Virus record (IMG/VR): IMGVR_UViG_3300047408_000090
Span: 1 to 50,593 of that record
DNA length: 50,593 nucleotides
Strand: one strand, 5' to 3'
Origin: a virus
Shown: positions 1-50,593 of the stretch, piece by piece
How positions within the stretch are numbered: the stretch's first letter is position 1
Layout of the letters: every line of letters starts with the position of its first letter
Notes under the pieces: generated by a model
Database searches by the model: none
What the model was told of the DNA's origin: nothing
Seen by the model: only the letters and a program-made list of their open reading frames with translations
Translations under genes and position numbers: made by a program

Positions 1-87
1 ACGGTCATGCATAGGGTCTCTTTTATTTTCGAGTCCCCCCCGCCCCATTTTCTTTTCGCCATCCAACGCGCGCTGCATTTTATTTTT
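1..87. other. Non-coding left edge, possible packaging-site region
   Basis: No gene is seen here. Read on the minus strand it lies downstream of the HNH gene and, if the two window ends are joined, directly upstream of the small terminase gene. It holds an unusual G-rich run on the minus strand (positions 46 to 30: four G, one C, seven G, then ACTCG) in an otherwise AT-rich stretch. Cohesive-end sites of HNH-type phages often lie between the HNH and terS genes, so a cos or pac role is possible. That is inference; no terminal repeat shared with the right edge was found. Confidence 0.35.
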
Positions 88-399
88 CTATTTCTGTTTT
101 GTTTGATAGACAGGATGCTTTGTGTCTTTCGGCCAGCCATCCAATCCGATATCAGTATTGTATCCACGCAATTCTAATTGTTGTTTCACCGCACCATGAT
201 GATGTGAGCACAACGATTGTACTGCACCGAGCCAGAACTTAATAGGATCTCTCTTGTGAGGCTCGACGTGGTCAACCACTGTTGCAGGGACTACCTCGCC
301 GAGCTGCAGACACATTGCACACAGCGGATGGTCCTGGAGTTGCTGCTTTGCAATCTTTCTCCATCGACGAAGATCGTATGGACGTTTTACTTCGAGCAT
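88..399 (-). CDS. HNH endonuclease, packaging-associated type
   Basis: Small HNH nuclease of about 103 residues. It has the zinc-type layout CAMC (about residue 27), VDHVEPH in the middle and CSHHH towards the end, typical of the HNH proteins encoded beside phage terminases. In such phages the HNH protein stimulates terminase cutting at the packaging site. The first ATG is at 399; the frame is open further upstream to a TTG at 426, but the conserved part begins after the ATG. If the window is circular the next gene is terS at 50548, giving the standard HNH-TerS-TerL order. No clear ribosome binding site was seen, so the start is uncertain. Confidence 0.85.
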   Translation of the reverse strand: MLEVKRPYDLRRWRKIAKQQLQDHPLCAMCLQLGEVVPATVVDHVEPHKRDPIKFWLGAVQSLCSHHHGAVKQQLELRGYNTDIGLDGWPKDTKHPVYQTKQK

Positions 400-464
400 A
401 GTACACAACACATGGGTGAAACCCAAATTGCGAACACGTCCACAAGCGTTTGGGATCGTGTTCT

Positions 465-959
465 TTAAACCGGAGCCAACACGCCTTCTTTAAATAAAAT
501 TCTTGTCTGTGCACCTAGTAAATTAAAAAGAGCAGCTTCGTGCTGCCCACTGATGCCGTCGAATACGCCGATCTTTTCTGCCAACGCGCCAGATAATACT
601 TTCACTTGTTGGCCACGCATAAATTTCGGCTGAACAGGATTTAGAAAAATCCCGTTTTTATTACAGCTAGCTTTCAGATCTTTCATCGCGGCTGCTCGCA
701 CCGTCGCGATGCACTCACCTTGCATGAGCACACCGGCCACCCCGTTCGCTTGCAGGATGCCACTCCACTGGTCCCGGACCAAAGCGAAAAAGTACCGAGG
801 ATAGAGTGGAAAAATCGTGTAACAACTGCGGCCTCCATTTCGTCGCAACCTCTTGACAACCTTAGGATAAAAAATCGGGTAGCCTAGTTTGGCCACGCTG
901 ATCGCGGATTTTGCCTCCGCACGCGGCTCAGAAACGACCACAATCCACCCTGGAAGCAT
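465..959 (-). CDS. NusG/RfaH-like transcription antitermination factor
   Basis: A 164-residue protein with the two-domain plan of NusG. The N-terminal NGN domain starts with WIVVV, then a conserved Glu and Ala helix, a GYPIFYP strand, basic residues and PLYPRYFFALV, which corresponds to the NusG PLFPGYVFV motif. The C-terminal part has a KOW-like segment (RGQQVKVLSGALAEKIG). NusG-family proteins bind RNA polymerase and make it ignore pauses or terminators. I chose the ATG at 959 because GGAG lies 10 nt upstream and the NGN domain begins there; the frame is open to 1100, but that extension only translates an inverted repeat. It is the penultimate gene of the early block, before the HNH and (if circular) the late genes. 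Confidence 0.85.
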   Translation of the reverse strand: MLPGWIVVVSEPRAEAKSAISVAKLGYPIFYPKVVKRLRRNGGRSCYTIFPLYPRYFFALVRDQWSGILQANGVAGVLMQGECIATVRAAAMKDLKASCNKNGIFLNPVQPKFMRGQQVKVLSGALAEKIGVFDGISGQHEAALFNLLGAQTRILFKEGVLAPV

Positions 960-1042
960 GTTTCTGCAGCTCCGAAAAAAGTGTACGATACACGACCTAA
1001 GTTTTTGAAACAAGTGGACTAAACGTGTTACAGCAGCTGCAG

Positions 1043-1143
1043 TGAGGGGTCGTGAGGGGTCGTTACTACAAACTCTCCCAGCCTCTTCCACTTTTTCCAT
1101 TTCGTATATTGAGTTGTATCTAACGACCCCTCACGACCCCTCA
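1043..1143. repeat. Perfect 23-bp inverted repeat upstream of the NusG-like gene
   Basis: Positions 1043-1065 and 1121-1143 are exact reverse complements over 23 bases, separated by 55 bases. Each arm contains the decamer TGAGGGGTCG twice, the second copy only partly extended. The repeat starts six bases after the primase stop codon and ends about 80 bases before the NusG-like start. No T run follows, so it does not look like a simple terminator. It may be a leader RNA hairpin, an antiterminator loading site or a protein-binding site. Confidence 0.85.
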
Positions 1144-1148
1144 GACAT

Positions 1149-3368
1149 TTAACGCTTTGCTGGATCGCTTTGTAATCTTACAACTAACGCCTTGGCTGCA
1201 GAAATCTGCGCGCCTCCATCCAAATCGGTCCGCGCGTAGATTGCCACCTCAAATTGCTGGTGCGTGGTGCCGTTTGGACCCTGCTTAGACACCCGATAGC
1301 GCCACCGGTTGTGGTCCGCAGCCGGATTACGCACCGCTGCGTAGCCGCACGTTTCCATGCGATGAGGTATCGCCCGTGTGTTCGTACGATCGTCCAGCCA
1401 TTTCGCAAAGCTATGTGAAGGTGTTGCCGCCGCGATCATTGCGAGTGTAACCGCTTCAGGTCGATCCAGAATATTTAATGCTTCAGCAAATTCTGCATCT
1501 TCTTGTGGAATATTTGCTTCCACAATATCTAAGAAGGCTTCGGTCTTGCGTGGTGGCGCTTTAGGATTAAATTTGCTCAGATCATGTTGGCGTAAATACG
1601 TAGCCACGTGCGCAAAGCCGCTACCGGATAAGTACCATGTCCATAACGTATCCCAATACGCTTGCACAAAATCTTTCTGCATTAACCGGCTCCACGCCAC
1701 GTACGTGCGTCGATCATTGGGCGGCAGATATATTCCACCTGTTTTGTGGTTGGTCGTAATAATAACACCAGTCACGTTGGCGACTGCATATTTCTTCATA
1801 TGTTTTTCCTCGCACTGAACAATATCTGGAGGCGAAGCGGTCAGCGTTTTCATATGCTCGTAAAAATCGTACCGGTTAACTTCACCCAGATCGCGCGCTT
1901 CAGATATTCGACAGATCACAGATTTAACGTGTGCATTAAATCGTGATACCACGCTCTTCGGCGATACCTCACTGAAATTCCACGGACCGATCGCGTGCTT
2001 GACCGGCTCCAGTAAACTGTCCTTACCAATTCCAGGTTCACCACCGAGCAGCAGCGCGTGGTTGATCTTCTCGCCTGGACGCTGTACGCGGTGCGCTAAG
2101 AAATTAATAATGTGGGCAGCGTCGTCGGGATAAATCCGATGCACCAGATTAACCCAAAGTTTGGCTGCAGCGGCGCTACCTTGCGTAACGACCGGCGGAT
2201 AATAAAGGTTTAAGCACATCGTTCCAGGCTTTTCAATCCAACCGCCTTGCTCGCGTGCGATGCGATCGGGTATCAGTAAGTCGTCTCCCGGTGCCCACGT
2301 CATCCCTTGTACCTTACGATTTTTATCAAGCCACACCGATGCCAACACACGTTTATTGTTATGTGTCTGTTTTGGTAGCTGCGTGTTGACGCTGCTGGCT
2401 GGCCACGATTGACCAGTCGGCAGATAAATATAATTATGCGAAGGTAGGAATGAAACGAAATCATCCACCGTTGCCAGCACCGGAATATTTTCGCCTTCAC
2501 GCCACGTCGGATCGATCTGGGTGGCGTAATGAAAGATCGTACCAGCCGTAAATTTAGAAACCTTTTCGCACTCGCGCCATTTGCGCTCGCAATGCGCCTT
2601 GTTATATTTCTCAGACTTGCGGGACCACCGTTCGAATAATTCAAAGCCAGCCTCGCCTAGCTCGTGCGCTAAGCCACAGCCAACCTCGAACCAGATTTGA
2701 TATTCGTCACTAGGAATTATATCGAGCGCCTCATTAAGTTCTTTGATATCAGCAGGTGCATGCGCATACGTACGTTTCTTATCTTCCGATTCTTGCTCAG
2801 CGTCTTCGTCATTGCAGAACGTGTCAGCTTTATACGCCACACCTTCATTGATCTTAACGAGCCGCACACGAAACGGTTTACCTTTCTGGTGAATAAATCC
2901 CGGCAGCCGCAGCACGCGCGGTAAGTCAGTAATGGCGGGATCGCTGCCTAACCGTTTAATCAGTTGCCGCTGCGCTTGCCGAAAGAGTTTGGCGTCTAGC
3001 GGCATATCCTTGACCCGCCAATACGCGTGCCAGTGCTTAGGTGAACTCTCCACAATGATGTGTGGACGCGGGTCTGCCATGGCTGGAGCCAGTGGCGCTC
3101 CATCCAGGTCTGCAAACACCGCGCGCACACGCGTGACGTTCTCAGCCTTGCGGCCTTTTAAATCAGTCTCGTTGACCGTTATGTAAATACCGGCACCGGC
3201 TTTATTCAACCGGCAAAGCGTTTCCCAGTGCTGCGCTAACGTGCCATGCAACATGCGTGTCAGACCGCGCACTTTCTTTTTGCCTTCGTCGAACGTCTGG
3301 AACGTAAACGTATCCGCCTTTGGATCTAAGGCTTTTAAAAACTTTTCTGCCTCCGCACGATTTTGCAT
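1149..3368 (-). CDS. Primase-helicase (RepB-like AEP primase plus SF3-type helicase)
   Basis: A 739-residue replication protein. The N-terminal third is an archaeo-eukaryotic primase of the RepB_primase type: FADLDG (metal-binding acids 87 and 89), HWHAYW (112-117) and RVLRLPGF (about 151-158). Around 207-282 is a PriCT-2-like helical domain. From about 400 there is an SF3/DUF5906-like helicase with Walker A GGEPGIGKDS (442-451) and a later TTNHKTGG segment. It should open DNA and make primers for the phage polymerase encoded in the same block. ATG at 3368 is preferred: AAAGGAG lies 8 nt upstream, while the GTG at 3374 would be too close to it. The chain is long but matches this family. Confidence 0.88.
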   Translation of the reverse strand: MQNRAEAEKFLKALDPKADTFTFQTFDEGKKKVRGLTRMLHGTLAQHWETLCRLNKAGAGIYITVNETDLKGRKAENVTRVRAVFADLDGAPLAPAMADPRPHIIVESSPKHWHAYWRVKDMPLDAKLFRQAQRQLIKRLGSDPAITDLPRVLRLPGFIHQKGKPFRVRLVKINEGVAYKADTFCNDEDAEQESEDKKRTYAHAPADIKELNEALDIIPSDEYQIWFEVGCGLAHELGEAGFELFERWSRKSEKYNKAHCERKWRECEKVSKFTAGTIFHYATQIDPTWREGENIPVLATVDDFVSFLPSHNYIYLPTGQSWPASSVNTQLPKQTHNNKRVLASVWLDKNRKVQGMTWAPGDDLLIPDRIAREQGGWIEKPGTMCLNLYYPPVVTQGSAAAAKLWVNLVHRIYPDDAAHIINFLAHRVQRPGEKINHALLLGGEPGIGKDSLLEPVKHAIGPWNFSEVSPKSVVSRFNAHVKSVICRISEARDLGEVNRYDFYEHMKTLTASPPDIVQCEEKHMKKYAVANVTGVIITTNHKTGGIYLPPNDRRTYVAWSRLMQKDFVQAYWDTLWTWYLSGSGFAHVATYLRQHDLSKFNPKAPPRKTEAFLDIVEANIPQEDAEFAEALNILDRPEAVTLAMIAAATPSHSFAKWLDDRTNTRAIPHRMETCGYAAVRNPAADHNRWRYRVSKQGPNGTTHQQFEVAIYARTDLDGGAQISAAKALVVRLQSDPAKR

Positions 3369-3386
3369 AGACACAGCTCCTTTCCA

Positions 3387-3740
3387 TTAGTACTGATTTT
3401 TTCTTTCTAACCATCGATCGAATTCTTCTTCCAATCTATCATCGTTATAATAATCCTCTCCATATTTTTTACGCGCATAAGTATCTTTAGCATTTTCATA
3501 TTGCTTATGCGCAACTCTTACGCGATCTGCTTTTTTATGACAAGCTATACAAAGCAATTCTAAATCAGTATCTAACTCACAACCTAATCGGTCGTAAGTT
3601 CGATGATGCAGCTGTAAAGTAACATCAGTTGCACGACAACGTTGACAACACTTACCACGAGCCTTTATAATTTTTGCTCGTTTACGTTGCCATTCTTTAC
3701 TGTTAATATATTGAATGTATGCTGGCGTTTGACGTGACAT
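3387..3740 (-). CDS. HNH endonuclease, probable mobile gene
   Basis: A 117-residue protein with CQRC (about 32-35), LQLHHRTYD and LLCIACHKKAD, i.e. the two Cys pairs and HH motif of a compact HNH nuclease. The reading frame is clearly richer in A and T than its neighbours, and its tail is charged, which suggests recent arrival as a free-standing homing-type gene. It sits between a small hypothetical gene and the primase. AAGGAGGT lies just before the ATG at 3740. Such genes cut HNH-less relatives to spread; no function for the phage needs to be assumed. Confidence 0.85.
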   Translation of the reverse strand: MSRQTPAYIQYINSKEWQRKRAKIIKARGKCCQRCRATDVTLQLHHRTYDRLGCELDTDLELLCIACHKKADRVRVAHKQYENAKDTYARKKYGEDYYNDDRLEEEFDRWLERKNQY

Positions 3741-3744
3741 ATTC

Positions 3745-4041
3745 CTACCTCCTTCTCGGCACGTTATATTTCTTGCGAATTAACCAGAGCTGCCGGGCAT
3801 ATCTGGCTTGCTTTGCCATCCGTCGTATTGGCATCGGTTCAAGAAGATCAATCTCAGAAGTTAACATCTTCAACGCACCACGGCTGGCCTCCGGTACACT
3901 ATTGGTCCACGCGTCTGGGTGCAGCTCGTGCACGGCAGTACAATACAGCAACCGGCTGTCATCGACCTGGTCGAAGTCACGATCGAGCAGCGTCGATAAT
4001 GCTCGTGCATCGTTTGTAAAAACATACCACCCGGCTAGCAT
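3745..4041 (-). CDS. Hypothetical protein, early block
   Basis: I do not recognise this 98-residue protein. It starts at ATG 4041 behind GAGG spaced well, has an acidic first half and a basic C-terminus (RRMAKQARYARQLW, then KKYNVPRRR), and no membrane segment. It ends only 4 bases before the HNH start, so it belongs to the same transcript. The position between the replication-associated genes suggests a small accessory DNA-binding or regulatory protein, but nothing in the sequence shows it. Confidence 0.6.
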   Translation of the reverse strand: MLAGWYVFTNDARALSTLLDRDFDQVDDSRLLYCTAVHELHPDAWTNSVPEASRGALKMLTSEIDLLEPMPIRRMAKQARYARQLWLIRKKYNVPRRR

Positions 4042-4099
4042 TTTTCTTCCTCGAATAAAAATGACGGCTTACACGGTTTCACTGGGACTACCCCAACAA

Positions 4100-4185
4100 A
4101 GCTGTACGAGAACCAGAACCGTGTCTTGAGTTTCCTCGCCCGTTGCCGTCGCGGCTGCGTTGACTACCCTACCTCTCGTACAGCT
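4100..4185. repeat. 12-bp inverted repeat in a 150-bp gap
   Basis: Positions 4100-4111 (AGCTGTACGAGA) and 4174-4185 are exact reverse complements, 62 bases apart. They fill most of the gap between the conserved phage gene ending at 4192 and the hypothetical gene starting at 4041. A structured RNA between two genes of one operon, or a protein-binding site, would fit. There is no T run. Confidence 0.55.
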
Positions 4186-4191
4186 AGCAGG

Positions 4192-4869
4192 TTACTTCTT
4201 CTTGCGGCTACCCGTGACAGGTGCGTCTGCCGCTTCCTCAAACTCGGATTTTTCGGACCAGCCTACGATCTCAAAGATCGGAAACTTGATACGACCGTAA
4301 GCCGGGTTTGAGTGCATGTACGAACCAACGCCAAGCGCGACGATAGGGTATTCATCCGGGTGCTCGCGCATTTGCTGCCCGTACTCGCCCGACAATTTCG
4401 CCATCGCGTTCTTGCCGCCAGCCGAATTAGTCGTGAACGTAAATAACTGTCCACGCTTACCCGGCTCTTTCATTAACAGCAAGTGTGAGTAAACCCACGG
4501 ATCGCGCGGCTTGCCGGTTGACTCGTCGATCTCCCACTCACTTGGATCGTTGAACGAAAGTTCATCCCGCCGTGGCGGTTTGAACCCATCGACCAACGGT
4601 CCCATAACCTGTTCAGCTGGCCGCGCGTCCTCCCAGCGTTGCCAACCAACAAGTAACTGGTCCATGTTCGCAATCAGTTTGGTGCCGAGCTCCACCGGAT
4701 CGTTGTCCTGTCCGACAACAAAATCTCCCTTGGAAAATTTCAGCAGCATACCGATGATCGTACCAGTGCTAGCACTCCTGCCATACTCAATAAACGGATT
4801 ACGTTCATCGCCCACGGCAGGAAGCTGTGACTCGACGACCTTTAGTGACTTTCCACTTGACTTAGCCAT
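4192..4869 (-). CDS. Conserved phage replication-module protein, possibly ssDNA binding
   Basis: A 225-residue protein of a family I recall from replication modules of many Gram-negative phages, usually without a name. Recognisable parts are a long polar N-terminus, RWEDARP, FKPPRRDEL, the W-E..GKPRDPW segment and the TTNSAGGKNA loop, followed by LGVGSYMH and a basic C-terminal GSRKKK. The conserved core looks like a beta-rich nucleic-acid-binding fold, but that is inference. Two adjacent ATG codons follow AGGAG; the second (4869) has the better spacing of 7. It lies directly after the Cas4-like nuclease gene, which suggests joint work in recombination or replication. Confidence 0.7.
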   Translation of the reverse strand: MAKSSGKSLKVVESQLPAVGDERNPFIEYGRSASTGTIIGMLLKFSKGDFVVGQDNDPVELGTKLIANMDQLLVGWQRWEDARPAEQVMGPLVDGFKPPRRDELSFNDPSEWEIDESTGKPRDPWVYSHLLLMKEPGKRGQLFTFTTNSAGGKNAMAKLSGEYGQQMREHPDEYPIVALGVGSYMHSNPAYGRIKFPIFEIVGWSEKSEFEEAADAPVTGSRKKK

Positions 4870-4921
4870 CATACTTCTCCTGTTTAAAATCCCGCCAACG
4901 ATTGTTGAACGGGGGACTTCC

Positions 4922-5965
4922 TCACTCCGTCGGGAGCGAGATTGTGAGACGAGTTGTTGGCTCGCCAATTCGAATAAATTGTTCAACGTTGATACCAGCT
5001 TTGATCGCTGCCGCTTTCAGGTCTTCAGTATTATATCCGATACGGCCTTTCACAGATGACAGCGTCACAACACCCGGCACCTTGCGGATATCCCAGTCCC
5101 GTAACCGTTCTTTTATTATCTCCTGCTGCGTACGGTAGTCGGCATCAGCCTTATCTCGCACCGCTGCTAATTCGTTGGCAGCTCGGCATAAGTCTGTCAT
5201 CTCAGCCACCCGCTGCGGCGCTACCGGCTTTGTTTTAAATTTCTCAGATGGCAAGGCGTGCCGCTCGATCCCGCACGGATCTTTAAATGGACACGTTTCA
5301 CATTCACTGCCTCCTGCGATCCATCCTTCCGGCCGCAAATCACTTGCCGCCTTAGCCGTCATGATCTGCGTTGCACGTTTTTGTAACGTATCGAAAATCT
5401 TTTGATCAAACTTGACCAAAAATTCTGTTACCTCGTCGTGGAAGCTGGCGTCGATATAAATCAGCAGCACGTAATTTGGTTTGTACTTGGTCTTGAGCCG
5501 CACCAAACCGAGCTGTGCCATCGCCTGTAATTTATGCTGATGCTTTTCCTTATCCAGATTAGCACGCGGGTCGATCGACTTTATCTCGACCAGTAAACAA
5601 TCGCTTTCCATATTCTTAACGCCTAAATGCCGTAAGGCGTCGGCCTTCAAGCCGGTCAGTAAGCCGTCTGGCGTTGCGCTGAGATGCCCAGCCTGAAACG
5701 TGCGCTGCTGCGCACCACCCCAGAGATATTTTTTGCCGAACCGTTTACGCAACGCTGGTACCACTAAATACTGCTCTATCAGGTTGCCACGCTGCGCTGC
5801 ACCCCACCGATCGACGTGGCTGCGGTCCTGCGCCTCGGCATGCTTGAAGTAATACGTGCGACGGCTGCATGCACCGATTTCAGACGCGCCAACGGTACGC
5901 GTACGATCGTGCGCCCATATTTTACCGATGCTCTTGACGTAGGAATTTAGAATATCCGTTAGCAT
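4922..5965 (-). CDS. Cas4-like PD-(D/E)XK nuclease with iron-sulfur cysteines
   Basis: A 347-residue nuclease. The catalytic core shows TPDG with D100 and VEIKS with E127 and K129, the PD-(D/E)XK pattern. C33 near the N-terminus and C222, C225 and C231 near the end of the core match the four cysteines that hold a 4Fe-4S cluster in Cas4 and AddB nucleases. Such phage proteins process DNA ends for recombination or replication. A helical tail of about 110 residues follows. AGGAG precedes the ATG, and the polymerase stop is only 2 bases upstream, so the genes are translationally coupled. Confidence 0.85.
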   Translation of the reverse strand: MLTDILNSYVKSIGKIWAHDRTRTVGASEIGACSRRTYYFKHAEAQDRSHVDRWGAAQRGNLIEQYLVVPALRKRFGKKYLWGGAQQRTFQAGHLSATPDGLLTGLKADALRHLGVKNMESDCLLVEIKSIDPRANLDKEKHQHKLQAMAQLGLVRLKTKYKPNYVLLIYIDASFHDEVTEFLVKFDQKIFDTLQKRATQIMTAKAASDLRPEGWIAGGSECETCPFKDPCGIERHALPSEKFKTKPVAPQRVAEMTDLCRAANELAAVRDKADADYRTQQEIIKERLRDWDIRKVPGVVTLSSVKGRIGYNTEDLKAAAIKAGINVEQFIRIGEPTTRLTISLPTE

Positions 5966-5967
5966 GA

Positions 5968-7782
5968 TTACTCCTTTGCCTCGCTCCAGTTTTTACCTAA
6001 ACCGCTATCGACTGATAACGGGATCGAAAGTGGCACCGCCGTCTGCATGATGTTTACCATTTCCTTAAACGCCTCCTTAGCTTTCTTGGTCTGCGGTACC
6101 GACATATCTAATTCGTCGTGCACGGTCATGTGCGGTGGTCCCAGTACGTCACAGACGCCACTCGACCAGACCAATGACATTGACTTTTTTAATATGTCTG
6201 CCGCGCTACCTTGGATATACGCATTGAGTGCGCGGTACGTAAACGCGCGTCTTGCGCCTAGCGTACGATCCCGTGAGTACGACGGTTTGCCATCGCGATC
6301 GAATTTTTCCCACAAAGGGAAACGCCGCACGCGTCCCAGGATCGTTTTGATCTGGCCATCGCGCTCGGCTTTATCCATGAATAAGTTGCTCAGCGGTTTC
6401 ATGAATGGCGCGCGCTGATGGTACTTGTCCAACATTTTACTGCCTTCGACTAAACTTAAACCCAGCTGCGCGGCAATCTTCTTGGGACCGGCACCGTAGG
6501 CGCATGCAAACGTAATGGTCTTCGCCATGATGCGTGGTAGCCCGGTCATTTCGGCGACCACCGCGTGGAAGTCGGTATTCACATCATTATTGTACGCGGT
6601 CACAAACTTTCCCGCGCCATAAATCTTTTCGTCTGCAGCCGTTGCTGCGATTAACCGAAATTCGATTTGGCTGAAGTCGGTGGCACCGAAGAGCTGGCCT
6701 TCATCAGGCAGGAATAACGTGCGCAGGATTGCACCCTCCTTACTGCGCACCGGTATCTGCTGGAGGTTTGGGTGCGACGAACTGAACCGGCCTGACACCG
6801 TGCCGCTCTCGTCGCTTCGCAGCTGGTTGAACGAACAGTGAATGCGGCCTTTGTAATTACTTTCCAGTACCACACCTTTAACGAACGTCTCCCGTAATTT
6901 ATCAATCTGCCTAATCGTGTGCATGGTCTTGGCAATCGGGTGCGGGCATACCGCTAACCAATCCTTCGTGAACGACGGCGCATTAGTTTTCGGCGTGCGC
7001 GGATATTCCACACCTTCCTTGTCGAACAGCTTAGCAACGGCTCGCGCGTTCCACGGCGGGATATCGCCGATCGTCCTGGACAGTTTCTTCTGCTGCTTTG
7101 TCATCCTTATGTAGAGCGCCTCCGCTGCAAACAGATCGACCCGCACGCCTCGCAGCCGCATGTCCACCAGCATCGGAATGAGACTGCTTTCCATTAAAAA
7201 CAAATCCCATAAATTCTGCTGAACAAGCGCCTTACGTTGCTTGGCAAAAATGCGTAACGGTAGCTTAGCATCGTCGATTGCGTAAGGCGCAACGATCTTG
7301 CCGGGTGCGCGCCAGATGTTGCCGCCGATGTTTCGTGCACCGTAATTCTTAGTGATCCATTCATTCATGGCTTCCGATTGTTTTCCCCTGCCCAAATAAT
7401 CTGACGCCAAGGCTTCCAGCGAATAAGATCTTCGTCCTTCGTCGAGTAGCGGCTCGGCGATCTGGATATCGTAAATCGGACCATTGACTAAAACGCCAGC
7501 TTTTTTCAAGAAGCCTAGATCGTACGCACCATTCGTAAACAATTTTGGTATTGAACTTTTTAATTCTTGCTTTAACCATCCTAGTACCTTTCGTTTATCT
7601 AAGTTGTCCCCACCTTCATGAGCGATTGGATAATATCCAGCGAAACCATCTACCGCTATGGATATACCAGCGATGAAACCGTTAGAATGATAACCTGGAC
7701 CTTTAGTTAAAAGGTCAGGATCACAGGTTTCTGTGTCAATTGAAATTAATTTTGCAGATTGCAGTGAAGGAAAGGTTGTCAT
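5968..7782 (-). CDS. polA: DNA polymerase I (family A) with 3'-5' exonuclease domain
   Basis: A 604-residue replicative polymerase. Exonuclease motifs are DTET at 16-19, NGAYDLGFL and YAIDDAKL. In the polymerase part SGRFSSSHPNLQQIP precedes motif A (DFSQIEFR), motif B reads RIMAKTITFACAYG with a Phe at the sugar-discriminating position, and motif C is HDELD. There is no 5' nuclease domain, as usual for phage enzymes of this length. The start at ATG 7782 overlaps the stop of the upstream HNH gene as ATGA; an in-frame ATG at 7797 is also possible. It is the replicative polymerase to pair with the primase-helicase. Confidence 0.93.
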   Translation of the reverse strand: MTTFPSLQSAKLISIDTETCDPDLLTKGPGYHSNGFIAGISIAVDGFAGYYPIAHEGGDNLDKRKVLGWLKQELKSSIPKLFTNGAYDLGFLKKAGVLVNGPIYDIQIAEPLLDEGRRSYSLEALASDYLGRGKQSEAMNEWITKNYGARNIGGNIWRAPGKIVAPYAIDDAKLPLRIFAKQRKALVQQNLWDLFLMESSLIPMLVDMRLRGVRVDLFAAEALYIRMTKQQKKLSRTIGDIPPWNARAVAKLFDKEGVEYPRTPKTNAPSFTKDWLAVCPHPIAKTMHTIRQIDKLRETFVKGVVLESNYKGRIHCSFNQLRSDESGTVSGRFSSSHPNLQQIPVRSKEGAILRTLFLPDEGQLFGATDFSQIEFRLIAATAADEKIYGAGKFVTAYNNDVNTDFHAVVAEMTGLPRIMAKTITFACAYGAGPKKIAAQLGLSLVEGSKMLDKYHQRAPFMKPLSNLFMDKAERDGQIKTILGRVRRFPLWEKFDRDGKPSYSRDRTLGARRAFTYRALNAYIQGSAADILKKSMSLVWSSGVCDVLGPPHMTVHDELDMSVPQTKKAKEAFKEMVNIMQTAVPLSIPLSVDSGLGKNWSEAKE

Positions 7783-8267
7783 AATAAATTTTCCCATCGA
7801 AATTCACCGTGATATTTTTGAGCAGCTATATCGTATGCTCGTGCAGCATGCTTTTTCGTTTTATAAGACCCAAGACTTTTATTATTAATAGCAGCACGCC
7901 AAGGTTTATTTTTTCTTCTTTTGTCAAATGCAATTCCTTTAATACCTGTAGTTGAATTTGTTTGTGCAGTACGGTTCATAGTATTTTCTGCTCGTGAAGC
8001 TTCGCGTAAATTGATTATACGATTATCGAGAGGCTTTCGGTTTATGTGATCAATTTCTCTTTGAGGCCACCGCTTATATACATACAACCATGCTAAACGA
8101 TGGCTATAGTAAACTTTTCGATCGATACGAATTGCTTCGTATCCAATTGCAAGGTAGCATCCTGCGCGATCTCCTGCCCTTACAACAGATCGAGAAAGTT
8201 TCCAATAAAAGAAACCTGTTTGCGGTTCATACCGCAGGACTTCGCGCAGGTGCTTATAAGTTAGCAT
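7779..8267 (-). CDS. HNH homing endonuclease with AP2 DNA-binding domain
   Basis: A 162-residue protein. The N-terminal half has the NUMOD4/HNH_3 pattern (SHRLAWLYVY, EIDHINRKPLDNRI-NLR, with Asn and His of the catalytic site). The C-terminal half is an AP2-like DNA-binding domain, with TGIKGIAFDKRR followed by AINNKSLGSYKT and an AARAYD helix. These free-standing homing nucleases often sit beside DNA polymerase genes, as here: its stop overlaps the polA start. Base composition is AT-richer than polA. Its start overlaps the upstream stop as TGATG. Confidence 0.9.
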   Translation of the reverse strand: MLTYKHLREVLRYEPQTGFFYWKLSRSVVRAGDRAGCYLAIGYEAIRIDRKVYYSHRLAWLYVYKRWPQREIDHINRKPLDNRIINLREASRAENTMNRTAQTNSTTGIKGIAFDKRRKNKPWRAAINNKSLGSYKTKKHAARAYDIAAQKYHGEFRWENLL

Positions 8268-8701
8268 CACTCTTCATCCTCCGGCTGCCTCGAATGCTCA
8301 CCGCCGTCGTCAGGCGTACCGGGCTTAAATAATTCCTCGGTGTTCTGCAGTAGTCCTAACTCCAGCGTACCACGTGCGGTCATCTCGGCTTCCACCAGCA
8401 GCAAATACCGCCGCAGGTCACGCACCTCTGCCAGTATCGAGCCGTCTTCGCCCGTGGGGTTTGCTTCGATCTCGGCAAACAGATCGTACGCAGGTTTGCT
8501 GCCTTCCAACATATTCTCCAGCCGGTCCCACTTACGTGCCAGCATCATGAATGCACCGACACCGCCGCGCTTTTTCCAGCTACCCTTGTACGTCTTTTCT
8601 TTCTCCAGGAGTAGTGTCACGTCTGCGCTGGAAATGTCTGACAGGTACCGCAGGTACGCGTCATCGAAGTTTGGCTTCAACGAGATTGGGTATCGCTTCA
8701 T
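8267..8701 (-). CDS. Conserved phage protein, possibly DUF1599/Nmad1-like
   Basis: A 144-residue protein with a conserved core TYKGSWKKRGG followed by GAFMMLARKWDRLE. That pattern resembles the DUF1599 family, also called nucleotide-modification-associated domain 1, a MazG-like helical fold found near base-modification genes. The match is from memory of the motif only. The C-terminal tail is acidic. It overlaps the HD nucleotidase gene as ATGA and so belongs to the same nucleotide block. A plain conserved hypothetical is the alternative. Confidence 0.6.
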   Translation of the reverse strand: MKRYPISLKPNFDDAYLRYLSDISSADVTLLLEKEKTYKGSWKKRGGVGAFMMLARKWDRLENMLEGSKPAYDLFAEIEANPTGEDGSILAEVRDLRRYLLLVEAEMTARGTLELGLLQNTEELFKPGTPDDGGEHSRQPEDEE

Positions 8702-9201
8702 TGATCATACTCCTGTGCTAGATATTTGAAGATTGCCATTCCATCATCATCTGAAAGTGGCAGCCGTTCTATTGCCTTGAACGTATCATCCACGATCGGT
8801 TGCGCAAACTTGTTGCCCATCGCGACTTCAGCTAAGCCGCATTCGTGCATATCGATAAGGTCACACGCCTTGGCACGGACTTTTAAAATCGGGGATATAT
8901 TATTAGTATCACCACCCATGCGCTCAACGGCTTTTTCTTCCAACTTATCCATTTCAAGTTTGATCGTAGGATTGATCGACTTCACCGGAAATGGCAGATC
9001 GCCACAAGCGAGCTCTCCAGCGTCGTGCCATATGAAATATGTTGTCAAGTCTACCGGTAGCGCTCCCCAGATTTGCCAATAAATCCGCATGCACTGCCAC
9101 GTGTGCTCACCAACGGTCTGCCGGTGGTGCATCGGCCAAGTGTGATAACGAACTACCTCGCCAGCCAGCCGTGCGGTTGCTAATAACTTTTCTCGGTTCA
9201 T
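8698..9201 (-). CDS. HD-domain 5'-deoxynucleotidase (YfbR/DatZ-like)
   Basis: A 167-residue HD phosphohydrolase. The metal ligands are visible as H33 in GEHTW, H59 and D60 in WHDAGE, and D114 in the KACDLID helix; H33 even has the YfbR number. YfbR removes phosphate from deoxynucleoside monophosphates, while the related DatZ of phages strips dATP. The exact substrate here cannot be read off. It follows the thymidylate-synthase-like gene with an ATGA overlap. AGGAG lies 6 nt upstream of ATG 9201, which is why this start is preferred over the longer frame to 9273. Likely role: shaping the dNTP pool during phage replication or base modification. Confidence 0.85.
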   Translation of the reverse strand: MNREKLLATARLAGEVVRYHTWPMHHRQTVGEHTWQCMRIYWQIWGALPVDLTTYFIWHDAGELACGDLPFPVKSINPTIKLEMDKLEEKAVERMGGDTNNISPILKVRAKACDLIDMHECGLAEVAMGNKFAQPIVDDTFKAIERLPLSDDDGMAIFKYLAQEYDQ

Positions 9202-10136
9202 ATTTTGCTCCTGCGTGCGACCCATTCCTGTGCAGCTACCCGCCAATCCTGCGCTTTGACCTGCTCGAGACATTCCTTAACGTCGCGCGGTACGTGCCGT
9301 ACCAGATACGCCTCCAGCATCCAATAAACCGTTTCCGATAAAAACAGATTGCGCGTCGGTTTCCAGCCTTCCATCAGCATGCGTAATTCGTCGTCGAAAC
9401 TTTTAGGGTCATCGACTAACGGTACCGTTGGATAATGCCGCGCATCAGCCATGGAGCCTGGATGCCGCTCCAGCTCGTCCACGTAAACGTGAAAGTTGTT
9501 ACTGATCTGGTAATATGTGCCGAGCTGCACGCCAATCATCGCAGCCAGATATTCCTGCAGGATCGAGAAGTGCACGGCGTTGGCTCCGTACGCTCCCCAG
9601 AGTATGTCATTGGACCGGCAGCAGACCGTCATGTCGAGATGCCGATCGCGAATGCGCAGATAAATATGTGTGTTGCATGGCCGGTCCTTCAGCTCAGGCC
9701 GGTCCAGGTCGTCATTCGGGTCCCACATACTAATGACCGCTTGCCGGGTCGAAGGCTCGTGCTGGAGCATGCGGATTACCGTCTGCAGCTGGTCCATGCT
9801 GAACTGATTGCGCCAGCGGTACCCGTACGCGCCGTGGACAACTCCAGTCGGCTCGGCAAAGCGCGCACCGAAGGTTTTGACGAACTGATCGAGGTACGCG
9901 CTATCGTTGCGACCTGCCAGCATCCACATCGCCTCAGCAAGATGAAAGAACGGGTTAGCGTCTCGAGTTGCCGAGAACAATACCCGTTCATTCGGTTTGT
10001 GATAAACGGTCGTTACTGGGGTTGGTGCCACGAACACGCGTCCTGCGCGGCTCGGCTCGTTACTGCCGTATTGCATCAGGTAGTCCACGCCGAGTGGTAG
10101 CGCCTCGGCAACGTTACGTGCGAAGATTACGTGCAT
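9198..10136 (-). CDS. Thymidylate-synthase-like enzyme, possibly dUMP hydroxymethylase
   Basis: A 312-residue member of the thymidylate synthase/dNMP hydroxymethylase family. C154 in DRPCNTH is the nucleophile; R174 and D177 in RSND, and H216 and Y218 in NFHVY, match the phosphate and nucleoside contacts of E. coli ThyA. The loop that carries Asn177 in ThyA (GLPFN) reads GAYGAN and is one residue longer, and the C-terminus lacks the usual PAPVAI-type end. These differences, and its place beside a thymine-pyrophosphorylase-like gene, favour hydroxymethylation of dUMP over plain thymidylate synthesis, but do not prove it. Start overlaps the HNH stop as TAATG. Confidence 0.87.
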   Translation of the reverse strand: MHVIFARNVAEALPLGVDYLMQYGSNEPSRAGRVFVAPTPVTTVYHKPNERVLFSATRDANPFFHLAEAMWMLAGRNDSAYLDQFVKTFGARFAEPTGVVHGAYGYRWRNQFSMDQLQTVIRMLQHEPSTRQAVISMWDPNDDLDRPELKDRPCNTHIYLRIRDRHLDMTVCCRSNDILWGAYGANAVHFSILQEYLAAMIGVQLGTYYQISNNFHVYVDELERHPGSMADARHYPTVPLVDDPKSFDDELRMLMEGWKPTRNLFLSETVYWMLEAYLVRHVPRDVKECLEQVKAQDWRVAAQEWVARRSKI

Positions 10137-10855
10137 TATGCTGCTGCTTTCTTTTGAAGTTCAGCTAAAACTCGTTTAGCTTTTCGCTGATAAGATTTAA
10201 AATCTTCCAGCGCTGCCTCGCGTGCTTCTTGCGTGGCTAATGATCTGTGGCATGCTACGCATAGCGGCCACGTACGTGCAAAAGTAACTTCATGTACATG
10301 CCAAAAGTGATCTACTTCGGCAGTACCTGCTAGCTTGACCCCAGCTTCCGCGATAGGAATGAGTCCACAACAAGGACAACGTCCTCCGAGCCGGGACACA
10401 ACTCGATAGTGTTCGTCTTTCACAGACTGCTTGATAAGTGTTTTTGTCCTTGCGACTTGAGTTGGTAATCCAGCCACAATTTTATTGACTTCTTGTTCGA
10501 GATCCTCCTTATCTACTTCCCCAACACCGTAATACTGCTCGAGCGTTTTTGCAGCGAGTGCGCAGTACGGTTGGGTTTTAGGGTTTGCATAGACATTCTC
10601 TGACTCAGCATGTTTGGTACGTCTTCTGTTAGAACGATCATAGATAGCCTTATCGCTAACAGGATGCTTAAAATAATCCTGATAAAACGGCACCAGCGAT
10701 TTAAAGCAAAACACTATCTCAAGCTCCAAATCGTTACCGCGATGGCAGTACCTATCGTATTGTTCTCGATGAATCATGTGAAGTAGTGCTTTGAAAAAAC
10801 ACTTCACGGGATGATCAAGCCAAGAATTCACGAGACGGTTTTTCTTACTACTCAT
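10136..10855 (-). CDS. HNH endonuclease inserted between the modification genes
   Basis: A 239-residue protein with a lysine-rich N-terminal half of unknown fold and a C-terminal HNH domain: CPCC near residue 165, VDHFWHVHEV, and PLCVACHRSL. The four cysteines would bind zinc; DH and the last His form the catalytic site. It starts at ATG 10855, overlapping the FkbM stop as ATGA, and overlaps the thymidylate-synthase-like start. The AT-richer composition and its place inside an otherwise coherent operon suggest a mobile nuclease. A role in the modification pathway is possible but unsupported. Confidence 0.82.
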   Translation of the reverse strand: MSSKKNRLVNSWLDHPVKCFFKALLHMIHREQYDRYCHRGNDLELEIVFCFKSLVPFYQDYFKHPVSDKAIYDRSNRRRTKHAESENVYANPKTQPYCALAAKTLEQYYGVGEVDKEDLEQEVNKIVAGLPTQVARTKTLIKQSVKDEHYRVVSRLGGRCPCCGLIPIAEAGVKLAGTAEVDHFWHVHEVTFARTWPLCVACHRSLATQEAREAALEDFKSYQRKAKRVLAELQKKAAA

Positions 10856-11565
10856 TTCTTTAACCCCCAGCAGTAAATGCAGCGGTCGAAGTACGTACGA
10901 CCCGTGCCAGTGCCGCGCTTCACCAGCCGTGCCAGCTCCGGACAATAAACCACGTTCTTGTAAAGCCTCCGCAGGATGCGGATACGTTTTACTAAATGCG
11001 GTAGCGAATTGTCGCGGGACAAGTGGTACTCGAAGACCAGCTTCGGTGCCCGAGGCAGTAAGCCGTCATCGATAATTCCAAATTCGCTGCCTTCGATATC
11101 CATCTTCACGCCGTCGAATTTATCCTCATTCAGTAACGACGCCTCCAGGTTCTGCACCGTCGTTTGCGGATAGTTGCCCTTACGCGGCAGCAGCGTCGAA
11201 CGATACCGGTCCTGCTTACGCCGTGGTTCGTAAAATGTCACCTCGTCCGCGTCCACATTGGTGACAGCTTTATTGTACAGCTTAAATTCCGGCACGTTCT
11301 TGGCCAGGATCGCAAAGCAGTCCGGCATCGGTTCGTAACATTCTGCCGTTGCACCTTTGCTTTTACAATAAAGCGCGAACGCACCAATATTCGCGCCAAG
11401 GTCCAACCAGTGCTCACCGGCTTCCACATCAAAGTTGACGCTACCGCGACGGTACGCGCGCTTGCCGATGACTTCCTCCAGCGCGTTCACGTCAGACGTC
11501 CCGGGACGGTAATACGCTTTGACTTTGGCTTTGCCGAACGTGCCGCGTGCTAACTTACTTGCCAT
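10852..11565 (-). CDS. FkbM-family SAM-dependent methyltransferase
   Basis: A 237-residue Rossmann methyltransferase. Motif I is LDLGANIGAF (54-63), the acidic end of strand 2 is CYEPMP, and the FkbM signature KMDIEGSE lies at 154-161. FkbM enzymes usually methylate hydroxyl groups of small molecules or sugars. In this operon it lies between a thymine-pyrophosphorylase-like gene and a thymidylate-synthase-like gene, so methylation of a modified base is an attractive guess; methylation of a host surface sugar is another. The start at ATG 11565 overlaps the end of the upstream gene and has GGAG 10 nt before it. Confidence 0.87.
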   Translation of the reverse strand: MASKLARGTFGKAKVKAYYRPGTSDVNALEEVIGKRAYRRGSVNFDVEAGEHWLDLGANIGAFALYCKSKGATAECYEPMPDCFAILAKNVPEFKLYNKAVTNVDADEVTFYEPRRKQDRYRSTLLPRKGNYPQTTVQNLEASLLNEDKFDGVKMDIEGSEFGIIDDGLLPRAPKLVFEYHLSRDNSLPHLVKRIRILRRLYKNVVYCPELARLVKRGTGTGRTYFDRCIYCWGLKK

Positions 11566-12364
11566 TTCTGAAAATCTCCTTTGGCTTTCCTTCACCATTT
11601 AAAGTACGTGTGTATTTCTCCCATTCACACAATGTGTGTTCGACCTCTCGCATTTCCCACTCCGGCCACTCCTGCGGCCAGTACTTTTTATTTCGGGAAA
11701 GCCGCAGCAACACTTTAGCGATTGCTAATTGCGGTGCGTCCTTACCGGCAAGCCGCTCGATACCTTTCGACGCTCCAGGACCAAAATTAGCCCACGTCAT
11801 AATATCGGTAGCGTGCGAAAGTAATTTTGTATGCCTTAGATCGGTGACTACTTCGTAAGCCATAAAGTCACCGAGACATTCAGATTTCATCCACGCATGC
11901 GCTTCCTGCAAGGTGTCAAATTTAAACTTACGCCAATCTTTATGTTTGTCGTACCATATTTCAATAGCACGCAGCACGCCTTCCTGTTTAGTGGGCGCAC
12001 CGAGGGACGTTGTATAAACCATGAAAGCGCCAGTCACGTACGGCGGTGGTAACTTGGCGATTGCCTTACGCAACCGCGCTGGCGATAAATAGTTTTTGTC
12101 TTTCTTGATGACTTCGCCAGTCGTCACGCGATTGAACCAGCGAAAGACTACCGTTGCCGGGAGTACGTCGATGGAGTTGCGTAAAGGATTACGAAGATTT
12201 TTTGCAAACCAGATCGTGGTTGCATCCAGTTCACGAAAAACATTTGTGAACCGGTACCGCTGCAGGATTGGATCGAGTGTCCACGGCAGCGGTTTACCGT
12301 CGCGTCGATTTAAATATATTTGGTGGCGGTGGCGTGCGAACGCAAAGAAGGCATCAGGTTGCAT
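11555..12364 (-). CDS. Alpha-glutamyl/putrescinyl thymine pyrophosphorylase-like protein (clade 3)
   Basis: A 269-residue protein of the helical aGPT-Pplase/5-hmdU DNA kinase helical-domain group, which derives from base-flipping DNA glycosylases. Recognised landmarks are an N-terminal basic helix (RHRHQIYLNR), PWTLDPILQRYRFTNVFR (28-45), VVFRWFNR, the TGAFMVYTT strand and FMAYEVVTDLRHT (167-179) followed by WANFGPGA. Related enzymes of phi-W14, SP10 and M6 replace pyrophosphate on activated hydroxymethyl-uracil in DNA with an amino compound. Clade 3 has no known reaction that I can name. It is the first gene of the early minus-strand operon, with AAGGAT 7 nt before ATG 12364. No P-loop 5-hmdU kinase was found in the window. 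Confidence 0.8.
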   Translation of the reverse strand: MQPDAFFAFARHRHQIYLNRRDGKPLPWTLDPILQRYRFTNVFRELDATTIWFAKNLRNPLRNSIDVLPATVVFRWFNRVTTGEVIKKDKNYLSPARLRKAIAKLPPPYVTGAFMVYTTSLGAPTKQEGVLRAIEIWYDKHKDWRKFKFDTLQEAHAWMKSECLGDFMAYEVVTDLRHTKLLSHATDIMTWANFGPGASKGIERLAGKDAPQLAIAKVLLRLSRNKKYWPQEWPEWEMREVEHTLCEWEKYTRTLNGEGKPKEIFRNGK

Positions 12365-12978
12365 TTTAAATCCTTCCGAACCCAAATCGGGGGACCTAAA
12401 CGCTGGTCTAAAATTTCCATAACCGCAACCCCTTTTTTCTCACGATCCACCGTTTTTTACAGGATTATAAACCTGGAACCGATGTACCCCCTAGCCACCC
12501 CACCTAACCCATTGGGCGGTAATACGAACAAAGTCCTTTGGACCCTCTTTCCTTTTCATATGGGGTATGTCATATTACCTTCGCTGCCTGTGAAGGCCGC
12601 CACGGGGGACCAGATCCCAAGGGCATAAAAATCTGGACGCCTAATCGGAGCGAGGCCGCGTAAGCGCGGTAGTTACGAGAGGGTCAGTAAAGCCGGGACA
12701 GCGTAAAAAAATCCCGAGCGAGAAGAAAAATAAACCGGAAATAAATTCGGTAAACGAATGCGCGCCGTCGCCGTAGTAGTTTTTCGAAAACAAGTTTCCA
12801 GTAAACGATCCCCGCCGGTCAACACGGCGGATAAGATCCGTGGCACCCAATGTCCAAACGCGACCGAAGTAGGTGCTTCCGAATTGTGATCCGGTTTAAA
12901 ACAATGCAAGTTAAAACGGCGCGGAAGTATCCAGCGCCGTTCTGCCGTGCATTCGAAAACAAAACAGGAGAAGCAAAC
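12365..12978. promoter_or_regulatory. Divergent intergenic control region
   Basis: A 614-bp stretch without a convincing gene, between the first genes of the two divergent operons. It contains GC hairpins at 12656-12669 (CCGCG/CGCGG around TAAG) and 12812-12830 (CCGCCG/CGGCGG), an AT-rich tract at about 12721-12760, and a perfect -10 hexamer TATAAT on the minus strand (12469 to 12464) about 95 bases before the first minus gene, but no matching -35 box. This is the only divergent gap in the map and so the likely home of early promoters and perhaps a replication origin. No repeats typical of iterons were seen. Confidence 0.6.
12915..12941 (+). other. Stem-loop in the leader of the plus-strand operon
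   Basis: AACGGCGC at 12915-12922 pairs perfectly with 12934-12941 around an 11-base loop. It lies 37 bases before the first ATG of the rightward operon and has no T run. A leader hairpin that protects the transcript or an operator-like palindrome would both fit. Confidence 0.55.
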
Positions 12979-13215
12979 ATGGAAACGATAACCGAAAAAA
13001 CAGCACGACTACGAAAGCTACGCGAACGTCGCGACGGTACGCCCGAACAAATTCGCGCACGTAAAAAGTTACGCGCGCAAATCTGGAAGGCCACGCAATT
13101 TACCAGACAGGAGATCGCGCTACGAGAAATGGCGCGCCACCTAATCCGCGACATCGAACAACGTACCGGGCACCGCGCGCCCGAAACGGTACAGAAATTT
13201 ATCAAAGGAGAATAA
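12979..13215 (+). CDS. Small basic hypothetical protein
   Basis: A 78-residue protein, first gene of the rightward operon. It is rich in Arg, Lys and Glu and predicted almost wholly helical (TARLRKLRERR, then REMARHLIRDIEQR). AGGAG lies 8 nt before ATG 12979; the open frame upstream to 12850 has no ribosome binding site. The helical, basic character could suit nucleic-acid binding, but I recognise no family. Confidence 0.65.
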   Translation: METITEKTARLRKLRERRDGTPEQIRARKKLRAQIWKATQFTRQEIALREMARHLIRDIEQRTGHRAPETVQKFIKGE

Positions 13216-13218
13216 AAA

Positions 13219-13452
13219 ATGACAACACGAAATTTTAACCGACAAATGTGGACCGTACAAAGTCTCGAGCTACCACCTACGTACGGCAATTACGAAATGC
13301 GCCGCTTCGAGGTTTACGAAGTCGGCACCTCGGTGCAGGTCGTGCGTGAATGGTACCGCACCGATCTTAACAACTTTGGCTACCACGAGTCGCGTATCGT
13401 TGGACCACGCGGTGGTTCACGCTACGTACGAACCAGCACACTTTACTCTTAA
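13219..13452 (+). CDS. Small hypothetical protein
   Basis: A 77-residue protein with a strong ribosome binding site (AAAGGAG) just inside the end of the previous gene, 4 bases upstream. It is rich in aromatic residues and Arg (FEVYEV, VVREWYR, SRYVRTS), predicted as beta strands, with no membrane segment. No family recognised. Confidence 0.6.
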   Translation: MTTRNFNRQMWTVQSLELPPTYGNYEMRRFEVYEVGTSVQVVREWYRTDLNNFGYHESRIVGPRGGSRYVRTSTLYS

Positions 13453-13478
13453 CAATAAACAGGAAAAGGAAAACGACA

Positions 13479-13817
13479 ATGCCTACACATCTGAAACCGG
13501 GCGAGACGTTCACTGGCGTTAAGGTTATGAAAAAGAAAATCCAACCGCATCCGCTTTTCAAACTCCACACCGCTGACGAGGTTGCCGAATGTTGGGAAGG
13601 CGTGCCGGAGGCGCTCTACCTGAAACTTTGGAACGTGATCGTGCCGAAGCAAAAGGAAATTCCGAACCGTGAGGATAACGGTCCCGCCGACGTAATCGGG
13701 ATCGGCAATCTCGCGGCGCATTGGAAGCTGCTGACGGAAGATGAACAGAAACTGCTCAACGGTCTGGCCGAAAAGAAGCAAGCCGAATTCGACGAGTGGT
13801 TCAATAAAAGATCTTAA
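13479..13817 (+). CDS. Hypothetical protein
   Basis: A 112-residue soluble protein. The first part carries KKKIQPHPLFKL, then TADEVAECWEGVPEALY, and the C-terminal half is an amphipathic helix region (LLTEDEQKLLNGLAEKKQAEFD). AGGAAAAGG precedes the ATG. It is spaced like its neighbours in the operon. I do not recognise a family. Confidence 0.62.
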   Translation: MPTHLKPGETFTGVKVMKKKIQPHPLFKLHTADEVAECWEGVPEALYLKLWNVIVPKQKEIPNREDNGPADVIGIGNLAAHWKLLTEDEQKLLNGLAEKKQAEFDEWFNKRS

Positions 13818-13842
13818 CACGAAACCCCAACGGAGATAACAA

Positions 13843-14133
13843 ATGACAAAACGTAAATGTGAAATTGCAGTATCCACCCTCGGACGTCAATATTACTTAA
13901 GCTTCGGTGCTACGCGTTCACGTAACGAGTACAAAACTTTTGCCGGTGCCGTACGCTCGGCTATCCGCAAAGGTTACGAAGTGATCACGACCGTCGATCC
14001 GATGATCGAGTTTAAGAAGAACGACGGCAAAACTAAAATCGTTCAAAACTTACTCAGCGGTAAGTTGGTTCGCGTTGCGGTCAACACTCCGGCTTGCTGC
14101 GATCCTTCCACCGAAACTTATTGGAGCATGTAA
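13843..14133 (+). CDS. Hypothetical protein
   Basis: A 96-residue protein with CGGAG before its ATG. The middle shows a basic helix (TFAGAVRSAIRKGYEVI) and a C-terminal NTPACCDPS with a Cys pair. It is beta-alpha in pattern. No family recognised; it is part of the rightward chain of small early genes. Confidence 0.6.
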   Translation: MTKRKCEIAVSTLGRQYYLSFGATRSRNEYKTFAGAVRSAIRKGYEVITTVDPMIEFKKNDGKTKIVQNLLSGKLVRVAVNTPACCDPSTETYWSM

Positions 14134-14137
14134 ATCA

Positions 14138-14413
14138 ATGTTACGCACCACCACACAGAAAATTCGAGCCATACTGTGGCTCGGCATCCTGCTACTGTTC
14201 AATCCATGGATGATTGAATTCACCGATAGCAATTGTGCAGCGATGGAAAAACTTGCAATCAGCTCGGTCAGTCACAGTAAAGGTTATAATGGAACGCCCG
14301 GTCTGATGCGTTTATCTAACGGTGCCTTTGCATCGGCGATGGCTGCGCAACAGGCTCCTGGTCTGCCGGTTGGTTTGACCTGTGCCTTCGGGTATTGGTC
14401 TGGAAAATTTTAA
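14138..14413 (+). CDS. Small membrane or secreted protein
   Basis: A 91-residue protein starting at ATG 14138, with TTGGAG 11 nt upstream inside the end of the previous gene. Residues 9-26 (RAILWLGILLLFNPWMIE) form a single hydrophobic segment behind a basic start, fitting a membrane anchor or signal peptide. The rest is polar with small residues and one cysteine pair. Function unknown; an inner-membrane accessory such as an exclusion protein is only a guess. Confidence 0.6.
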   Translation: MLRTTTQKIRAILWLGILLLFNPWMIEFTDSNCAAMEKLAISSVSHSKGYNGTPGLMRLSNGAFASAMAAQQAPGLPVGLTCAFGYWSGKF

Positions 14414-14443
14414 CGTAAAACTCTAACATCGAAAGCAAACAAA

Positions 14444-15979
14444 ATGACTACCAAGAAACTCGATTGGTCCCCGCAACAACAGGCGTTCATTGATTGGGCG
14501 GTAAACGGCTCCGGCTCGTGCGTGCTGCGTGCACGCGCGGGTGCCGGGAAGACCACCGTGCTGCTGGCTGCAGGAGCTGCCATGGCCGGACAGGTTGCCT
14601 ACACCGCCTACAATCGCAAGATCGTGGACGAAACGAAAGTTAAACTGAAGGAGAAAAACATCGACTGGAAAAAGATGCAAGCCAATACCGCGCATGGGTT
14701 TGGCCTCGGTGCGTATCGCAAGGCACGACCGGGGGTCAGGGTGGACGAATATAAAATCCGCGCCTTGATCGATAATGAATTATCAGAAAACCCCACGCAC
14801 CCGATGCGGCTCTTCACGCCAACGATTACACAATTAATTTCGCTGGCAAAGCAATCGGCCTTCGGCATTCTCGGATCGATGAACGATATGCATCGGTGGT
14901 TTGAAATGGCCGAACATTACGACGTGTTCGACGAAGACGACGGTCCGATATCCGGCTCTACTAAGGAGTCGGTGATAAAGTTTGCGCAAAACATTCTGGC
15001 CGAAAGTAATACCATGCTGGACATCATCGACTTCGACGATATGATCTACATGCCACTGCTGCACCGCGTGCGGTTCTGGCAATTCGACGTGGTCATGGTC
15101 GATGAGGCGCAGGATACCAACGCTGCACGGCGTGCACTGGTGCGGGCGATGGTCAAGAAGGGAGGCCGGGTGATTGCAGTCGGTGACGACTATCAAGCGA
15201 TCTACGGCTTCACGGGTGCAGATGCCGACGCGCTCGATCTGATCGCTCGAGACTTTAATTGTCAGGAGCTGCCACTTACGGTCTCGTACCGTTGCCCGCA
15301 AGCGGTCGTCAAATTTGCGCAGCAATGGGTCAACGATATCCAACACGCACCGACTGCAGTTGTCGGTGAGGTGCGTCGATCCACGATGGTAGAATTTCTG
15401 AAGCGTAACGATCTGACGGGAGGCACGGCGGTACTCAGCCGCGTCAACAAGCCACTCGTTGCACTGGCATTCAGATTAATCCGGCAACGTATTCCCTGCC
15501 GGGTGGAAGGCCGCGACATCGCGTCGCGTATCGTTAAATTAATCCAACGCTGGAAAGTTAAAAGTCTTGATGGCCTGGAAAAGAAACTTGATACGTACCT
15601 GGAAAAAGAGACCGTAAAACTTTTAGCCAAAAAACAGGAGGCGAAACTAGCAGAGGTTGAAGACGCGGTGGAAACGGTCCGCGTCGTGATCGATCAATGC
15701 CGACTGGAAAAGAAAACGCAAGTGCAAGACGCGGTCGATTACGTTAACGGTTTGTTTGCCGATAACGTAAAAGATATGTTGGTGCTCTCGTCGATCCACA
15801 AATCCAAAGGCCGCGAATGGCAGCGGGTGTTTTGGCTCGATCGGCACGGTACCTGCCCATCCAAGTGGGCAAGGCAAGCGTGGCAGCAGGAGCAGGAGCG
15901 TAACCTGATGTACGTCGCGGCTACCCGTGCGCAGGAGCTGCTGGTTGATCTGGAACCGGCTCCGAAGGAGGCCGCATGA
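14444..15979 (+). CDS. UvrD/PcrA-like superfamily 1 DNA helicase
   Basis: A 511-residue ATPase with a full SF1A set: Walker A ARAGAGKTT (30-38), Walker B VDEAQD (219-224), motif III GDDYQAIYGFTG (247-258), SYRCP, IHKSKGREW, and a final motif VI VAATRAQELL. It unwinds DNA from 3' to 5' as part of phage replication, recombination or repair. It is shorter than UvrD (about 720) and lacks part of the 2B domain, as usual in phages. It sits in the rightward operon, two genes before the RuvC-like resolvase block. Confidence 0.9.
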   Translation: MTTKKLDWSPQQQAFIDWAVNGSGSCVLRARAGAGKTTVLLAAGAAMAGQVAYTAYNRKIVDETKVKLKEKNIDWKKMQANTAHGFGLGAYRKARPGVRVDEYKIRALIDNELSENPTHPMRLFTPTITQLISLAKQSAFGILGSMNDMHRWFEMAEHYDVFDEDDGPISGSTKESVIKFAQNILAESNTMLDIIDFDDMIYMPLLHRVRFWQFDVVMVDEAQDTNAARRALVRAMVKKGGRVIAVGDDYQAIYGFTGADADALDLIARDFNCQELPLTVSYRCPQAVVKFAQQWVNDIQHAPTAVVGEVRRSTMVEFLKRNDLTGGTAVLSRVNKPLVALAFRLIRQRIPCRVEGRDIASRIVKLIQRWKVKSLDGLEKKLDTYLEKETVKLLAKKQEAKLAEVEDAVETVRVVIDQCRLEKKTQVQDAVDYVNGLFADNVKDMLVLSSIHKSKGREWQRVFWLDRHGTCPSKWARQAWQQEQERNLMYVAATRAQELLVDLEPAPKEAA

Positions 15980-16110
15980 AACCGCCGCGCATCACAAAAC
16001 AATTCCTCATGGGCTATCTTTATGCCCTTGAGGAAATCAACGCACTAAGGAAAGCGAAGAAATATAAACGGAGAAAGAAATATGGCAAACGTAGAACGCA
16101 TCGAACCTGA
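15976..16110 (+). CDS. Very small basic protein overlapping the helicase stop
   Basis: A 44-codon frame that begins at ATG 15976, overlapping the helicase stop as ATGA, behind AAGGAGG at a spacing of 4. It encodes a hydrophobic start, LYALEEINALRK, and a strongly basic end with the pattern KKYKRRKKYGKRR. It overlaps the next gene by 29 bases. The excellent ribosome binding site makes it likely to be translated; its function is unknown. Confidence 0.55.
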   Translation: MKPPRITKQFLMGYLYALEEINALRKAKKYKRRKKYGKRRTHRT

Positions 16111-16264
16111 ATGCGAGCCAGAAATTTGCTCGATTTGTTTTAAGGAAATTGTCGGCTGGAGTAACAATGCAGAACCGATCAATGATGGCCGGTGCTGTAA
16201 AGTGTGCGACGACACGATCGTAATTCCAGCACGGATACGGCAATTCAGCGGAGGGAAACTGTAA
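16082..16264 (+). CDS. Small zinc-finger-like protein
   Basis: A 60-residue protein with CSIC near residue 16 and CCKVC near 39, i.e. two Cys pairs of a single treble-clef or ribbon-type zinc site. GGAG lies upstream within the preceding frame. It overlaps the next gene by one base at 16264. Phages often encode such tiny zinc proteins as transcription or DNA-binding factors; no target can be named. Confidence 0.65.
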   Translation: MANVERIEPECEPEICSICFKEIVGWSNNAEPINDGRCCKVCDDTIVIPARIRQFSGGKL

Positions 16265-17052
16265 TGGACTTCAGCAAGATGTCCGGTCCAGAACTTGTCA
16301 AGATCTGGAACGAAATGGTATTGACGGCGGTCGATGTCGGCATCCCCGTCAATTCCGTTAAAAAGTTTGCCGATCAAAAATCTGGCATTGCGCGCTGCAC
16401 GAAACTGCACGCGCAAATTCAGGCAACTAAAATCGGTGAAGTCAAGGACGATCTGAGTATTCCGGATTTCTTAAAGCGTAAGCCGGGGGATCGCGTCGTC
16501 GTTCCTTCCAAACCTACGCTTGCTCCGGCAACGCGACCAGCGATTGTTGCTGAAAAGAAATCACGAGATTGGCGTATCCCAAAGGGTATGTCAGATGAAG
16601 AGGGAGCAGCGATGCTCGCTCGACAGGAGGAAGGCAAGAAGCAGAAGGCTGCAGAGCGCATTGAGAAACTTAAGGAAACGAAAGCAGCGCGCGATGCAGA
16701 AAAGTTAGCACAGGTCAATGCCAAGCGCGAAGCAAAAGGCTTGACTGTGATAACGTCGTTAACCCGTAAACCCAAAGTAAACAAACAGGAGACTGATATG
16801 GCTAAAGCTAAAAAAGGTGCCAAGGCTGCTAAGAAATCTGCGAATGGTTCGTGGATGAACAACGATGCCGTGATCAATAAGTTGGAAGCGGCTAAGGCGT
16901 ACGACCCGCGCAAGGGTTCAACGGCTGCAAAGTTGTGGGCGCTTATTTCCAACGGCAAGAAAGTTGGCAAGTACAAAGAAGACGGTAAGGCTCCGGCCAT
17001 GCCGTATTTGCGCTGGTTCATTTCTCACGGCTACGTGAAGGTCACTGGCTAA
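16264..17052 (+). CDS. Hypothetical protein with Lys/Ala-rich middle and winged-helix-like end
   Basis: A 262-residue protein starting at ATG 16264 behind CGGAGGG. Residues 1-60 form a helical domain (MDFSKMSGPELVKIWNEM), followed by a disordered basic linker from about 85 to 195 rich in Lys, Ala and Glu. The last 70 residues (WMNNDAVINKLEA, AAKLWALISNGKKVGKY, LRWFISHGYVKV) look like a small winged-helix DNA-binding domain. An internal in-frame ATG at 16798 has its own ribosome binding site, so a C-terminal product is probably made too. DNA compaction or regulation would fit; the family is not recognised. Confidence 0.65.
   Translation: MDFSKMSGPELVKIWNEMVLTAVDVGIPVNSVKKFADQKSGIARCTKLHAQIQATKIGEVKDDLSIPDFLKRKPGDRVVVPSKPTLAPATRPAIVAEKKSRDWRIPKGMSDEEGAAMLARQEEGKKQKAAERIEKLKETKAARDAEKLAQVNAKREAKGLTVITSLTRKPKVNKQETDMAKAKKGAKAAKKSANGSWMNNDAVINKLEAAKAYDPRKGSTAAKLWALISNGKKVGKYKEDGKAPAMPYLRWFISHGYVKVTG
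16798..17052 (+). CDS. Internal-start product: C-terminal domain of the preceding gene
   Basis: In frame inside the gene at 16264-17052, ATG 16798 is preceded by AACAGGAGACTGAT, a good ribosome binding site. The product would be 84 residues: a Lys/Ala-rich start (MAKAKKGAKAAKKS) like histone H1 tails and the winged-helix-like domain. A shorter separate protein beside the long form is plausible; the alternative is that the site is coincidental. Confidence 0.4.
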   Translation: MAKAKKGAKAAKKSANGSWMNNDAVINKLEAAKAYDPRKGSTAAKLWALISNGKKVGKYKEDGKAPAMPYLRWFISHGYVKVTG

Positions 17053-17060
17053 ACGACTGC

Positions 17061-17101
17061 GTACTAAGGGCGGCATCACAATCGGTGCCGCCTCGTAGTA
17101 C
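17061..17101 (+). other. Strong intergenic hairpin
   Basis: GTACTA at 17061-17066 pairs with 17096-17101, and GGCGGCA at 17069-17075 pairs with TGCCGCC at 17086-17092 around a 10-base loop. It fills the short gap before the gene at 17119. There is no T run, so a processing signal, translational control or weak terminator fits better than a standard terminator. Confidence 0.6.
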
Positions 17102-17118
17102 TCACGAAAGGAGTATCC

Positions 17119-17400
17119 ATGCGTCCAATGAAACTCGTCCCCGGAAAAGTTTCCTACTCGCCGATGGAGCGTAAATTATTTACGTACCTTGCACGCGGTA
17201 AGCGGCTGAGCTCCACCGTACTGCTGCAGCGGCTATATCGAGACGCCGTTGATAAACATTTCCACGCACGTGAAACGATGAATGCTGCGCTCACGTCGCT
17301 CAAGAAAAAACTGGCATTTAATAAATCATCCGTCGTGTTATGTAATTCGGTATTATCAGGTCCGCGTCCAAAGGAATGGTGGCTGGAGAAACGCCGATGA
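17119..17400 (+). CDS. Winged-helix-like small protein
   Basis: A 93-residue protein with AAAGGAG before its ATG. The pattern YSPMERKLFTYLARGKRLSS, then LLQRLYRD, then ALTSLKKKL resembles the C-terminal winged helix of response regulators, with a strand after it. It could be a DNA-binding regulator of phage genes. The stop overlaps the start of the RuvC-like gene as ATGA. Confidence 0.6.
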   Translation: MRPMKLVPGKVSYSPMERKLFTYLARGKRLSSTVLLQRLYRDAVDKHFHARETMNAALTSLKKKLAFNKSSVVLCNSVLSGPRPKEWWLEKRR

Positions 17401-17837
17401 AAATAATTGCATTCGATCTCGGCTCAACGATGGGTTGGGCAACGAACTACACACACCTCGATACCGGCCACAAGACTTTTATTGGCAGCCGGGTGGAGCG
17501 CCTCGCAGCCATTCAAGGCTGGCTGCAGGATCTTAACTGGCATATGGTGGAGATTGCGGTCTACGAAACCCCGCTGGTACGGGGACAGGCTGCTACCCGC
17601 ATCCTCTGGGGGATCGCAGCACTGATCGAGGCCGCTGTAACCCGTGCCAACCTGCCGGTCATCGACGTTGCGGTGCCCACCATCAAGAAATTTGCGGCTG
17701 GCAAAGGGTTTGCATCCAAACTGGAAATGCAAGCGGCTGCCCGGAAATTCGGGTATACTGGCAGCGACGAGCACGAGGCCGACGCGGTCTGCTTATTGAA
17801 ATACGCCGTGGCTAATTTAGAAGCGGTGGCGCGATGA
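17397..17837 (+). CDS. RuvC-like Holliday junction resolvase
   Basis: A 146-residue RNase H-fold nuclease. The acidic active-site residues appear as D7 in FDLGS, E57 in YETPL, and the end cluster DEHEAD (124-129), as in RuvC and phage resolvases. It would cut branched DNA made in replication or recombination before packaging. It begins at ATG 17397 with ATGA overlap of the previous gene and overlaps the next in the same way, so all three are translated together. Confidence 0.85.
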   Translation: MKIIAFDLGSTMGWATNYTHLDTGHKTFIGSRVERLAAIQGWLQDLNWHMVEIAVYETPLVRGQAATRILWGIAALIEAAVTRANLPVIDVAVPTIKKFAAGKGFASKLEMQAAARKFGYTGSDEHEADAVCLLKYAVANLEAVAR

Positions 17838-18298
17838 CGGGTCACAATCCATTCTTGGCTTACGCTGCAAAGATGCAGCCGTGGGCAGAGAAAAAGAAGG
17901 CTCGAGCTGCCGAGCGCGAAATGAACCGCGCGCAAAAGAAAGCGATGATCAAGGCGCTTTCCGAACGTGACTTACTTTTACGGCTCTGGAAAAAGTGGCG
18001 TAACGAAGTCCTGCACGCCGAGTTGGAAGGTCCGTACCAAAAAGATATTCAATCGCTTATCAACGCACTTAATAAAATGTCGCTCGAACACGAAAAGCGA
18101 TTGATTAATATAATCCGTAAAGGTCCGTGGCTCGCTGCACCGCCGGACATTCGCTTTCTAGTACTGCATTTGATCGATGCGCGGCTGATTGTACTTAATG
18201 AGAAAGCCGATCTGCCGCCGTTCAACGACGCGCTACCGGGAGAACCTTTAACCCCGTTTCAAATCATTCGTGCTCACCTTATGGAGAAGACCCGATGA
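17834..18298 (+). CDS. Hypothetical helical protein
   Basis: A 154-residue protein, start overlapping the RuvC-like stop (ATGA). Residues 18-50 are basic and helical (KKKARAAEREMNRAQKKAM), and a second helical domain has IDARLIVLNE. It has no membrane segment. Position suggests a partner of the resolvase or of DNA processing; no family recognised. Confidence 0.6.
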   Translation: MTGHNPFLAYAAKMQPWAEKKKARAAEREMNRAQKKAMIKALSERDLLLRLWKKWRNEVLHAELEGPYQKDIQSLINALNKMSLEHEKRLINIIRKGPWLAAPPDIRFLVLHLIDARLIVLNEKADLPPFNDALPGEPLTPFQIIRAHLMEKTR

Positions 18299-18525
18299 GG
18301 GATACGGCTGCAGGTACCGCGTCAGCTCAAGTACCAAACTCTTCTCCGCCAATTATTCGCGGCATGGCGAATACGTTATGTGATACTGACACTGATTTAA
18401 TCGACACCACTGCTGTGATCACCCGGCTAGTTGTTGCCGGTTGGCCATCCAAGCAAATCGAAGAACATTACGTAGCAGCAGTCATGATGGCAATGGCGAG
18501 GAAGATTAATGAACGCAGGACATAG
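18295..18525 (+). CDS. Small hypothetical protein
   Basis: A 76-residue protein starting at 18295 with an ATGA overlap. The C-terminal half (AVITRLVVAGWPSKQIEEHY, then AVMMAMARKINE) looks helical with a mild helix-turn-helix flavour. Nothing else can be said. Confidence 0.55.
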   Translation: MRDTAAGTASAQVPNSSPPIIRGMANTLCDTDTDLIDTTAVITRLVVAGWPSKQIEEHYVAAVMMAMARKINERRT

Positions 18526-18664
18526 GTACGGATTTGACAGCGGTGACAATCCGCACGTCATTCCTTCTGAAGATCCACTGTTACAAAAACTTATTGAAGT
18601 CCACGGGGATCGGCAGTACGAGTCGCTAAATTTGGAAAGCAAACTTAAACAACGGAGGGGCTAA
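18509..18664 (+). CDS. Very small protein overlapping its neighbour
   Basis: A 51-codon frame from ATG 18509 in another frame than the previous gene's end, with GAGGAAG 5 nt upstream. Product: an acidic middle (PSEDPLLQKLIEVHGDRQYES) and basic end. Its stop codon is immediately followed by the ATG at 18665, the tight spacing seen all along this operon, which supports it being real. Function unknown. Confidence 0.55.
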   Translation: MNAGHRYGFDSGDNPHVIPSEDPLLQKLIEVHGDRQYESLNLESKLKQRRG

Positions 18665-19036
18665 ATGAATACCGCAGTACGCACACCACGGAATGGAGGC
18701 GAGCCATTGCCAGAACATCGTCAGAAGGCAGTCGAGGCCGGACTAGCAACCTATCAGCAAGTGCTGAGTGAACGCGACGAATTGGAAAACAAGTTACGCG
18801 ACGCTACGCTAAGGATCGAGGCGTTGACCGTGCAGCTGGACGCGCTCAAAGGCGTGACCAACATGATGGAGTCAACGTACCTTACGACCAAACTGGAAAT
18901 GGAAAACCGCGTCAATACACACATGGCGCAACGTGACGAAGCGGTACGGCGCACGGCAGAGTTAGAAACGACACTGACCAATATCGTGCTGGTCATCCGC
19001 AACGCTGTGATCGAGCCTGAGCATGGAGCCTCCTGA
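18665..19036 (+). CDS. Coiled-coil protein
   Basis: A 123-residue protein. From about residue 30 to 110 it is one long predicted coiled coil (SERDELENKLRDATLRIEAL, ALKGVTN, LTTKLEMENRV). The 5' gene ends right before it. Such proteins in phages may act as linkers or scaffolds; no specific family is recognised. Confidence 0.62.
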   Translation: MNTAVRTPRNGGEPLPEHRQKAVEAGLATYQQVLSERDELENKLRDATLRIEALTVQLDALKGVTNMMESTYLTTKLEMENRVNTHMAQRDEAVRRTAELETTLTNIVLVIRNAVIEPEHGAS

Positions 19037-19610
19037 CGTGATCCGCAGACCGTGCATGGGACTGCCGCCTGGAACGCCGTGCCCGACGCATGCGCTCGGC
19101 ACGTGGCCGAAGCATTGCATCTGTTACCAAGAGGGAAATTATCCAATGCGACGTGATCGTCTGACGTGGATAACTATTGGTATCCTGATTGCATTAACAA
19201 CCGGTATCGGAGTGTGGCTTGCAATCGAGTTTGCATTCGGAGCAGACGTAGACCCCGTGTGCATGACAAAGGCGCAAGCCGCAGCGAGATATCCAAAACA
19301 GTGGCTTTACTGGCACGGCGCTAACCACTGTTGGGATAATCATTCCGGACGATTAGCAGTACGGCACCCGGCAGCACCGCAACCTGCACCGGAGCCGCAC
19401 GCGCCGTCGATCGACATGCCAGAAGGTAATCCATCGATTGCGTACCCTTCACTTATGCATGGAGGCGGCACCGACGACGCAATGCTGCGGCCACAACCCA
19501 TGACAGGTTGGCCAGAAATTTTTGACTTTGATGTGGAGCCTCCACCGTTTATTCCGTGGCGGCAACGCATCTCCTTCACTGTGGCAACGGAGAACGAGGG
19601 TAAGCCGTAA
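19023..19610 (+). CDS. Membrane-anchored periplasmic protein
   Basis: A 195-residue protein if read from ATG 19023, overlapping the previous stop by 14 bases. A better topology starts at ATG 19146: a basic MRRDRLTW followed by a hydrophobic helix (ITIGILIALTTGIGVWLAIEF) and then a periplasmic part with YPKQWLYWHGANHCWDN, two cysteines and a long Pro-rich tail. The WYWHG/CWD segment recalls a family of small alphaproteobacterial and phage exported proteins without known function. It is placed directly before the two PEP-CTERM genes, which also act outside the cytoplasm. Confidence 0.6.
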   Translation: MEPPDVIRRPCMGLPPGTPCPTHALGTWPKHCICYQEGNYPMRRDRLTWITIGILIALTTGIGVWLAIEFAFGADVDPVCMTKAQAAARYPKQWLYWHGANHCWDNHSGRLAVRHPAAPQPAPEPHAPSIDMPEGNPSIAYPSLMHGGGTDDAMLRPQPMTGWPEIFDFDVEPPPFIPWRQRISFTVATENEGKP

Positions 19611-19638
19611 TTAAATTACCTTCATCCTAGGAGAACTA

Positions 19639-20301
19639 ATGAAGAAACTTGTTGGAATGCTGGCAGCAATCTCGCTGTCAGTGGGGATAGGGACGGCACA
19701 AGCTGCGACGCTTGGACCGGACCTTGCAACCGAAGGGCTCACTTATAATTTCTCAATTATTGGTGGCGCTCTTAATTCGACGTCCGCTACGTTCCAGGTT
19801 GAAATCACCGGCATCAATGTTGTCGGCACCGATACAAGACTTGGACGCAGCGGCATCAACGCCTTTGCTTTCAGTACACCGAACCTTCCCACTATTTCGT
19901 CAGGCAGCACCACACTTGCGGGTGCGACCTTTCAAAGTACTGGATTGAATTCCGGTGGCTGCAGTAACGGTGGTGGGTTCTTCTGTTTCGGAAATACCGG
20001 TGCCGCTAGTACACCGGCACTTGCTTCCGGTACAGTTATTGACATCGACTTCACGTTGAACTTGGCTTCGGGAAATTTCCTCGCGTGGGACCCCGCTTTC
20101 AAGATCGACTGGGCCGGTAATCAGAATAACTTCAGTCTTGTTTCTGAGACCATTCCACTCGGACCGAACGGGACACCGTTCAGCTCTCCACCGGGTGAGA
20201 CACCGCTTCCAGCAGCCGTCTGGCTGTTTGGTAGCGCTCTAGGCGGTGGCGCGTTGCTGCTGCGTAGGCGTAAGAAAGCTGCAGCGATCGTTGCGGCCTA
20301 G
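19639..20301 (+). CDS. PEP-CTERM sorting domain protein
   Basis: A 220-residue exported protein. Residues 1-22 are a signal peptide with cleavage after AQA; the middle is Gly/Ser/Thr-rich and beta-strand-like. The C-terminus from residue 188 reads PLPAAVWLFGSALGG, a hydrophobic stretch and then LLLRRRKK, the typical exosortase-recognised PEP-CTERM tail of proteobacteria. In bacteria the tail is cut and the protein passes into the exopolysaccharide layer. The phage has no exosortase gene in this window, so the host would have to supply it. AGGAGA precedes ATG 19639. A second, related gene follows at 20326. A phage carrying this sorting signal is unusual. Confidence 0.85.
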   Translation: MKKLVGMLAAISLSVGIGTAQAATLGPDLATEGLTYNFSIIGGALNSTSATFQVEITGINVVGTDTRLGRSGINAFAFSTPNLPTISSGSTTLAGATFQSTGLNSGGCSNGGGFFCFGNTGAASTPALASGTVIDIDFTLNLASGNFLAWDPAFKIDWAGNQNNFSLVSETIPLGPNGTPFSSPPGETPLPAAVWLFGSALGGGALLLRRRKKAAAIVAA

Positions 20302-20325
20302 AGACAACCTTGCAAGGAGTGTTTG

Positions 20326-20922
20326 ATGAAGAAACTACTGCTTGCTGCGGCTACCGTACTCGCCATGTCGGCGGTTGCGATGGCCGATACCGTCTCCAGC
20401 TTGGGGACTAACCCCACGTCTGGAGCCGGTGCCTTCTCCAATACCAATCCCGGTACTGGAGCAGGAGGTTCAGGATTGTTTGCCGACATCTACACGTTTG
20501 ATCTTGTCGGTGCACAGGTCCTGACCATTGCGTTTGCTACCAATACGTTTGCGTCTGGCGACCCGCAATTCATTACCAACTTTCAAGGTGCGGTAGTGAA
20601 TGACGGACCGAACGGCGTACCCGGTGGTGGTGACGACTTCGTTGTACTCGGTCCTGAACTAGCAGCGGCATGCGTTGGTATCCCGAACTGTCAAGTGTTT
20701 GGCGGTTCAGCGGTACTCTCCGGTGGCAGCTATTATTTGCTGATCACCGGCAACGCGGGTGTCGATGCTGGCTACGGCGGAAACCTCAGCACGTCTGCTG
20801 AAACTCCGATCCCTGGAGCGATCTGGGGATTTGCCAGTGCAATCGGTGGAGCGTATCTCGCGATGCGCAATCGTAAGCGGAAATATAAATCCGCTTGGGA
20901 TCAAAAACTAATAGCGGCCTAA
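20326..20922 (+). CDS. Second PEP-CTERM-like exported protein
   Basis: A 198-residue protein with a signal peptide (MKKLLLAAATVLAMSAVAMA) and a Gly/Asn/Thr-rich exported body that has one Cys pair. From residue 160 the tail reads TPIPGAIWGFASAIGG, a transmembrane stretch and RNRKRK. This is a PEP-CTERM variant: IP instead of EP/LP, but the same hydrophobic and basic plan. AAGGAG lies before ATG 20326; a TTG three bases upstream is unlikely. The body resembles cell-surface proteins sorted with exosortase. It ends at a palindrome (20920-20931) and the likely terminator beyond. Why two copies are kept is unclear. Confidence 0.8.
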   Translation: MKKLLLAAATVLAMSAVAMADTVSSLGTNPTSGAGAFSNTNPGTGAGGSGLFADIYTFDLVGAQVLTIAFATNTFASGDPQFITNFQGAVVNDGPNGVPGGGDDFVVLGPELAAACVGIPNCQVFGGSAVLSGGSYYLLITGNAGVDAGYGGNLSTSAETPIPGAIWGFASAIGGAYLAMRNRKRKYKSAWDQKLIAA

Positions 20923-20931
20923 CGGCCGTTA
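20920..20931. other. 12-bp perfect palindrome over the stop codon
   Basis: TAACGGCCGTTA is a perfect palindrome and includes the stop codon of the second PEP-CTERM gene. It could add a short stem to the terminator that follows. Confidence 0.5.
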
Positions 20932-20934
20932 TGG

Positions 20935-21021
20935 ACCCGCACGAAGGAGCTAAAGTCTGTTGGAGACTTCTAACACTCCCACTTACCAAAGCGCCACAAC
21001 CTTCGTGCGGGTTTCTTTTCG
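20935..21021 (+). terminator. Long-stem terminator-like structure after the PEP-CTERM genes
   Basis: A perfect 13-bp inverted repeat (20935-20947 with 21000-21012) ends in TTTCTTTTC, the layout of a rho-independent terminator. Its 52-base loop is unusually long and holds a second 6-bp hairpin (20953-20958 with 20964-20969). It lies between the second PEP-CTERM gene and the small membrane genes, so it could end or attenuate the rightward transcript. An unusual folded RNA is an alternative. Confidence 0.6.
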
Positions 21022-21047
21022 TTTACCACCGCACAATAGGTGACCGA

Positions 21048-21206
21048 ATGACTGACCTTGAAAAAATGGAGTTGGCGATGCGCCGCGTACTGGATCACAT
21101 AAAAATCCAGCCGCACGAAACCGGCGTTGAAACGGCGCTACAGCTAATCGTTGATGAATTAAAGAACGCCAATAACCTCCGCAAAGACGCTAATGGCCCT
21201 ACATGA
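21048..21206 (+). CDS. Very small acidic hypothetical protein
   Basis: A 52-residue protein starting at ATG 21048 with AGGTG upstream. It is helical (TDLEKMELAMRRVLDHIKI, then ALQLIVDELKNANN). The frame is open further upstream, but only through the terminator-like structure and without a ribosome binding site. Unknown function. Confidence 0.5.
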   Translation: MTDLEKMELAMRRVLDHIKIQPHETGVETALQLIVDELKNANNLRKDANGPT

Positions 21207-21298
21207 AACTACCGGAAGAAAATTGGATTGATAGCCAGTGGGTGACGGCGGTGATGATCGCCGCAACCTTTGCGCTTCTCTATTGGGGACTGAAATGA
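21203..21298 (+). CDS. 31-residue single-membrane-segment peptide
   Basis: ATG 21203 overlaps the preceding stop. The peptide has a polar start and a single hydrophobic helix (WVTAVMMIAATFALLYWGL). Its stop overlaps the next start as ATGA, so it is embedded in a chain of coupled small genes. Holin-like or regulatory micro-protein roles are possible; the length alone gives no more. Confidence 0.5.
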   Translation: MKLPEENWIDSQWVTAVMIAATFALLYWGLK

Positions 21299-21663
21299 GC
21301 TATTCGATACCGCCCAAACCATCGACGCCAGTTCCAAGCGCGATCTTTACCGATCCAAAGCTGAATGAATGGCGCACTGGCTCACCGCGTCGGGCGGGTG
21401 CGTTGAAGGCCCTTAAAGGATTGACACTGTACAAAGAAGATATCATAACAACCAGCATCCTCGCGGCATTATTAATTGCCGGTGGCTGCTGGTTTTATTT
21501 TTATGCGCTGCAGACAGACAGATATAAAACTACAGAATTTTGTAAGCCGCGTGGTTACGTTGGCGGATTTATACGAAACAACCATGATCTCGGTTGCGTT
21601 GCCCGCGATGGCAGACACGTTCTAATCAGGGATATTCAACATGCAGAAAAAGCGAGACCATAG
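21295..21663 (+). CDS. Single-pass membrane protein
   Basis: A 122-residue protein starting at ATG 21295 (ATGA overlap). A cytoplasmic Pro-rich N-terminus of about 45 residues is followed by a hydrophobic helix (TTSILAALLIAGGCWFYFYAL) and then a periplasmic part with two cysteines. Its frame could be read longer upstream but the overlap supports this start. A spanin or holin role was considered but no lipobox or typical spanin coiled coil is seen. Confidence 0.6.
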   Translation: MSYSIPPKPSTPVPSAIFTDPKLNEWRTGSPRRAGALKALKGLTLYKEDIITTSILAALLIAGGCWFYFYALQTDRYKTTEFCKPRGYVGGFIRNNHDLGCVARDGRHVLIRDIQHAEKARP

Positions 21664-21796
21664 CGCCGCGTCACGCAAGAGCTGGGCAACGCGCAAACGC
21701 ATGAAGCTGGCACGGGTGCAGCAGCGTCCCCGAGCCTCCCGCGCGCGGGATCGCGTGGAGCTGCTGCCGTGTCCCGACTACGGTGCACGCAAATAA
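21641..21796 (+). CDS. Very small, strongly basic protein
   Basis: A 51-codon frame starting at ATG 21641 within the end of the preceding gene, with AGGG upstream. It is very Arg/Lys-rich (SRKSWATRKRMKLARVQQRP) and ends just before the hairpins of the convergent gap. It would be the last gene of the rightward operon. Possibly a nucleic-acid-binding peptide; not certain to be real. Confidence 0.45.
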   Translation: MQKKRDHSAASRKSWATRKRMKLARVQQRPRASRARDRVELLPCPDYGARK

Positions 21797-21829
21797 AAAA
21801 GGCCGCTGCGAGGGGTGCCCACAGCGGCC
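21797..21829 (-). terminator. Rho-independent terminator for the leftward late operon
   Basis: GGCCGCTG at 21801-21808 pairs with CAGCGGCC at 21822-21829. Read on the minus strand the stem is followed by a run of T (21800 to 21795), so it ends leftward transcripts from the late genes. On the plus strand there is no T run. Confidence 0.8.
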
Positions 21830-21850
21830 AGTCGGGTAGGAAGGAAAGAG

Positions 21851-21875
21851 GGAGGCAGCCGGAGGGACTGCCTCC
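21851..21875 (-). terminator. Second hairpin of the convergent region
   Basis: GGAGGCAG at 21851-21858 pairs perfectly with CTGCCTCC at 21868-21875. On the minus strand CTCTTTCC follows. With the hairpin at 21797-21829 it gives a tandem terminator between the two convergent operons. Confidence 0.6.
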
Positions 21876-21904
21876 TGTCGGTGCCAAAGCCGACTACGTT
21901 GGTG

Positions 21905-22003
21905 TCAGCAGCAGTTACCGTAACCGGAAAGGTGCACGCCAATTGAAACGGCGACGACGATCCCGATTATCAACAACGCGATTTGCACAACACCTAATTT
22001 CAA
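21905..22003 (-). CDS. 32-residue membrane peptide with TTG start
   Basis: A short frame beginning at TTG 22003, which overlaps the stop of the previous gene (TTGA), with AAAGGA at a spacing of about 8. The peptide has a single hydrophobic helix (VVQIALLIIGIVVAVSIGVHL) and ends in NCC. The ribosome binding site and gene spacing match the rest of the operon. Its role is unknown; lysis-related function is possible by position only. Confidence 0.5.
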   Translation of the reverse strand: MKLGVVQIALLIIGIVVAVSIGVHLSGYGNCC

Positions 22004-22434
22004 ACCAGCGGTCCTTTTATCACGGCAGGACGCAGCTCGCTCATTAACGCAACCTCTACTTCATCATCAGTCGTGATCCCCAGATCGAACATCAAGCCTT
22101 CACTGATATCCGCAACCCTATCTGTATCTACATGCGGTCCCCAATCAGCCGGGAAAGCTGTCAATGTGACTTGCGTCTTTACGGCACGAATGACTACGAG
22201 CTCTTTTAATAATTGCTCCTTAGAATAAACATCGTAGTCCCACCGGCACGCGATAAAGTGCACGTATGGATTTAATCGTCTCGCCAATCCTGTTGTGTCG
22301 GGAGGCTGCGTTGGCAAGAATAAATGCGGTGCCATTTCTATTTCGTAAATGAAGGCTAGCCCTTCGTCTGGCGCTACCCCTTTATCATTCGGTCCACCGA
22401 ACCACGAGACCTTTCCTCTGAGCCGTAATGCCAT
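22000..22434 (-). CDS. Double-psi beta-barrel (RlpA-like) protein
   Basis: A 144-residue protein of the late end. The segment AFPADWGPHVDTDRVADISEGL followed by LGITTDDEVEV resembles the RlpA double-psi beta-barrel motif (D-R-V-I-D-L-S...LG), a fold found in peptidoglycan-binding or -cutting proteins. A long first half has WFGGPNDKGVAPDEG and RWDYDVY. It could act on the cell wall during exit, or be a structural baseplate-associated protein. No signal peptide is seen. Start ATG 22434 behind GAGGTG. The assignment rests on a short motif, so other beta-barrel roles are possible. Confidence 0.6.
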   Translation of the reverse strand: MALRLRGKVSWFGGPNDKGVAPDEGLAFIYEIEMAPHLFLPTQPPDTTGLARRLNPYVHFIACRWDYDVYSKEQLLKELVVIRAVKTQVTLTAFPADWGPHVDTDRVADISEGLMFDLGITTDDEVEVALMSELRPAVIKGPLV

Positions 22435-22438
22435 GGCT

Positions 22439-22741
22439 TCACCTCTTCGGTTGCGCTCCACACTCGCTGCGGTAGATCGCAGGGATCAAGTAGTTGCCCA
22501 CCGGGTGCGACGTAAAGCCTGGATCGTCCGGACCAGTCGCCACCGCGATCGTGGGATCGCACGACGTTCGCCGTATCAGATCGATCGCCATCGCCAGTGG
22601 CGGCACCACGGCTAGCGGCATTGCTCGCGCTGGCTCTTGCGCTGGAGCGTCTTTATAAATCCGCACGTGCGCACGACGCGCCTCCGCTGCAGCCGGTAAC
22701 AACAGCGTCAGCATAACAATTACAAAGATCGTTCGCTTCAT
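22439..22741 (-). CDS. Small exported protein, late operon
   Basis: A 100-residue protein with a clear signal peptide (MKRTIFVIVMLTLLLPAAAEA) and CAGGAGAT before its ATG. The mature part has PPLAMAIDLIRRTSC and two cysteines. It lies between the RlpA-like gene and another single-membrane-helix protein, so a periplasmic role in lysis is conceivable. The family is not recognised. Confidence 0.6.
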   Translation of the reverse strand: MKRTIFVIVMLTLLLPAAAEARRAHVRIYKDAPAQEPARAMPLAVVPPLAMAIDLIRRTSCDPTIAVATGPDDPGFTSHPVGNYLIPAIYRSECGAQPKR

Positions 22742-22754
22742 TTTAAATCTCCTG

Positions 22755-23063
22755 TTAGCAACTCACTGGTGACCATTTCAACGCATCAGCTCTGGCGCGT
22801 TGATAGATGACGATTGAATTCTGCAATCCGGCAGACGCACGATTAGGCTGATCGCGTGCGTCCTTAAGCCAGCTTGTGAAGAGATGCTTCATGTTATCTC
22901 TGAAGGCTTCGTCAACGGCCGCAAGAACCTGCGCCCGAATGTGAACGCGGTCTTCATCGGTAACGCAAACAGGACGTAACGGCTCATCGCCTTTCGAATA
23001 GACCATGGCTGCGCCAAGCAGCACCATTACAAAACAAACTGCGATGATCGTTCTGGCTTCCAT
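22755..23063 (-). CDS. Membrane-anchored periplasmic protein, late operon
   Basis: A 102-residue protein. Residues 4-22 (RTIIAVCFVMVLLGAAMVY) are a membrane anchor or signal peptide; the rest is helical with one Cys at the end (ALKWSPVSC) and one near residue 33. The segment AFRDNMKHLF..WLKDARDQPNRASAG recalls small phage proteins of alphaproteobacterial phages, unnamed. A spanin-like role was considered, but it lacks the second component. Confidence 0.6.
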   Translation of the reverse strand: MEARTIIAVCFVMVLLGAAMVYSKGDEPLRPVCVTDEDRVHIRAQVLAAVDEAFRDNMKHLFTSWLKDARDQPNRASAGLQNSIVIYQRARADALKWSPVSC

Positions 23064-23342
23064 TCATTTTATCTTAGTTATAAAATCTTGCATCGTCAAC
23101 GGCGGTTGACCTTCGATCGCGCGGATGCGGTTTTCGTGATCGTAGAGCACGGTCGTTTGCGGCGCGGGATCAGGCGGCGCTGGCTTCGCCTCAGGCGGCG
23201 CGACATACGGATCGGGGACGCCGCCTTCGGCCAGCCATTTGTCGTATGCAATGCGGTCACGGTTGGCCGGATCGTTTGGTATCCAAACCTGATCGGCGGT
23301 GCGGATGACAACATCGGAATTGGTGAGTTGATAATCTGCCAT
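23064..23342 (-). CDS. Hypothetical tail-fibre-associated protein
   Basis: A 92-residue protein starting at ATG 23342. It has YDKWLAEGGVPDPY and a Pro-rich middle, a pattern common in small proteins encoded after phage fibre genes. The preceding fibre gene ends at 23344, leaving a single base between its stop and this start. It may be a fibre chaperone or tip, which cannot be shown here. Confidence 0.55.
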   Translation of the reverse strand: MADYQLTNSDVVIRTADQVWIPNDPANRDRIAYDKWLAEGGVPDPYVAPPEAKPAPPDPAPQTTVLYDHENRIRAIEGQPPLTMQDFITKIK

Positions 23343-23343
23343 T

Positions 23344-25008
23344 TTAGAGTCTCGCATCTGCATAACAACGCCAGCCTAAGATATACGCCGTATTTGCGGC
23401 GGTTGCGGTAATCTGCTCTGCGAAAGAGTAAGGAGTGATATAGCTAAAAGCAGTCGATTGAACATTGTTGTTGACCGGCGATGCGCTTGGATCAGCTACT
23501 AAACCGCCGACCGATGGTGCTGCCCTCATGACGGGGCATAGAATAGTGTTAGAAAGCATTGCCTGTCCCGCTGCCGTCGCATTTAGGTACACGTTGAATC
23601 CTACCCAACGAAAATATCGTTGGCACACCAGTAATTCCTGATCGGCTGGTCGCATGATCAAGGGCGCATAATACGAGAACGGCGCGTCAATGCCGGGCAG
23701 GACGACGACGCCGCTAAGACGAAACTCGTCGCTTGTTGCAGCGACGGAATTGATCTGTCCTGGCGCGGCAACGTAGTTGCCAGCGAGCCAAGCATTTGCC
23801 GACGGTGCAGTGAGGTTCGCTCCGCAGCCAAGGCAAAACACCACCGAGAGGCCGAGCGTATTGTCAATCGCCCATGAGCCAGCCGTGTCACCGGGGATTG
23901 TGATCGTCTTGTATTCGGGCGTATCAGCCGCGTTTTGCGTATATGTCGCGACGTAGCTTCGATTGGCCGCGCCATTTCGTATGCTCACGCTATAAAGGCC
24001 CGTGCGATGATGCGAAGTCCAGAATGCAATCGTAATCGGTTGCGCCGCACCGCTGCCCCACGCCAAGCGAGAGGTGCGAAGGCCCTCGATTGATTGCTGT
24101 ATAAGATAAAAGTCGCCAGCGACTAATGATGGCTCTGCGGTCGTTACAAGCAAGTTTAGGTAACTGGGAAAACCGGCAAAAGCCTGTGGAGATTGATAGA
24201 TCGTCGCGCGAGCACTTCCATTGAAATAGGCGAACCAACCATCGGTAAAATAAGTCGCGGCACCGCCCGGTATCGAGAATCCGCTCGGGCTATAAATCTG
24301 ATTGATCTCAAACCCGCCGTTGATTTGCATCCCGCTGTACGCGAGCGCATCGAGCGGCGCGGCATAAATATTAGTGCGTGCTTGGTGTTGCTGTAGAAGC
24401 GTGAGAGCTTGCGGACCATCGTAGCGCACCGCGCCAGTTCCAGCACCGCCAGCGGCAACGGCTGCGGCAACGAACGCGGTCGTCGCGATGCTGGTATCGC
24501 TGTCGCCCGCTGTCGGCGTCGGCGCTTTCGGATCGCCGGTCAATGTCGGCGACGCAAGTGGAGCGAGTAACGCGAGCGCCGTGTCGATGTTCGACCACGC
24601 CGAACTTTTGCGCGTGTAATTGGCCCCGTCGGTCGGCGCTTCCGGTACCGGGCCGGGTGGCCCCGTCGGCCCCGGTGGTCCCGGCACAGTCGAGGCAGCA
24701 CCAGTATCACCCTTGGGGCCTTGCGGTCCCGGTGAACCCGGTGGCCCCGGCACCGTGCTGTCAGCGCCCGGTGGTCCTGCTGGTCCCGGTGGCCCTCCGG
24801 GATCGCCCGCTGGTCCTTGCGGTCCCGGTGGTCCCGGCACTGATGATGCTGGTCCTTGCGGTCCTGCTGGTCCCGGTATTCCCGGTGGTCCCTGCTCTAA
24901 CGTCTGAATGATTTCGGTTTCGTCATCAGCAATAACAACGATGGACTGCGCATCATCCTCTTGAATGACGTTTACGTCATCGTCTTGAGTAACGACAACC
25001 TCGGTCAT
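23344..25008 (-). CDS. Collagen-like tail fibre protein
   Basis: A 554-residue fibre. Residues 1-39 are acidic; 40-120 are collagen-like Gly-X-Y triplets rich in Pro ([14 protein letters not shown] and repeats), forming a stiff triple helix. A short helical linker follows ([19 protein letters not shown], then a [12 protein letters not shown] segment often seen in phage fibres), and from about 230 on a beta-rich receptor domain. It should bind host surface. The start at ATG 25008 overlaps the upstream stop as ATGA. The DNA of the triplet region is a clear direct repeat of G- and C-rich units. Confidence 0.82.
24649..24891 (-). repeat. Collagen-triplet repeat tract
   Basis: About 80 codons of Gly-X-Y in the tail fibre gene, with highly similar repeats of GGTCCCGGTGG-like units on the plus strand. 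Such tracts recombine easily, so length may vary between related phages. It is coding repeat, not a CRISPR array. Confidence 0.8.
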
Positions 25009-25349
25009 CGCGTCGGTCCCGCATTGTTGGTAAGGATGCCTGACCAGATGCGCTGCTTCGATTCGCCGATTGTCGCGATGTTTGATTGATCGAAGTCACC
25101 GAGGCCGAGCCGTTCAAGCGTCAACTGGTCAATCCGCAGCGTGAACATACCTTGCACCGGATCAATCAGAACGATCTCGCCGGTATCCGTCGCAAGCCGC
25201 AGCAATGCCTCGGCATCCTCGGCGTGACGCCGCAGCATCATCTCCAACTCCATGCCGGTCATGTCGATGGGAGAGCCGGAAACGGTCTGCCATAAAAACG
25301 TGCGGTAGAAGTCCGCGTCGGTGTAAGTCGTGATATTGACGACGGCCAT
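25005..25349 (-). CDS. Baseplate or fibre structural protein, BppU-like
   Basis: A 114-residue beta-rich protein. The order [34 protein letters not shown] and [14 protein letters not shown] recalls the N-terminal domain of siphophage BppU and similar domains that join fibres to the baseplate. It overlaps the collagen-like fibre gene. Start codon ATG 25349 has a weak ribosome binding site. A second protein of similar plan is at 47556-47915. Confidence 0.6.
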
Positions 25350-25352
25350 CGG

Positions 25353-25967
25353 TCAACCCCGCTTCTTCGCCTTGCGTGGCCCGTGCCTGACTTTCTGCGC
25401 GTCCTCCGAAAGGCCGGTGAAGGTGTTTGGAATGGCTGCGAAGGCAGCGTCGATTGCAGCTCTGTCGGTGATCGTGCCAGCCTCGATCCCGTCGAGCGTG
25501 GTGTCCTCGCATTTGTAACAATCCTGCGCGAACCTGTTGGAAGCGTCGTGCAGCGCCGCAATGTCGGTCTTGTCGAGCGTGATGAAGCTGCCGTCAGGTA
25601 ATTTCCAACTGAACGTGCTGGCGGTTTTCGCTTGCGTGTAGATGAAGGCCGAATTGAGCGAGCCATAGGTCAGCGGATCGGTCGAGAACGGTAGACCGTT
25701 GACGGTGATGTCGCTCTCTATCCTTTTCTGACGCGCGTGCGCGGTGTAGTAGGCAAGGTTGACAAAGATGTTGTAGGGGCGAAGCACGTCCTGCAGCGCC
25801 GCATCGGTCTGCTCACCGGCAAGATCGCGCGGCCAATCTGATGGATGATTGCCAGCTGTAAGCCATGCTTGATATTCGGCGTCAGCATCGGTGACGATAA
25901 CCTGTCGCTTGCTGGCAAAGACGCGGCCATCGTCCGCGAGCCAGTACCAGTCGAACGGATTGTACAT
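25353..25967 (-). CDS. Fibre-associated protein with DUF4376-like domain
   Basis: A 204-residue protein. The N-terminal third (YWLADDGRVFASKRQ, YQAWLTAGNHPSDWPRD) is typical of short fibre-tip proteins. The rest follows the DUF4376 plan: RQKRIESDITVNGLPFSTDP, then SWKLPDGSFITLD and AALHDASNRFAQDCYKCE. Such proteins lie near tail fibre genes in many phages as accessory or tip proteins. AAGGGG precedes ATG 25967. Confidence 0.72.
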   Translation of the reverse strand: MYNPFDWYWLADDGRVFASKRQVIVTDADAEYQAWLTAGNHPSDWPRDLAGEQTDAALQDVLRPYNIFVNLAYYTAHARQKRIESDITVNGLPFSTDPLTYGSLNSAFIYTQAKTASTFSWKLPDGSFITLDKTDIAALHDASNRFAQDCYKCEDTTLDGIEAGTITDRAAIDAAFAAIPNTFTGLSEDAQKVRHGPRKAKKRG

Positions 25968-25998
25968 CGTATTCCCCTTAAATAGTTAAACGGATTTC

Positions 25999-27333
25999 CT
26001 ACAGATATTGCCCGCCAGTGCTCACCGATCCGGCTGTGCTACCGGGGAAATAGTTTGCGCCGCCACCCCCCGAGTCGATGACGGCATTGCCAGTGGCCAG
26101 ATATTTTGGACCCGTGACCGAGGCAGCTCCGGTGATGCTCGTGTAATGCATTTGCAGGACGCCAAGCTGATAAGATTGGACAAACGCAGTAGCAAAAGTC
26201 ACCGCGCCTAAAATATTAAGGACAGGCCATATCGGCGGCTGCGGACCAGGGTAATACAAAAGTCCCGCACTTGACGCAAAGATATGAGCTTGTGCGTTGG
26301 CTCCCGCCTCAATCGTAATTGTGCCGCCCGATAGAATAAGAGACGTACCGGAAATATTCGAGCTGATGTGAAATTGCGTACATGGTCCAAATCTCACATT
26401 TTTGAGGTTGGCCGAACCGCCTAGGACGGCAATCCCGTCAAAGCATCCCGCCGCCGACGTAAAACGAAGGCCATCATAGTAATATGTGCCGCCGTTTTGC
26501 GTGATGCCATTGGTCTGCGCAACCGTCGCAGTGATATTGACGCCAGCCGGGTTCGCAGAATTGCCAATGACGTGAATGCTCCCAGCACCGTTTGGCGTTG
26601 ACAATACAATCGGATTAACGCCGCCATAAGTCCCATCAGCAATGTGGATAAACTGATCGTAGCCGTTCATATTATATTTGAGCGTTTCGCCAGCCGCGCG
26701 GCTGATGGTCTTAAACGGTCCAATCCGTCCAGCGCCGACGGTCGGCGACGTGCCATCGTGAGTACCGTCGTCACCGGTTGTACCGTTGACGTACCAGTCG
26801 GCATTTCTTTGCAGCATGGGCAACACGCCAGGGATGCGAGAACTCGAACCCGCGACAATCGCCCAATGCGTACCGTCGAAAAACAAAAGCACCCAACCGA
26901 TAGCGAGAACGTCTCCTATACCTATCGGCGTCCCGTCAGCATTGACGACTGGCGCAAACGGCGAGCCGTTGACGGAAAAGACCGTGCCGCCTTGCACCGA
27001 GTCGAAGCCGGGATGAAACCAGATCGTGCAGCCAAGCGGCGGCGGCATGATCGGCAGCGACGGGATTGCCGCGCTCCACTGCGAGGCACTGCCGCCGTTG
27101 GACGCGCACTTAAATTTATTGAACACGTCCATGATCTTGAGCATTTTCAACAGCTGCGTAAGATCGCTGTTGTCGCCGGTCAAACCCGCCTCTTGAATAG
27201 CTGCAACGATTTCACGCTGCGGATATTCGATAGATGCAGCGGGTGGAATCGACCCCATCGTGCCGGTCGATGGATTGCCGTTGATGTATGCGGCATTCGG
27301 ATCGCTGACGCCGTACGGTTGGTTATATTTCAT
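25999..27333 (-). CDS. Tail fibre or spike with beta-helix
   Basis: A 444-residue late protein starting at ATG 27333 behind GAGGAC. N-terminal residues to about 80 form a linker found in baseplate-proximal fibres. From about 185 there are short repeating strands (ADWYVNGTTGDDGTHDGTS, YGGVNPIVLST, IHVIGNSAN, GGTYYYDGLRF, NLKNVRF) as in right-handed parallel beta-helix spikes. Its C-terminus is Gly/Ser-rich. Probably attaches to or degrades a host polysaccharide, but no catalytic residues can be assigned. Confidence 0.75.
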   Translation of the reverse strand: MKYNQPYGVSDPNAAYINGNPSTGTMGSIPPAASIEYPQREIVAAIQEAGLTGDNSDLTQLLKMLKIMDVFNKFKCASNGGSASQWSAAIPSLPIMPPPLGCTIWFHPGFDSVQGGTVFSVNGSPFAPVVNADGTPIGIGDVLAIGWVLLFFDGTHWAIVAGSSSRIPGVLPMLQRNADWYVNGTTGDDGTHDGTSPTVGAGRIGPFKTISRAAGETLKYNMNGYDQFIHIADGTYGGVNPIVLSTPNGAGSIHVIGNSANPAGVNITATVAQTNGITQNGGTYYYDGLRFTSAAGCFDGIAVLGGSANLKNVRFGPCTQFHISSNISGTSLILSGGTITIEAGANAQAHIFASSAGLLYYPGPQPPIWPVLNILGAVTFATAFVQSYQLGVLQMHYTSITGAASVTGPKYLATGNAVIDSGGGGANYFPGSTAGSVSTGGQYL

Positions 27334-27343
27334 TTGTCCTCGC

Positions 27344-28117
27344 TTACGGTGTTCCGGCCATCGGATCGCTCGGTCCACTCAGGTTTGAATAATCGAAGAT
27401 GATTTCTGTATGCGCAGGTTTCCATCTGTTTAACAAACACTCAAGGTCATCCGCCAGACCAATCCGCAAATGTGGATCAACACCAGTCTGTCCTTTAGTA
27501 ACACGAAACCACGTCAACGCTGCACCTGTGACATGGACTGTCCAATAAAAACGATTGCTCGGTGGCCCTAGACCATAATTTGGCCACTCAGACAATTCAC
27601 CATCCGCAACGGGATTGCCAGTAGGATCGCAAATCGGCACGTTCCACGCATTGAACATCGGATTAGAACCATCGCCATAAACACGACAATCACCACAACC
27701 ATCGATACCGACAACGAACACCCGATATTCCGTGATCGTAATAGTGTAACCGATCTGCGCCGCAACGTCAATAAAAAACTCGCGTGAAGCCGCACCCTGC
27801 ATCGTCATACGCATGACGAGCGCTAACTGACGTTGACCTATGGTCTGTGGTGCCTCGTAACAAGGATCGGGCAATCCCCAGTTTCTTTCCCAATCCGGCA
27901 GCAGCTCAACCGTCTTACGCGGGTCGCTTTCTATTTCTAAAAGATCTGCAGCGCGGCTATCGACGAACCCCCAGTACTCGCAGAGACCCGCAACCACTTT
28001 ATAGAGCAGACTTTCTGGATGTCGTGGCCATGCTTGCCCTTGCGGTAGCAACGCCAGAAACGCTTGTTTATAATCATCGCCAGTACGACGTACGTGACGA
28101 TCAATCTGATTACTCAT
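27344..28117 (-). CDS. Baseplate protein, Mu gp48-like (DUF2313)
   Basis: A 257-residue protein. The first 90 residues (FLALLPQGQAWPR, LLPDWERNWGLPDPC) follow the DUF2313/YmfQ pattern of Mu gp48, which ends the baseplate wedge and links it to the tail fibres. Cysteine-rich CGDCRVYGDG follows. The gene overlaps the end of the baseplate J-like gene by 8 bases, the standard order after gp47. Confident by motif and order. Confidence 0.88.
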   Translation of the reverse strand: MSNQIDRHVRRTGDDYKQAFLALLPQGQAWPRHPESLLYKVVAGLCEYWGFVDSRAADLLEIESDPRKTVELLPDWERNWGLPDPCYEAPQTIGQRQLALVMRMTMQGAASREFFIDVAAQIGYTITITEYRVFVVGIDGCGDCRVYGDGSNPMFNAWNVPICDPTGNPVADGELSEWPNYGLGPPSNRFYWTVHVTGAALTWFRVTKGQTGVDPHLRIGLADDLECLLNRWKPAHTEIIFDYSNLSGPSDPMAGTP

Positions 28118-29183
28118 AAAGGATCGTCTCCAGTACCGCCATGTGTCCGAGCGACGGCATTACGTAGTCCACCGTCGTTACTAATTCAAACGATTGCACG
28201 CTCGGCGCATTTAAAATTGCGTAGCTTATCCATGCCGCGTAGATCGTTTGTCCTGGAGCAGCCTTTGCAAACAACATATCCCGAATGCTCTTTTCAATTT
28301 CAGCACGTGCGGCTTCAGTATCCGGCATCAAGTTTGCAATCGTAACGTCGATGAATTCCTTGATCGGTGCAAGCACGTAACAATCCTTAACCGTAACGGG
28401 ACGCATCTTATCGATGTAAGTTGCCACGATCTCAACATCGGCAGGTGTCGGCCAGCCGTCATCAGCCGCACGCAGATCGTCCATTAAAAAACGTACAGTG
28501 ATCGTACCGGTGCCTTGCTCTGGCGCTGCCCACGCACGCGTCACTCCAGGAACTGCCAGCGCCCACGTAACATAATCTGCTTGCGAACCACCCATCGCAG
28601 GATTACGAATACGCTGCAGGATACGTTGACGTAATTGATTATCAGTTTCATCATCAGTACCGCCGGTTAATTCCACGACGGTAGCGGTACCGTCAACGCC
28701 AGCGGGTGTTGCCACGAAACTTAATTGTGCGCCTTCGTCCATATTACCGAGCGCGCCATAATCAATAGCAACGATACCAACATTGACCGGTGAAGCTCCT
28801 GTCGTCACGTCTTCTATTGTCTCGTAATTAATATTATTGTCGCTGATCAATTGCGTTCCAGCTGGCACGACAACACCGGGTGTGCCAGTGATTGCAACGG
28901 TACCTCTAGCTGGCGTTGCAACCTTGCGCCCGATCGTGCCGTCAGCGTTGACTAACCAAATATCACCGTGCCGATCTAGCCATTCATGTTCAGCGGTATC
29001 CGGCAGCAGCTGCAGCGCTAACCAATCAAGGTAACGCAACGTCAGGTGCGCCAATGCCGCCATGGCATCAGCCATCACCCGCAAGACGCTGTTACCAACA
29101 AACGACGCGCGGCCAAGCGCAGTCGTTATCTCACCGCGAACCGTTTGCCGTACGACACGTAACGTTGGGGTTGTCCAAGGCAT
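28110..29183 (-). CDS. Baseplate J-like wedge protein (Mu gp47)
   Basis: A 357-residue protein. Characteristic segments are the leading MPWTTPTLRVVRQ with LASLHALT-like helix, HGDIWLVNADG followed by ATPARGTVAITGTPG, and the end portion FIDVTIANLMPD and APGQTIYAAWI. Baseplate J proteins form the wedges that trigger sheath contraction. It stands between gp46-like and gp48-like genes as in Mu. Ribosome binding site AGGAAAG precedes ATG 29183. Confidence 0.92.
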   Translation of the reverse strand: MPWTTPTLRVVRQTVRGEITTALGRASFVGNSVLRVMADAMAALAHLTLRYLDWLALQLLPDTAEHEWLDRHGDIWLVNADGTIGRKVATPARGTVAITGTPGVVVPAGTQLISDNNINYETIEDVTTGASPVNVGIVAIDYGALGNMDEGAQLSFVATPAGVDGTATVVELTGGTDDETDNQLRQRILQRIRNPAMGGSQADYVTWALAVPGVTRAWAAPEQGTGTITVRFLMDDLRAADDGWPTPADVEIVATYIDKMRPVTVKDCYVLAPIKEFIDVTIANLMPDTEAARAEIEKSIRDMLFAKAAPGQTIYAAWISYAILNAPSVQSFELVTTVDYVMPSLGHMAVLETILYE

Positions 29184-29186
29184 TAC

Positions 29187-29684
29187 TTAAACTTTCCTTA
29201 TTCCATCCCACAGATTTTGAAAGCGTAAATCAATCAACATATTCGGACCGCGATAAACCTGTACCCACACGTCAATCTGTTCAACACCATTACGCATTGC
29301 AGTAACATCAATACGACTGCAGATACGTTTATCAATCATCGGCTGCAACGACGTCCGGCAATATTGTTCTGCCCGCACAACCGTTGCGCCTTCTTGCGCA
29401 TCGATTGGAGTTATCTTAGCACGGCGCAATAGCCAGATCTTCGATCCAATCGGCCACCCATCCCAGATCGTTTCTGCGTCTAAATCTCCCCACCAGCCTT
29501 TGCGATCTGAACTATCAGGATCGGGTAGCACGTCATTTGGATCGGCTAGCGCGCAAGTCAATAACGTTACCTTAACGATGTTGACAAGCTCTTCGGTTTC
29601 ATCCAACGTACCGTCTGGTTTCAAAAGCCAATCTGCCCAGATACCTGTTAAATCTGTAACGTTGATGACGCGAATATCTGTCAT
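29187..29684 (-). CDS. Baseplate protein, gp46-like
   Basis: A 165-residue protein of the phage GP46 family: DSSDRKGWWGDLD is its diagnostic motif, and the C-terminal RNGVEQIDVWVQVYRGPNM fits. It belongs to the baseplate wedge next to gp47. It overlaps the circularisation C-terminal gene by four bases. Confidence 0.88.
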   Translation of the reverse strand: MTDIRVINVTDLTGIWADWLLKPDGTLDETEELVNIVKVTLLTCALADPNDVLPDPDSSDRKGWWGDLDAETIWDGWPIGSKIWLLRRAKITPIDAQEGATVVRAEQYCRTSLQPMIDKRICSRIDVTAMRNGVEQIDVWVQVYRGPNMLIDLRFQNLWDGIRKV

Positions 29685-30349
29685 GAACTTAATGCCACAA
29701 TATCACGTTGCATGAAAGCCGGGTGCACGGTATTATTCTCAGCAATCAATTCGTCGCTACGCGATCCATCGCCATAGATGCGATTAGACAAAGTCAATGC
29801 CGGATAATTAACTGCCCAATGATATTGAAGAACACGCGGTAGTTGCCGCTCGGTTGCAGACATATGTTGAATTAATAATGCTGCTAACAAAACAAAACTT
29901 TGATAATCACTAGACGTAAACGAGTCTGCCTTATTAAGTTTTATGTCATCAATAATTACAGTCATCGCATCCATCAATTCATCAATTTCACTGCGGCTAC
30001 TAAATTCCATAACAGCTATTACTTGACTCTGTTCGACAAAAGAAAATAGAATACCTGCATTGACAATAACTAATCCTAAATTATAAAGTGGCGTTTCAGC
30101 AAATAAAGAAATACGAACCCGATCCATCGTATTAAGCGCAGCACCGGCTATACGTGCCTGTTCAAAACAGGCAAACAATTCCGTACCAATAACTTTGTTA
30201 TCAACCAGCGTGCCGAAGTCTACCATGAACCGCCCAACGGCAGTACGTAACTTAGCTGCATCAACGTTCGACGTAACCGGAAATAACAAGAGCTCGGTTA
30301 TCATACGACCAGCGATTTCTTTAGCTTCTGTCAATTCAGATTTCTGCAT
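29681..30349 (-). CDS. C-terminal part of a DNA-circularisation-like (gp43) protein
   Basis: A 222-residue mainly helical protein with a mitochondrial-like start (KEIAGRMITELLLFP). In Mu-like phages the single gp43 gene has a DNA_circ_N domain and a long helical tail; here the tail is a separate gene that starts at TAATG, right at the stop of the DNA_circ_N gene at 30349. Thus it is either a split version or an independent baseplate partner. AT-richer than its neighbours. Confidence 0.6.
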   Translation of the reverse strand: MQKSELTEAKEIAGRMITELLLFPVTSNVDAAKLRTAVGRFMVDFGTLVDNKVIGTELFACFEQARIAGAALNTMDRVRISLFAETPLYNLGLVIVNAGILFSFVEQSQVIAVMEFSSRSEIDELMDAMTVIIDDIKLNKADSFTSSDYQSFVLLAALLIQHMSATERQLPRVLQYHWAVNYPALTLSNRIYGDGSRSDELIAENNTVHPAFMQRDIVALSS

Positions 30350-30861
30350 TAACCTGGTCCCAACTGCGCATCATCTGCAGTCGCAGCAGCACTCTGTCCC
30401 GTGGTCTGCGCTTGACCCTGCACTTGGAAGGCGCTACTAATTTGCTCTGGTGTATTTCCTGGTGAACCTAATTCAACAAACGTCATTTCAAATGTACAGT
30501 ACCCGCCTCGTTCGCGCGTTTCCGTAACATTATACCGTTCACAGATACAGAGTTTCGGTTCAGCCAGATAAGGATCGACGAGCTCTCCCCCTTGCCCGCT
30601 ATCCAACGCATTCATTAATTCACGCTTAGGTATATTATAACTCGGACCAATCAAATAACCCGTAATCTGATAACGTACAGCCGATCTTCCCATATCTTCG
30701 GCGTAAGGTGTATCCCGCTTAGGGTACTCATGCAGCACCACCCTGCGGCCACCGCTTCGTGCTTGCTGTTCAACGTGATACTGCACGCCACAATACGAAG
30801 CTGGCATGCCGCTAAACTGTAAACGCCACGGTGCCGGTGCTACTTCTTTAATCGTTGCCAT
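30349..30861 (-). CDS. DNA circularisation protein N-terminal domain (Mu gp43-like)
   Basis: A 170-residue DNA_circ_N domain: FSGMPASYCGVQYHVE, GRRVVLHEYPKRDTPYAEDMG, YQITGYLIGPSYN and GYCTFEMTFVELG. Despite its name the domain belongs to the baseplate hub region of Mu-like myophages. It ends at a Gln-rich tail and the next gene starts over its stop. Here it lies after the spike genes, not before gp44 as in Mu. Confidence 0.85.
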   Translation of the reverse strand: MATIKEVAPAPWRLQFSGMPASYCGVQYHVEQQARSGGRRVVLHEYPKRDTPYAEDMGRSAVRYQITGYLIGPSYNIPKRELMNALDSGQGGELVDPYLAEPKLCICERYNVTETRERGGYCTFEMTFVELGSPGNTPEQISSAFQVQGQAQTTGQSAAATADDAQLGPG

Positions 30862-30864
30862 CGT

Positions 30865-31158
30865 TTACCCATAAGCAAAAGTTGCGCCGCTACCAGCAGC
30901 AGTCATCGGATCGCAATGCGGTGCTCCAATCGGAATGCATAGATCGTCTTGCTGTGCGTGATCTGGAGTATTAACGATAACCAATTTACCCTGAATGAAA
31001 ACAGACGTACCAGTTGGAATAAGTTGACCGTCACCATCCGTATTAATATCATCCTTCACTGCCCACAACCTTCCATCGACATACGTGGTACCTTGCCCAA
31101 CTACAATCGTAGCTGCACCGCACACTCTCGTATCACCTTGTCTATGCGCGGCTGGCAT
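30865..31158 (-). CDS. PAAR-motif spike tip protein
   Basis: A 97-residue protein. Its Pro-Ala-Ala-His start (MPAAHRQGD) and the pattern VFIQGKLVIV..D, CGAAT, GAPHCDPM fit PAAR proteins, which sharpen the tip of contractile tail spikes. Cys and His likely bind a metal. It follows the gp45-like spike gene, overlapping it as TAATG. Confidence 0.85.
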   Translation of the reverse strand: MPAAHRQGDTRVCGAATIVVGQGTTYVDGRLWAVKDDINTDGDGQLIPTGTSVFIQGKLVIVNTPDHAQQDDLCIPIGAPHCDPMTAAGSGATFAYG

Positions 31159-32057
31159 TAGTTATGGTCAATCCTTGCTGACGTAAGTTTAATATTGCCA
31201 CTGGTAATTTCAATACTCGACCCGCCAACCTTTAACGTCATCTTATCGGAAAGCATTTCGAGTGTACATGTACCAGCTCCTCCGACATCCAAGAACCATC
31301 GCTTAGCAGATTTGTCGTAAACACCAACAAGCTTATCACCAGGAGCGTAGAACTCAACCTTATTAACTGAACTGCGAACTTCTGTATTAACGCTATCGCC
31401 TTCATGTTTATATTTTTCCTGCTGCGAACTTCCACCGCTTGACCCTGTGTCCTGCAACGTTGCCTGTGTACCAGCTGAACCCCCGCTACTAGATTGGCTT
31501 TGCTGCTTATCAATCTTGTGCGTCTGCATCTTTTTATTAACATGCCGCAAGCTAACCATTCGCGTCTGCTTAGTCTTGCTGTCCTGGACAGACGTTCCAT
31601 CCAACGATGTAATGTACGTACCATTATTCTTAAACAATACCATCTGCTCCGAACCGTCCGGAGCATAATGCGCGCCTTCGCCTTCGCTCATCCCGTAGGG
31701 TCGTACCCTTCGATCGTCAACCATAGCAACAGGGTGAGACCGAGACCCACCGAGATATAACATAACAGCTTCAGCAGCAGGTCCTGTGGGTTGATCATGA
31801 TTCCAATCACCTTCCTCGCTGGAATTAGATTGCTGCGAAGGCTTTTTCTGATTTGGATCTTCCTGCTGTTTAATCGGAAACGCTGTTGTGCCTACCGCTT
31901 GCCAGCGTTCAAAATCTGACGGCGTTTCACTATGTGTAACGTCCGCATACTTTACCTGCTGCATCAGGTGATCGTCATCGAACTCGCGAATGGTCGCACG
32001 TGCAGTACTCATACGCGCCTTACGTGTCGTGTCAGTTAATGTTGTGCGTATCGTCAT
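31158..32057 (-). CDS. Baseplate spike protein, Mu gp45-like
   Basis: A 299-residue protein. N-terminal MTIRTTLTD and a small OB-like part (EAVMLYLGGSRSHPVAMVDDRRVRP), then a Ser/Gln-rich loop (about 190-215) and beta-strand repeats at the end (LVGVYDKSAKRWFLDVGGA, MTLKVGGSSIEITSG). This is the plan of the Mu gp45/P2 gpV membrane-piercing spike. PAAR protein and hub follow in the standard order. It overlaps the hub gene stop as ATGA. Confidence 0.87.
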   Translation of the reverse strand: MTIRTTLTDTTRKARMSTARATIREFDDDHLMQQVKYADVTHSETPSDFERWQAVGTTAFPIKQQEDPNQKKPSQQSNSSEEGDWNHDQPTGPAAEAVMLYLGGSRSHPVAMVDDRRVRPYGMSEGEGAHYAPDGSEQMVLFKNNGTYITSLDGTSVQDSKTKQTRMVSLRHVNKKMQTHKIDKQQSQSSSGGSAGTQATLQDTGSSGGSSQQEKYKHEGDSVNTEVRSSVNKVEFYAPGDKLVGVYDKSAKRWFLDVGGAGTCTLEMLSDKMTLKVGGSSIEITSGNIKLTSARIDHN

Positions 32058-33136
32058 TGCTGCGGTGTTGGTACACCCTCCCCGAGAGCCTTGGTATTTA
32101 CAAGTTCTAACTGCGTGCGCGTACCGGTTGTGTTATCCTGACTGAACGTCGCGCTCTTGAGAATAAGTGCAGTGCCATTCATCACCAGCATCGGTGACTG
32201 CACTGTCACATTCTTTCCGCGTTCCCATAAACCTCCGGATGGTTTCAGCCAGCCATAAACTGTCGCGTAGACCGTTACGTATGACTCCATCATCCAATTA
32301 CTTTCCGACTGCGCGCGGCCTTCGTGCAGCTCCTTAGTAAAAAATGGTATCTCTGGAATTACCACACCAGGAATATATTTCGGACCAAACGTCTCAAACG
32401 TCTTGGAAACAAAAGGTACACTCGCAACCTTCGCACCCCACTGATCATCATTACCCGGTCCCTGATTTGGCGACGGCACGCCACCAGCCTGATTGGGATC
32501 GTAAATAACTTCGCGGCCTTCCAACATATTCTTACCTTCAACGACGCTATCACCGCCACCTGTACCGCCAACTAAAATACAAAAATTACCGAACACGTCT
32601 CCCGCATGTGCAATCCCGATTGGACTACCGGGCACACCAAGATGCCGCGTTAACGTATCAATAAAATCATGTACCGACTCACCGGGTGTAACCGAATAAC
32701 GCGGGATCTTAAAATTTGGTAACTGTCCACCTTCAATCTTGAGATTAATCTTTAGTGGTTTCAGCACGCTACGAATAATCTGCTCTGGTGTATTATTCTT
32801 AAACTCACCAGTCTTCGATATGACACTCGAGGTTGCCATCGGTATGTTGTTAGCACACTGAATTTCAATGTGATGCCGCCGTGCATCAACGAACACTTGC
32901 CGTGTCGTAACCTTGCCAGTAAAAGCCAATTGTCCAGCCAGCGTAACCGTGCAGGACATTCCCGGCATGATCTGAAGCTTGGACAGATGCACAGATAACG
33001 GCGATGCTTCGCTACAAGTAAAGCGGCACGACATCGCTGGCATCTCGCGTAACTGATGCTTGACCGAGACCGTTTCCCAATCCTGGTAATTCGTCCCGTT
33101 CACCGTAAGAATAGCTATCTCTGTTGGCGCTACCAT
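32054..33136 (-). CDS. Baseplate hub protein, gp44/late control D-like
   Basis: A 360-residue protein. N-terminal AILTVNGTNYQDWETVSV is the usual first strand of Mu gp44-like hubs; SVTPGESVHDFIDTLTRHLG in the middle is a motif of the D-protein family, and a final beta-rich piece has KNVTVQSPMLVMNGTALIL. It forms the hub ring that holds the spike. The gene is next to the tape measure and spike as expected. Confidence 0.88.
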   Translation of the reverse strand: MVAPTEIAILTVNGTNYQDWETVSVKHQLREMPAMSCRFTCSEASPLSVHLSKLQIMPGMSCTVTLAGQLAFTGKVTTRQVFVDARRHHIEIQCANNIPMATSSVISKTGEFKNNTPEQIIRSVLKPLKINLKIEGGQLPNFKIPRYSVTPGESVHDFIDTLTRHLGVPGSPIGIAHAGDVFGNFCILVGGTGGGDSVVEGKNMLEGREVIYDPNQAGGVPSPNQGPGNDDQWGAKVASVPFVSKTFETFGPKYIPGVVIPEIPFFTKELHEGRAQSESNWMMESYVTVYATVYGWLKPSGGLWERGKNVTVQSPMLVMNGTALILKSATFSQDNTTGTRTQLELVNTKALGEGVPTPQQ

Positions 33137-33137
33137 G

Positions 33138-35351
33138 TCATTCGAAAGAGTATGTGTTGAACGCAGTCACGCCACCACCAGCGACCGCAGCCTGTGGAGA
33201 ACGCTTTATGTTAGTTGCAATAAACGGACTGGCACCCTTTTCCCAAACACTACCCGGTTTATCCTTATCCCCGAAATTAATATCAACCGTTGCGGTGCCA
33301 GTGTTACTACCGCTTGCATGCCGCAGTGCATTATCAATCGCAGCACGTGGATTACCGAACCGATCGTTAAACGCCACACCACCCGGCAAGAATGGAATAG
33401 CTTTACCCGATCCACTCCATACGCCAGTTCCTGCCGCCGCATCCGCTGCTCTCTGTCTCTCTGCCCACCGACGACCCGCCTCACCATGCGCAGAGAACCA
33501 CGCGCCTTCAACTTTATGCATCCCCCAATACTTCTGGTTCGCCATGTACTTTGCGAAATTTGGATCACCTCGCATACCTTGATCAGTCGCGTAATCAGTA
33601 ATGTTTGATCCGGCATACACCTTTGCTAGTGCGGCTTCTCCCTCCGCTGCGATTTTTGCAGAAATATTTCCACTAATAATACCATGCTTCACCGGACCGT
33701 ATTGCCCAGAAAAAAGTGCCTGACGAATTGTCTGATGACGCATCGCAGCCATATTAAACAGCTGCTCCATATTAGATTGAATGCCGCCTTCGTGTTGCAT
33801 CGCGTCAATGGCAAATCGTTTAAGTTTCGGATCACCTTCCAATTCTTTCTTGAACCCCGCGCGTTGCTCGGCAAGCGTACCACTCGGTCCGCTATCGCCA
33901 AGATCACCGGTCGTCTCCGCTGGTCCACCGCCACCCTTACTCTGCGGAAACGATTGACCCGATCCTGGACCGCTGCGTCCCATACCTCCAGCTGGACCAC
34001 CAGTCGCAGCACCAGGACCTACGCCAGTCCCCGGCACGCCACCCGCACCGAAGGCACCAGAACCGCTGCCACTACCTTCTTTCTGGTCCCACTTTTGAAA
34101 CGTATCGCGCATATCACGCAACAATTTATTTGAGTCCTTATCTGTCTCGACTGTCTCCTGCACAAGCAACGACGATCCCGGCTCGACTTCAGCTGCACCG
34201 GCTTCCATACTAAATTGCTTTCCAATCCAATCCCACAAACCACCGGCCTTGCCGCCTTCCGGTCCACCGGGCAATTGGCTGTTCATACTATCTATGATCG
34301 CGCGCTCGGTACGTATGCTACCTAACGGTAACGTCTTATCCTTTTCGTCTTTCTGTTCACCTTCTTTCTTCTTGCCAGTCCACTTAGTAAGGAACGCATC
34401 GACTTCACCAAACGCTTTTACAACCCAATCAAATTCTTGTTTCGTTGTTGCTAGCGCGGGCATCACATACGTATTAAAGAAAGTTCTAAAATTATCTGCA
34501 AACTCATGTGCCTTTTCGTTTAAGCCATCGATCCCTTCCTTACCCATCATCTTATTAATACCCTCGATCATCGTATACGCCATGTCGGTCCACAGGCTGG
34601 TACCGATAGTCTCGAGGTTCGTCATCGTCTTGTGATACTTCGCGGCCTCACCTTCCTGAAATTTCCAGGGTTCAATCAACCCCTCCATTCCAACTTTACC
34701 AGCCTCGAACGCTGCACGCGATAAACCAGTAACAGTTGGTAACCACGCTTTGAACCGCTCACCACCATTATTATAAGCTTGCTGAAGAACGTTCAACGCT
34801 TCCTGCTGCTTACCGGCATTCATCAACTGACGAACTTGTTCAGCCAGCGCAGGACTACTAGCCTGGAGTGATTTATAAAACGAAGACGTTTCTTGTAACG
34901 CTAACACTTCCTGTAACTTAGATCCAATACTCGCGATACCACTCGACGCTTCGCTCGCATCAACTCCAGCCGCAGATAATTGCGTCCGTAAATTCTGAAC
35001 GCTCTGAACTGTGAACCCGGTATTAGTAGCAAAATTACGTAACTGCAACTCACCAACCGCAAACGCATCCAGCGCCTTGGCAACTCCAGCAAAGCCAACC
35101 GCAAGACCACCCGCGCCTAGCAGCGTCTTGGCTATTCCCGCCGCAGCTGCGTCCATCGCCTTTATCGGACCGCGCGTATAATGCTCAACGACCTTACCAA
35201 ACCGCTCGAACTCATCTGCAAGATTGCTGCCACCTTTGCTGCCAGCATCATTGAGACTACTAATTTTAAGTTTTAAATTATCGACTTCTTTTCCGAGCTG
35301 CTGGAAGAATGCCAGCATCTGGTCTGCATCGAAATTATTCTGCTGCGGCAT
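33138..35351 (-). CDS. Tape measure protein 2 with muramidase-like C-terminal domain
   Basis: A 737-residue tape measure homologue. N-terminal part (DADQMLAFFQQLGKEVDNL) and the middle are about two-thirds identical to the protein at 35351-37318: LALQETSSFYK, VRQLMNAGKQQEA, GGERFKAWLPTVTG, MEGLI and KYHKTM. A Gly-rich linker (about 420-480) leads to a C-terminal SleB/lysozyme-like domain that starts with E521 in AMQHEGG and has LFSGQYGPV and GSNITDYATDQG. It would set tail length and cut peptidoglycan during DNA entry. Start ATG 35351 overlaps the upstream stop (TAATG). Confidence 0.85.
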   Translation of the reverse strand: MPQQNNFDADQMLAFFQQLGKEVDNLKLKISSLNDAGSKGGSNLADEFERFGKVVEHYTRGPIKAMDAAAAGIAKTLLGAGGLAVGFAGVAKALDAFAVGELQLRNFATNTGFTVQSVQNLRTQLSAAGVDASEASSGIASIGSKLQEVLALQETSSFYKSLQASSPALAEQVRQLMNAGKQQEALNVLQQAYNNGGERFKAWLPTVTGLSRAAFEAGKVGMEGLIEPWKFQEGEAAKYHKTMTNLETIGTSLWTDMAYTMIEGINKMMGKEGIDGLNEKAHEFADNFRTFFNTYVMPALATTKQEFDWVVKAFGEVDAFLTKWTGKKKEGEQKDEKDKTLPLGSIRTERAIIDSMNSQLPGGPEGGKAGGLWDWIGKQFSMEAGAAEVEPGSSLLVQETVETDKDSNKLLRDMRDTFQKWDQKEGSGSGSGAFGAGGVPGTGVGPGAATGGPAGGMGRSGPGSGQSFPQSKGGGGPAETTGDLGDSGPSGTLAEQRAGFKKELEGDPKLKRFAIDAMQHEGGIQSNMEQLFNMAAMRHQTIRQALFSGQYGPVKHGIISGNISAKIAAEGEAALAKVYAGSNITDYATDQGMRGDPNFAKYMANQKYWGMHKVEGAWFSAHGEAGRRWAERQRAADAAAGTGVWSGSGKAIPFLPGGVAFNDRFGNPRAAIDNALRHASGSNTGTATVDINFGDKDKPGSVWEKGASPFIATNIKRSPQAAVAGGGVTAFNTYSFE

Positions 35352-37318
35352 TACTCGTACGCAAGCTGGTTGGACTTGTTAAGCTTCAATGTGTTGAACA
35401 CTCCACCCATCTCCGTATTAGTTTTCACACCGTCCGGCACGTTATGCAAATTGACATTAAGCGCAGCATTCCAAGGACTACTTGTATTCTTAGCTCCGAG
35501 TGCAGCATCGATCTTTGTCCTGTCTTGCTGCTGCGCTTGCACTGCATCGACCGCAGTCTTACCAGCAAACCGTGTATCCATATCCGTAAGCTTGCGTCGC
35601 CGTGCACCGTACTGGTCTGCAAAGATTGCGGTACCATCTTTCTCGTTATACGATCCCGGCACGATCGTCATCACGTGACCGCCTTGCGCACCAGCGGGTA
35701 ACAGCTCATTCGGATTGCCTCCATAACGCCGATGAAAATAAGTACTGACCATACTGCCGAACGGATGACCTGCAGCGTTAATATCATTAGGATCTAGTTT
35801 CTCACCCCACTTATGCCACGACGTTGCGATCGCTGCACCCGTTGGAGGTTTATATCCTGCCGATTTAACATAACCAGTGGCGACCATCCCGCACGCAGCT
35901 CCAGACATGCGGTAGCCTTTCTGGCTAAATAATTTCTGCAACCCTGCAACGTCACCAGCGCGGCCTAATATTTCTGCCTCGCGCATCGTATCAGGATCTA
36001 TCTTCTTGCCGCCTTCATCATTTAAAGCAGCAGGACCACCGGGACTAGCTGCGGCGCTACCTCCGCCTCCAACTCCACCTGGTGCACTTACACCAGTACC
36101 GGGTACTCCAGCCGCACCAACTCCACCGTTAACTTGATCGTCCCACTTTTGAATAATGTCGCGCATATCCTGCAACGATTTATTTGAATCCTTTTTTACA
36201 ACTATAATTGAATTTTGATCAACCCCTGATTTAGCTGAAGCATCACCAACACCGAGTTGCTTCTTCATCCAATCCCATGGACTGAAACTTTTATTCTTCT
36301 CATCTTCATTTTGCCGGCGAATAAATTCTTCAGGTCGTAACCGGCCACCTTGTCCAAAGTCACGCGTCTCTGCTTGTTTGTTAAACCAATCAATAATATC
36401 TTTAGCTTCTTGAAACGTTTCCTTCAGTGTTGGAATAACACTATTGTCAAACCATGTTTTAAAATTATCTGCAAACTTGTGCGCCTTCTCGTTCAACCCC
36501 TCGAGACCTTCACTCCCCGTTAATTTAACGATACCTTCCAAAACAGTATTCGTTACAGAATTCCACACACCATCAAAAATCGTACCGAGATTAACCATCG
36601 TCTTATGATACTTCGCAGCATCGCCATCGAGCTCCTTCCAAGGCATTATCAAACCTTCCATGCCTTGCGCTTGCGCCTCCCACGCAGCTCGAGATATTCC
36701 TGTGACCGTTGGCAACCACGCTTTAAATCGTTCACCACCTTTATTAAATTTCTCCTGAAGATAATTCATCGCCTCCTGCTGCTTACCGGCATTCATCAAC
36801 TGGCGAACATTTTCCGCCATTGCCGGTTCACTAGCTTGCAGCGCCTTATAAAATGAAGACGTTTCCTGCAAGGCAAGAACGTCCTGTAACTTAGCTCCGA
36901 TACTCCCGATCCCCTGCGCCGCTTCGTTTGCATCGATACCAGCAGCAGAAAGCTGCACGCGCATTTTCTTCAAACCATCGGTAGAAAAGCCAGTATTAAT
37001 CGCAAAGTTTCTGGTATGTAATGCGCTAACCGCAAAGTGATCGAGCGCCTTGCCAACACCACCTATGACCAACGCAAGCTTAGCAACACCTCCAGCCGAA
37101 CCAATGAGCCCGGATATGCCTGACTCCATTCCACGCAATGCACCTTGCGTGTGACGTTGAATTGTCTGACCAAACTTTTCAGTATGGTCAGTCATTTTCT
37201 TCATCGCATTGCCAGCTTCGTTAAGGCTGACAATCTTAGTCTTAAAGTTATCTATCTCCTTTCCCATCTGGCCGAAGAAAGCCAACATGGCATCGGAATC
37301 AAAATCCATGTCAGGCAT
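35351..37318 (-). CDS. Tape measure protein 1 with cysteine-peptidase-like C-terminal domain
   Basis: A 655-residue tape measure homologue that shares its first 330 residues with the next gene. Instead of the lysozyme-like end it has an NlpC/P60- or CHAP-like domain: C476 in GAACGMV and H548 in GGHVMTIV, with YGGNPNELLP and a basic end. It likely cleaves peptide stems of peptidoglycan. A Gly-rich linker at about 390-430 separates the halves. The pair has the same architecture with swapped enzyme domains, so a duplication with domain replacement is likely. It starts at ATG 37318, overlapping the frame-shifted chaperone by 8 bases. Confidence 0.85.
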   Translation of the reverse strand: MPDMDFDSDAMLAFFGQMGKEIDNFKTKIVSLNEAGNAMKKMTDHTEKFGQTIQRHTQGALRGMESGISGLIGSAGGVAKLALVIGGVGKALDHFAVSALHTRNFAINTGFSTDGLKKMRVQLSAAGIDANEAAQGIGSIGAKLQDVLALQETSSFYKALQASEPAMAENVRQLMNAGKQQEAMNYLQEKFNKGGERFKAWLPTVTGISRAAWEAQAQGMEGLIMPWKELDGDAAKYHKTMVNLGTIFDGVWNSVTNTVLEGIVKLTGSEGLEGLNEKAHKFADNFKTWFDNSVIPTLKETFQEAKDIIDWFNKQAETRDFGQGGRLRPEEFIRRQNEDEKNKSFSPWDWMKKQLGVGDASAKSGVDQNSIIVVKKDSNKSLQDMRDIIQKWDDQVNGGVGAAGVPGTGVSAPGGVGGGGSAAASPGGPAALNDEGGKKIDPDTMREAEILGRAGDVAGLQKLFSQKGYRMSGAACGMVATGYVKSAGYKPPTGAAIATSWHKWGEKLDPNDINAAGHPFGSMVSTYFHRRYGGNPNELLPAGAQGGHVMTIVPGSYNEKDGTAIFADQYGARRRKLTDMDTRFAGKTAVDAVQAQQQDRTKIDAALGAKNTSSPWNAALNVNLHNVPDGVKTNTEMGGVFNTLKLNKSNQLAYE

Positions 37319-37831
37319 CGTCGTCCACCGGTCTTAATACCTCTTCTAATTTAGTCGTCCACTTGACATGCCGGGCAATTTCTGAAAACGGCATATCCAG
37401 AAACTCGCGCGGATTACGCCCGTAATATTTCGCTAACCGATAACAATCCAGGATAAAGTTGCCCTCTACATCTCTGGAATAAAAAAACGATGCGCCAGTG
37501 CCAAGGCTGCATACCCCCAATCTTTTGGATGCATGGCCTTGATTGTAGAAGGTGGCACCCCAGCAAGCCGAGACATCATGGCAAACATTGCCCTTGTCTC
37601 GAAAGTCATCTTTGGCATTTCGCCAGTCATGAAATCGATCATAACTGGCGTTCCACAAATCTCGATATCTCCAGCGGTTGGTTCACGAAAACGTAATTCC
37701 TGAACCTCTTCACCGTGCGCAATAACTTTCTTCCGCAGCGGTATTACAAGATCGGTGGAAGTAATTTCTGCCCCATTGACTTTCTTTGGCTCGTCCGTCT
37801 TGGGTGCTTGTGGTTCTGTCTCGTCTACCAT
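37311..37831 (-). CDS. Frameshift fusion of tail assembly chaperones (G-GT type)
   Basis: Ribosomes that slip one base back on T TTT TTT (37487 to 37481) leave the chaperone frame just before its stop and continue in a second frame to 37311. The extension reads YSRDVEGNFILDCYRLAKYYG..FLDMPFSEIARH, which matches the C-terminal part of many tail chaperone fusions. The full protein is about 173 residues. In lambda and other phages both forms are needed to load the tape measure. The heptamer is at the right place for -1 slippage. Confidence 0.85.
37466..37831 (-). CDS. Tail assembly chaperone (Mu gp41-like)
   Basis: A 121-residue protein whose middle (KVIAHGEEVQELRFREPTAGD) shows the FluMu gp41/tail chaperone motif. 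It begins at ATG 37831 immediately after the tube stop and ends within the slippery run's downstream region, at TAG. It is the short form of the frameshift pair and should coat the tape measures during tail assembly. Confidence 0.85.
   Translation of the reverse strand: MVDETEPQAPKTDEPKKVNGAEITSTDLVIPLRKKVIAHGEEVQELRFREPTAGDIEICGTPVMIDFMTGEMPKMTFETRAMFAMMSRLAGVPPSTIKAMHPKDWGYAALALAHRFFIPEM
37481..37487 (-). other. -1 programmed frameshift site
   Basis: T TTT TTT with the codons CGT TTT TTT in the chaperone frame. It lies four codons before the TAG stop; slippage joins the GT-like frame. A run of seven T in this place, with a conserved second frame after it, is strong support. Confidence 0.8.
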
Positions 37832-38194
37832 TTATTGGATCTCATCGCAGCTGATGCCTTCCCACTTGACCCGAACGAGGCCATCGCGGGCATTGATCGC
37901 AAGTGCCGAAACGCACCAGCCTTCTCTCAGCACGTACGTCGCATTGTTTGCGAGCTCTGCCGTGATCGTAACATTGACCTGCGCCTCGAAAGCTTCGATC
38001 GACAAACCGGGTACCGTCGATACGTCTCCTTCGATAGAGGGTACGCGCGGCAGCTCCGAGTAACCATGAATATAATCCTGGCCAGCTAGACCCGCGCGCT
38101 CGATTACCGAAGGCGTGATAGTAAAGTTACCACGCAACGGATACTGATTGCCATCCACTTTCAGATAGGCAATTCCTGCTATTCGCTGAGCCAT
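37832..38194 (-). CDS. Tail tube protein
   Basis: A 120-residue protein. GIAYLKVDGNQYPLRGNFTI at the start is the Mu gpM-like tube motif, followed by KWEGISCDEI at the end. It forms the inner tube under the sheath. AAGGAAG precedes ATG 38194. The sheath gene is upstream and the chaperone downstream, the usual order. Confidence 0.88.
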   Translation of the reverse strand: MAQRIAGIAYLKVDGNQYPLRGNFTITPSVIERAGLAGQDYIHGYSELPRVPSIEGDVSTVPGLSIEAFEAQVNVTITAELANNATYVLREGWCVSALAINARDGLVRVKWEGISCDEIQ

Positions 38195-38207
38195 GTGATC
38201 TTCCTTT

Positions 38208-38291
38208 CTATGGCTTTGGAATTAGAAACGCTGCTAGAAAACCAACGATCACCAGCAGGACAAAGATTGTGACCTGCTGGTGATTAGTCAT
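38208..38291 (-). CDS. 27-residue membrane peptide, doubtful
   Basis: A short frame starting at ATG 38291 over the sheath stop (TAATG). The product has one hydrophobic helix (VTIFVLLVIVGFLAAFLIP). It lacks a clear ribosome binding site and is made largely from the hairpin arms below, so it may be chance. Overlapping small membrane genes occur elsewhere in this phage, hence the entry. Confidence 0.3.
   Translation of the reverse strand: MTNHQQVTIFVLLVIVGFLAAFLIPKP
38248..38284 (-). other. 12-bp hairpin between sheath and tube genes
   Basis: ATCACCAGCAGG (38248-38259) pairs exactly with 38273-38284 around a 13-base loop. It lies just after the sheath gene in the intercistronic gap. No T run follows, so partial termination, RNA protection or processing between two highly expressed genes would fit. 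Confidence 0.7.
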
Positions 38292-39805
38292 TAAGCCGCA
38301 ACAACAGTATCCACACCGCGATCGTATTGCAATCTGAACTGTGCAAGGACCGCAAAAACTCTGAGCTGGTTCACAAGATCTGGTGGATACAAAACGTTAA
38401 CACGATTGGGATCATTAGGATCACGTTCCACAATCAGATTGGTTTTGAACGCTGCACCATTTTCCACCAGTCCGTTGAATTCATCAATGCGGTACTGCGC
38501 AACTAATTCCGCCTTGATAATTTTCGGAGTGACGATCGCTTGGCCAACACCAAAACGTGTACCATCATCTGCGAGTTTATGTCTTGGGAATTTACTGGTA
38601 ATTGCTTGCCGCTGATTGCGCAGCAACTTAGCAAGCGTCGCCAGCGTTGTCACGAGCTCGTACGCGTCGTCGCTGTTGCCATACAAGTTCTTCTGGTACG
38701 TCGTGTTCTCCCGCATGATCATCGGCACGTCCACCGCAGTACGCTGCGTTGCAAGACCAGCATACGCAAACGCATTAAGCTCCGACATAATGAACCGGGT
38801 ATGGAATGGCGCTGGCAAACAACTTGCCAGCGACAAGGTCTGTAGTGGTCGTGCTGGATCGTTGATCAATGCACGCGCGGCCTTAGCCGTATAAGCCGCT
38901 GCCCATTCGTAACTCGGTGTCGGTGCACTCGGCTCGATCGCCATTATCGACATCTGCGCACTGTTGCGTGTCTCACCGAACAAAAGCAGGTTCGTATAAG
39001 TCTCGCGCTTAGCATTGAACAAATGCCCATAATGCTGCCGCATCCATCCCCAGCGACCGGTATCGGAAAATCCGAACTCAGTTTCCCATGCCAGCATAGA
39101 AGTCGAGTCCGTGTACGGCATACAGACGTAATCGATTTCCGTTTCACCGAGTGCACTGATAGCATTCGTAAACACTGGCACACCCGTACCACCGGTAAAC
39201 GCGGTATACGTCAACGTCAATCCAATCGGCAATTGCTCTCCGCCGATCGTACCATAGTAACTATCCGACATCTGGATTTCGTCACCTAGCGTACCTTTAA
39301 ACTTTGCCGTAAGTGTAACAACCCCCGCTGCAGCGATTGCAGTAACCGGCAAATTAGGATTAGCCATGATCGCCGTTTCAATAGCCGTGGCGACGATATC
39401 AACCGTATCCGTTGCTCCTACGTAGACCGGCACAGTTTGACCAGCGATGTAAAGATTGATCGTACCAGCTTGTGTCGGTGCAGTCGCAACAGTAATTGTA
39501 CCTGTTGCTGCTGCTCCTGTTGGATCTGCAACAGGCAACCCCCATACTTCATTTGCCCAATTGTTCGCAAAGAACACTCTAAACATGTTTGCCAACATCG
39601 AACCTGCACCGAAGAAATGATCTGCGTCAGCTTGTGACGGGACCGCGATCGGTACATCAGGTGGCACGGTACCAGTCGAGAGCATAGAACCAACCAGCAA
39701 TGACCGTCCAGGTGTCGCACCTAAGCCAGCCATCGAAGGATCTAATTCGACCCAGTACAAAGGCATCCGCCAATTGGCTGGGATATTATTAAACGAGATA
39801 GGCAT
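38291..39805 (-). CDS. Tail sheath protein
   Basis: A 504-residue protein. The start PISFNNIPANWRMPLYWVELDPS is typical of Mu gpL sheaths, followed by GLGATPGRSLLVGSM and the ATTVATAPTQAGTINLYI-like domain. The C-terminal quarter (RQAITSKFPRHKLADDGTRFG, PNRVNVLYPPDLVNQLRVFA) is the conserved end that joins neighbouring subunits. GGAGAGG precedes its ATG. It contracts to drive the tube through the envelope. Confidence 0.92.
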   Translation of the reverse strand: MPISFNNIPANWRMPLYWVELDPSMAGLGATPGRSLLVGSMLSTGTVPPDVPIAVPSQADADHFFGAGSMLANMFRVFFANNWANEVWGLPVADPTGAAATGTITVATAPTQAGTINLYIAGQTVPVYVGATDTVDIVATAIETAIMANPNLPVTAIAAAGVVTLTAKFKGTLGDEIQMSDSYYGTIGGEQLPIGLTLTYTAFTGGTGVPVFTNAISALGETEIDYVCMPYTDSTSMLAWETEFGFSDTGRWGWMRQHYGHLFNAKRETYTNLLLFGETRNSAQMSIMAIEPSAPTPSYEWAAAYTAKAARALINDPARPLQTLSLASCLPAPFHTRFIMSELNAFAYAGLATQRTAVDVPMIMRENTTYQKNLYGNSDDAYELVTTLATLAKLLRNQRQAITSKFPRHKLADDGTRFGVGQAIVTPKIIKAELVAQYRIDEFNGLVENGAAFKTNLIVERDPNDPNRVNVLYPPDLVNQLRVFAVLAQFRLQYDRGVDTVVAA

Positions 39806-39831
39806 GATGCCTCTCCTTTGGGTTAAGTAAT

Positions 39832-40035
39832 TTATTCAGCCTTGCGCACGAACTTTGCCTTTTCGTGTTTTTCTTCTTTATGCTCTGCCTCTACTTTTGT
39901 TATATCGCCATCCGCGATACGACGATGAGTAAACGTATCGTCTGGCCAATCTACTGAACCTTGCGCGCGAAACTTGCCAGCCTTCGGATGTGCGAGCACC
40001 CGCCGCACGTCTTCATTCTTTGGATTTACTTGCAT
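39832..40035 (-). CDS. Small tail protein, Mu gp38-like (DUF2635)
   Basis: A 67-residue protein: MQVNPKNEDVRRVL at the start and THRRIADGDITKVE at the end fit DUF2635. In Mu it lies between gp37 and the sheath, as here. AGGAGAAAGAAG precedes ATG 40035, inside the end of the gp37-like gene. Exact role in tail assembly is unknown. Confidence 0.75.
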   Translation of the reverse strand: MQVNPKNEDVRRVLAHPKAGKFRAQGSVDWPDDTFTHRRIADGDITKVEAEHKEEKHEKAKFVRKAE

Positions 40036-40633
40036 CTTCTTTCTCCTTCTCTGTAGGCAACAACCAATCAGCAACGACCTGCTGAACTTGCGTTGTATCG
40101 TTCTTACTCGGATCTGGATAATTCGTTGTGAAGTGTACGTGACTCAACACGTTATCCACAATCGGCGGGAAGTCAATCACGCCAAGATCGCACAATAATG
40201 TAAACCGGCTTTCCGCAACCGGGATCGCATTATCCGCACCGGCTGAACCAAATTGGTGCGTACGATTGCCGCGCGTATACCCCTGGATCTTTGCCTTAGG
40301 ATTTAAGTACAACGTAGGATCGGTGAACAGCCGGTCCATCACCAGCGTCCAACCTTGATCTAACGTTAGCTCGGCTACAGCTGCATCGTTGTTCTGTACA
40401 ACGATGGAAAAGCCGTAGAGCGCAGACGAATGAAAGCGCGGCTCACCAGCGTTCGAGTCACCTTCTGGTAACAAATCTTCGCTGATAAAATAAACCCCGA
40501 GGAACGGCACTAACTCCGGTTGAATTTGCTCAGCCTTGTTAGTACCAAATTTAAACGTCGAGAAAAATGGCATCGTCTTTAAACGTGCCAGCATTTCGTC
40601 ACGAACGATCATAGCATAACTGGTTGCGGTCAT
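40013..40633 (-). CDS. Tail terminator or minor tail protein, Mu gp37-like
   Basis: A 206-residue protein, positioned where Mu gp37 or a tail terminator is expected. The strands LVPFLGVYFISEDLLPEG, FGFSIVVQNNDAAVA-like and the SRFTLLCDLGVIDFPP part are plausible for that family. It overlaps the stopper gene as ATGA. No diagnostic motif is unique, so the call rests mainly on gene order. Confidence 0.65.
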   Translation of the reverse strand: MTATSYAMIVRDEMLARLKTMPFFSTFKFGTNKAEQIQPELVPFLGVYFISEDLLPEGDSNAGEPRFHSSALYGFSIVVQNNDAAVAELTLDQGWTLVMDRLFTDPTLYLNPKAKIQGYTRGNRTHQFGSAGADNAIPVAESRFTLLCDLGVIDFPPIVDNVLSHVHFTTNYPDPSKNDTTQVQQVVADWLLPTEKEKEDASKSKE

Positions 40634-40989
40634 GGCTTACTCTGCACGATGTGTCGTAACGTTAACGTTGTTTCGCCACCGCCATTTGGCTGCGTATCGA
40701 TCACCTCGAATTGACCTTCAGCGGGCAAGCCTCCGGCAGTCGGGATATCGACCAGATCACCTTGCAGCGGCAACGTCGTAAATTCCGCTTCACGAATATC
40801 CAGGATCACGCGCGTTTCAGAAATGATCGATCCGTCCAGTGCCGCAACCTCCATCGCTTCAATGTCTAGAATACCACGCGCGACGTAAGGTTGGCCAGAC
40901 GACTGGCTTGCCTTTGGCGTAAACGTAACAGGACGACCATACGTATCCTGGTTCTGCGCATAAACTTGTTCAGAGAAATTGACGACCAT
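40630..40989 (-). CDS. Head-tail joining (stopper) protein
   Basis: A 119-residue protein with small beta-barrel features: DIEAMEVAALDG, DIREAEFTTLPLQGDLVDIP and a final LTLRHIVQSKP, as in head completion/stopper proteins. It sits between the adapter-type gene and the tail terminator. The call is by size, strand pattern and position. Confidence 0.6.
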   Translation of the reverse strand: MVVNFSEQVYAQNQDTYGRPVTFTPKASQSSGQPYVARGILDIEAMEVAALDGSIISETRVILDIREAEFTTLPLQGDLVDIPTAGGLPAEGQFEVIDTQPNGGGETTLTLRHIVQSKP

Positions 40990-40991
40990 TG

Positions 40992-41567
40992 TTATTTATT
41001 CCTGAACATACGTTTGGCTGCTTTACGTCCACGCAACCGGGCTTGCCTACGTAACCTGCGACGGCGTAACGTCCTGCGGCCAATCGTCTTGCCTTTATAC
41101 TGCAGCTGCGTTGCAATATACGGCAAGCGACCCGGTACCCACTTACCCGCAACGTCGCGCGGTTGCGATCGCCAATCGTGCCGCCAATGGTTATCCAACC
41201 AATCGTTGCGCGACGTTGCCCAATTGCTGCGTCCCCACGCCGTCTTGGCACGCCAGTTGCCACGCTGCTTCTTACCTAAGAACTCTTTCCGCAGACCGCT
41301 TAAAAAATTGCTATCGACCCGCAATTCCCTCGGCATCAAATCGCTTATGGCTAACGGCTTCGGTAGCAAGTCAGAAAGATTTAACGTCTTCGGCATCAAT
41401 ATATTTGCCGCGCCACCCAGACTAAGTGGACCAAAACTTATTTGTTGTAAGAGCAACTCGCCACCCATGTTGACGAGTTTATCCATCACCGCTTTCTCAA
41501 GTCCACCACCGGTCACCAAAGCCGCAACCATCTTTGCGATCTGACCAGTGCCAAACCCTGCCGCCAT
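40992..41567 (-). CDS. Hypothetical virion-region protein with a highly basic tail
   Basis: A 191-residue protein with no recognised family. Residues 10-45 (KMVAALVTGGG) are hydrophobic and helical, the middle has many Trp (SNWATSRNDWLDNHWRHDWR), and the last 30 residues are strongly basic (RRTLRRRRLRRQARLRGRK). It lies inside the head-tail connector block, where a DNA-contacting protein of the head or a channel plug could be expected. The basic tail would bind DNA. Confidence 0.6.
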   Translation of the reverse strand: MAAGFGTGQIAKMVAALVTGGGLEKAVMDKLVNMGGELLLQQISFGPLSLGGAANILMPKTLNLSDLLPKPLAISDLMPRELRVDSNFLSGLRKEFLGKKQRGNWRAKTAWGRSNWATSRNDWLDNHWRHDWRSQPRDVAGKWVPGRLPYIATQLQYKGKTIGRRTLRRRRLRRQARLRGRKAAKRMFRNK

Positions 41568-42202
41568 CAGGCTGTCAACCTCGTATACCGTTGCAACAAA
41601 TTCCGCGCAGCATTCTCGGCTGGCGACCCGCCACCCCCGCTAGAGCTCGACGACGATCCTCCCATCTTCGATGGATCGAAATATGAGATGCGACTTTCCT
41701 TGTGCGAGATTTGCCGTACCGAAGCGTCCCCGCGCTGGCTAGAATAATACGAGTCGCGTGTGAACAGCAGCACCGCTTGTTTAATCGCTGGCGGCACCTC
41801 CTGCGGAATTGCGTAACCTCCCGCGTAAGTTGCAACCACCGACTCCGGCCATTGCGCACCACCGAACAAAGAAAGTTTACCGGACTCAGGATCGATATCA
41901 AATTCTGAAACATTACCGTCAACCGCGATCGACTCAATGTCGTCGAGCTGCACTGGGTACCGCGAAAGATAAAGCCGGGTGATCGGCTGTTCAATTTCGC
42001 GAAAAGTTTCGATCACCGCTTCCTTAGGAAACACCCGACTGCACAACGTCTGTACCTCGTCGGACGATCGTAGGATTATGAACTTCAACAACTCGTCGCT
42101 ATCAGTACTCGACGGCGCGATCTTCAATGCAACCTTAGCTTCATAAAGTGTGATGAGCGACTTATCTGGAGCTGGCTTTGTAACGACAACGCTAGAGTGC
42201 AT
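41567..42202 (-). CDS. Head-tail connector (gp6-like adaptor)
   Basis: A 211-residue protein. The start VALKIAPSSTDSDELLKFI, then RSSDEVQTLCSRVF and ATYAGGYAIPQEVPPAIKQAVLLF are hallmarks of phage gp6-like adaptors (helical dimers beneath the portal). The last 30 residues are Ser/Gly-rich, unlike typical gp6. It starts over the stop of the collagen-like gene (TAATG). Confidence 0.78.
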   Translation of the reverse strand: MHSSVVVTKPAPDKSLITLYEAKVALKIAPSSTDSDELLKFIILRSSDEVQTLCSRVFPKEAVIETFREIEQPITRLYLSRYPVQLDDIESIAVDGNVSEFDIDPESGKLSLFGGAQWPESVVATYAGGYAIPQEVPPAIKQAVLLFTRDSYYSSQRGDASVRQISHKESRISYFDPSKMGGSSSSSSGGGGSPAENAARNLLQRYTRLTA

Positions 42203-43218
42203 TACGCAGTCTCCTCTTGAAACTGCTCGAATAGATTACGCAATGAGATAACCGGACCGCGTTCACCATCAGACATAATCGGTGACACCTCGTACGTCTC
42301 GCGATTAATCTCCCACGTAACAATTTCGATCATATCCCCGCGATCGCCTTTTAATCCACGTTCGCCTTGTGGTCCCGGCTTGCCAGTCTTGCCAATACCC
42401 GGACCAGATTTCCAACCGGGTCCAGGACACGGACCGGGTTTATCGTGCTTAGCGACAAACCATTTACTGTCGAGCGTCACAACGTCCAGTTCAGAATATT
42501 CTTCGGTAGGATCAAACGTCTCCCGAATGTTCATGGAGATACCGTCTTCGCCATGACGACCATCTTTACCGTTCATGCCGGGTGCCGCCAAGCAAATCCA
42601 ATCATTCGTTCCCGGGATTTTGCCAGTGTCCTTCAACGCCTGATAAAGTCCACCGCCATGCGCAACCACTTCACCTTCGTATTGCACCGAACCTTCGACC
42701 CATTGTTTTACTTTGGGTAGCTTGCCCGGCTGACCTTGCGCGCCTTGTTCACCGCGTTCACCACATTCGCCTCGCGTGCCGTCAACGCCGTCTTTGCCTG
42801 TTGCACCAGCCGCGCCAGTTTCTCCCTTCTCTCCCGGCAACCCTTGCAACCCCTGTTCACCGGCAACGCCAGCCAATCCTTGTAAGCCATCTTTGCCATC
42901 CACGCCGTCTTTACCGTTCACACCGTCGCGGCCATCTTTACCGTTTTGTAACGACGCAACCTTATCGGTTATAATTTGGTCCCATTGAACAATCCTACCA
43001 GCAACTGCACCTTCAAGTAATTTCTGCAGACGTTCAAGTTGCAATTCCTTTTCTGCAAAACGCCGTTCGATATCCGCAGCGAGTGCAGCAATCCTGAACG
43101 CTGCTTCGCGCTCGACACGTCCTGCAACCGCACCTAATTCTGCCGCCAACAATTCAAATGGAGAGGTGGCGGTCATGCGAGGATCTGAAGAGGGAAGTGA
43201 GTTTGGATCTGTCAGCAT
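42202..43218 (-). CDS. Collagen-like head-region fibre protein
   Basis: A 338-residue protein in the head operon between portal and adaptor. Residues 20-75 form a coiled coil (VEREAAFRIAALAADIERRF); 93-165 are collagen-like triplets (GKDGRDGVNGKDG and later); 175-225 is a small domain with WVEGSVQYEGEVVAHGG and YQALKDTGKIPG; a second triplet set lies near 275-305. It is probably a head-decoration fibre that extends from the capsid to bind host or debris. It starts at ATG 43218, overlapping the portal end by 65 bases, with AAAGG upstream. Confidence 0.75.
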   Translation of the reverse strand: MLTDPNSLPSSDPRMTATSPFELLAAELGAVAGRVEREAAFRIAALAADIERRFAEKELQLERLQKLLEGAVAGRIVQWDQIITDKVASLQNGKDGRDGVNGKDGVDGKDGLQGLAGVAGEQGLQGLPGEKGETGAAGATGKDGVDGTRGECGERGEQGAQGQPGKLPKVKQWVEGSVQYEGEVVAHGGGLYQALKDTGKIPGTNDWICLAAPGMNGKDGRHGEDGISMNIRETFDPTEEYSELDVVTLDSKWFVAKHDKPGPCPGPGWKSGPGIGKTGKPGPQGERGLKGDRGDMIEIVTWEINRETYEVSPIMSDGERGPVISLRNLFEQFQEETA

Positions 43219-44551
43219 CGGTTATGCCTTTGGGTTCACTTGGCTGCGGAGGTTTTAAATCCGCTGCCGGTGCTGGCGGTGGCGCACCCGGTGCTGGGGA
43301 TGCTGGGATCTTACCCGCCGCGCTCAATGGAACGACCTGCTGCTGTACGCGCGGTTCGTCACCAAACTTGACTTGTTCCATATCGAACGCAGCACGCGCC
43401 TCGTTAGGAGAATGAATGCCACCTTGAACCGATCGCACGTAACCCTCAACGCGATCTTTAAAGTTCGATCGTAAGAGCGCAGACGTATCGAATTCAAGGT
43501 ACTCATCTGGAACGCCGTCGAGAGAAAAGAAACGTCCCATCGCTTCCTCAACATGGTTTAGGCAAAAGCCTAGACCCGTTGAAATCCACATCTGCATTAA
43601 GGCTTCGGTCGATCCGATCGGTCCGCCACCGATGCCAAACATTTGTAACGGAATACGATACGCCAGCGCGATCCTCGCATCGGAAATTTTCATAACGTCT
43701 GCCAGCTGCGAGTCAACGGAATTGGTAGAAAGCTGGAACGGTTTTAATCCGGCCGACAAAATCGGCGTACCGCCAACCCCGACACCTTTGGATTGCTCGT
43801 CCCATTTTTGTCTGAGCATATCCGTCTGATCTTTATCCAGCCGCAGATCGGTAGACAGAACGTGGCTCGGTCGAGCCTGGTTCATGTAGAATTTAATTTG
43901 CTGGTTTGCGATCGCATCGGTTAAAGCCATGTCGCGCAGGATTGCCAGCAGCGGAGACATCCCGCGCAACATGTACGGTTCCTGGTTCATCCGGATATGC
44001 AGAACATCGCGTGCGGGTACTAACTCCATTTCTGGCAGCATGCGATCGATAACAGGATTACCACCAAGTCCGTAAAAGACTTCGCCGTCGTCCGCAACGT
44101 ACGGCATGCACTGACTAGGTTCCATCAAATGCAGCGAGTCAATTTCATAACGGGAATTGCGCAGCGCCAGCGCGTACGTGTTACCATCCGCGTAGAGCGA
44201 ACGAACCGCGTTCAGCATGAAATCAGAAATAGTTTGATAGTCGTTTGGGTAACGCAGAAACCGCGCCAAGTCTGAAGTCATAACGCGATCGCGGCCACCT
44301 TTGTCATCAGAAAGCCAGTGATCGCCTGGACACATCGCGGTAGTCTGACTGTAAGAATTAATGCAAGCATCGACCATCGCAGACGGAGAAAATCTTTGGA
44401 TGCTGCCGCCGTTCTGCCACCAATTGTCAGAGCTGTCCGCCGGTAGCCACCCGCCGCTAACCGGCAAGATCCACGGTCCTGGACGATAGTTTCCCTCTGC
44501 CGCTTTTGTAATGGCACGACCAACACGCGCAACAATATCTTTGAGCGCCAT
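43154..44551 (-). CDS. Portal protein (HK97 family)
   Basis: A 465-residue portal. Conserved portal features include VPARDVLHIRMNQEPYMLRGM, SPLLAILRDMALTDAIANQQIKFY and GIGGGPIGSTEALMQMW. A Pro/Ala-rich tail follows (about 410-440). The portal ring is the DNA entry vertex that binds the large terminase. AGGAAAG lies before ATG 44551. The collagen-like gene starts inside its 3' end. Confidence 0.9.
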   Translation of the reverse strand: MALKDIVARVGRAITKAAEGNYRPGPWILPVSGGWLPADSSDNWWQNGGSIQRFSPSAMVDACINSYSQTTAMCPGDHWLSDDKGGRDRVMTSDLARFLRYPNDYQTISDFMLNAVRSLYADGNTYALALRNSRYEIDSLHLMEPSQCMPYVADDGEVFYGLGGNPVIDRMLPEMELVPARDVLHIRMNQEPYMLRGMSPLLAILRDMALTDAIANQQIKFYMNQARPSHVLSTDLRLDKDQTDMLRQKWDEQSKGVGVGGTPILSAGLKPFQLSTNSVDSQLADVMKISDARIALAYRIPLQMFGIGGGPIGSTEALMQMWISTGLGFCLNHVEEAMGRFFSLDGVPDEYLEFDTSALLRSNFKDRVEGYVRSVQGGIHSPNEARAAFDMEQVKFGDEPRVQQQVVPLSAAGKIPASPAPGAPPPAPAADLKPPQPSEPKGITDADRSKLTSLFRSSHDRHLSI

Positions 44552-44649
44552 GATACTTTCCTAAATGAAGCGTGACCGAGCAGAGCATCTGACAGGGTTA
44601 GTAATGGGGTGGTTTCAAGCCAAGTACCCCACTCGATCACACTCTTGCT

Positions 44650-44687
44650 CAACTGGCGCTGGTGGGGAACACCCGGTGAACCAGTTG
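44650..44687 (-). other. Weak inverted repeat upstream of the portal gene
   Basis: CAACTGG (44650-44656) pairs with CCAGTTG (44681-44687), with a GGTG/CACC inner match. The 143-bp gap between the small charged gene and the portal holds no convincing gene otherwise. It may be a minor folding element. Confidence 0.35.
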
Positions 44688-44694
44688 TACAAAA

Positions 44695-45018
44695 CTATTT
44701 CTGCACCGCGCGAGTTTCATAAGATCCACGCGGTGCCGGTTTTGCTTCCGACTGTTTAGTCTGACCCGGTACCGGCTCAGGTCCGCTACCGTCATCTTGT
44801 TTTTCCATGACGTTGCATCCCATCACCGCAAGATCATTTTCTTCCTGCGTCGGGGTTGGCGTGGAAGCCTGTACGCCTTCCTTAGCGCTGGCCTTACTCG
44901 CCTCTTCGCGCGCTTTGCGTTCTTCGCCAAGCTTCTTCTTGGCTTCCTCTGCACGCTTCTTTTCGTCGTCCGTGCGCTGCTTGGCAGCAGCGTCGGCCTT
45001 GGCTTCATGGTCAGTCAT
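44695..45018 (-). CDS. Charged, disordered hypothetical protein of the head block
   Basis: A 107-residue protein almost without hydrophobic core: Lys/Glu/Ala-rich helix (DAAAKQRTDDEKKRAEEAKK, KAREEASK) and a Pro/Thr/Ser-rich end. It may be a scaffold-like or decoration factor, given its place between capsid and portal genes. GGGAG precedes its ATG. No family recognised. Confidence 0.55.
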   Translation of the reverse strand: MTDHEAKADAAAKQRTDDEKKRAEEAKKKLGEERKAREEASKASAKEGVQASTPTPTQEENDLAVMGCNVMEKQDDGSGPEPVPGQTKQSEAKPAPRGSYETRAVQK

Positions 45019-45036
45019 CGGACTGCTCCCTGTTTC

Positions 45037-45082
45037 AAAAATGTTCTGGTTGGCTGATTACGCGTCTTGCGCAGCCAACCAG
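45037..45082 (-). terminator. Terminator-like hairpin after the major capsid gene
   Basis: CTGGTTGGCTG (45046-45056) pairs exactly with CAGCCAACCAG (45072-45082) around a 15-base loop. On the minus strand it follows the capsid stop and ends in AACATTTTT (five T, 45041 to 45037), the layout of a rho-independent terminator or attenuator. It may reduce expression of later genes compared with the capsid protein. Confidence 0.75.
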
Positions 45083-45089
45083 TATTCTG

Positions 45090-46493
45090 CTACCACGTCA
45101 CACCGGAGACCCACGCAACGGTCCCTGGACGACGGATCGTCCAGTTGATCGGCAGGATAAGCCGCAGCGCCAGCGAGTCAGTCTGGAACATTGACTTGAC
45201 TGGGAAAGCCGCAACCGCTGGCGTACCAGCCGTTGTAATGTCCGATGGCGAAGTGTCTTCAAGATGCAGCGTAGCTTGATCACTGATTTCGAAGCGCGGT
45301 CCATCTCCCGTGACGGAAACATAATCCGCCGCGTCCATCGCGATGACTGTGCCTAGCGGGACAGTACCCGCATCAATGATCGGCCAACCCCCGAGGTTGC
45401 CCGCTGCAACTTCGGCTCGGAACGGGAAGGCTCCGAAGCCGGGCATCGCAACAAGACCAAGGCTGTTCACTTGCTGTGGATTCATCAGCCACACAGGATT
45501 GCGAACGTTACCGAGCGTGCCGGTGATCAACGCACCAGTGAGTTGTTTGATATCGCCAACCACTGCCGTAAAGCCACCACCCGCCGTCGGGGTCAGACCC
45601 GCAACGCCGTTAAGAATACCGGCAGGACGAACGAGCGTTGCCGCACCGGTATCCAACAAGATCGCGTCCAGAGAAATTGCCGTGTCTTCGCCGATGGCTG
45701 CACGCAGCAGACCTTCGATCGCCGGCACGGAGTGTTCATCAATTTCTCGTGTCCACGTCGTGATGACTGCCATTTTCTTTGGCGTCAAGGTTTGGCTAGT
45801 GAACTGCCCTTGACGTACCGGGATCGGTTGACCTTCACCGACAAACGATCCAGCAATCGACGGCGTACGCGATCGCGTCGGGATGATGATCTTCCCGTTA
45901 CGACCGAACGTCAGTCCTAGTCCAGCAGCCGAGAGCCTCGGGAATACTGACTTGGGTAGCAACGTCTCCATAAAGTCGGTAACGATCTGCTGAACGAGCT
46001 CTGCTGCCCAGCCAACGACTGTCGTCATAGCCGGAGCAGTTGCCGCGCGCGTTGCCCACTCCACCACCGCGCGAGTTTGTTCATCGTCGCCGTAGATGGC
46101 TTTGCGAACGTCGCTCGTGTCCTTATGATGAAGATGCGAAAACAACTGCACAACACCAGACCGTACCAGTAGGTCAGTCGTTGTAAGTTGTTTCTTCGGC
46201 ATACCGAATGGACGCGGGGATGCCGCCGCAGCTGCAGCCGGTTTACCCTTGCCAGCCGGAACGATCGCGCGTCCGGTTGTGTCCACCGCCGTCGTTGCCA
46301 AGTTGCGCTCGGAGTCACGCAGCAGCGTGATGGTCCGTTCGATCTGGGCAATTTCATCGTTGAGCTGTTTGGTCTTTTCCATCTGCTCGTCGCTGACATT
46401 GTTGTCGTCGAGACTTTCCAGAAAAGTCTTCAGCTCGTCAATCTTCTCGACCTTACGCTTTTCCGTATCCGCAATTCTCTGTGAGAGCGACAT
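45090..46493 (-). CDS. Major capsid protein from an internal start
   Basis: In frame at codon 231 of the fusion gene, ATG 46493 (MSLSQRIADTEKRKVEK) follows AAAAGGAG with 8 bases of spacing. The product is 467 residues, normal for an HK97-type capsid protein with its N-terminal delta domain. It would be the abundant form, while the 697-residue fusion supplies protease in small amounts. The start is inferred from the ribosome binding site and family length, not shown. Confidence 0.7.
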   Translation of the reverse strand: MSLSQRIADTEKRKVEKIDELKTFLESLDDNNVSDEQMEKTKQLNDEIAQIERTITLLRDSERNLATTAVDTTGRAIVPAGKGKPAAAAAASPRPFGMPKKQLTTTDLLVRSGVVQLFSHLHHKDTSDVRKAIYGDDEQTRAVVEWATRAATAPAMTTVVGWAAELVQQIVTDFMETLLPKSVFPRLSAAGLGLTFGRNGKIIIPTRSRTPSIAGSFVGEGQPIPVRQGQFTSQTLTPKKMAVITTWTREIDEHSVPAIEGLLRAAIGEDTAISLDAILLDTGAATLVRPAGILNGVAGLTPTAGGGFTAVVGDIKQLTGALITGTLGNVRNPVWLMNPQQVNSLGLVAMPGFGAFPFRAEVAAGNLGGWPIIDAGTVPLGTVIAMDAADYVSVTGDGPRFEISDQATLHLEDTSPSDITTAGTPAVAAFPVKSMFQTDSLALRLILPINWTIRRPGTVAWVSGVTW

Positions 46494-47183
46494 GGTCGCT
46501 ACTCCTTTTCGTACATGGTGCATGACGGCTTGCTTGCCGCTGAACCTGCGACGGCGCATGCTGTCTTTATTGCCTTGCTCGGCAAAGACGACATTCATCG
46601 TATCAGGGGAAATCTTTAAACCCTTGGCAACCGCCAAGGCATTCGGATTGGCAGGAACGCTGACCAGTGATGTCTCCACTAATTCCTGCTTGGTAAATCT
46701 GTAACCGCCGAACGGATCTTCTTTATCCAGCGGCTCGTATTCCTTCGGCCGGAAACCAACCGATACCGCTTTGAGAATACCCGCGTCGATCAGTCTGCGG
46801 ATTTCATCAATACGCTGGCTCGTTCCTTCCGGAGCCATCTCGAGATGCCCGCGCAATTGCTTATTTTCCACGCGCAGATTTTTCCACTTACCAATAGGGA
46901 AGTCACTGCGATGACCGAACAGCGCAATGGGATTTTTTTGAAACGCCTCCAGGTCCCAGCCGTCTGACATGATGACGTCATCCATCCGGTCAGACGTTTC
47001 GTCCGACATGACAAACTCCATGCCGCTGACTTCGGCAGCGTGGGTCTTGTGGATAACCTCTGTCACTTTACGTTCCTCATCCCAGATCGTTTGACACTCG
47101 TCCTGATCGAGCTCGTCGGTGCACCGATCCATGAAGTCGGAATAATCCTCGTCGTCATCCGGTGGCGGCATCTTGGCGTTCAT
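45090..47183 (-). CDS. Prohead protease-major capsid protein fusion
   Basis: A 697-residue frame. Residues 1-210 are an HK97-type serine prohead protease with H91 in FGHRSDFP and S141 in AVSVGF, and LVSVPANPNALA at the end. Residues 231-300 are the helical delta domain that aids assembly, and about 330-697 are the HK97-fold capsid protein (VVGWAAELVQQIVTD, PSIAGSFVGEG, ITTWTREIDEHSV). There is no stop between the two parts. GGGAG precedes ATG 47183. A strong internal start at 46493 suggests that the capsid part is also made alone. Confidence 0.9.
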   Translation of the reverse strand: MNAKMPPPDDDEDYSDFMDRCTDELDQDECQTIWDEERKVTEVIHKTHAAEVSGMEFVMSDETSDRMDDVIMSDGWDLEAFQKNPIALFGHRSDFPIGKWKNLRVENKQLRGHLEMAPEGTSQRIDEIRRLIDAGILKAVSVGFRPKEYEPLDKEDPFGGYRFTKQELVETSLVSVPANPNALAVAKGLKISPDTMNVVFAEQGNKDSMRRRRFSGKQAVMHHVRKGVATMSLSQRIADTEKRKVEKIDELKTFLESLDDNNVSDEQMEKTKQLNDEIAQIERTITLLRDSERNLATTAVDTTGRAIVPAGKGKPAAAAAASPRPFGMPKKQLTTTDLLVRSGVVQLFSHLHHKDTSDVRKAIYGDDEQTRAVVEWATRAATAPAMTTVVGWAAELVQQIVTDFMETLLPKSVFPRLSAAGLGLTFGRNGKIIIPTRSRTPSIAGSFVGEGQPIPVRQGQFTSQTLTPKKMAVITTWTREIDEHSVPAIEGLLRAAIGEDTAISLDAILLDTGAATLVRPAGILNGVAGLTPTAGGGFTAVVGDIKQLTGALITGTLGNVRNPVWLMNPQQVNSLGLVAMPGFGAFPFRAEVAAGNLGGWPIIDAGTVPLGTVIAMDAADYVSVTGDGPRFEISDQATLHLEDTSPSDITTAGTPAVAAFPVKSMFQTDSLALRLILPINWTIRRPGTVAWVSGVTW
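46502..46506 (-). promoter_or_regulatory. Internal Shine-Dalgarno sequence for the capsid protein
   Basis: AGGAG on the minus strand within codons of the protease part (RKGVAT), 8 bases before ATG 46493. It decides whether the capsid protein is made separately from the fusion. Confidence 0.65.
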
Positions 47184-47195
47184 AGGTCACTCCCG

Positions 47196-47546
47196 TTAGG
47201 CAGTCGGCACCTCGAGCGCGATACCGAATTTAACATCGTCCTTGACTTGATCAACAGGATTGTCGCGCGTGCCCGAACGGATTTTCAACCAGCCAATCGA
47301 CCGCACCCACGCACCGGTTACAACGACGGTAGTATCCGGCTCTGGAGAGATCGTAATCTCCTTGCCGTTTTCGTCGTACAGATCGTTGTACATGTTGCCG
47401 TCGCTGGACGTTTGAAACGTCATGTTGGCGTCGGTATATTCCTGCGGTACCGTGATGCGTACAATGGTACCAGCAGAACAATCAACGCCGTCAGAAAGCG
47501 ACTCGTTTTTGAGAATGGTTGGCCCGTCTACAATTTGCAGTCCCAT
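47196..47546 (-). CDS. Beta-rich structural protein, possible head decoration
   Basis: A 116-residue protein with beta-strand pattern (AGTIVRITVPQEYTDANMTFQ, TVVVTGAWVRSIGWLKIRSGT). It has no signal peptide and is encoded beside the capsid gene, fitting decoration or head-stabilising proteins. TGAGGTAAC lies before ATG 47546. No family can be named with certainty. Confidence 0.6.
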   Translation of the reverse strand: MGLQIVDGPTILKNESLSDGVDCSAGTIVRITVPQEYTDANMTFQTSSDGNMYNDLYDENGKEITISPEPDTTVVVTGAWVRSIGWLKIRSGTRDNPVDQVKDDVKFGIALEVPTA

Positions 47547-47555
47547 GGTGTTACC

Positions 47556-47915
47556 TCATTGTGAGAGTGACATTCGAAGCACGACATTGCCGGTCATGGC
47601 AACTTTTGTTTTACCGTCAGCTTCCACGATTTTTAATTCGTGGTAGTACAAATCCGGCTTGAGGCCGAGAGTGTCTTCCGCATCGATTGTAATTTCCAGG
47701 CTCGTCCCGGCTACTGCGATACCATCACTCTGCACCTTCGTGATCAAGATATCCGCATCCATCGAATACGGTGACCGCGCCAGCTTCCACTCCAGACTTG
47801 TCACCGTTGCCAGATCGTAACCCGTCATGTCCACGCTAACAACTTTATCCTCACCGCAGAACAATTGAAAATTCTGGTTGAGCGCAGCAGTAACAAGAAT
47901 TGGATCTGGTGTCAT
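47556..47915 (-). CDS. Beta-rich structural protein, BppU-like N-terminal domain
   Basis: A 119-residue protein in which DPILVTAALNQNFQLFCGED, SLEWKLARSPYS and ELKIVEADGKTKV resemble the BppU-type domain at 25005-25349. It could be a head-fibre anchor or minor structural component. Start has a weak ribosome binding site. Confidence 0.55.
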   Translation of the reverse strand: MTPDPILVTAALNQNFQLFCGEDKVVSVDMTGYDLATVTSLEWKLARSPYSMDADILITKVQSDGIAVAGTSLEITIDAEDTLGLKPDLYYHELKIVEADGKTKVAMTGNVVLRMSLSQ

Positions 47916-47972
47916 CGTTCTGGCTTCATGATGTTTGGCGTTGGACCTAACGTGCGTTCCATCGAAGGTTGC

Positions 47973-48197
47973 CTAGCCGACGACGCGAAAGGGCAACGGC
48001 AATCCCAGCAGCAAAGCGATAATCATGTAGAGCGCGATAAGCGCCACGATGATCATGAACACCTTTTGAATTTGCGCCGGAATTGGAAAGCCGAGATAAC
48101 CCATGAACCACACGATCACCAATCCTATCAGCACCAGGATAGCAATCGCGATTGCGATATTTACGATCCCAAGCAGCACTGCACCGAGTGAAATCAT
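47973..48197 (-). CDS. Two-helix membrane protein, holin-like
   Basis: A 74-residue protein of two hydrophobic segments (about 5-33 and 46-66) linked by a short polar turn (GYLGFPIPAQIQKV) and a basic C-terminus. Its size and topology fit a class II holin. Position in the early part of the late operon rather than beside an endolysin makes the call tentative. Start overlaps the previous stop as ATGA. Confidence 0.5.
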   Translation of the reverse strand: MISLGAVLLGIVNIAIAIAILVLIGLVIVWFMGYLGFPIPAQIQKVFMIIVALIALYMIIALLLGLPLPFRVVG

Positions 48198-48415
48198 GTT
48201 AGTTCTCCATACTCACCGTCCAACAAGAATTGATCCCATCCTGCAGCGGGACCGATGATCACCCGCCAAGGTTTAGTCTTTACTAAGTCACTCGCACCAC
48301 CGGCAAACGCATCGCTAATGCGTCGGCACTCTTGCTCAGACCCACGATAAAATTCGGCAAGTCCCCAGCCGCAATTATCGCACTGTTCAATCCGGTATGT
48401 GACGACCCATTCCAT
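48194..48415 (-). CDS. Hypothetical protein between terminase and head genes
   Basis: A 73-residue soluble protein with CDNCGWG (a Cys pair near residue 12) and WRVIIGPAAGW. It starts at ATG 48415 after the hairpin that follows the large terminase. A small metal-binding or structural role is possible; no family recognised. Confidence 0.5.
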   Translation of the reverse strand: MEWVVTYRIEQCDNCGWGLAEFYRGSEQECRRISDAFAGGASDLVKTKPWRVIIGPAAGWDQFLLDGEYGELT

Positions 48416-48428
48416 GACACGACACCAA

Positions 48429-48508
48429 GATTATTGTTATGGGGTGCGTTGACGTTGTGCTCTGCCGCATCGGCGTATGTCCTGCACAACCACCCCATAA
48501 CAATAATC
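48429..48508. repeat. Perfect 18-bp inverted repeat after the large terminase gene
   Basis: GATTATTGTTATGGGGTG (48429-48446) pairs exactly with 48491-48508, 44 bases apart, starting at the terminase stop codon. It could be a terminator-like or RNA-processing hairpin of the late transcript. It has no T run and is too far inside the genome to be a packaging site by itself, though it lies next to the terminase genes. Confidence 0.8.
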
Positions 48509-50117
48509 AAAAAATTAGTGTCCCCACGTCTACGTCATCTGCGTATTGACCGGCAACTCCCATGGCCATCGTCAGCGCTACCAGTCCGTCGATGCGGCCA
48601 CTGGATTTATTCTTGCTCAGTTTGCGGTTCGCGTCATCCTTAGCATCAATAACAGCGCAAGCGGCACACATAGCCAGCACGGGATGGTTGCCATGCGCAA
48701 TCTCCTTTTCCTTAATCGCACCCTCCAGGTCACGCAGTGCCGGAGACATCGACTGGGTACCTTGCCCGAACTCGACGAATATCTGTTCAGACTTTTCATC
48801 TTTGCTCGATGACTGACCCGGCAATTTATGTTCTGGAAAACCGGCTTTGATCAACCACGGCACGAGGTGTTTCATATTCCAGCGGTCGAACCCGATCTTG
48901 CGAATGTCGTAAATTTCGTAAAGATGAAAGAGCCACTTGGCAACGTACTCGTATGAAATCGTGTTACCTTCGGTGGTTTCTAGGAAACCATCTTCTTTCC
49001 ATACATCGTACGGCACCCGATCTTTCTGCGCCTTCTCACGTAGCCCGTAAGCCGGTAGCCAGAAAGTTGGATGGACTTGCCAGACGCGATCCTTCTTGCC
49101 GATAAGGACCAGCGCGGTCAGGTCTGCAACGGAGGACAAATCCAGACCCCCGTAAACGGCAAGTCCATCCAGCGGCGCAGGAGGCGCACCGCATGTTTGC
49201 CAAACCGATTGCGTAACAAACGGGTTATTAATTTCGACCCGCTGGTTCAGCACCAGATTTCGGTACTCGGCTTCGCGCGCTGGCATGCGCCGCGCGTCTT
49301 CCGCCATTGCCAGAACTTCTTTCGCATTCAGGAACGTACCGAACGCAGGATTAGCCTGACGAATTGTCTTTATAGAAAATGGATCTGCCGCCTTCGGTGC
49401 TGTGTACAAAGAAACGATGGTACGCGGGTCGTGCCCGGCTAACGCGTCGTCGATAAGAATACTCAGCAGGTCGTTGTCGCTTGGCGCTTGCGTCGAGATG
49501 ATAATCGATAACGGATCTTCCTGCGCACCCGTTGCGGTCTCGAGCGCCTCGTATAAAGTTGAGCGCGGTCCACGCACCTGACCCAGTTCATCATGGACAA
49601 TGAACGCGGGCGAAAGGCCAAATGCGGTGGAAGCTTCCGCGCTCAATGCTCTGTATTTGGTGCCTCGCGCAATACAGAGCAATTCTTTGGCAGTGTCGCG
49701 TACGGTAACCACTGCTCGCAGCTCCGGACCGAGCCGCACGATCTTCGCCGCTAGAGAAAAAATCACGCCAGCTTGTTCGCGCGATTGCGCGGTGGAAAAG
49801 AGCTGGCTATTAACGATGGAGCTCTTTCCGCAGAGATGATTAAGTAACAGGAATGCGCTTAGACTTGTTTTGGCATTCTTGCGCGGGAAACTTAGGATCG
49901 CACGGCGGGTGCCAGCAACGTTATCGTAAATCTTTTTAATCTCTGTCTTCTGCCAAGGCTCCAGCTGCACTAACTCGCCGACGTGCTTGCCCTCAGGAAT
50001 GCGGCAGTACTTCTCGATCCAATCGATGACGTCCTGGCCACTGACCTTCTTCGGCGCGTCAGGCTGCGGCTCCGAACGTGCACGACGCTTCTTCTTGGCG
50101 GCACGCTTTGCTACCAC
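48507..50117 (-). CDS. terL: Large terminase subunit (HK97-type)
   Basis: A 536-residue packaging motor. Walker A is SFPRKNAKTS (76-85), Walker B is FIVHDE (172-177) and a nuclease-domain aspartate motif GLDLSS lies near residue 325; FDRWNM and CAACAVIDA are family marks of Terminase_1. It uses ATP to fill the head and cuts DNA at the packaging site. The start is GTG 50117, overlapping the small subunit stop region; no ATG with a ribosome binding site lies nearby. Basic N-terminus (KKKRRAR) fits DNA contact. Confidence 0.92.
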   Translation of the reverse strand: MVAKRAAKKKRRARSEPQPDAPKKVSGQDVIDWIEKYCRIPEGKHVGELVQLEPWQKTEIKKIYDNVAGTRRAILSFPRKNAKTSLSAFLLLNHLCGKSSIVNSQLFSTAQSREQAGVIFSLAAKIVRLGPELRAVVTVRDTAKELLCIARGTKYRALSAEASTAFGLSPAFIVHDELGQVRGPRSTLYEALETATGAQEDPLSIIISTQAPSDNDLLSILIDDALAGHDPRTIVSLYTAPKAADPFSIKTIRQANPAFGTFLNAKEVLAMAEDARRMPAREAEYRNLVLNQRVEINNPFVTQSVWQTCGAPPAPLDGLAVYGGLDLSSVADLTALVLIGKKDRVWQVHPTFWLPAYGLREKAQKDRVPYDVWKEDGFLETTEGNTISYEYVAKWLFHLYEIYDIRKIGFDRWNMKHLVPWLIKAGFPEHKLPGQSSSKDEKSEQIFVEFGQGTQSMSPALRDLEGAIKEKEIAHGNHPVLAMCAACAVIDAKDDANRKLSKNKSSGRIDGLVALTMAMGVAGQYADDVDVGTLIF

Positions 50118-50548
50118 GTGTGCACCGGGTCGGCATTCTTATCGGCAGCTCTCGCAGCGTGGCTCTTGGCTGTATCAGCACGCTTGTAATCATAACTCGA
50201 TTGCTGCGCTAGCCGCATCTTAGTCGCCAGCGATGTGATTACTTTTGCCGACTCAAGCCTAAGTTGATAACAACTCTTCCATTCTTGTTCGTTCTTTGCC
50301 TTCTTCGCAGTAGCCATTAACTCGTCAAGATATTCTTGATCCGAAACCTGCTTGCAATACATTTCTAAGAGCGTGTGTGTATGTAACGGAAACCAATTCG
50401 GCGGCATACTCTTCACAACCGCGCGCCAAATCTCCGCTTCACGTTTATTTAATGATTTAACAGGATCTGGACGCGCGTCAACTTCAGGCACAGTTGACGT
50501 TGCAATCATCGATCGTTCTGCAGCTGATAAGCGGCCTCGAGATAACAT
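50111..50548 (-). CDS. terS: Small terminase subunit, P27 family
   Basis: A 145-residue helical protein. KREAEIWRAVVKSMPPNWF followed by HTHTLLEMYCKQVSDQEYLDEL is the P27 family signature. It recognises the packaging site on phage DNA and loads the large subunit. It starts at ATG 50548 in the last part of the window; if circular, its upstream gene is the HNH nuclease at 88-399. AGAGG lies 12 nt upstream of the ATG. Confidence 0.88.
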   Translation of the reverse strand: MLSRGRLSAAERSMIATSTVPEVDARPDPVKSLNKREAEIWRAVVKSMPPNWFPLHTHTLLEMYCKQVSDQEYLDELMATAKKAKNEQEWKSCYQLRLESAKVITSLATKMRLAQQSSYDYKRADTAKSHAARAADKNADPVHTW

Positions 50549-50593
50549 ATATAGATAAGCCTCTATTACACCAGCAGTTTAAAAAAAGTCAGC

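Follow-up and report, generated by a model that had tools for sequence, protein, structure and literature searches.

Two exported phage proteins with exosortase-type tails and a candidate surface-display cassette

Why would a phage carry two tandem genes for exported proteins whose C-termini look like the address label of an exosortase, and what could the products do to the infected cell? The question is raised by a virus record of 50,593 bases (IMG/VR IMGVR_UViG_3300047408_000090), analysed over its whole length and here called the window. The same pair of slots recurs in several unrelated soil phages, and the resemblance of the tail ends to that label suggests that these phages probably use the sorting machine of the host to dress the infected cell.

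Two tandem proteins and their tails

The window encodes a large terminase, portal, protease/major head protein, contractile tail sheath, baseplate and tail fibres on the virion side, and a polymerase, primase, helicase, RecE-like exonuclease and RuvC on the replication side, a gene set that, with its contractile sheath, identifies a myophage. The phage isolate collection contained no close DNA relative of the window, and tRNAs gave no hint of the host. The structural genes run leftward in a late operon that ends with a probable lysis gene (22000-22461, minus strand), common to most cassette phages, and beyond it lies a strong intrinsic-terminator-like hairpin (21801-21829, minus strand) between the convergent operons. 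The opposing, rightward non-structural operon, from the helicase onward, encodes near its end a conserved coiled-coil-like protein (18665-19036, plus strand), a conserved signal-anchor protein (19023-19610, plus strand) and directly downstream the two genes in question, slot 1 (19639-20301, plus strand; 220 residues) and slot 2 (20326-20922, plus strand; 198 residues). The signal-anchor protein carries the motifs LYWH[GT]A..CWD and P.FIPW..R, and W.H..CWD and FIPW-like motifs are invariant in this protein, which accompanies the slots in most cassette phages; it is a possible functional partner of them. In one related phage (G010) the lysis protein (L054:5836-6783) is fused to what by eye is an amidase-like domain.

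Both reading frames stand where the sequence-only reading had placed them, each with a ribosome-binding site of good Shine-Dalgarno type. Slot 1 has AGGAG (19629-19633) before its ATG at 19639, and AAGGAG (20314-20319) sets the start of slot 2 at ATG 20326 rather than TTG 20323, yielding 198 residues. Slot 1 consists of a signal peptide (19639-19704, residues 1-22), a body (residues 23-186) and a tail (20197-20298, residues 187-220; ETPLPAAVWLFGSALGGGALLLRRRKKAAAIVAA), and slot 2 of a signal peptide (20326-20385, residues 1-20), a beta-sandwich body and a tail (20800-20919, residues 159-198; ETPIPGAIWGFASAIGGAYLAMRNRKRKYKSAWDQKLIAA). Read by eye, the predicted signal peptides end at AQA/A and AMA/D, respectively. 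As is characteristic of PEP-CTERM proteins, each begins with a signal peptide and lacks further membrane helices, judged from the sequences and alignments. In both tails a proline motif, P[LI]P[AG]Ax-W-x-F-x, is followed by a hydrophobic stretch and an Arg-Lys cluster at the protein end. A DNA pattern for the tail core, drawn up after the tails had been seen, occurs at exactly two places in the 50.6 kb, the two slot tails, and in 0 of 100 dinucleotide shuffles. The claim that this phage encodes two exported proteins with exosortase-type tails is upheld.

These tails had been named PEP-CTERM. The exosortase type holds, and the PEP subclass does not, since the motif is P-L/I-P and not P-E-P, which makes the tails VPLPA-like. 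They show the order of the VPLPA-CTERM class, with motif, helix and basic cluster at the protein end. Profile searches had been proposed as a check on them, and here the outcome was divided. The window's own tails stay below the curated cut-offs: slot 1 scored 16.2 bits with VPLPA-CTERM (TIGR03370; cut-off 25.35), where slot 2 was not listed, and 10.2 bits with PEP-CTERM (TIGR02595; cut-off 16), and no window protein matched PF07589. Homologous phage proteins, three of which were tested, passed the VPLPA-CTERM cut-off with 28.1 (L011), 31.3 (L018) and 28.3 bits (L020). P, P, A, W and F of the motif are invariant in the slot-1 and slot-2 alignments while the helix varies; some rows of these alignments were fetched via the motif itself, but the body had served as query for the slot-1 rows and for the first loci of slot 2.

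Many phage tails extend 5-20 residues past the basic cluster and share an AW[DPS] motif (KSAWD, GAWDDLPRVDFLPK, AWPKY) across unrelated bodies, in the part that an exosortase would discard. In some very short phage proteins of about 72-97 residues (L103, L113, L117, L146, L147, L169 and L171) a Cys immediately precedes a tail resembling VPIPAAVWLFAS. Another phage PEP-CTERM body family (L018:5407-6096 and L159) has WCLD and TQLAIW motifs reminiscent of thioester (TQXA) adhesin domains; TIGR03934 matched L018 at E=0.022, below its cut-off.

The AlphaFold model of slot 2 is a nine-strand beta-sandwich, with pLDDT mostly 77-91 in the body, followed by one C-terminal helix. Its closest folds are pre-peptidase C-terminal (PPC) and collagen-binding domains (Foldseek E 4e-5; Z 11.1, rmsd 2.7 over 105 residues). 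Over residues 6-159 of 199 the protein aligned to the body model of FxDxF PEP-CTERM proteins (NF038126) with 29.1 bits (E=1e-6), and one relative scored 31.2 bits, both below the cut-off of 50. We read the slot-2 body as a beta-sandwich of PPC-like fold with kinship to bacterial PEP-CTERM proteins of the FxDxF type; to share a fold is not to demonstrate a function. The slot-1 model (pLDDT 33) has no usable fold.

The single helix, the sub-threshold scores of the window's own tails and the convergence of the cassette on a lysis gene are what one would also see if the tails were plain C-terminal membrane anchors. The products would then be inner-membrane proteins facing the periplasm, which might for example block the DNA entry of a second phage or tune lysis, all without an exosortase. 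A generic anchor, however, needs neither a Pro-Pro-Trp-Phe motif that unrelated bodies all retain despite a changing helix, nor relatives that score above the VPLPA-CTERM cut-off, and we regard this explanation as rather unlikely.

A recurrent two-slot cassette with exchangeable parts

Phage genes of this kind had been called unusual. The two genes are not a one-off and belong to a modular cassette of two slots that recurs in phages unrelated to each other. IMG/VR searches with the bodies gave 25 and 9 loci and a tail-pattern scan gave 97 stretches; together these yielded 77 distinct phage proteins in 23 clusters, with spurious frames among the tail-pattern matches left out (L110, L118, L133, L151 and L157). 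Since some clusters are fragments, the number of real body families is lower, about 20. Sixteen distinct tandem pairs were found, with families 1, 2, 4, 5, 9, 10 and 13 upstream and families 0, 6 and 7 downstream, without overlap.

The phages with this cassette differ in virion type and have hardly anything else in common. Among complete or long records, the window has almost nothing but the cassette and its neighbourhood in common with phages of other kinds, and only 2.6 kb of its 50.6 kb aligned to the DNA of relative G001, and every aligned part lies in the region of the cassette, lysis gene and fibres. The terminase of the window was present in only one (G003) of 22 relatives, some of whose records are fragments. 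The virion markers are a contractile tail sheath in the window, a podovirus-like amidase in G001, a tail tape measure in G008 and a head-tail adaptor in G009, while G011 and G014 have other terminases and portal. The siphophage-like G008 also encodes a phosphoadenosine phosphosulfate reductase (L037:3734-5017; PHROG match).

Within this cassette the bodies are under strong purifying selection. The slot-1 bodies of the window and G001 share 96% of their protein and 84% of their DNA positions (dS 1.04, dN/dS 0.021); against G005 and G006, which with G001 make up the three more distant phages, dN/dS was 0.023 and 0.028, and it was about 0.06-0.11 for slot-2 bodies. Slot 1 is the best-conserved protein shared by the window and G001, ahead of the coiled-coil (69%), signal-anchor (56%) and lysis (44%) proteins. 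This conservation speaks for a partner or function that stays constant for each body.

Tails and bodies recombine separately. The pairwise tests are many and mutually non-independent and most single pairs are not significant, and the cleanest case is therefore that of G001 and G002. Here about 75 bp of slot-1 tail DNA differ at many sites, with about 600 bp on each side identical or nearly so; at four-fold sites 0 of 98 differ in the body versus 7 of 19 in the tail (Fisher p = 1e-6). In the lineage relative G007, DNA upstream is 86% identical to that of the window and the first 32 nt of slot 1 are identical; beyond this the slot-1 bodies are identical only at the shuffled level (0.50 vs 0.49) and the tails are similar. 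The slot-2 bodies of this pair are unrelated (0.48), yet they share the same unusual WGFAS tail (0.69, z 6.8). Related phages thus place unrelated bodies behind an identical signal-peptide start. Tails can also be shared by unrelated bodies, at a nucleotide identity of 0.86-0.87 where the mean is 0.54 (sd 0.07).

This recurrence also bears on whether host PEP-CTERM genes were joined to phage contigs by mis-binning, or chromosomal DNA was taken for phage. The founding paper, with PEP-CTERM proteins in bacteria only (PMC1569441), would favour such an origin. Against it, the same genes, in the same order and with the same flanking phage genes, occur across many independent metagenome assemblies, and the slot genes are embedded between phage operons. 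The slot-1 body was absent from 84,980 bacterial and archaeal genomes, and the slot-2 body from 397 genomes of the Bradyrhizobium order in a search without positive control. Contamination with host DNA is rejected for the window and its close relatives on these grounds, and we consider it highly improbable. In the phage isolate collection neither slot 1 nor slot 2 had a match, and the tail gave only partial matches at chance level.

A candidate host and its exosortase

That the phage lacks an exosortase of its own had been noted, and none is present in the window, in 22 related virus records or, by alignment search, in viral_contigs. The enzyme would have to come from the host. The lysis protein led to a prophage of Bradyrhizobium sp. 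SRL28, the nearest host-linked relative, which matches the window in tail sheath (63%), portal (59%), head protein (57%) and baseplate (71 and 64%). Beside its lysis gene, in the place of the slots, this prophage has two tandem signal-peptide proteins without PEP-type tails (L070 11621-12460 and 12393-12818). The exosortase of SRL28 is of the XrtV type, with PEPxxWA-like tails (tail model just under its own cut-off), and not XrtD. Exosortases were found in 9 of 61 sampled Bradyrhizobium genomes, one of them XrtD (546.8 bits) with TPLPAALPLFA-tailed proteins near its locus, and XrtD exceeded the cut-off in 2 of 392 Xanthobacteraceae genomes. The relationship to SRL28 and the presence of exosortases, including XrtD, in genus and family make a Bradyrhizobium-like host with an XrtD-like enzyme plausible.

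VPLPA-CTERM tails in the Bradyrhizobium order are mostly of the VPLPA-[A/G]-L-P-L type. Among 288 genomes of the order, 6 exceeded the TIGR03370 cut-off, and two of the 6 contain many weaker copies; a search of a single genome with this model cannot show absence. A scan for the exact W-x-F tail core in 20 Bradyrhizobium, 392 Xanthobacteraceae and 398 Pseudomonadota genomes found no true case; the single match, in the Xanthobacteraceae (L090), is spurious, since no protein with a signal peptide ends there.

Proposed function and comparison with known systems

The observations are best accommodated, with moderate likelihood in our judgement, by a phage-borne surface-display cassette whose bodies are sorted by the host exosortase and remodel the coat, superinfection exclusion being the likeliest benefit. 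Judging from their canonical signal peptides, the slot proteins would be exported by the host Sec pathway and held in the inner membrane by the C-terminal helix, where P[LI]P[AG]Ax-W-x-F and the basic cluster would mimic the VPLPA/PEP-CTERM label of the host. A host exosortase, probably XrtD-like, would then remove the tail and hand the body over to the outer envelope or to exopolysaccharide. The sequences themselves show the export signal, the tail type, the conserved cassette, the selection and the module exchange; cleavage and surface delivery go beyond them and seem to us fairly likely. Before lysis, the displayed bodies may change the surface of the infected cell and hide or alter receptor or exopolysaccharide sites against competing phages; modification of the matrix ranks next. 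Phages that infect the same hosts would exchange bodies independently of tails.

As to what a changed surface would be for, exclusion of other phages is a tentative proposal made by analogy, and alteration of the matrix is, likewise by analogy, just as tentative. The slot proteins could be surface proteins of host type that phages have captured and that alter biofilm or exopolysaccharide to the benefit of the phage, by spread through the matrix or release from it, with no role in excluding rivals. The bodies do resemble bacterial PEP-CTERM proteins, some of which function in flocs and biofilms (PMC9850573, PMC12188702), and PPC-like folds occur in polymer-binding domains. The location of the genes at the end of a non-structural operon and the recurrence of the bodies as alternatives at one locus fit phage competition at least as well, and this matrix-directed function seems to us possible but doubtful. 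One may speculate further, at slightly longer odds, that unrelated phages of one host group share the recombining cassette, that it supplies the host exosortase with exchangeable bodies, and that the coat type chosen by the resident phage decides which phages still infect.

If surface display is correct, phages employ a bacterial sorting enzyme that they do not encode to bring proteins of their own to the surface of the host, which would help to show what display of the PEP-CTERM type can achieve in the course of an infection. The exchange of two-slot modules would provide a means of asking if there are interchangeable exclusion types among infected cells.

The Llp protein of phage T5 is a superinfection exclusion lipoprotein that acts on one receptor. 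The slot proteins resemble it as phage-encoded proteins with predicted export to the host envelope, and differ in having an exosortase-type tail and several exchangeable bodies; exclusion here is argued by analogy. With the PEP-CTERM/EpsH system (TIGR02595; Haft 2006, PMC1569441) they share the tripartite tail, the signal peptide and bodies of little known homology, but PLP or PIP replaces the near-invariant PEP, and the genes are viral and form a tandem two-gene cassette. Phage is not mentioned in that founding paper (PMC1569441), and no description of a phage cassette of PEP-CTERM-type genes was found in the open-access papers searched. In a passage of a study of Yellowstone viruses, TIGR03118 proteins with a putative exosortase-interaction C-terminus are listed as gene-transfer products (PMC11003980); they are alike in this C-terminus and differ in being listed there without cassette, module exchange or host analysis. 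The FxDxF PEP-CTERM proteins (NF038126) align with the slot-2 body, which differs by its score of 29-31 bits against a cut-off of 50 and by its place in a phage cassette. In VPLPA-CTERM proteins (TIGR03370) with XrtD (TIGR04152) the V/T-P-L-P-A-A start, hydrophobic helix, Arg/Lys cluster and N-terminal signal peptide are all as in the slot proteins, whereas the latter are encoded by phages without exosortase, have a W-L-F core, score below threshold in the window itself and often, among the phage tails at large, carry the AW[DPS] extension.

Follow-up and report, generated by a model that had tools for sequence, protein, structure and literature searches.

Two adjacent genes, here termed A and B, in the tail module of the window (the whole 50,593-nucleotide stretch of viral DNA analysed) encode paralogous tape measure proteins, which share a long N-terminal ruler region and carry different enzyme domains towards their C-termini, NlpC/P60-like in A and a conserved domain termed Lyz in B. 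The comparative evidence favours the presence of A and B in the same tail, and we consider it probable that they constitute two full-length rulers of one tail, the virion of which would deliver two complementary peptidoglycan hydrolases. A single tape measure is the expectation for tailed phages, and literature searches turned up no account of paralogous tape measures arranged in tandem.

Identification of the tandem tape measure paralogues

A and B lie between a pair of tail assembly chaperone frames and a gpP-like baseplate hub (Table 1), which is the slot occupied by the single tape measure in single-copy relatives. The second chaperone frame is probably a frameshift extension, with a TTTTTTTA run as its probable slippery site. 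Profile searches with B recovered the tape measure family phrog_2276 (E 4.8e-8), which was matched by 8 of 17 N-domains, and a further PHROG family named 'lytic tail protein' was matched by 3 of the 17. Gene A alone gave no significant tape measure match in these searches, and its membership hence follows from its paralogy with B. Position, paralogy and the PHROG matches of B and its relatives together support the initial annotation of both genes as tape measures. The highest 19-residue hydropathy values are 1.65 at A71 and 1.55 at B73, both close to the usual cut-off of 1.6 for a hydrophobic segment.

The gene order sheath, tube, chaperone, tape measure, gpP, gp45/V, gp46, gp47 is common to the Mu-like tail module of Bordetella phage PY223, which possesses one tape measure of 550 aa followed by a DNA-circularisation protein of 400 aa. 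Unlike in PY223, a second tape measure precedes gpP here, and the DNA-circularisation-like gene is short and placed after gp45.

Table 1. Tail-gene features, numbered along the window
Feature	Position	Strand	Remark
Tail sheath	38291..39805	-	
Tail tube	37832..38194	-	
Tail assembly chaperone E	37466..37831	-	Pfam Phage_TAC_7, E 7.9e-10
TTTTTTTA run	37480..37487	-	slippery-site candidate for chaperone frameshift
Second chaperone frame	37311..37658	-	open frame, overlapping; open to just inside A start
Gene A	35351..37318	-	655 aa; first tape measure paralogue, cysteine enzyme domain
A ruler region	36158..37318	-	residues 1-387; ends at KDSNKSLQDMRD motif
A enzyme domain	35528..36046	-	residues 425-597; NlpC/P60-like
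A C476 codon	35891-35893	-	
A H548 codon	35675-35677	-	
A C-terminal tail	35354..35500	-	residues 607-655
TAATG	35349..35353	-	A stop / B start, 1-base overlap
Gene B	33138..35351	-	737 aa; second tape measure paralogue, Lyz domain
B ruler region	34104..35351	-	residues 1-416; ends at KDSNKLLRDMRD motif
B enzyme (Lyz) domain	33453..33869	-	residues 495-633
B E521 codon	33789-33791	-	
B C-terminal tail	33141..33305	-	residues 683-737
gpP-like baseplate hub	32054..33136	-	directly after B
gp45-like spike	31158..32057	-	
DNA-circularisation-like gene	30349-30861		short; after gp45

BLASTP aligned residues 1-395 of A with residues 1-424 of B at 49% identity (E 2e-126), and the two genes are 70% identical over 628 bases of DNA. 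Alignment of the N-domains gave a score of 929, as against a mean of 41.6 and a maximum of 68 in 200 shuffles; together with the exact coordinates this bears out the claim of adjacent paralogous genes. The proportion of 'about two thirds' originally given for the first 330 residues of A falls slightly above their identity to B (55.9%) and slightly below their similarity (72.9%). No likeness was detected by direct alignment between the enzyme domains (score 30, shuffled mean 34.2) or between the C-terminal tails (score 21, shuffled mean 23); the kinship of the tails is drawn from profiles matching relatives. Values of dN/dS lie at 0.05-0.10 for A and B against the relative L079 (0.059 and 0.051 for the A and B rulers, respectively) and for the enzyme domains against L040, with the rulers falling below this range against L040. 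Purifying selection is acting on both the ruler and the enzyme parts of A and B.

Ruler regions of the two paralogues

Ruler lengths for A/B were obtained for the six of eight type I pairs in which the script located both end motifs, namely 376/405, 386/402, 368/408, 385/404, 380/402 and 386/399 residues; the script missed one copy in the other two type I pairs and in four of six type II pairs, and every row of types V, P and Q was likewise missed. The ruler of B is the longer one in all six measured pairs, by 13-40 residues. In three single-copy type III relatives the rulers are 376, 377 and 388 residues long, and given this similar length A and B each represent a whole ruler rather than half of one. 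The excess length of the B ruler over that of A is not accounted for by a simple bundle of equal-length chains.

The C-terminal enzyme domains

The residues singled out in the initial annotation, C476 and H548 of A and E521 of B, are present at exactly those positions. Both residues of A, and D568 as well, are conserved without exception in the 19 aligned Cys domains. A Foldseek search with the predicted model of this domain (mean pLDDT 67) by itself returned nothing at E < 0.001, and NlpC/P60-like folds came to the top only upon re-ranking of the Foldseek list with VIA (Z 8.3 to 4fge_C over 115 residues at 3.6 angstrom, and Z 6.9 to 3h41). As modelled, the domain has a papain-like fold, which with the invariant cysteine and histidine upholds its description as cysteine-peptidase-like. 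No NlpC/P60 or CHAP match was found among the 19 Cys-domain members at the curated Pfam cut-off, and the domain is for this reason termed NlpC/P60-like rather than a member of that family. It shares the papain-like fold and the Cys/His/Asp residues with the Tse1/Tae1 type VI peptidoglycan amidases and the NlpC/P60 peptidases, but only 10% sequence identity.

The Lyz domain of B contains two glutamates, E521 and E529, that are invariant in 29 of 29 aligned domains; in a 17-row alignment the E521 column is not invariant, which is attributed to gap placement, and it forms a single invariant column in the 29-row alignment. The Pfam and PHROG matches of these 29 members included no lysozyme or transglycosylase family, no sequence relative was recovered from PDB, and Foldseek searches of PDB and viral structures with a poor model (pLDDT 50) gave no match. 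The description 'lysozyme-like', which draws on invariant polar residues, is accordingly tentative and finds no counterpart in a known family or, with this model, in a known fold. A likeness to SleB/CwlJ, considered as a lead, was without Pfam support. The B domain is probably a glycan-cutting enzyme.

Phyletic patterns, enzyme swaps and probable recurrent duplication

Across the 58 records examined the order Cys-then-Lyz was found in 19 and Lyz-then-Cys, in which each copy carries the enzyme of the other, in 10, so that the 'swapped' enzymes of the initial annotation are a reality among relatives; 24 of the 58 are cut such that the pair could not be scored by both enzymes. The contigs are partly redundant (e.g. 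L040/L041, L053/L054 and L035/L036/L052), and of the 78 N-domain rows 33 were kept upon reduction at 97% identity, with those in which no enzyme was visible left out. A search for one-copy and two-copy relatives, as had been proposed, recovered both kinds: some of the examined relatives have a single tape measure, including three named ones that were inspected, in agreement with one tape measure being the normal state.

In a wider tree, tandem tape measures are seen in six lineages, one of them with three copies; in L135 and L178 the contig ends within the second copy. L140 was dropped as a tandem case because its repeated ORFs differ from the Lyz-bearing ORF. The copies within each lineage cluster together relative to other lineages, with single-copy phages falling between, and hence tandem duplication has probably recurred in separate lineages. 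Fewer duplications followed by homogenisation could also yield this pattern. The tree rejects orthology of the copies of the swapped lineage (II) to A and B, whichever way round they are paired (AU p 9e-57 for I-first with II-first, 1e-56 for I-second with II-first and 2e-67 for I-first with II-second). Such grouping of copies in their own clades is what would be expected if the rulers must fit together.

The enzyme domains are variable and are exchanged as cassettes. The single-copy phage L136 combines a CHAP domain (E 5.9e-7; Pfam score 30.3, curated cut-off 26) with Lyz on one chain, and L167 (25.5) and L179 (25.8) score just below the CHAP cut-off. A shares with these CHAP-carrying tape measures the slot ahead of the C-terminal tail, and aligns with L136 at 34% over 105 residues, but itself lacks a CHAP match. 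In the triple-copy phage one paralogue bears Lyz plus VanY, another M23, and another a domain without family assignment.

Megablast and tblastn searches against named phages recovered no relative of A or B, nor of L119, the third copy of L156, L135, L178 or L142; the N-terminal part of the L137 tape measure does have matches among named phages, with low coverage. When bacterial genomes were scanned twice with the N-domain and Cys profiles, 51 and 46 pattern matches were obtained with no confirmed relative among them, and no host is proposed for this reason.

Potential functional mechanism and alternative explanations

These observations suggest that A and B would be made from neighboring genes, probably with translational coupling, and that the two rulers probably lie alongside one another within the tail tube of a single phage with a contractile tail. 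Each chain consists of an N-terminal ruler, a glycine-rich linker, the enzyme domain and a short C-terminal tail, the last of which would be located close to the hub and spike. Whereas the rulers would be constrained to fit one another as well as the tube and the chaperone, the enzyme slot could vary freely. During infection both chains would exit via the tube tip, so that the putative peptide-cutting cysteine enzyme of A and the probable glycan-cutting enzyme of B would be delivered together. We infer the presence of both proteins in one virion, their stoichiometry, their ejection and both enzyme activities.

Alternatively, one copy might be the working tape measure and the other a cargo or entry enzyme that retains its ruler as a targeting region for packaging in the tail tube. 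The matches to the 'lytic tail protein' family point in this direction, and B, having the longer ruler in every measured type I pair, could by itself set the length. However, both rulers are full-length and under similar purifying selection (against L079), and the reversed enzyme order in a part of the records implies that neither enzyme belongs to a particular copy; conversion of one copy to a separate entry enzyme is thus unlikely. That each virion contains just one of the two proteins, so that a population of particles with different entry enzymes results, would be consistent with the diffocin tape measure, which is reported to be a homotrimer (PMC10996793). Against this, the overlap of the two genes in one tail operon leads one to expect both proteins in each cell, and the two enzymes on the L136 chain suggest that both are wanted per particle, making such a population quite improbable.

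An end-to-end arrangement of A and B, jointly setting about twice the tail length, is very improbable, and we know of no head-to-tail joining of tape measures. It would account for the modest span of one ruler of 376-408 residues, only about 56-61 nm at 1.5 angstrom per residue, the rate used in PMC9024508, but single-copy type III phages have the same ruler length and tube and hub proteins closely related to those of the two-copy phages. That the duplication is recent and neutral, or that it was produced in assembly, is scarcely credible: no supporting evidence was found, the A and B rulers have diverged to a dS of about 2.0 with dN/dS 0.158, dN/dS between phages is low, and tandem copies occur in six lineages. 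As the same pair is present in many other contigs, an assembly artefact, against which the initial annotation had cautioned, is excluded as the source of the duplication.

Implications for tape measure biology

To our knowledge, the full-length tape measure bundle solved so far consists of one chain. In the account of PMC10996793 the tape measures solved form trimers or hexamers, that of diffocin being a homotrimer. Two different chains side by side, as favoured here, would break three-fold symmetry unless the bundle is 3+3. In bearing a wall-cutting domain on a tape measure, A and B resemble the peptidoglycan-hydrolase-carrying tape measures of T5, TM4, phiIPLA35 and P1 Sit, but those are presented (PMC6116005, PMC9024508) as one tape measure per phage, whereas here there are 2-3 paralogues with different enzymes. 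It is an evenly balanced proposition that these phages define a class of tails with a heteromeric central bundle, assembled from two or three tape measure paralogues that each bear a different peptidoglycan hydrolase. This architecture would have arisen repeatedly through tandem duplication, with exchange of enzyme cassettes both among copies and among phages. If true, either the three-fold symmetry of the known bundles is broken or the bundle is 3+3.

The natural two- and three-copy systems and their single-copy sister phages make such questions testable: how many chains form a bundle and whether these can be unlike, which of them determines tail length where one ruler exceeds the other by some dozens of residues, and by what route wall enzymes come to be loaded in the tube. 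Moreover, the enzyme slot is a source, across many phage contigs, of uncharacterized candidate wall-acting domains, including the Lyz domain.

Tandem tape measures in a Mu-like tail locus

The window spans a 50,593-base virus record, and its tail genes form a Mu-like contractile-tail module, in which two genes, A and B, occupy the single tape-measure slot of its relatives, with the A stop and B start overlapping in TAATG. The three named relatives examined, PY223, IFTN9 and BgManors32, each possess a single tape measure (550, 559 and 613 aa respectively). PY223 further differs in encoding a 400-aa version of the DNA-circularisation protein between the tape measure and gpP, whereas the window has a short DNA-circularisation-like gene (170 aa) after gp45. 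Elsewhere in the window, a 697-aa ORF combines Peptidase_S78 prohead protease and Phage_capsid major capsid domains as a protease-capsid fusion.

Features of the window discussed in the text
Feature	Position	Strand	Remark
Protease-capsid fusion	45090-47183	minus	
Sheath	38291-39805	minus	
Tube	37832-38194	minus	
Chaperone E	37466-37831	minus	
TTTTTTTA run	near 37487	minus	in chaperone region
Second frame overlapping chaperone E	reaches 37311	minus	
Gene A	35351-37318	minus	
Gene B	33138-35351	minus	
gpP-like hub	32054-33136	minus	
gp45-like spike	31158-32057	minus	
DNA-circularisation-like gene	30349-30861	minus	

By sequence comparison A and B are paralogues (BLASTP E 2e-126): residues 1-330 of A share 55.9% identity and 72.9% similarity with B, and their enzyme regions are unrelated by alignment. 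Compared with contig L079, dN/dS is 0.059 for the ruler and 0.081 for the enzyme of A, and 0.051 for the ruler of B; compared with L040, the B enzyme gives 0.098. In PHROG, B recovered phrog_2276, annotated as tape measure (E 4.8e-8); 8 of the 17 N-terminal ruler domains (N-domains) of the family match it too. A alone recovered no significant match among tape-measure profiles, and is placed as a tape measure because of its kinship with B.

Enzyme domains

The Cys-His-Asp set of the A enzyme (Cys) domain, C476, H548 and D568, is invariant in all 19 aligned members, including the one from L094, whose single tape measure is otherwise distant. A model built from this alignment (mean pLDDT 67, with 70-94 in most ten-residue blocks from residues 51 to 210) gave as its best VIA match Tse1/Tae1, a type VI peptidoglycan amidase (Z 8.3; 115 residues, 3.6 angstrom, 10% identity), followed by NlpC/P60 proteins (Z 6.9), the diffocin baseplate entry 8v3w_H (Z 6.1) and a phi812 CHAP domain (Z 5.6), with Z below about 8 possibly reflecting a common arrangement. 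Foldseek alone gave no significant match for this model. Taken jointly, the structural matches, the three invariant residues and the tape-measure location lead us to read the domain as a putative papain-fold wall peptidase. Pfam CHAP was detected in the corresponding slot of L136 (5.9e-7), L179 (1.6e-5) and L167 (1.9e-5), only L136 of these passing the curated cut-off.

The B domain, here labelled Lyz, is present on long ORFs in many other phage contigs. Nine residues are invariant in 29 aligned members (R497, P508, E521, E529, N533, Y551, S582, T589 and D590). They include E521 of the initial annotation's "lysozyme-like" domain. The lysozyme or transglycosylase name itself found no support among Pfam, PHROG and PDB sequence matches, and the Lyz model (pLDDT 50) was too poor for a fold search. 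That this domain might cut glycans is a guess, based on its invariant glutamates and on its partnership with domains resembling peptidases. In L144 (3022-6396) and L145 (1734-5108) it occupies residues 169-315 of a 1125-aa protein, close to the N-terminus and not behind a ruler.

Distribution and history of the tandem copies

We scanned 58 records, namely 57 contigs and the window, with profiles for the N, Cys and Lyz regions. Nineteen had the Cys-then-Lyz order (in three the first copy is reduced by a cut to its enzyme end) and ten, one of them cut, the reverse, bearing out the earlier description of the enzymes as swapped. The search for one- and two-copy relatives proposed by that annotation likewise recovered both kinds: besides these pairs, L058 and L060 encode one N+Lyz tape measure, which has the tube and hub genes as its immediate neighbours, and L094-L096 encode one that joins a Cys domain to a distant N region. 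The remaining 24 records are fragments too short for scoring; L131, found outside this count, adds a third phage with N+Lyz in a single copy.

A tree of 33 non-redundant N-domains places both copies of the swapped lineage (type II) in one clade (100/100) and both copies of the window lineage (type I) in a separate one (97/95), to which the single-copy type III is sister. Orthology of the swapped-lineage copies with A or B was rejected (AU p 9e-57 to 2e-67). A wider tree of 41 N-domains contained six tandem lineages, each a single clade: I, II, V (L157, L176, L178, L179), the three-copy T (L153, L156, L164), P (L142) and Q (L135). Lineages I (join 91/91, I itself 96/95) and Q (100/99) have single-copy phages as sisters, and so, with weaker support, does T (92/89). 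The simplest reading of these trees is that tandem duplication was repeated across lineages; a less simple alternative would be fewer duplications, with the rulers homogenised afterwards. Under either history, the sequences indicate that rulers stay similar within a phage lineage and enzymes differ.

The L142 pair (3963-9805; 1212 and 740 aa) shares 37% identity over 478 residues; its tail genes do not match those of the window, and a sheath match (phrog_23) lies upstream. L156 (1-9513) and L153 (3170-8013) carry three tandem tape-measure paralogues of 1165, 1343 and 1010 aa. Downstream of the baseplate genes of L157, three adjoining ORFs (12884-17822) with common segments at 40-46% identity are perhaps a tandem fibre array.

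Enzyme cassettes, rulers and tails

The window and L040 have near-identical rulers (dS 0.22 and 0.17) and enzymes at dS 0.755 (Cys) and 0.92 (Lyz), a contrast suggesting that recombination has replaced the enzymes. The window Lyz domain shares 72-78% identity with its counterparts in L110, L114 and L119 and 27-31% with the ones in L022 and L012; the B ruler shares 73% and 63% identity with the latter two, despite their divergent Lyz domains. A single chain in L136 bears CHAP and Lyz, and the triple phage has Lyz + VanY, M23 and a third domain without family assignment.

With ruler length taken as the stretch between protein start and conserved motif, A/B rulers measure 376/405, 386/402, 368/408, 385/404, 380/402 and 386/399 in the six of eight type I pairs with both motifs found, B being longer by 13-40 residues in all six. 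The corresponding type II value is 364/377 (two of six pairs), and single-copy type III rulers measure 376, 377 and 388. Those of the triple lineage are 492 (L153) and 478 (second copy of L156), with about 445 for the third copy of L156, measured from the ORF start. Each copy is therefore a whole ruler. The C-terminal tails of A and B do not match in direct alignment; profiles of both match the tails of single-copy type III proteins (8.7e-18 and 1.6e-9 for L060). In the triple phage two copies are 57% alike over 93 residues at their ends.

Functional implications

In the full-text literature searched, largely outside subscription journals, we found no account of adjacent paralogous tape measures that differ in their enzymes; the "two tape measure proteins" of PMC3447690 are database homologues of SuMu peptides. 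According to PMC10996793, tape measures form trimers or hexamers, and in the diffocin trimer the spike anchors the C-termini. For the window, the arrangement that the sequences make most likely is a mixed A/B bundle carrying two putative wall enzymes, which fits the presence of a single chaperone pair followed by two complete rulers, the overlapping genes and the possibility of enzymes on either copy. Such a bundle would bring both enzymes to the tip of the tail.
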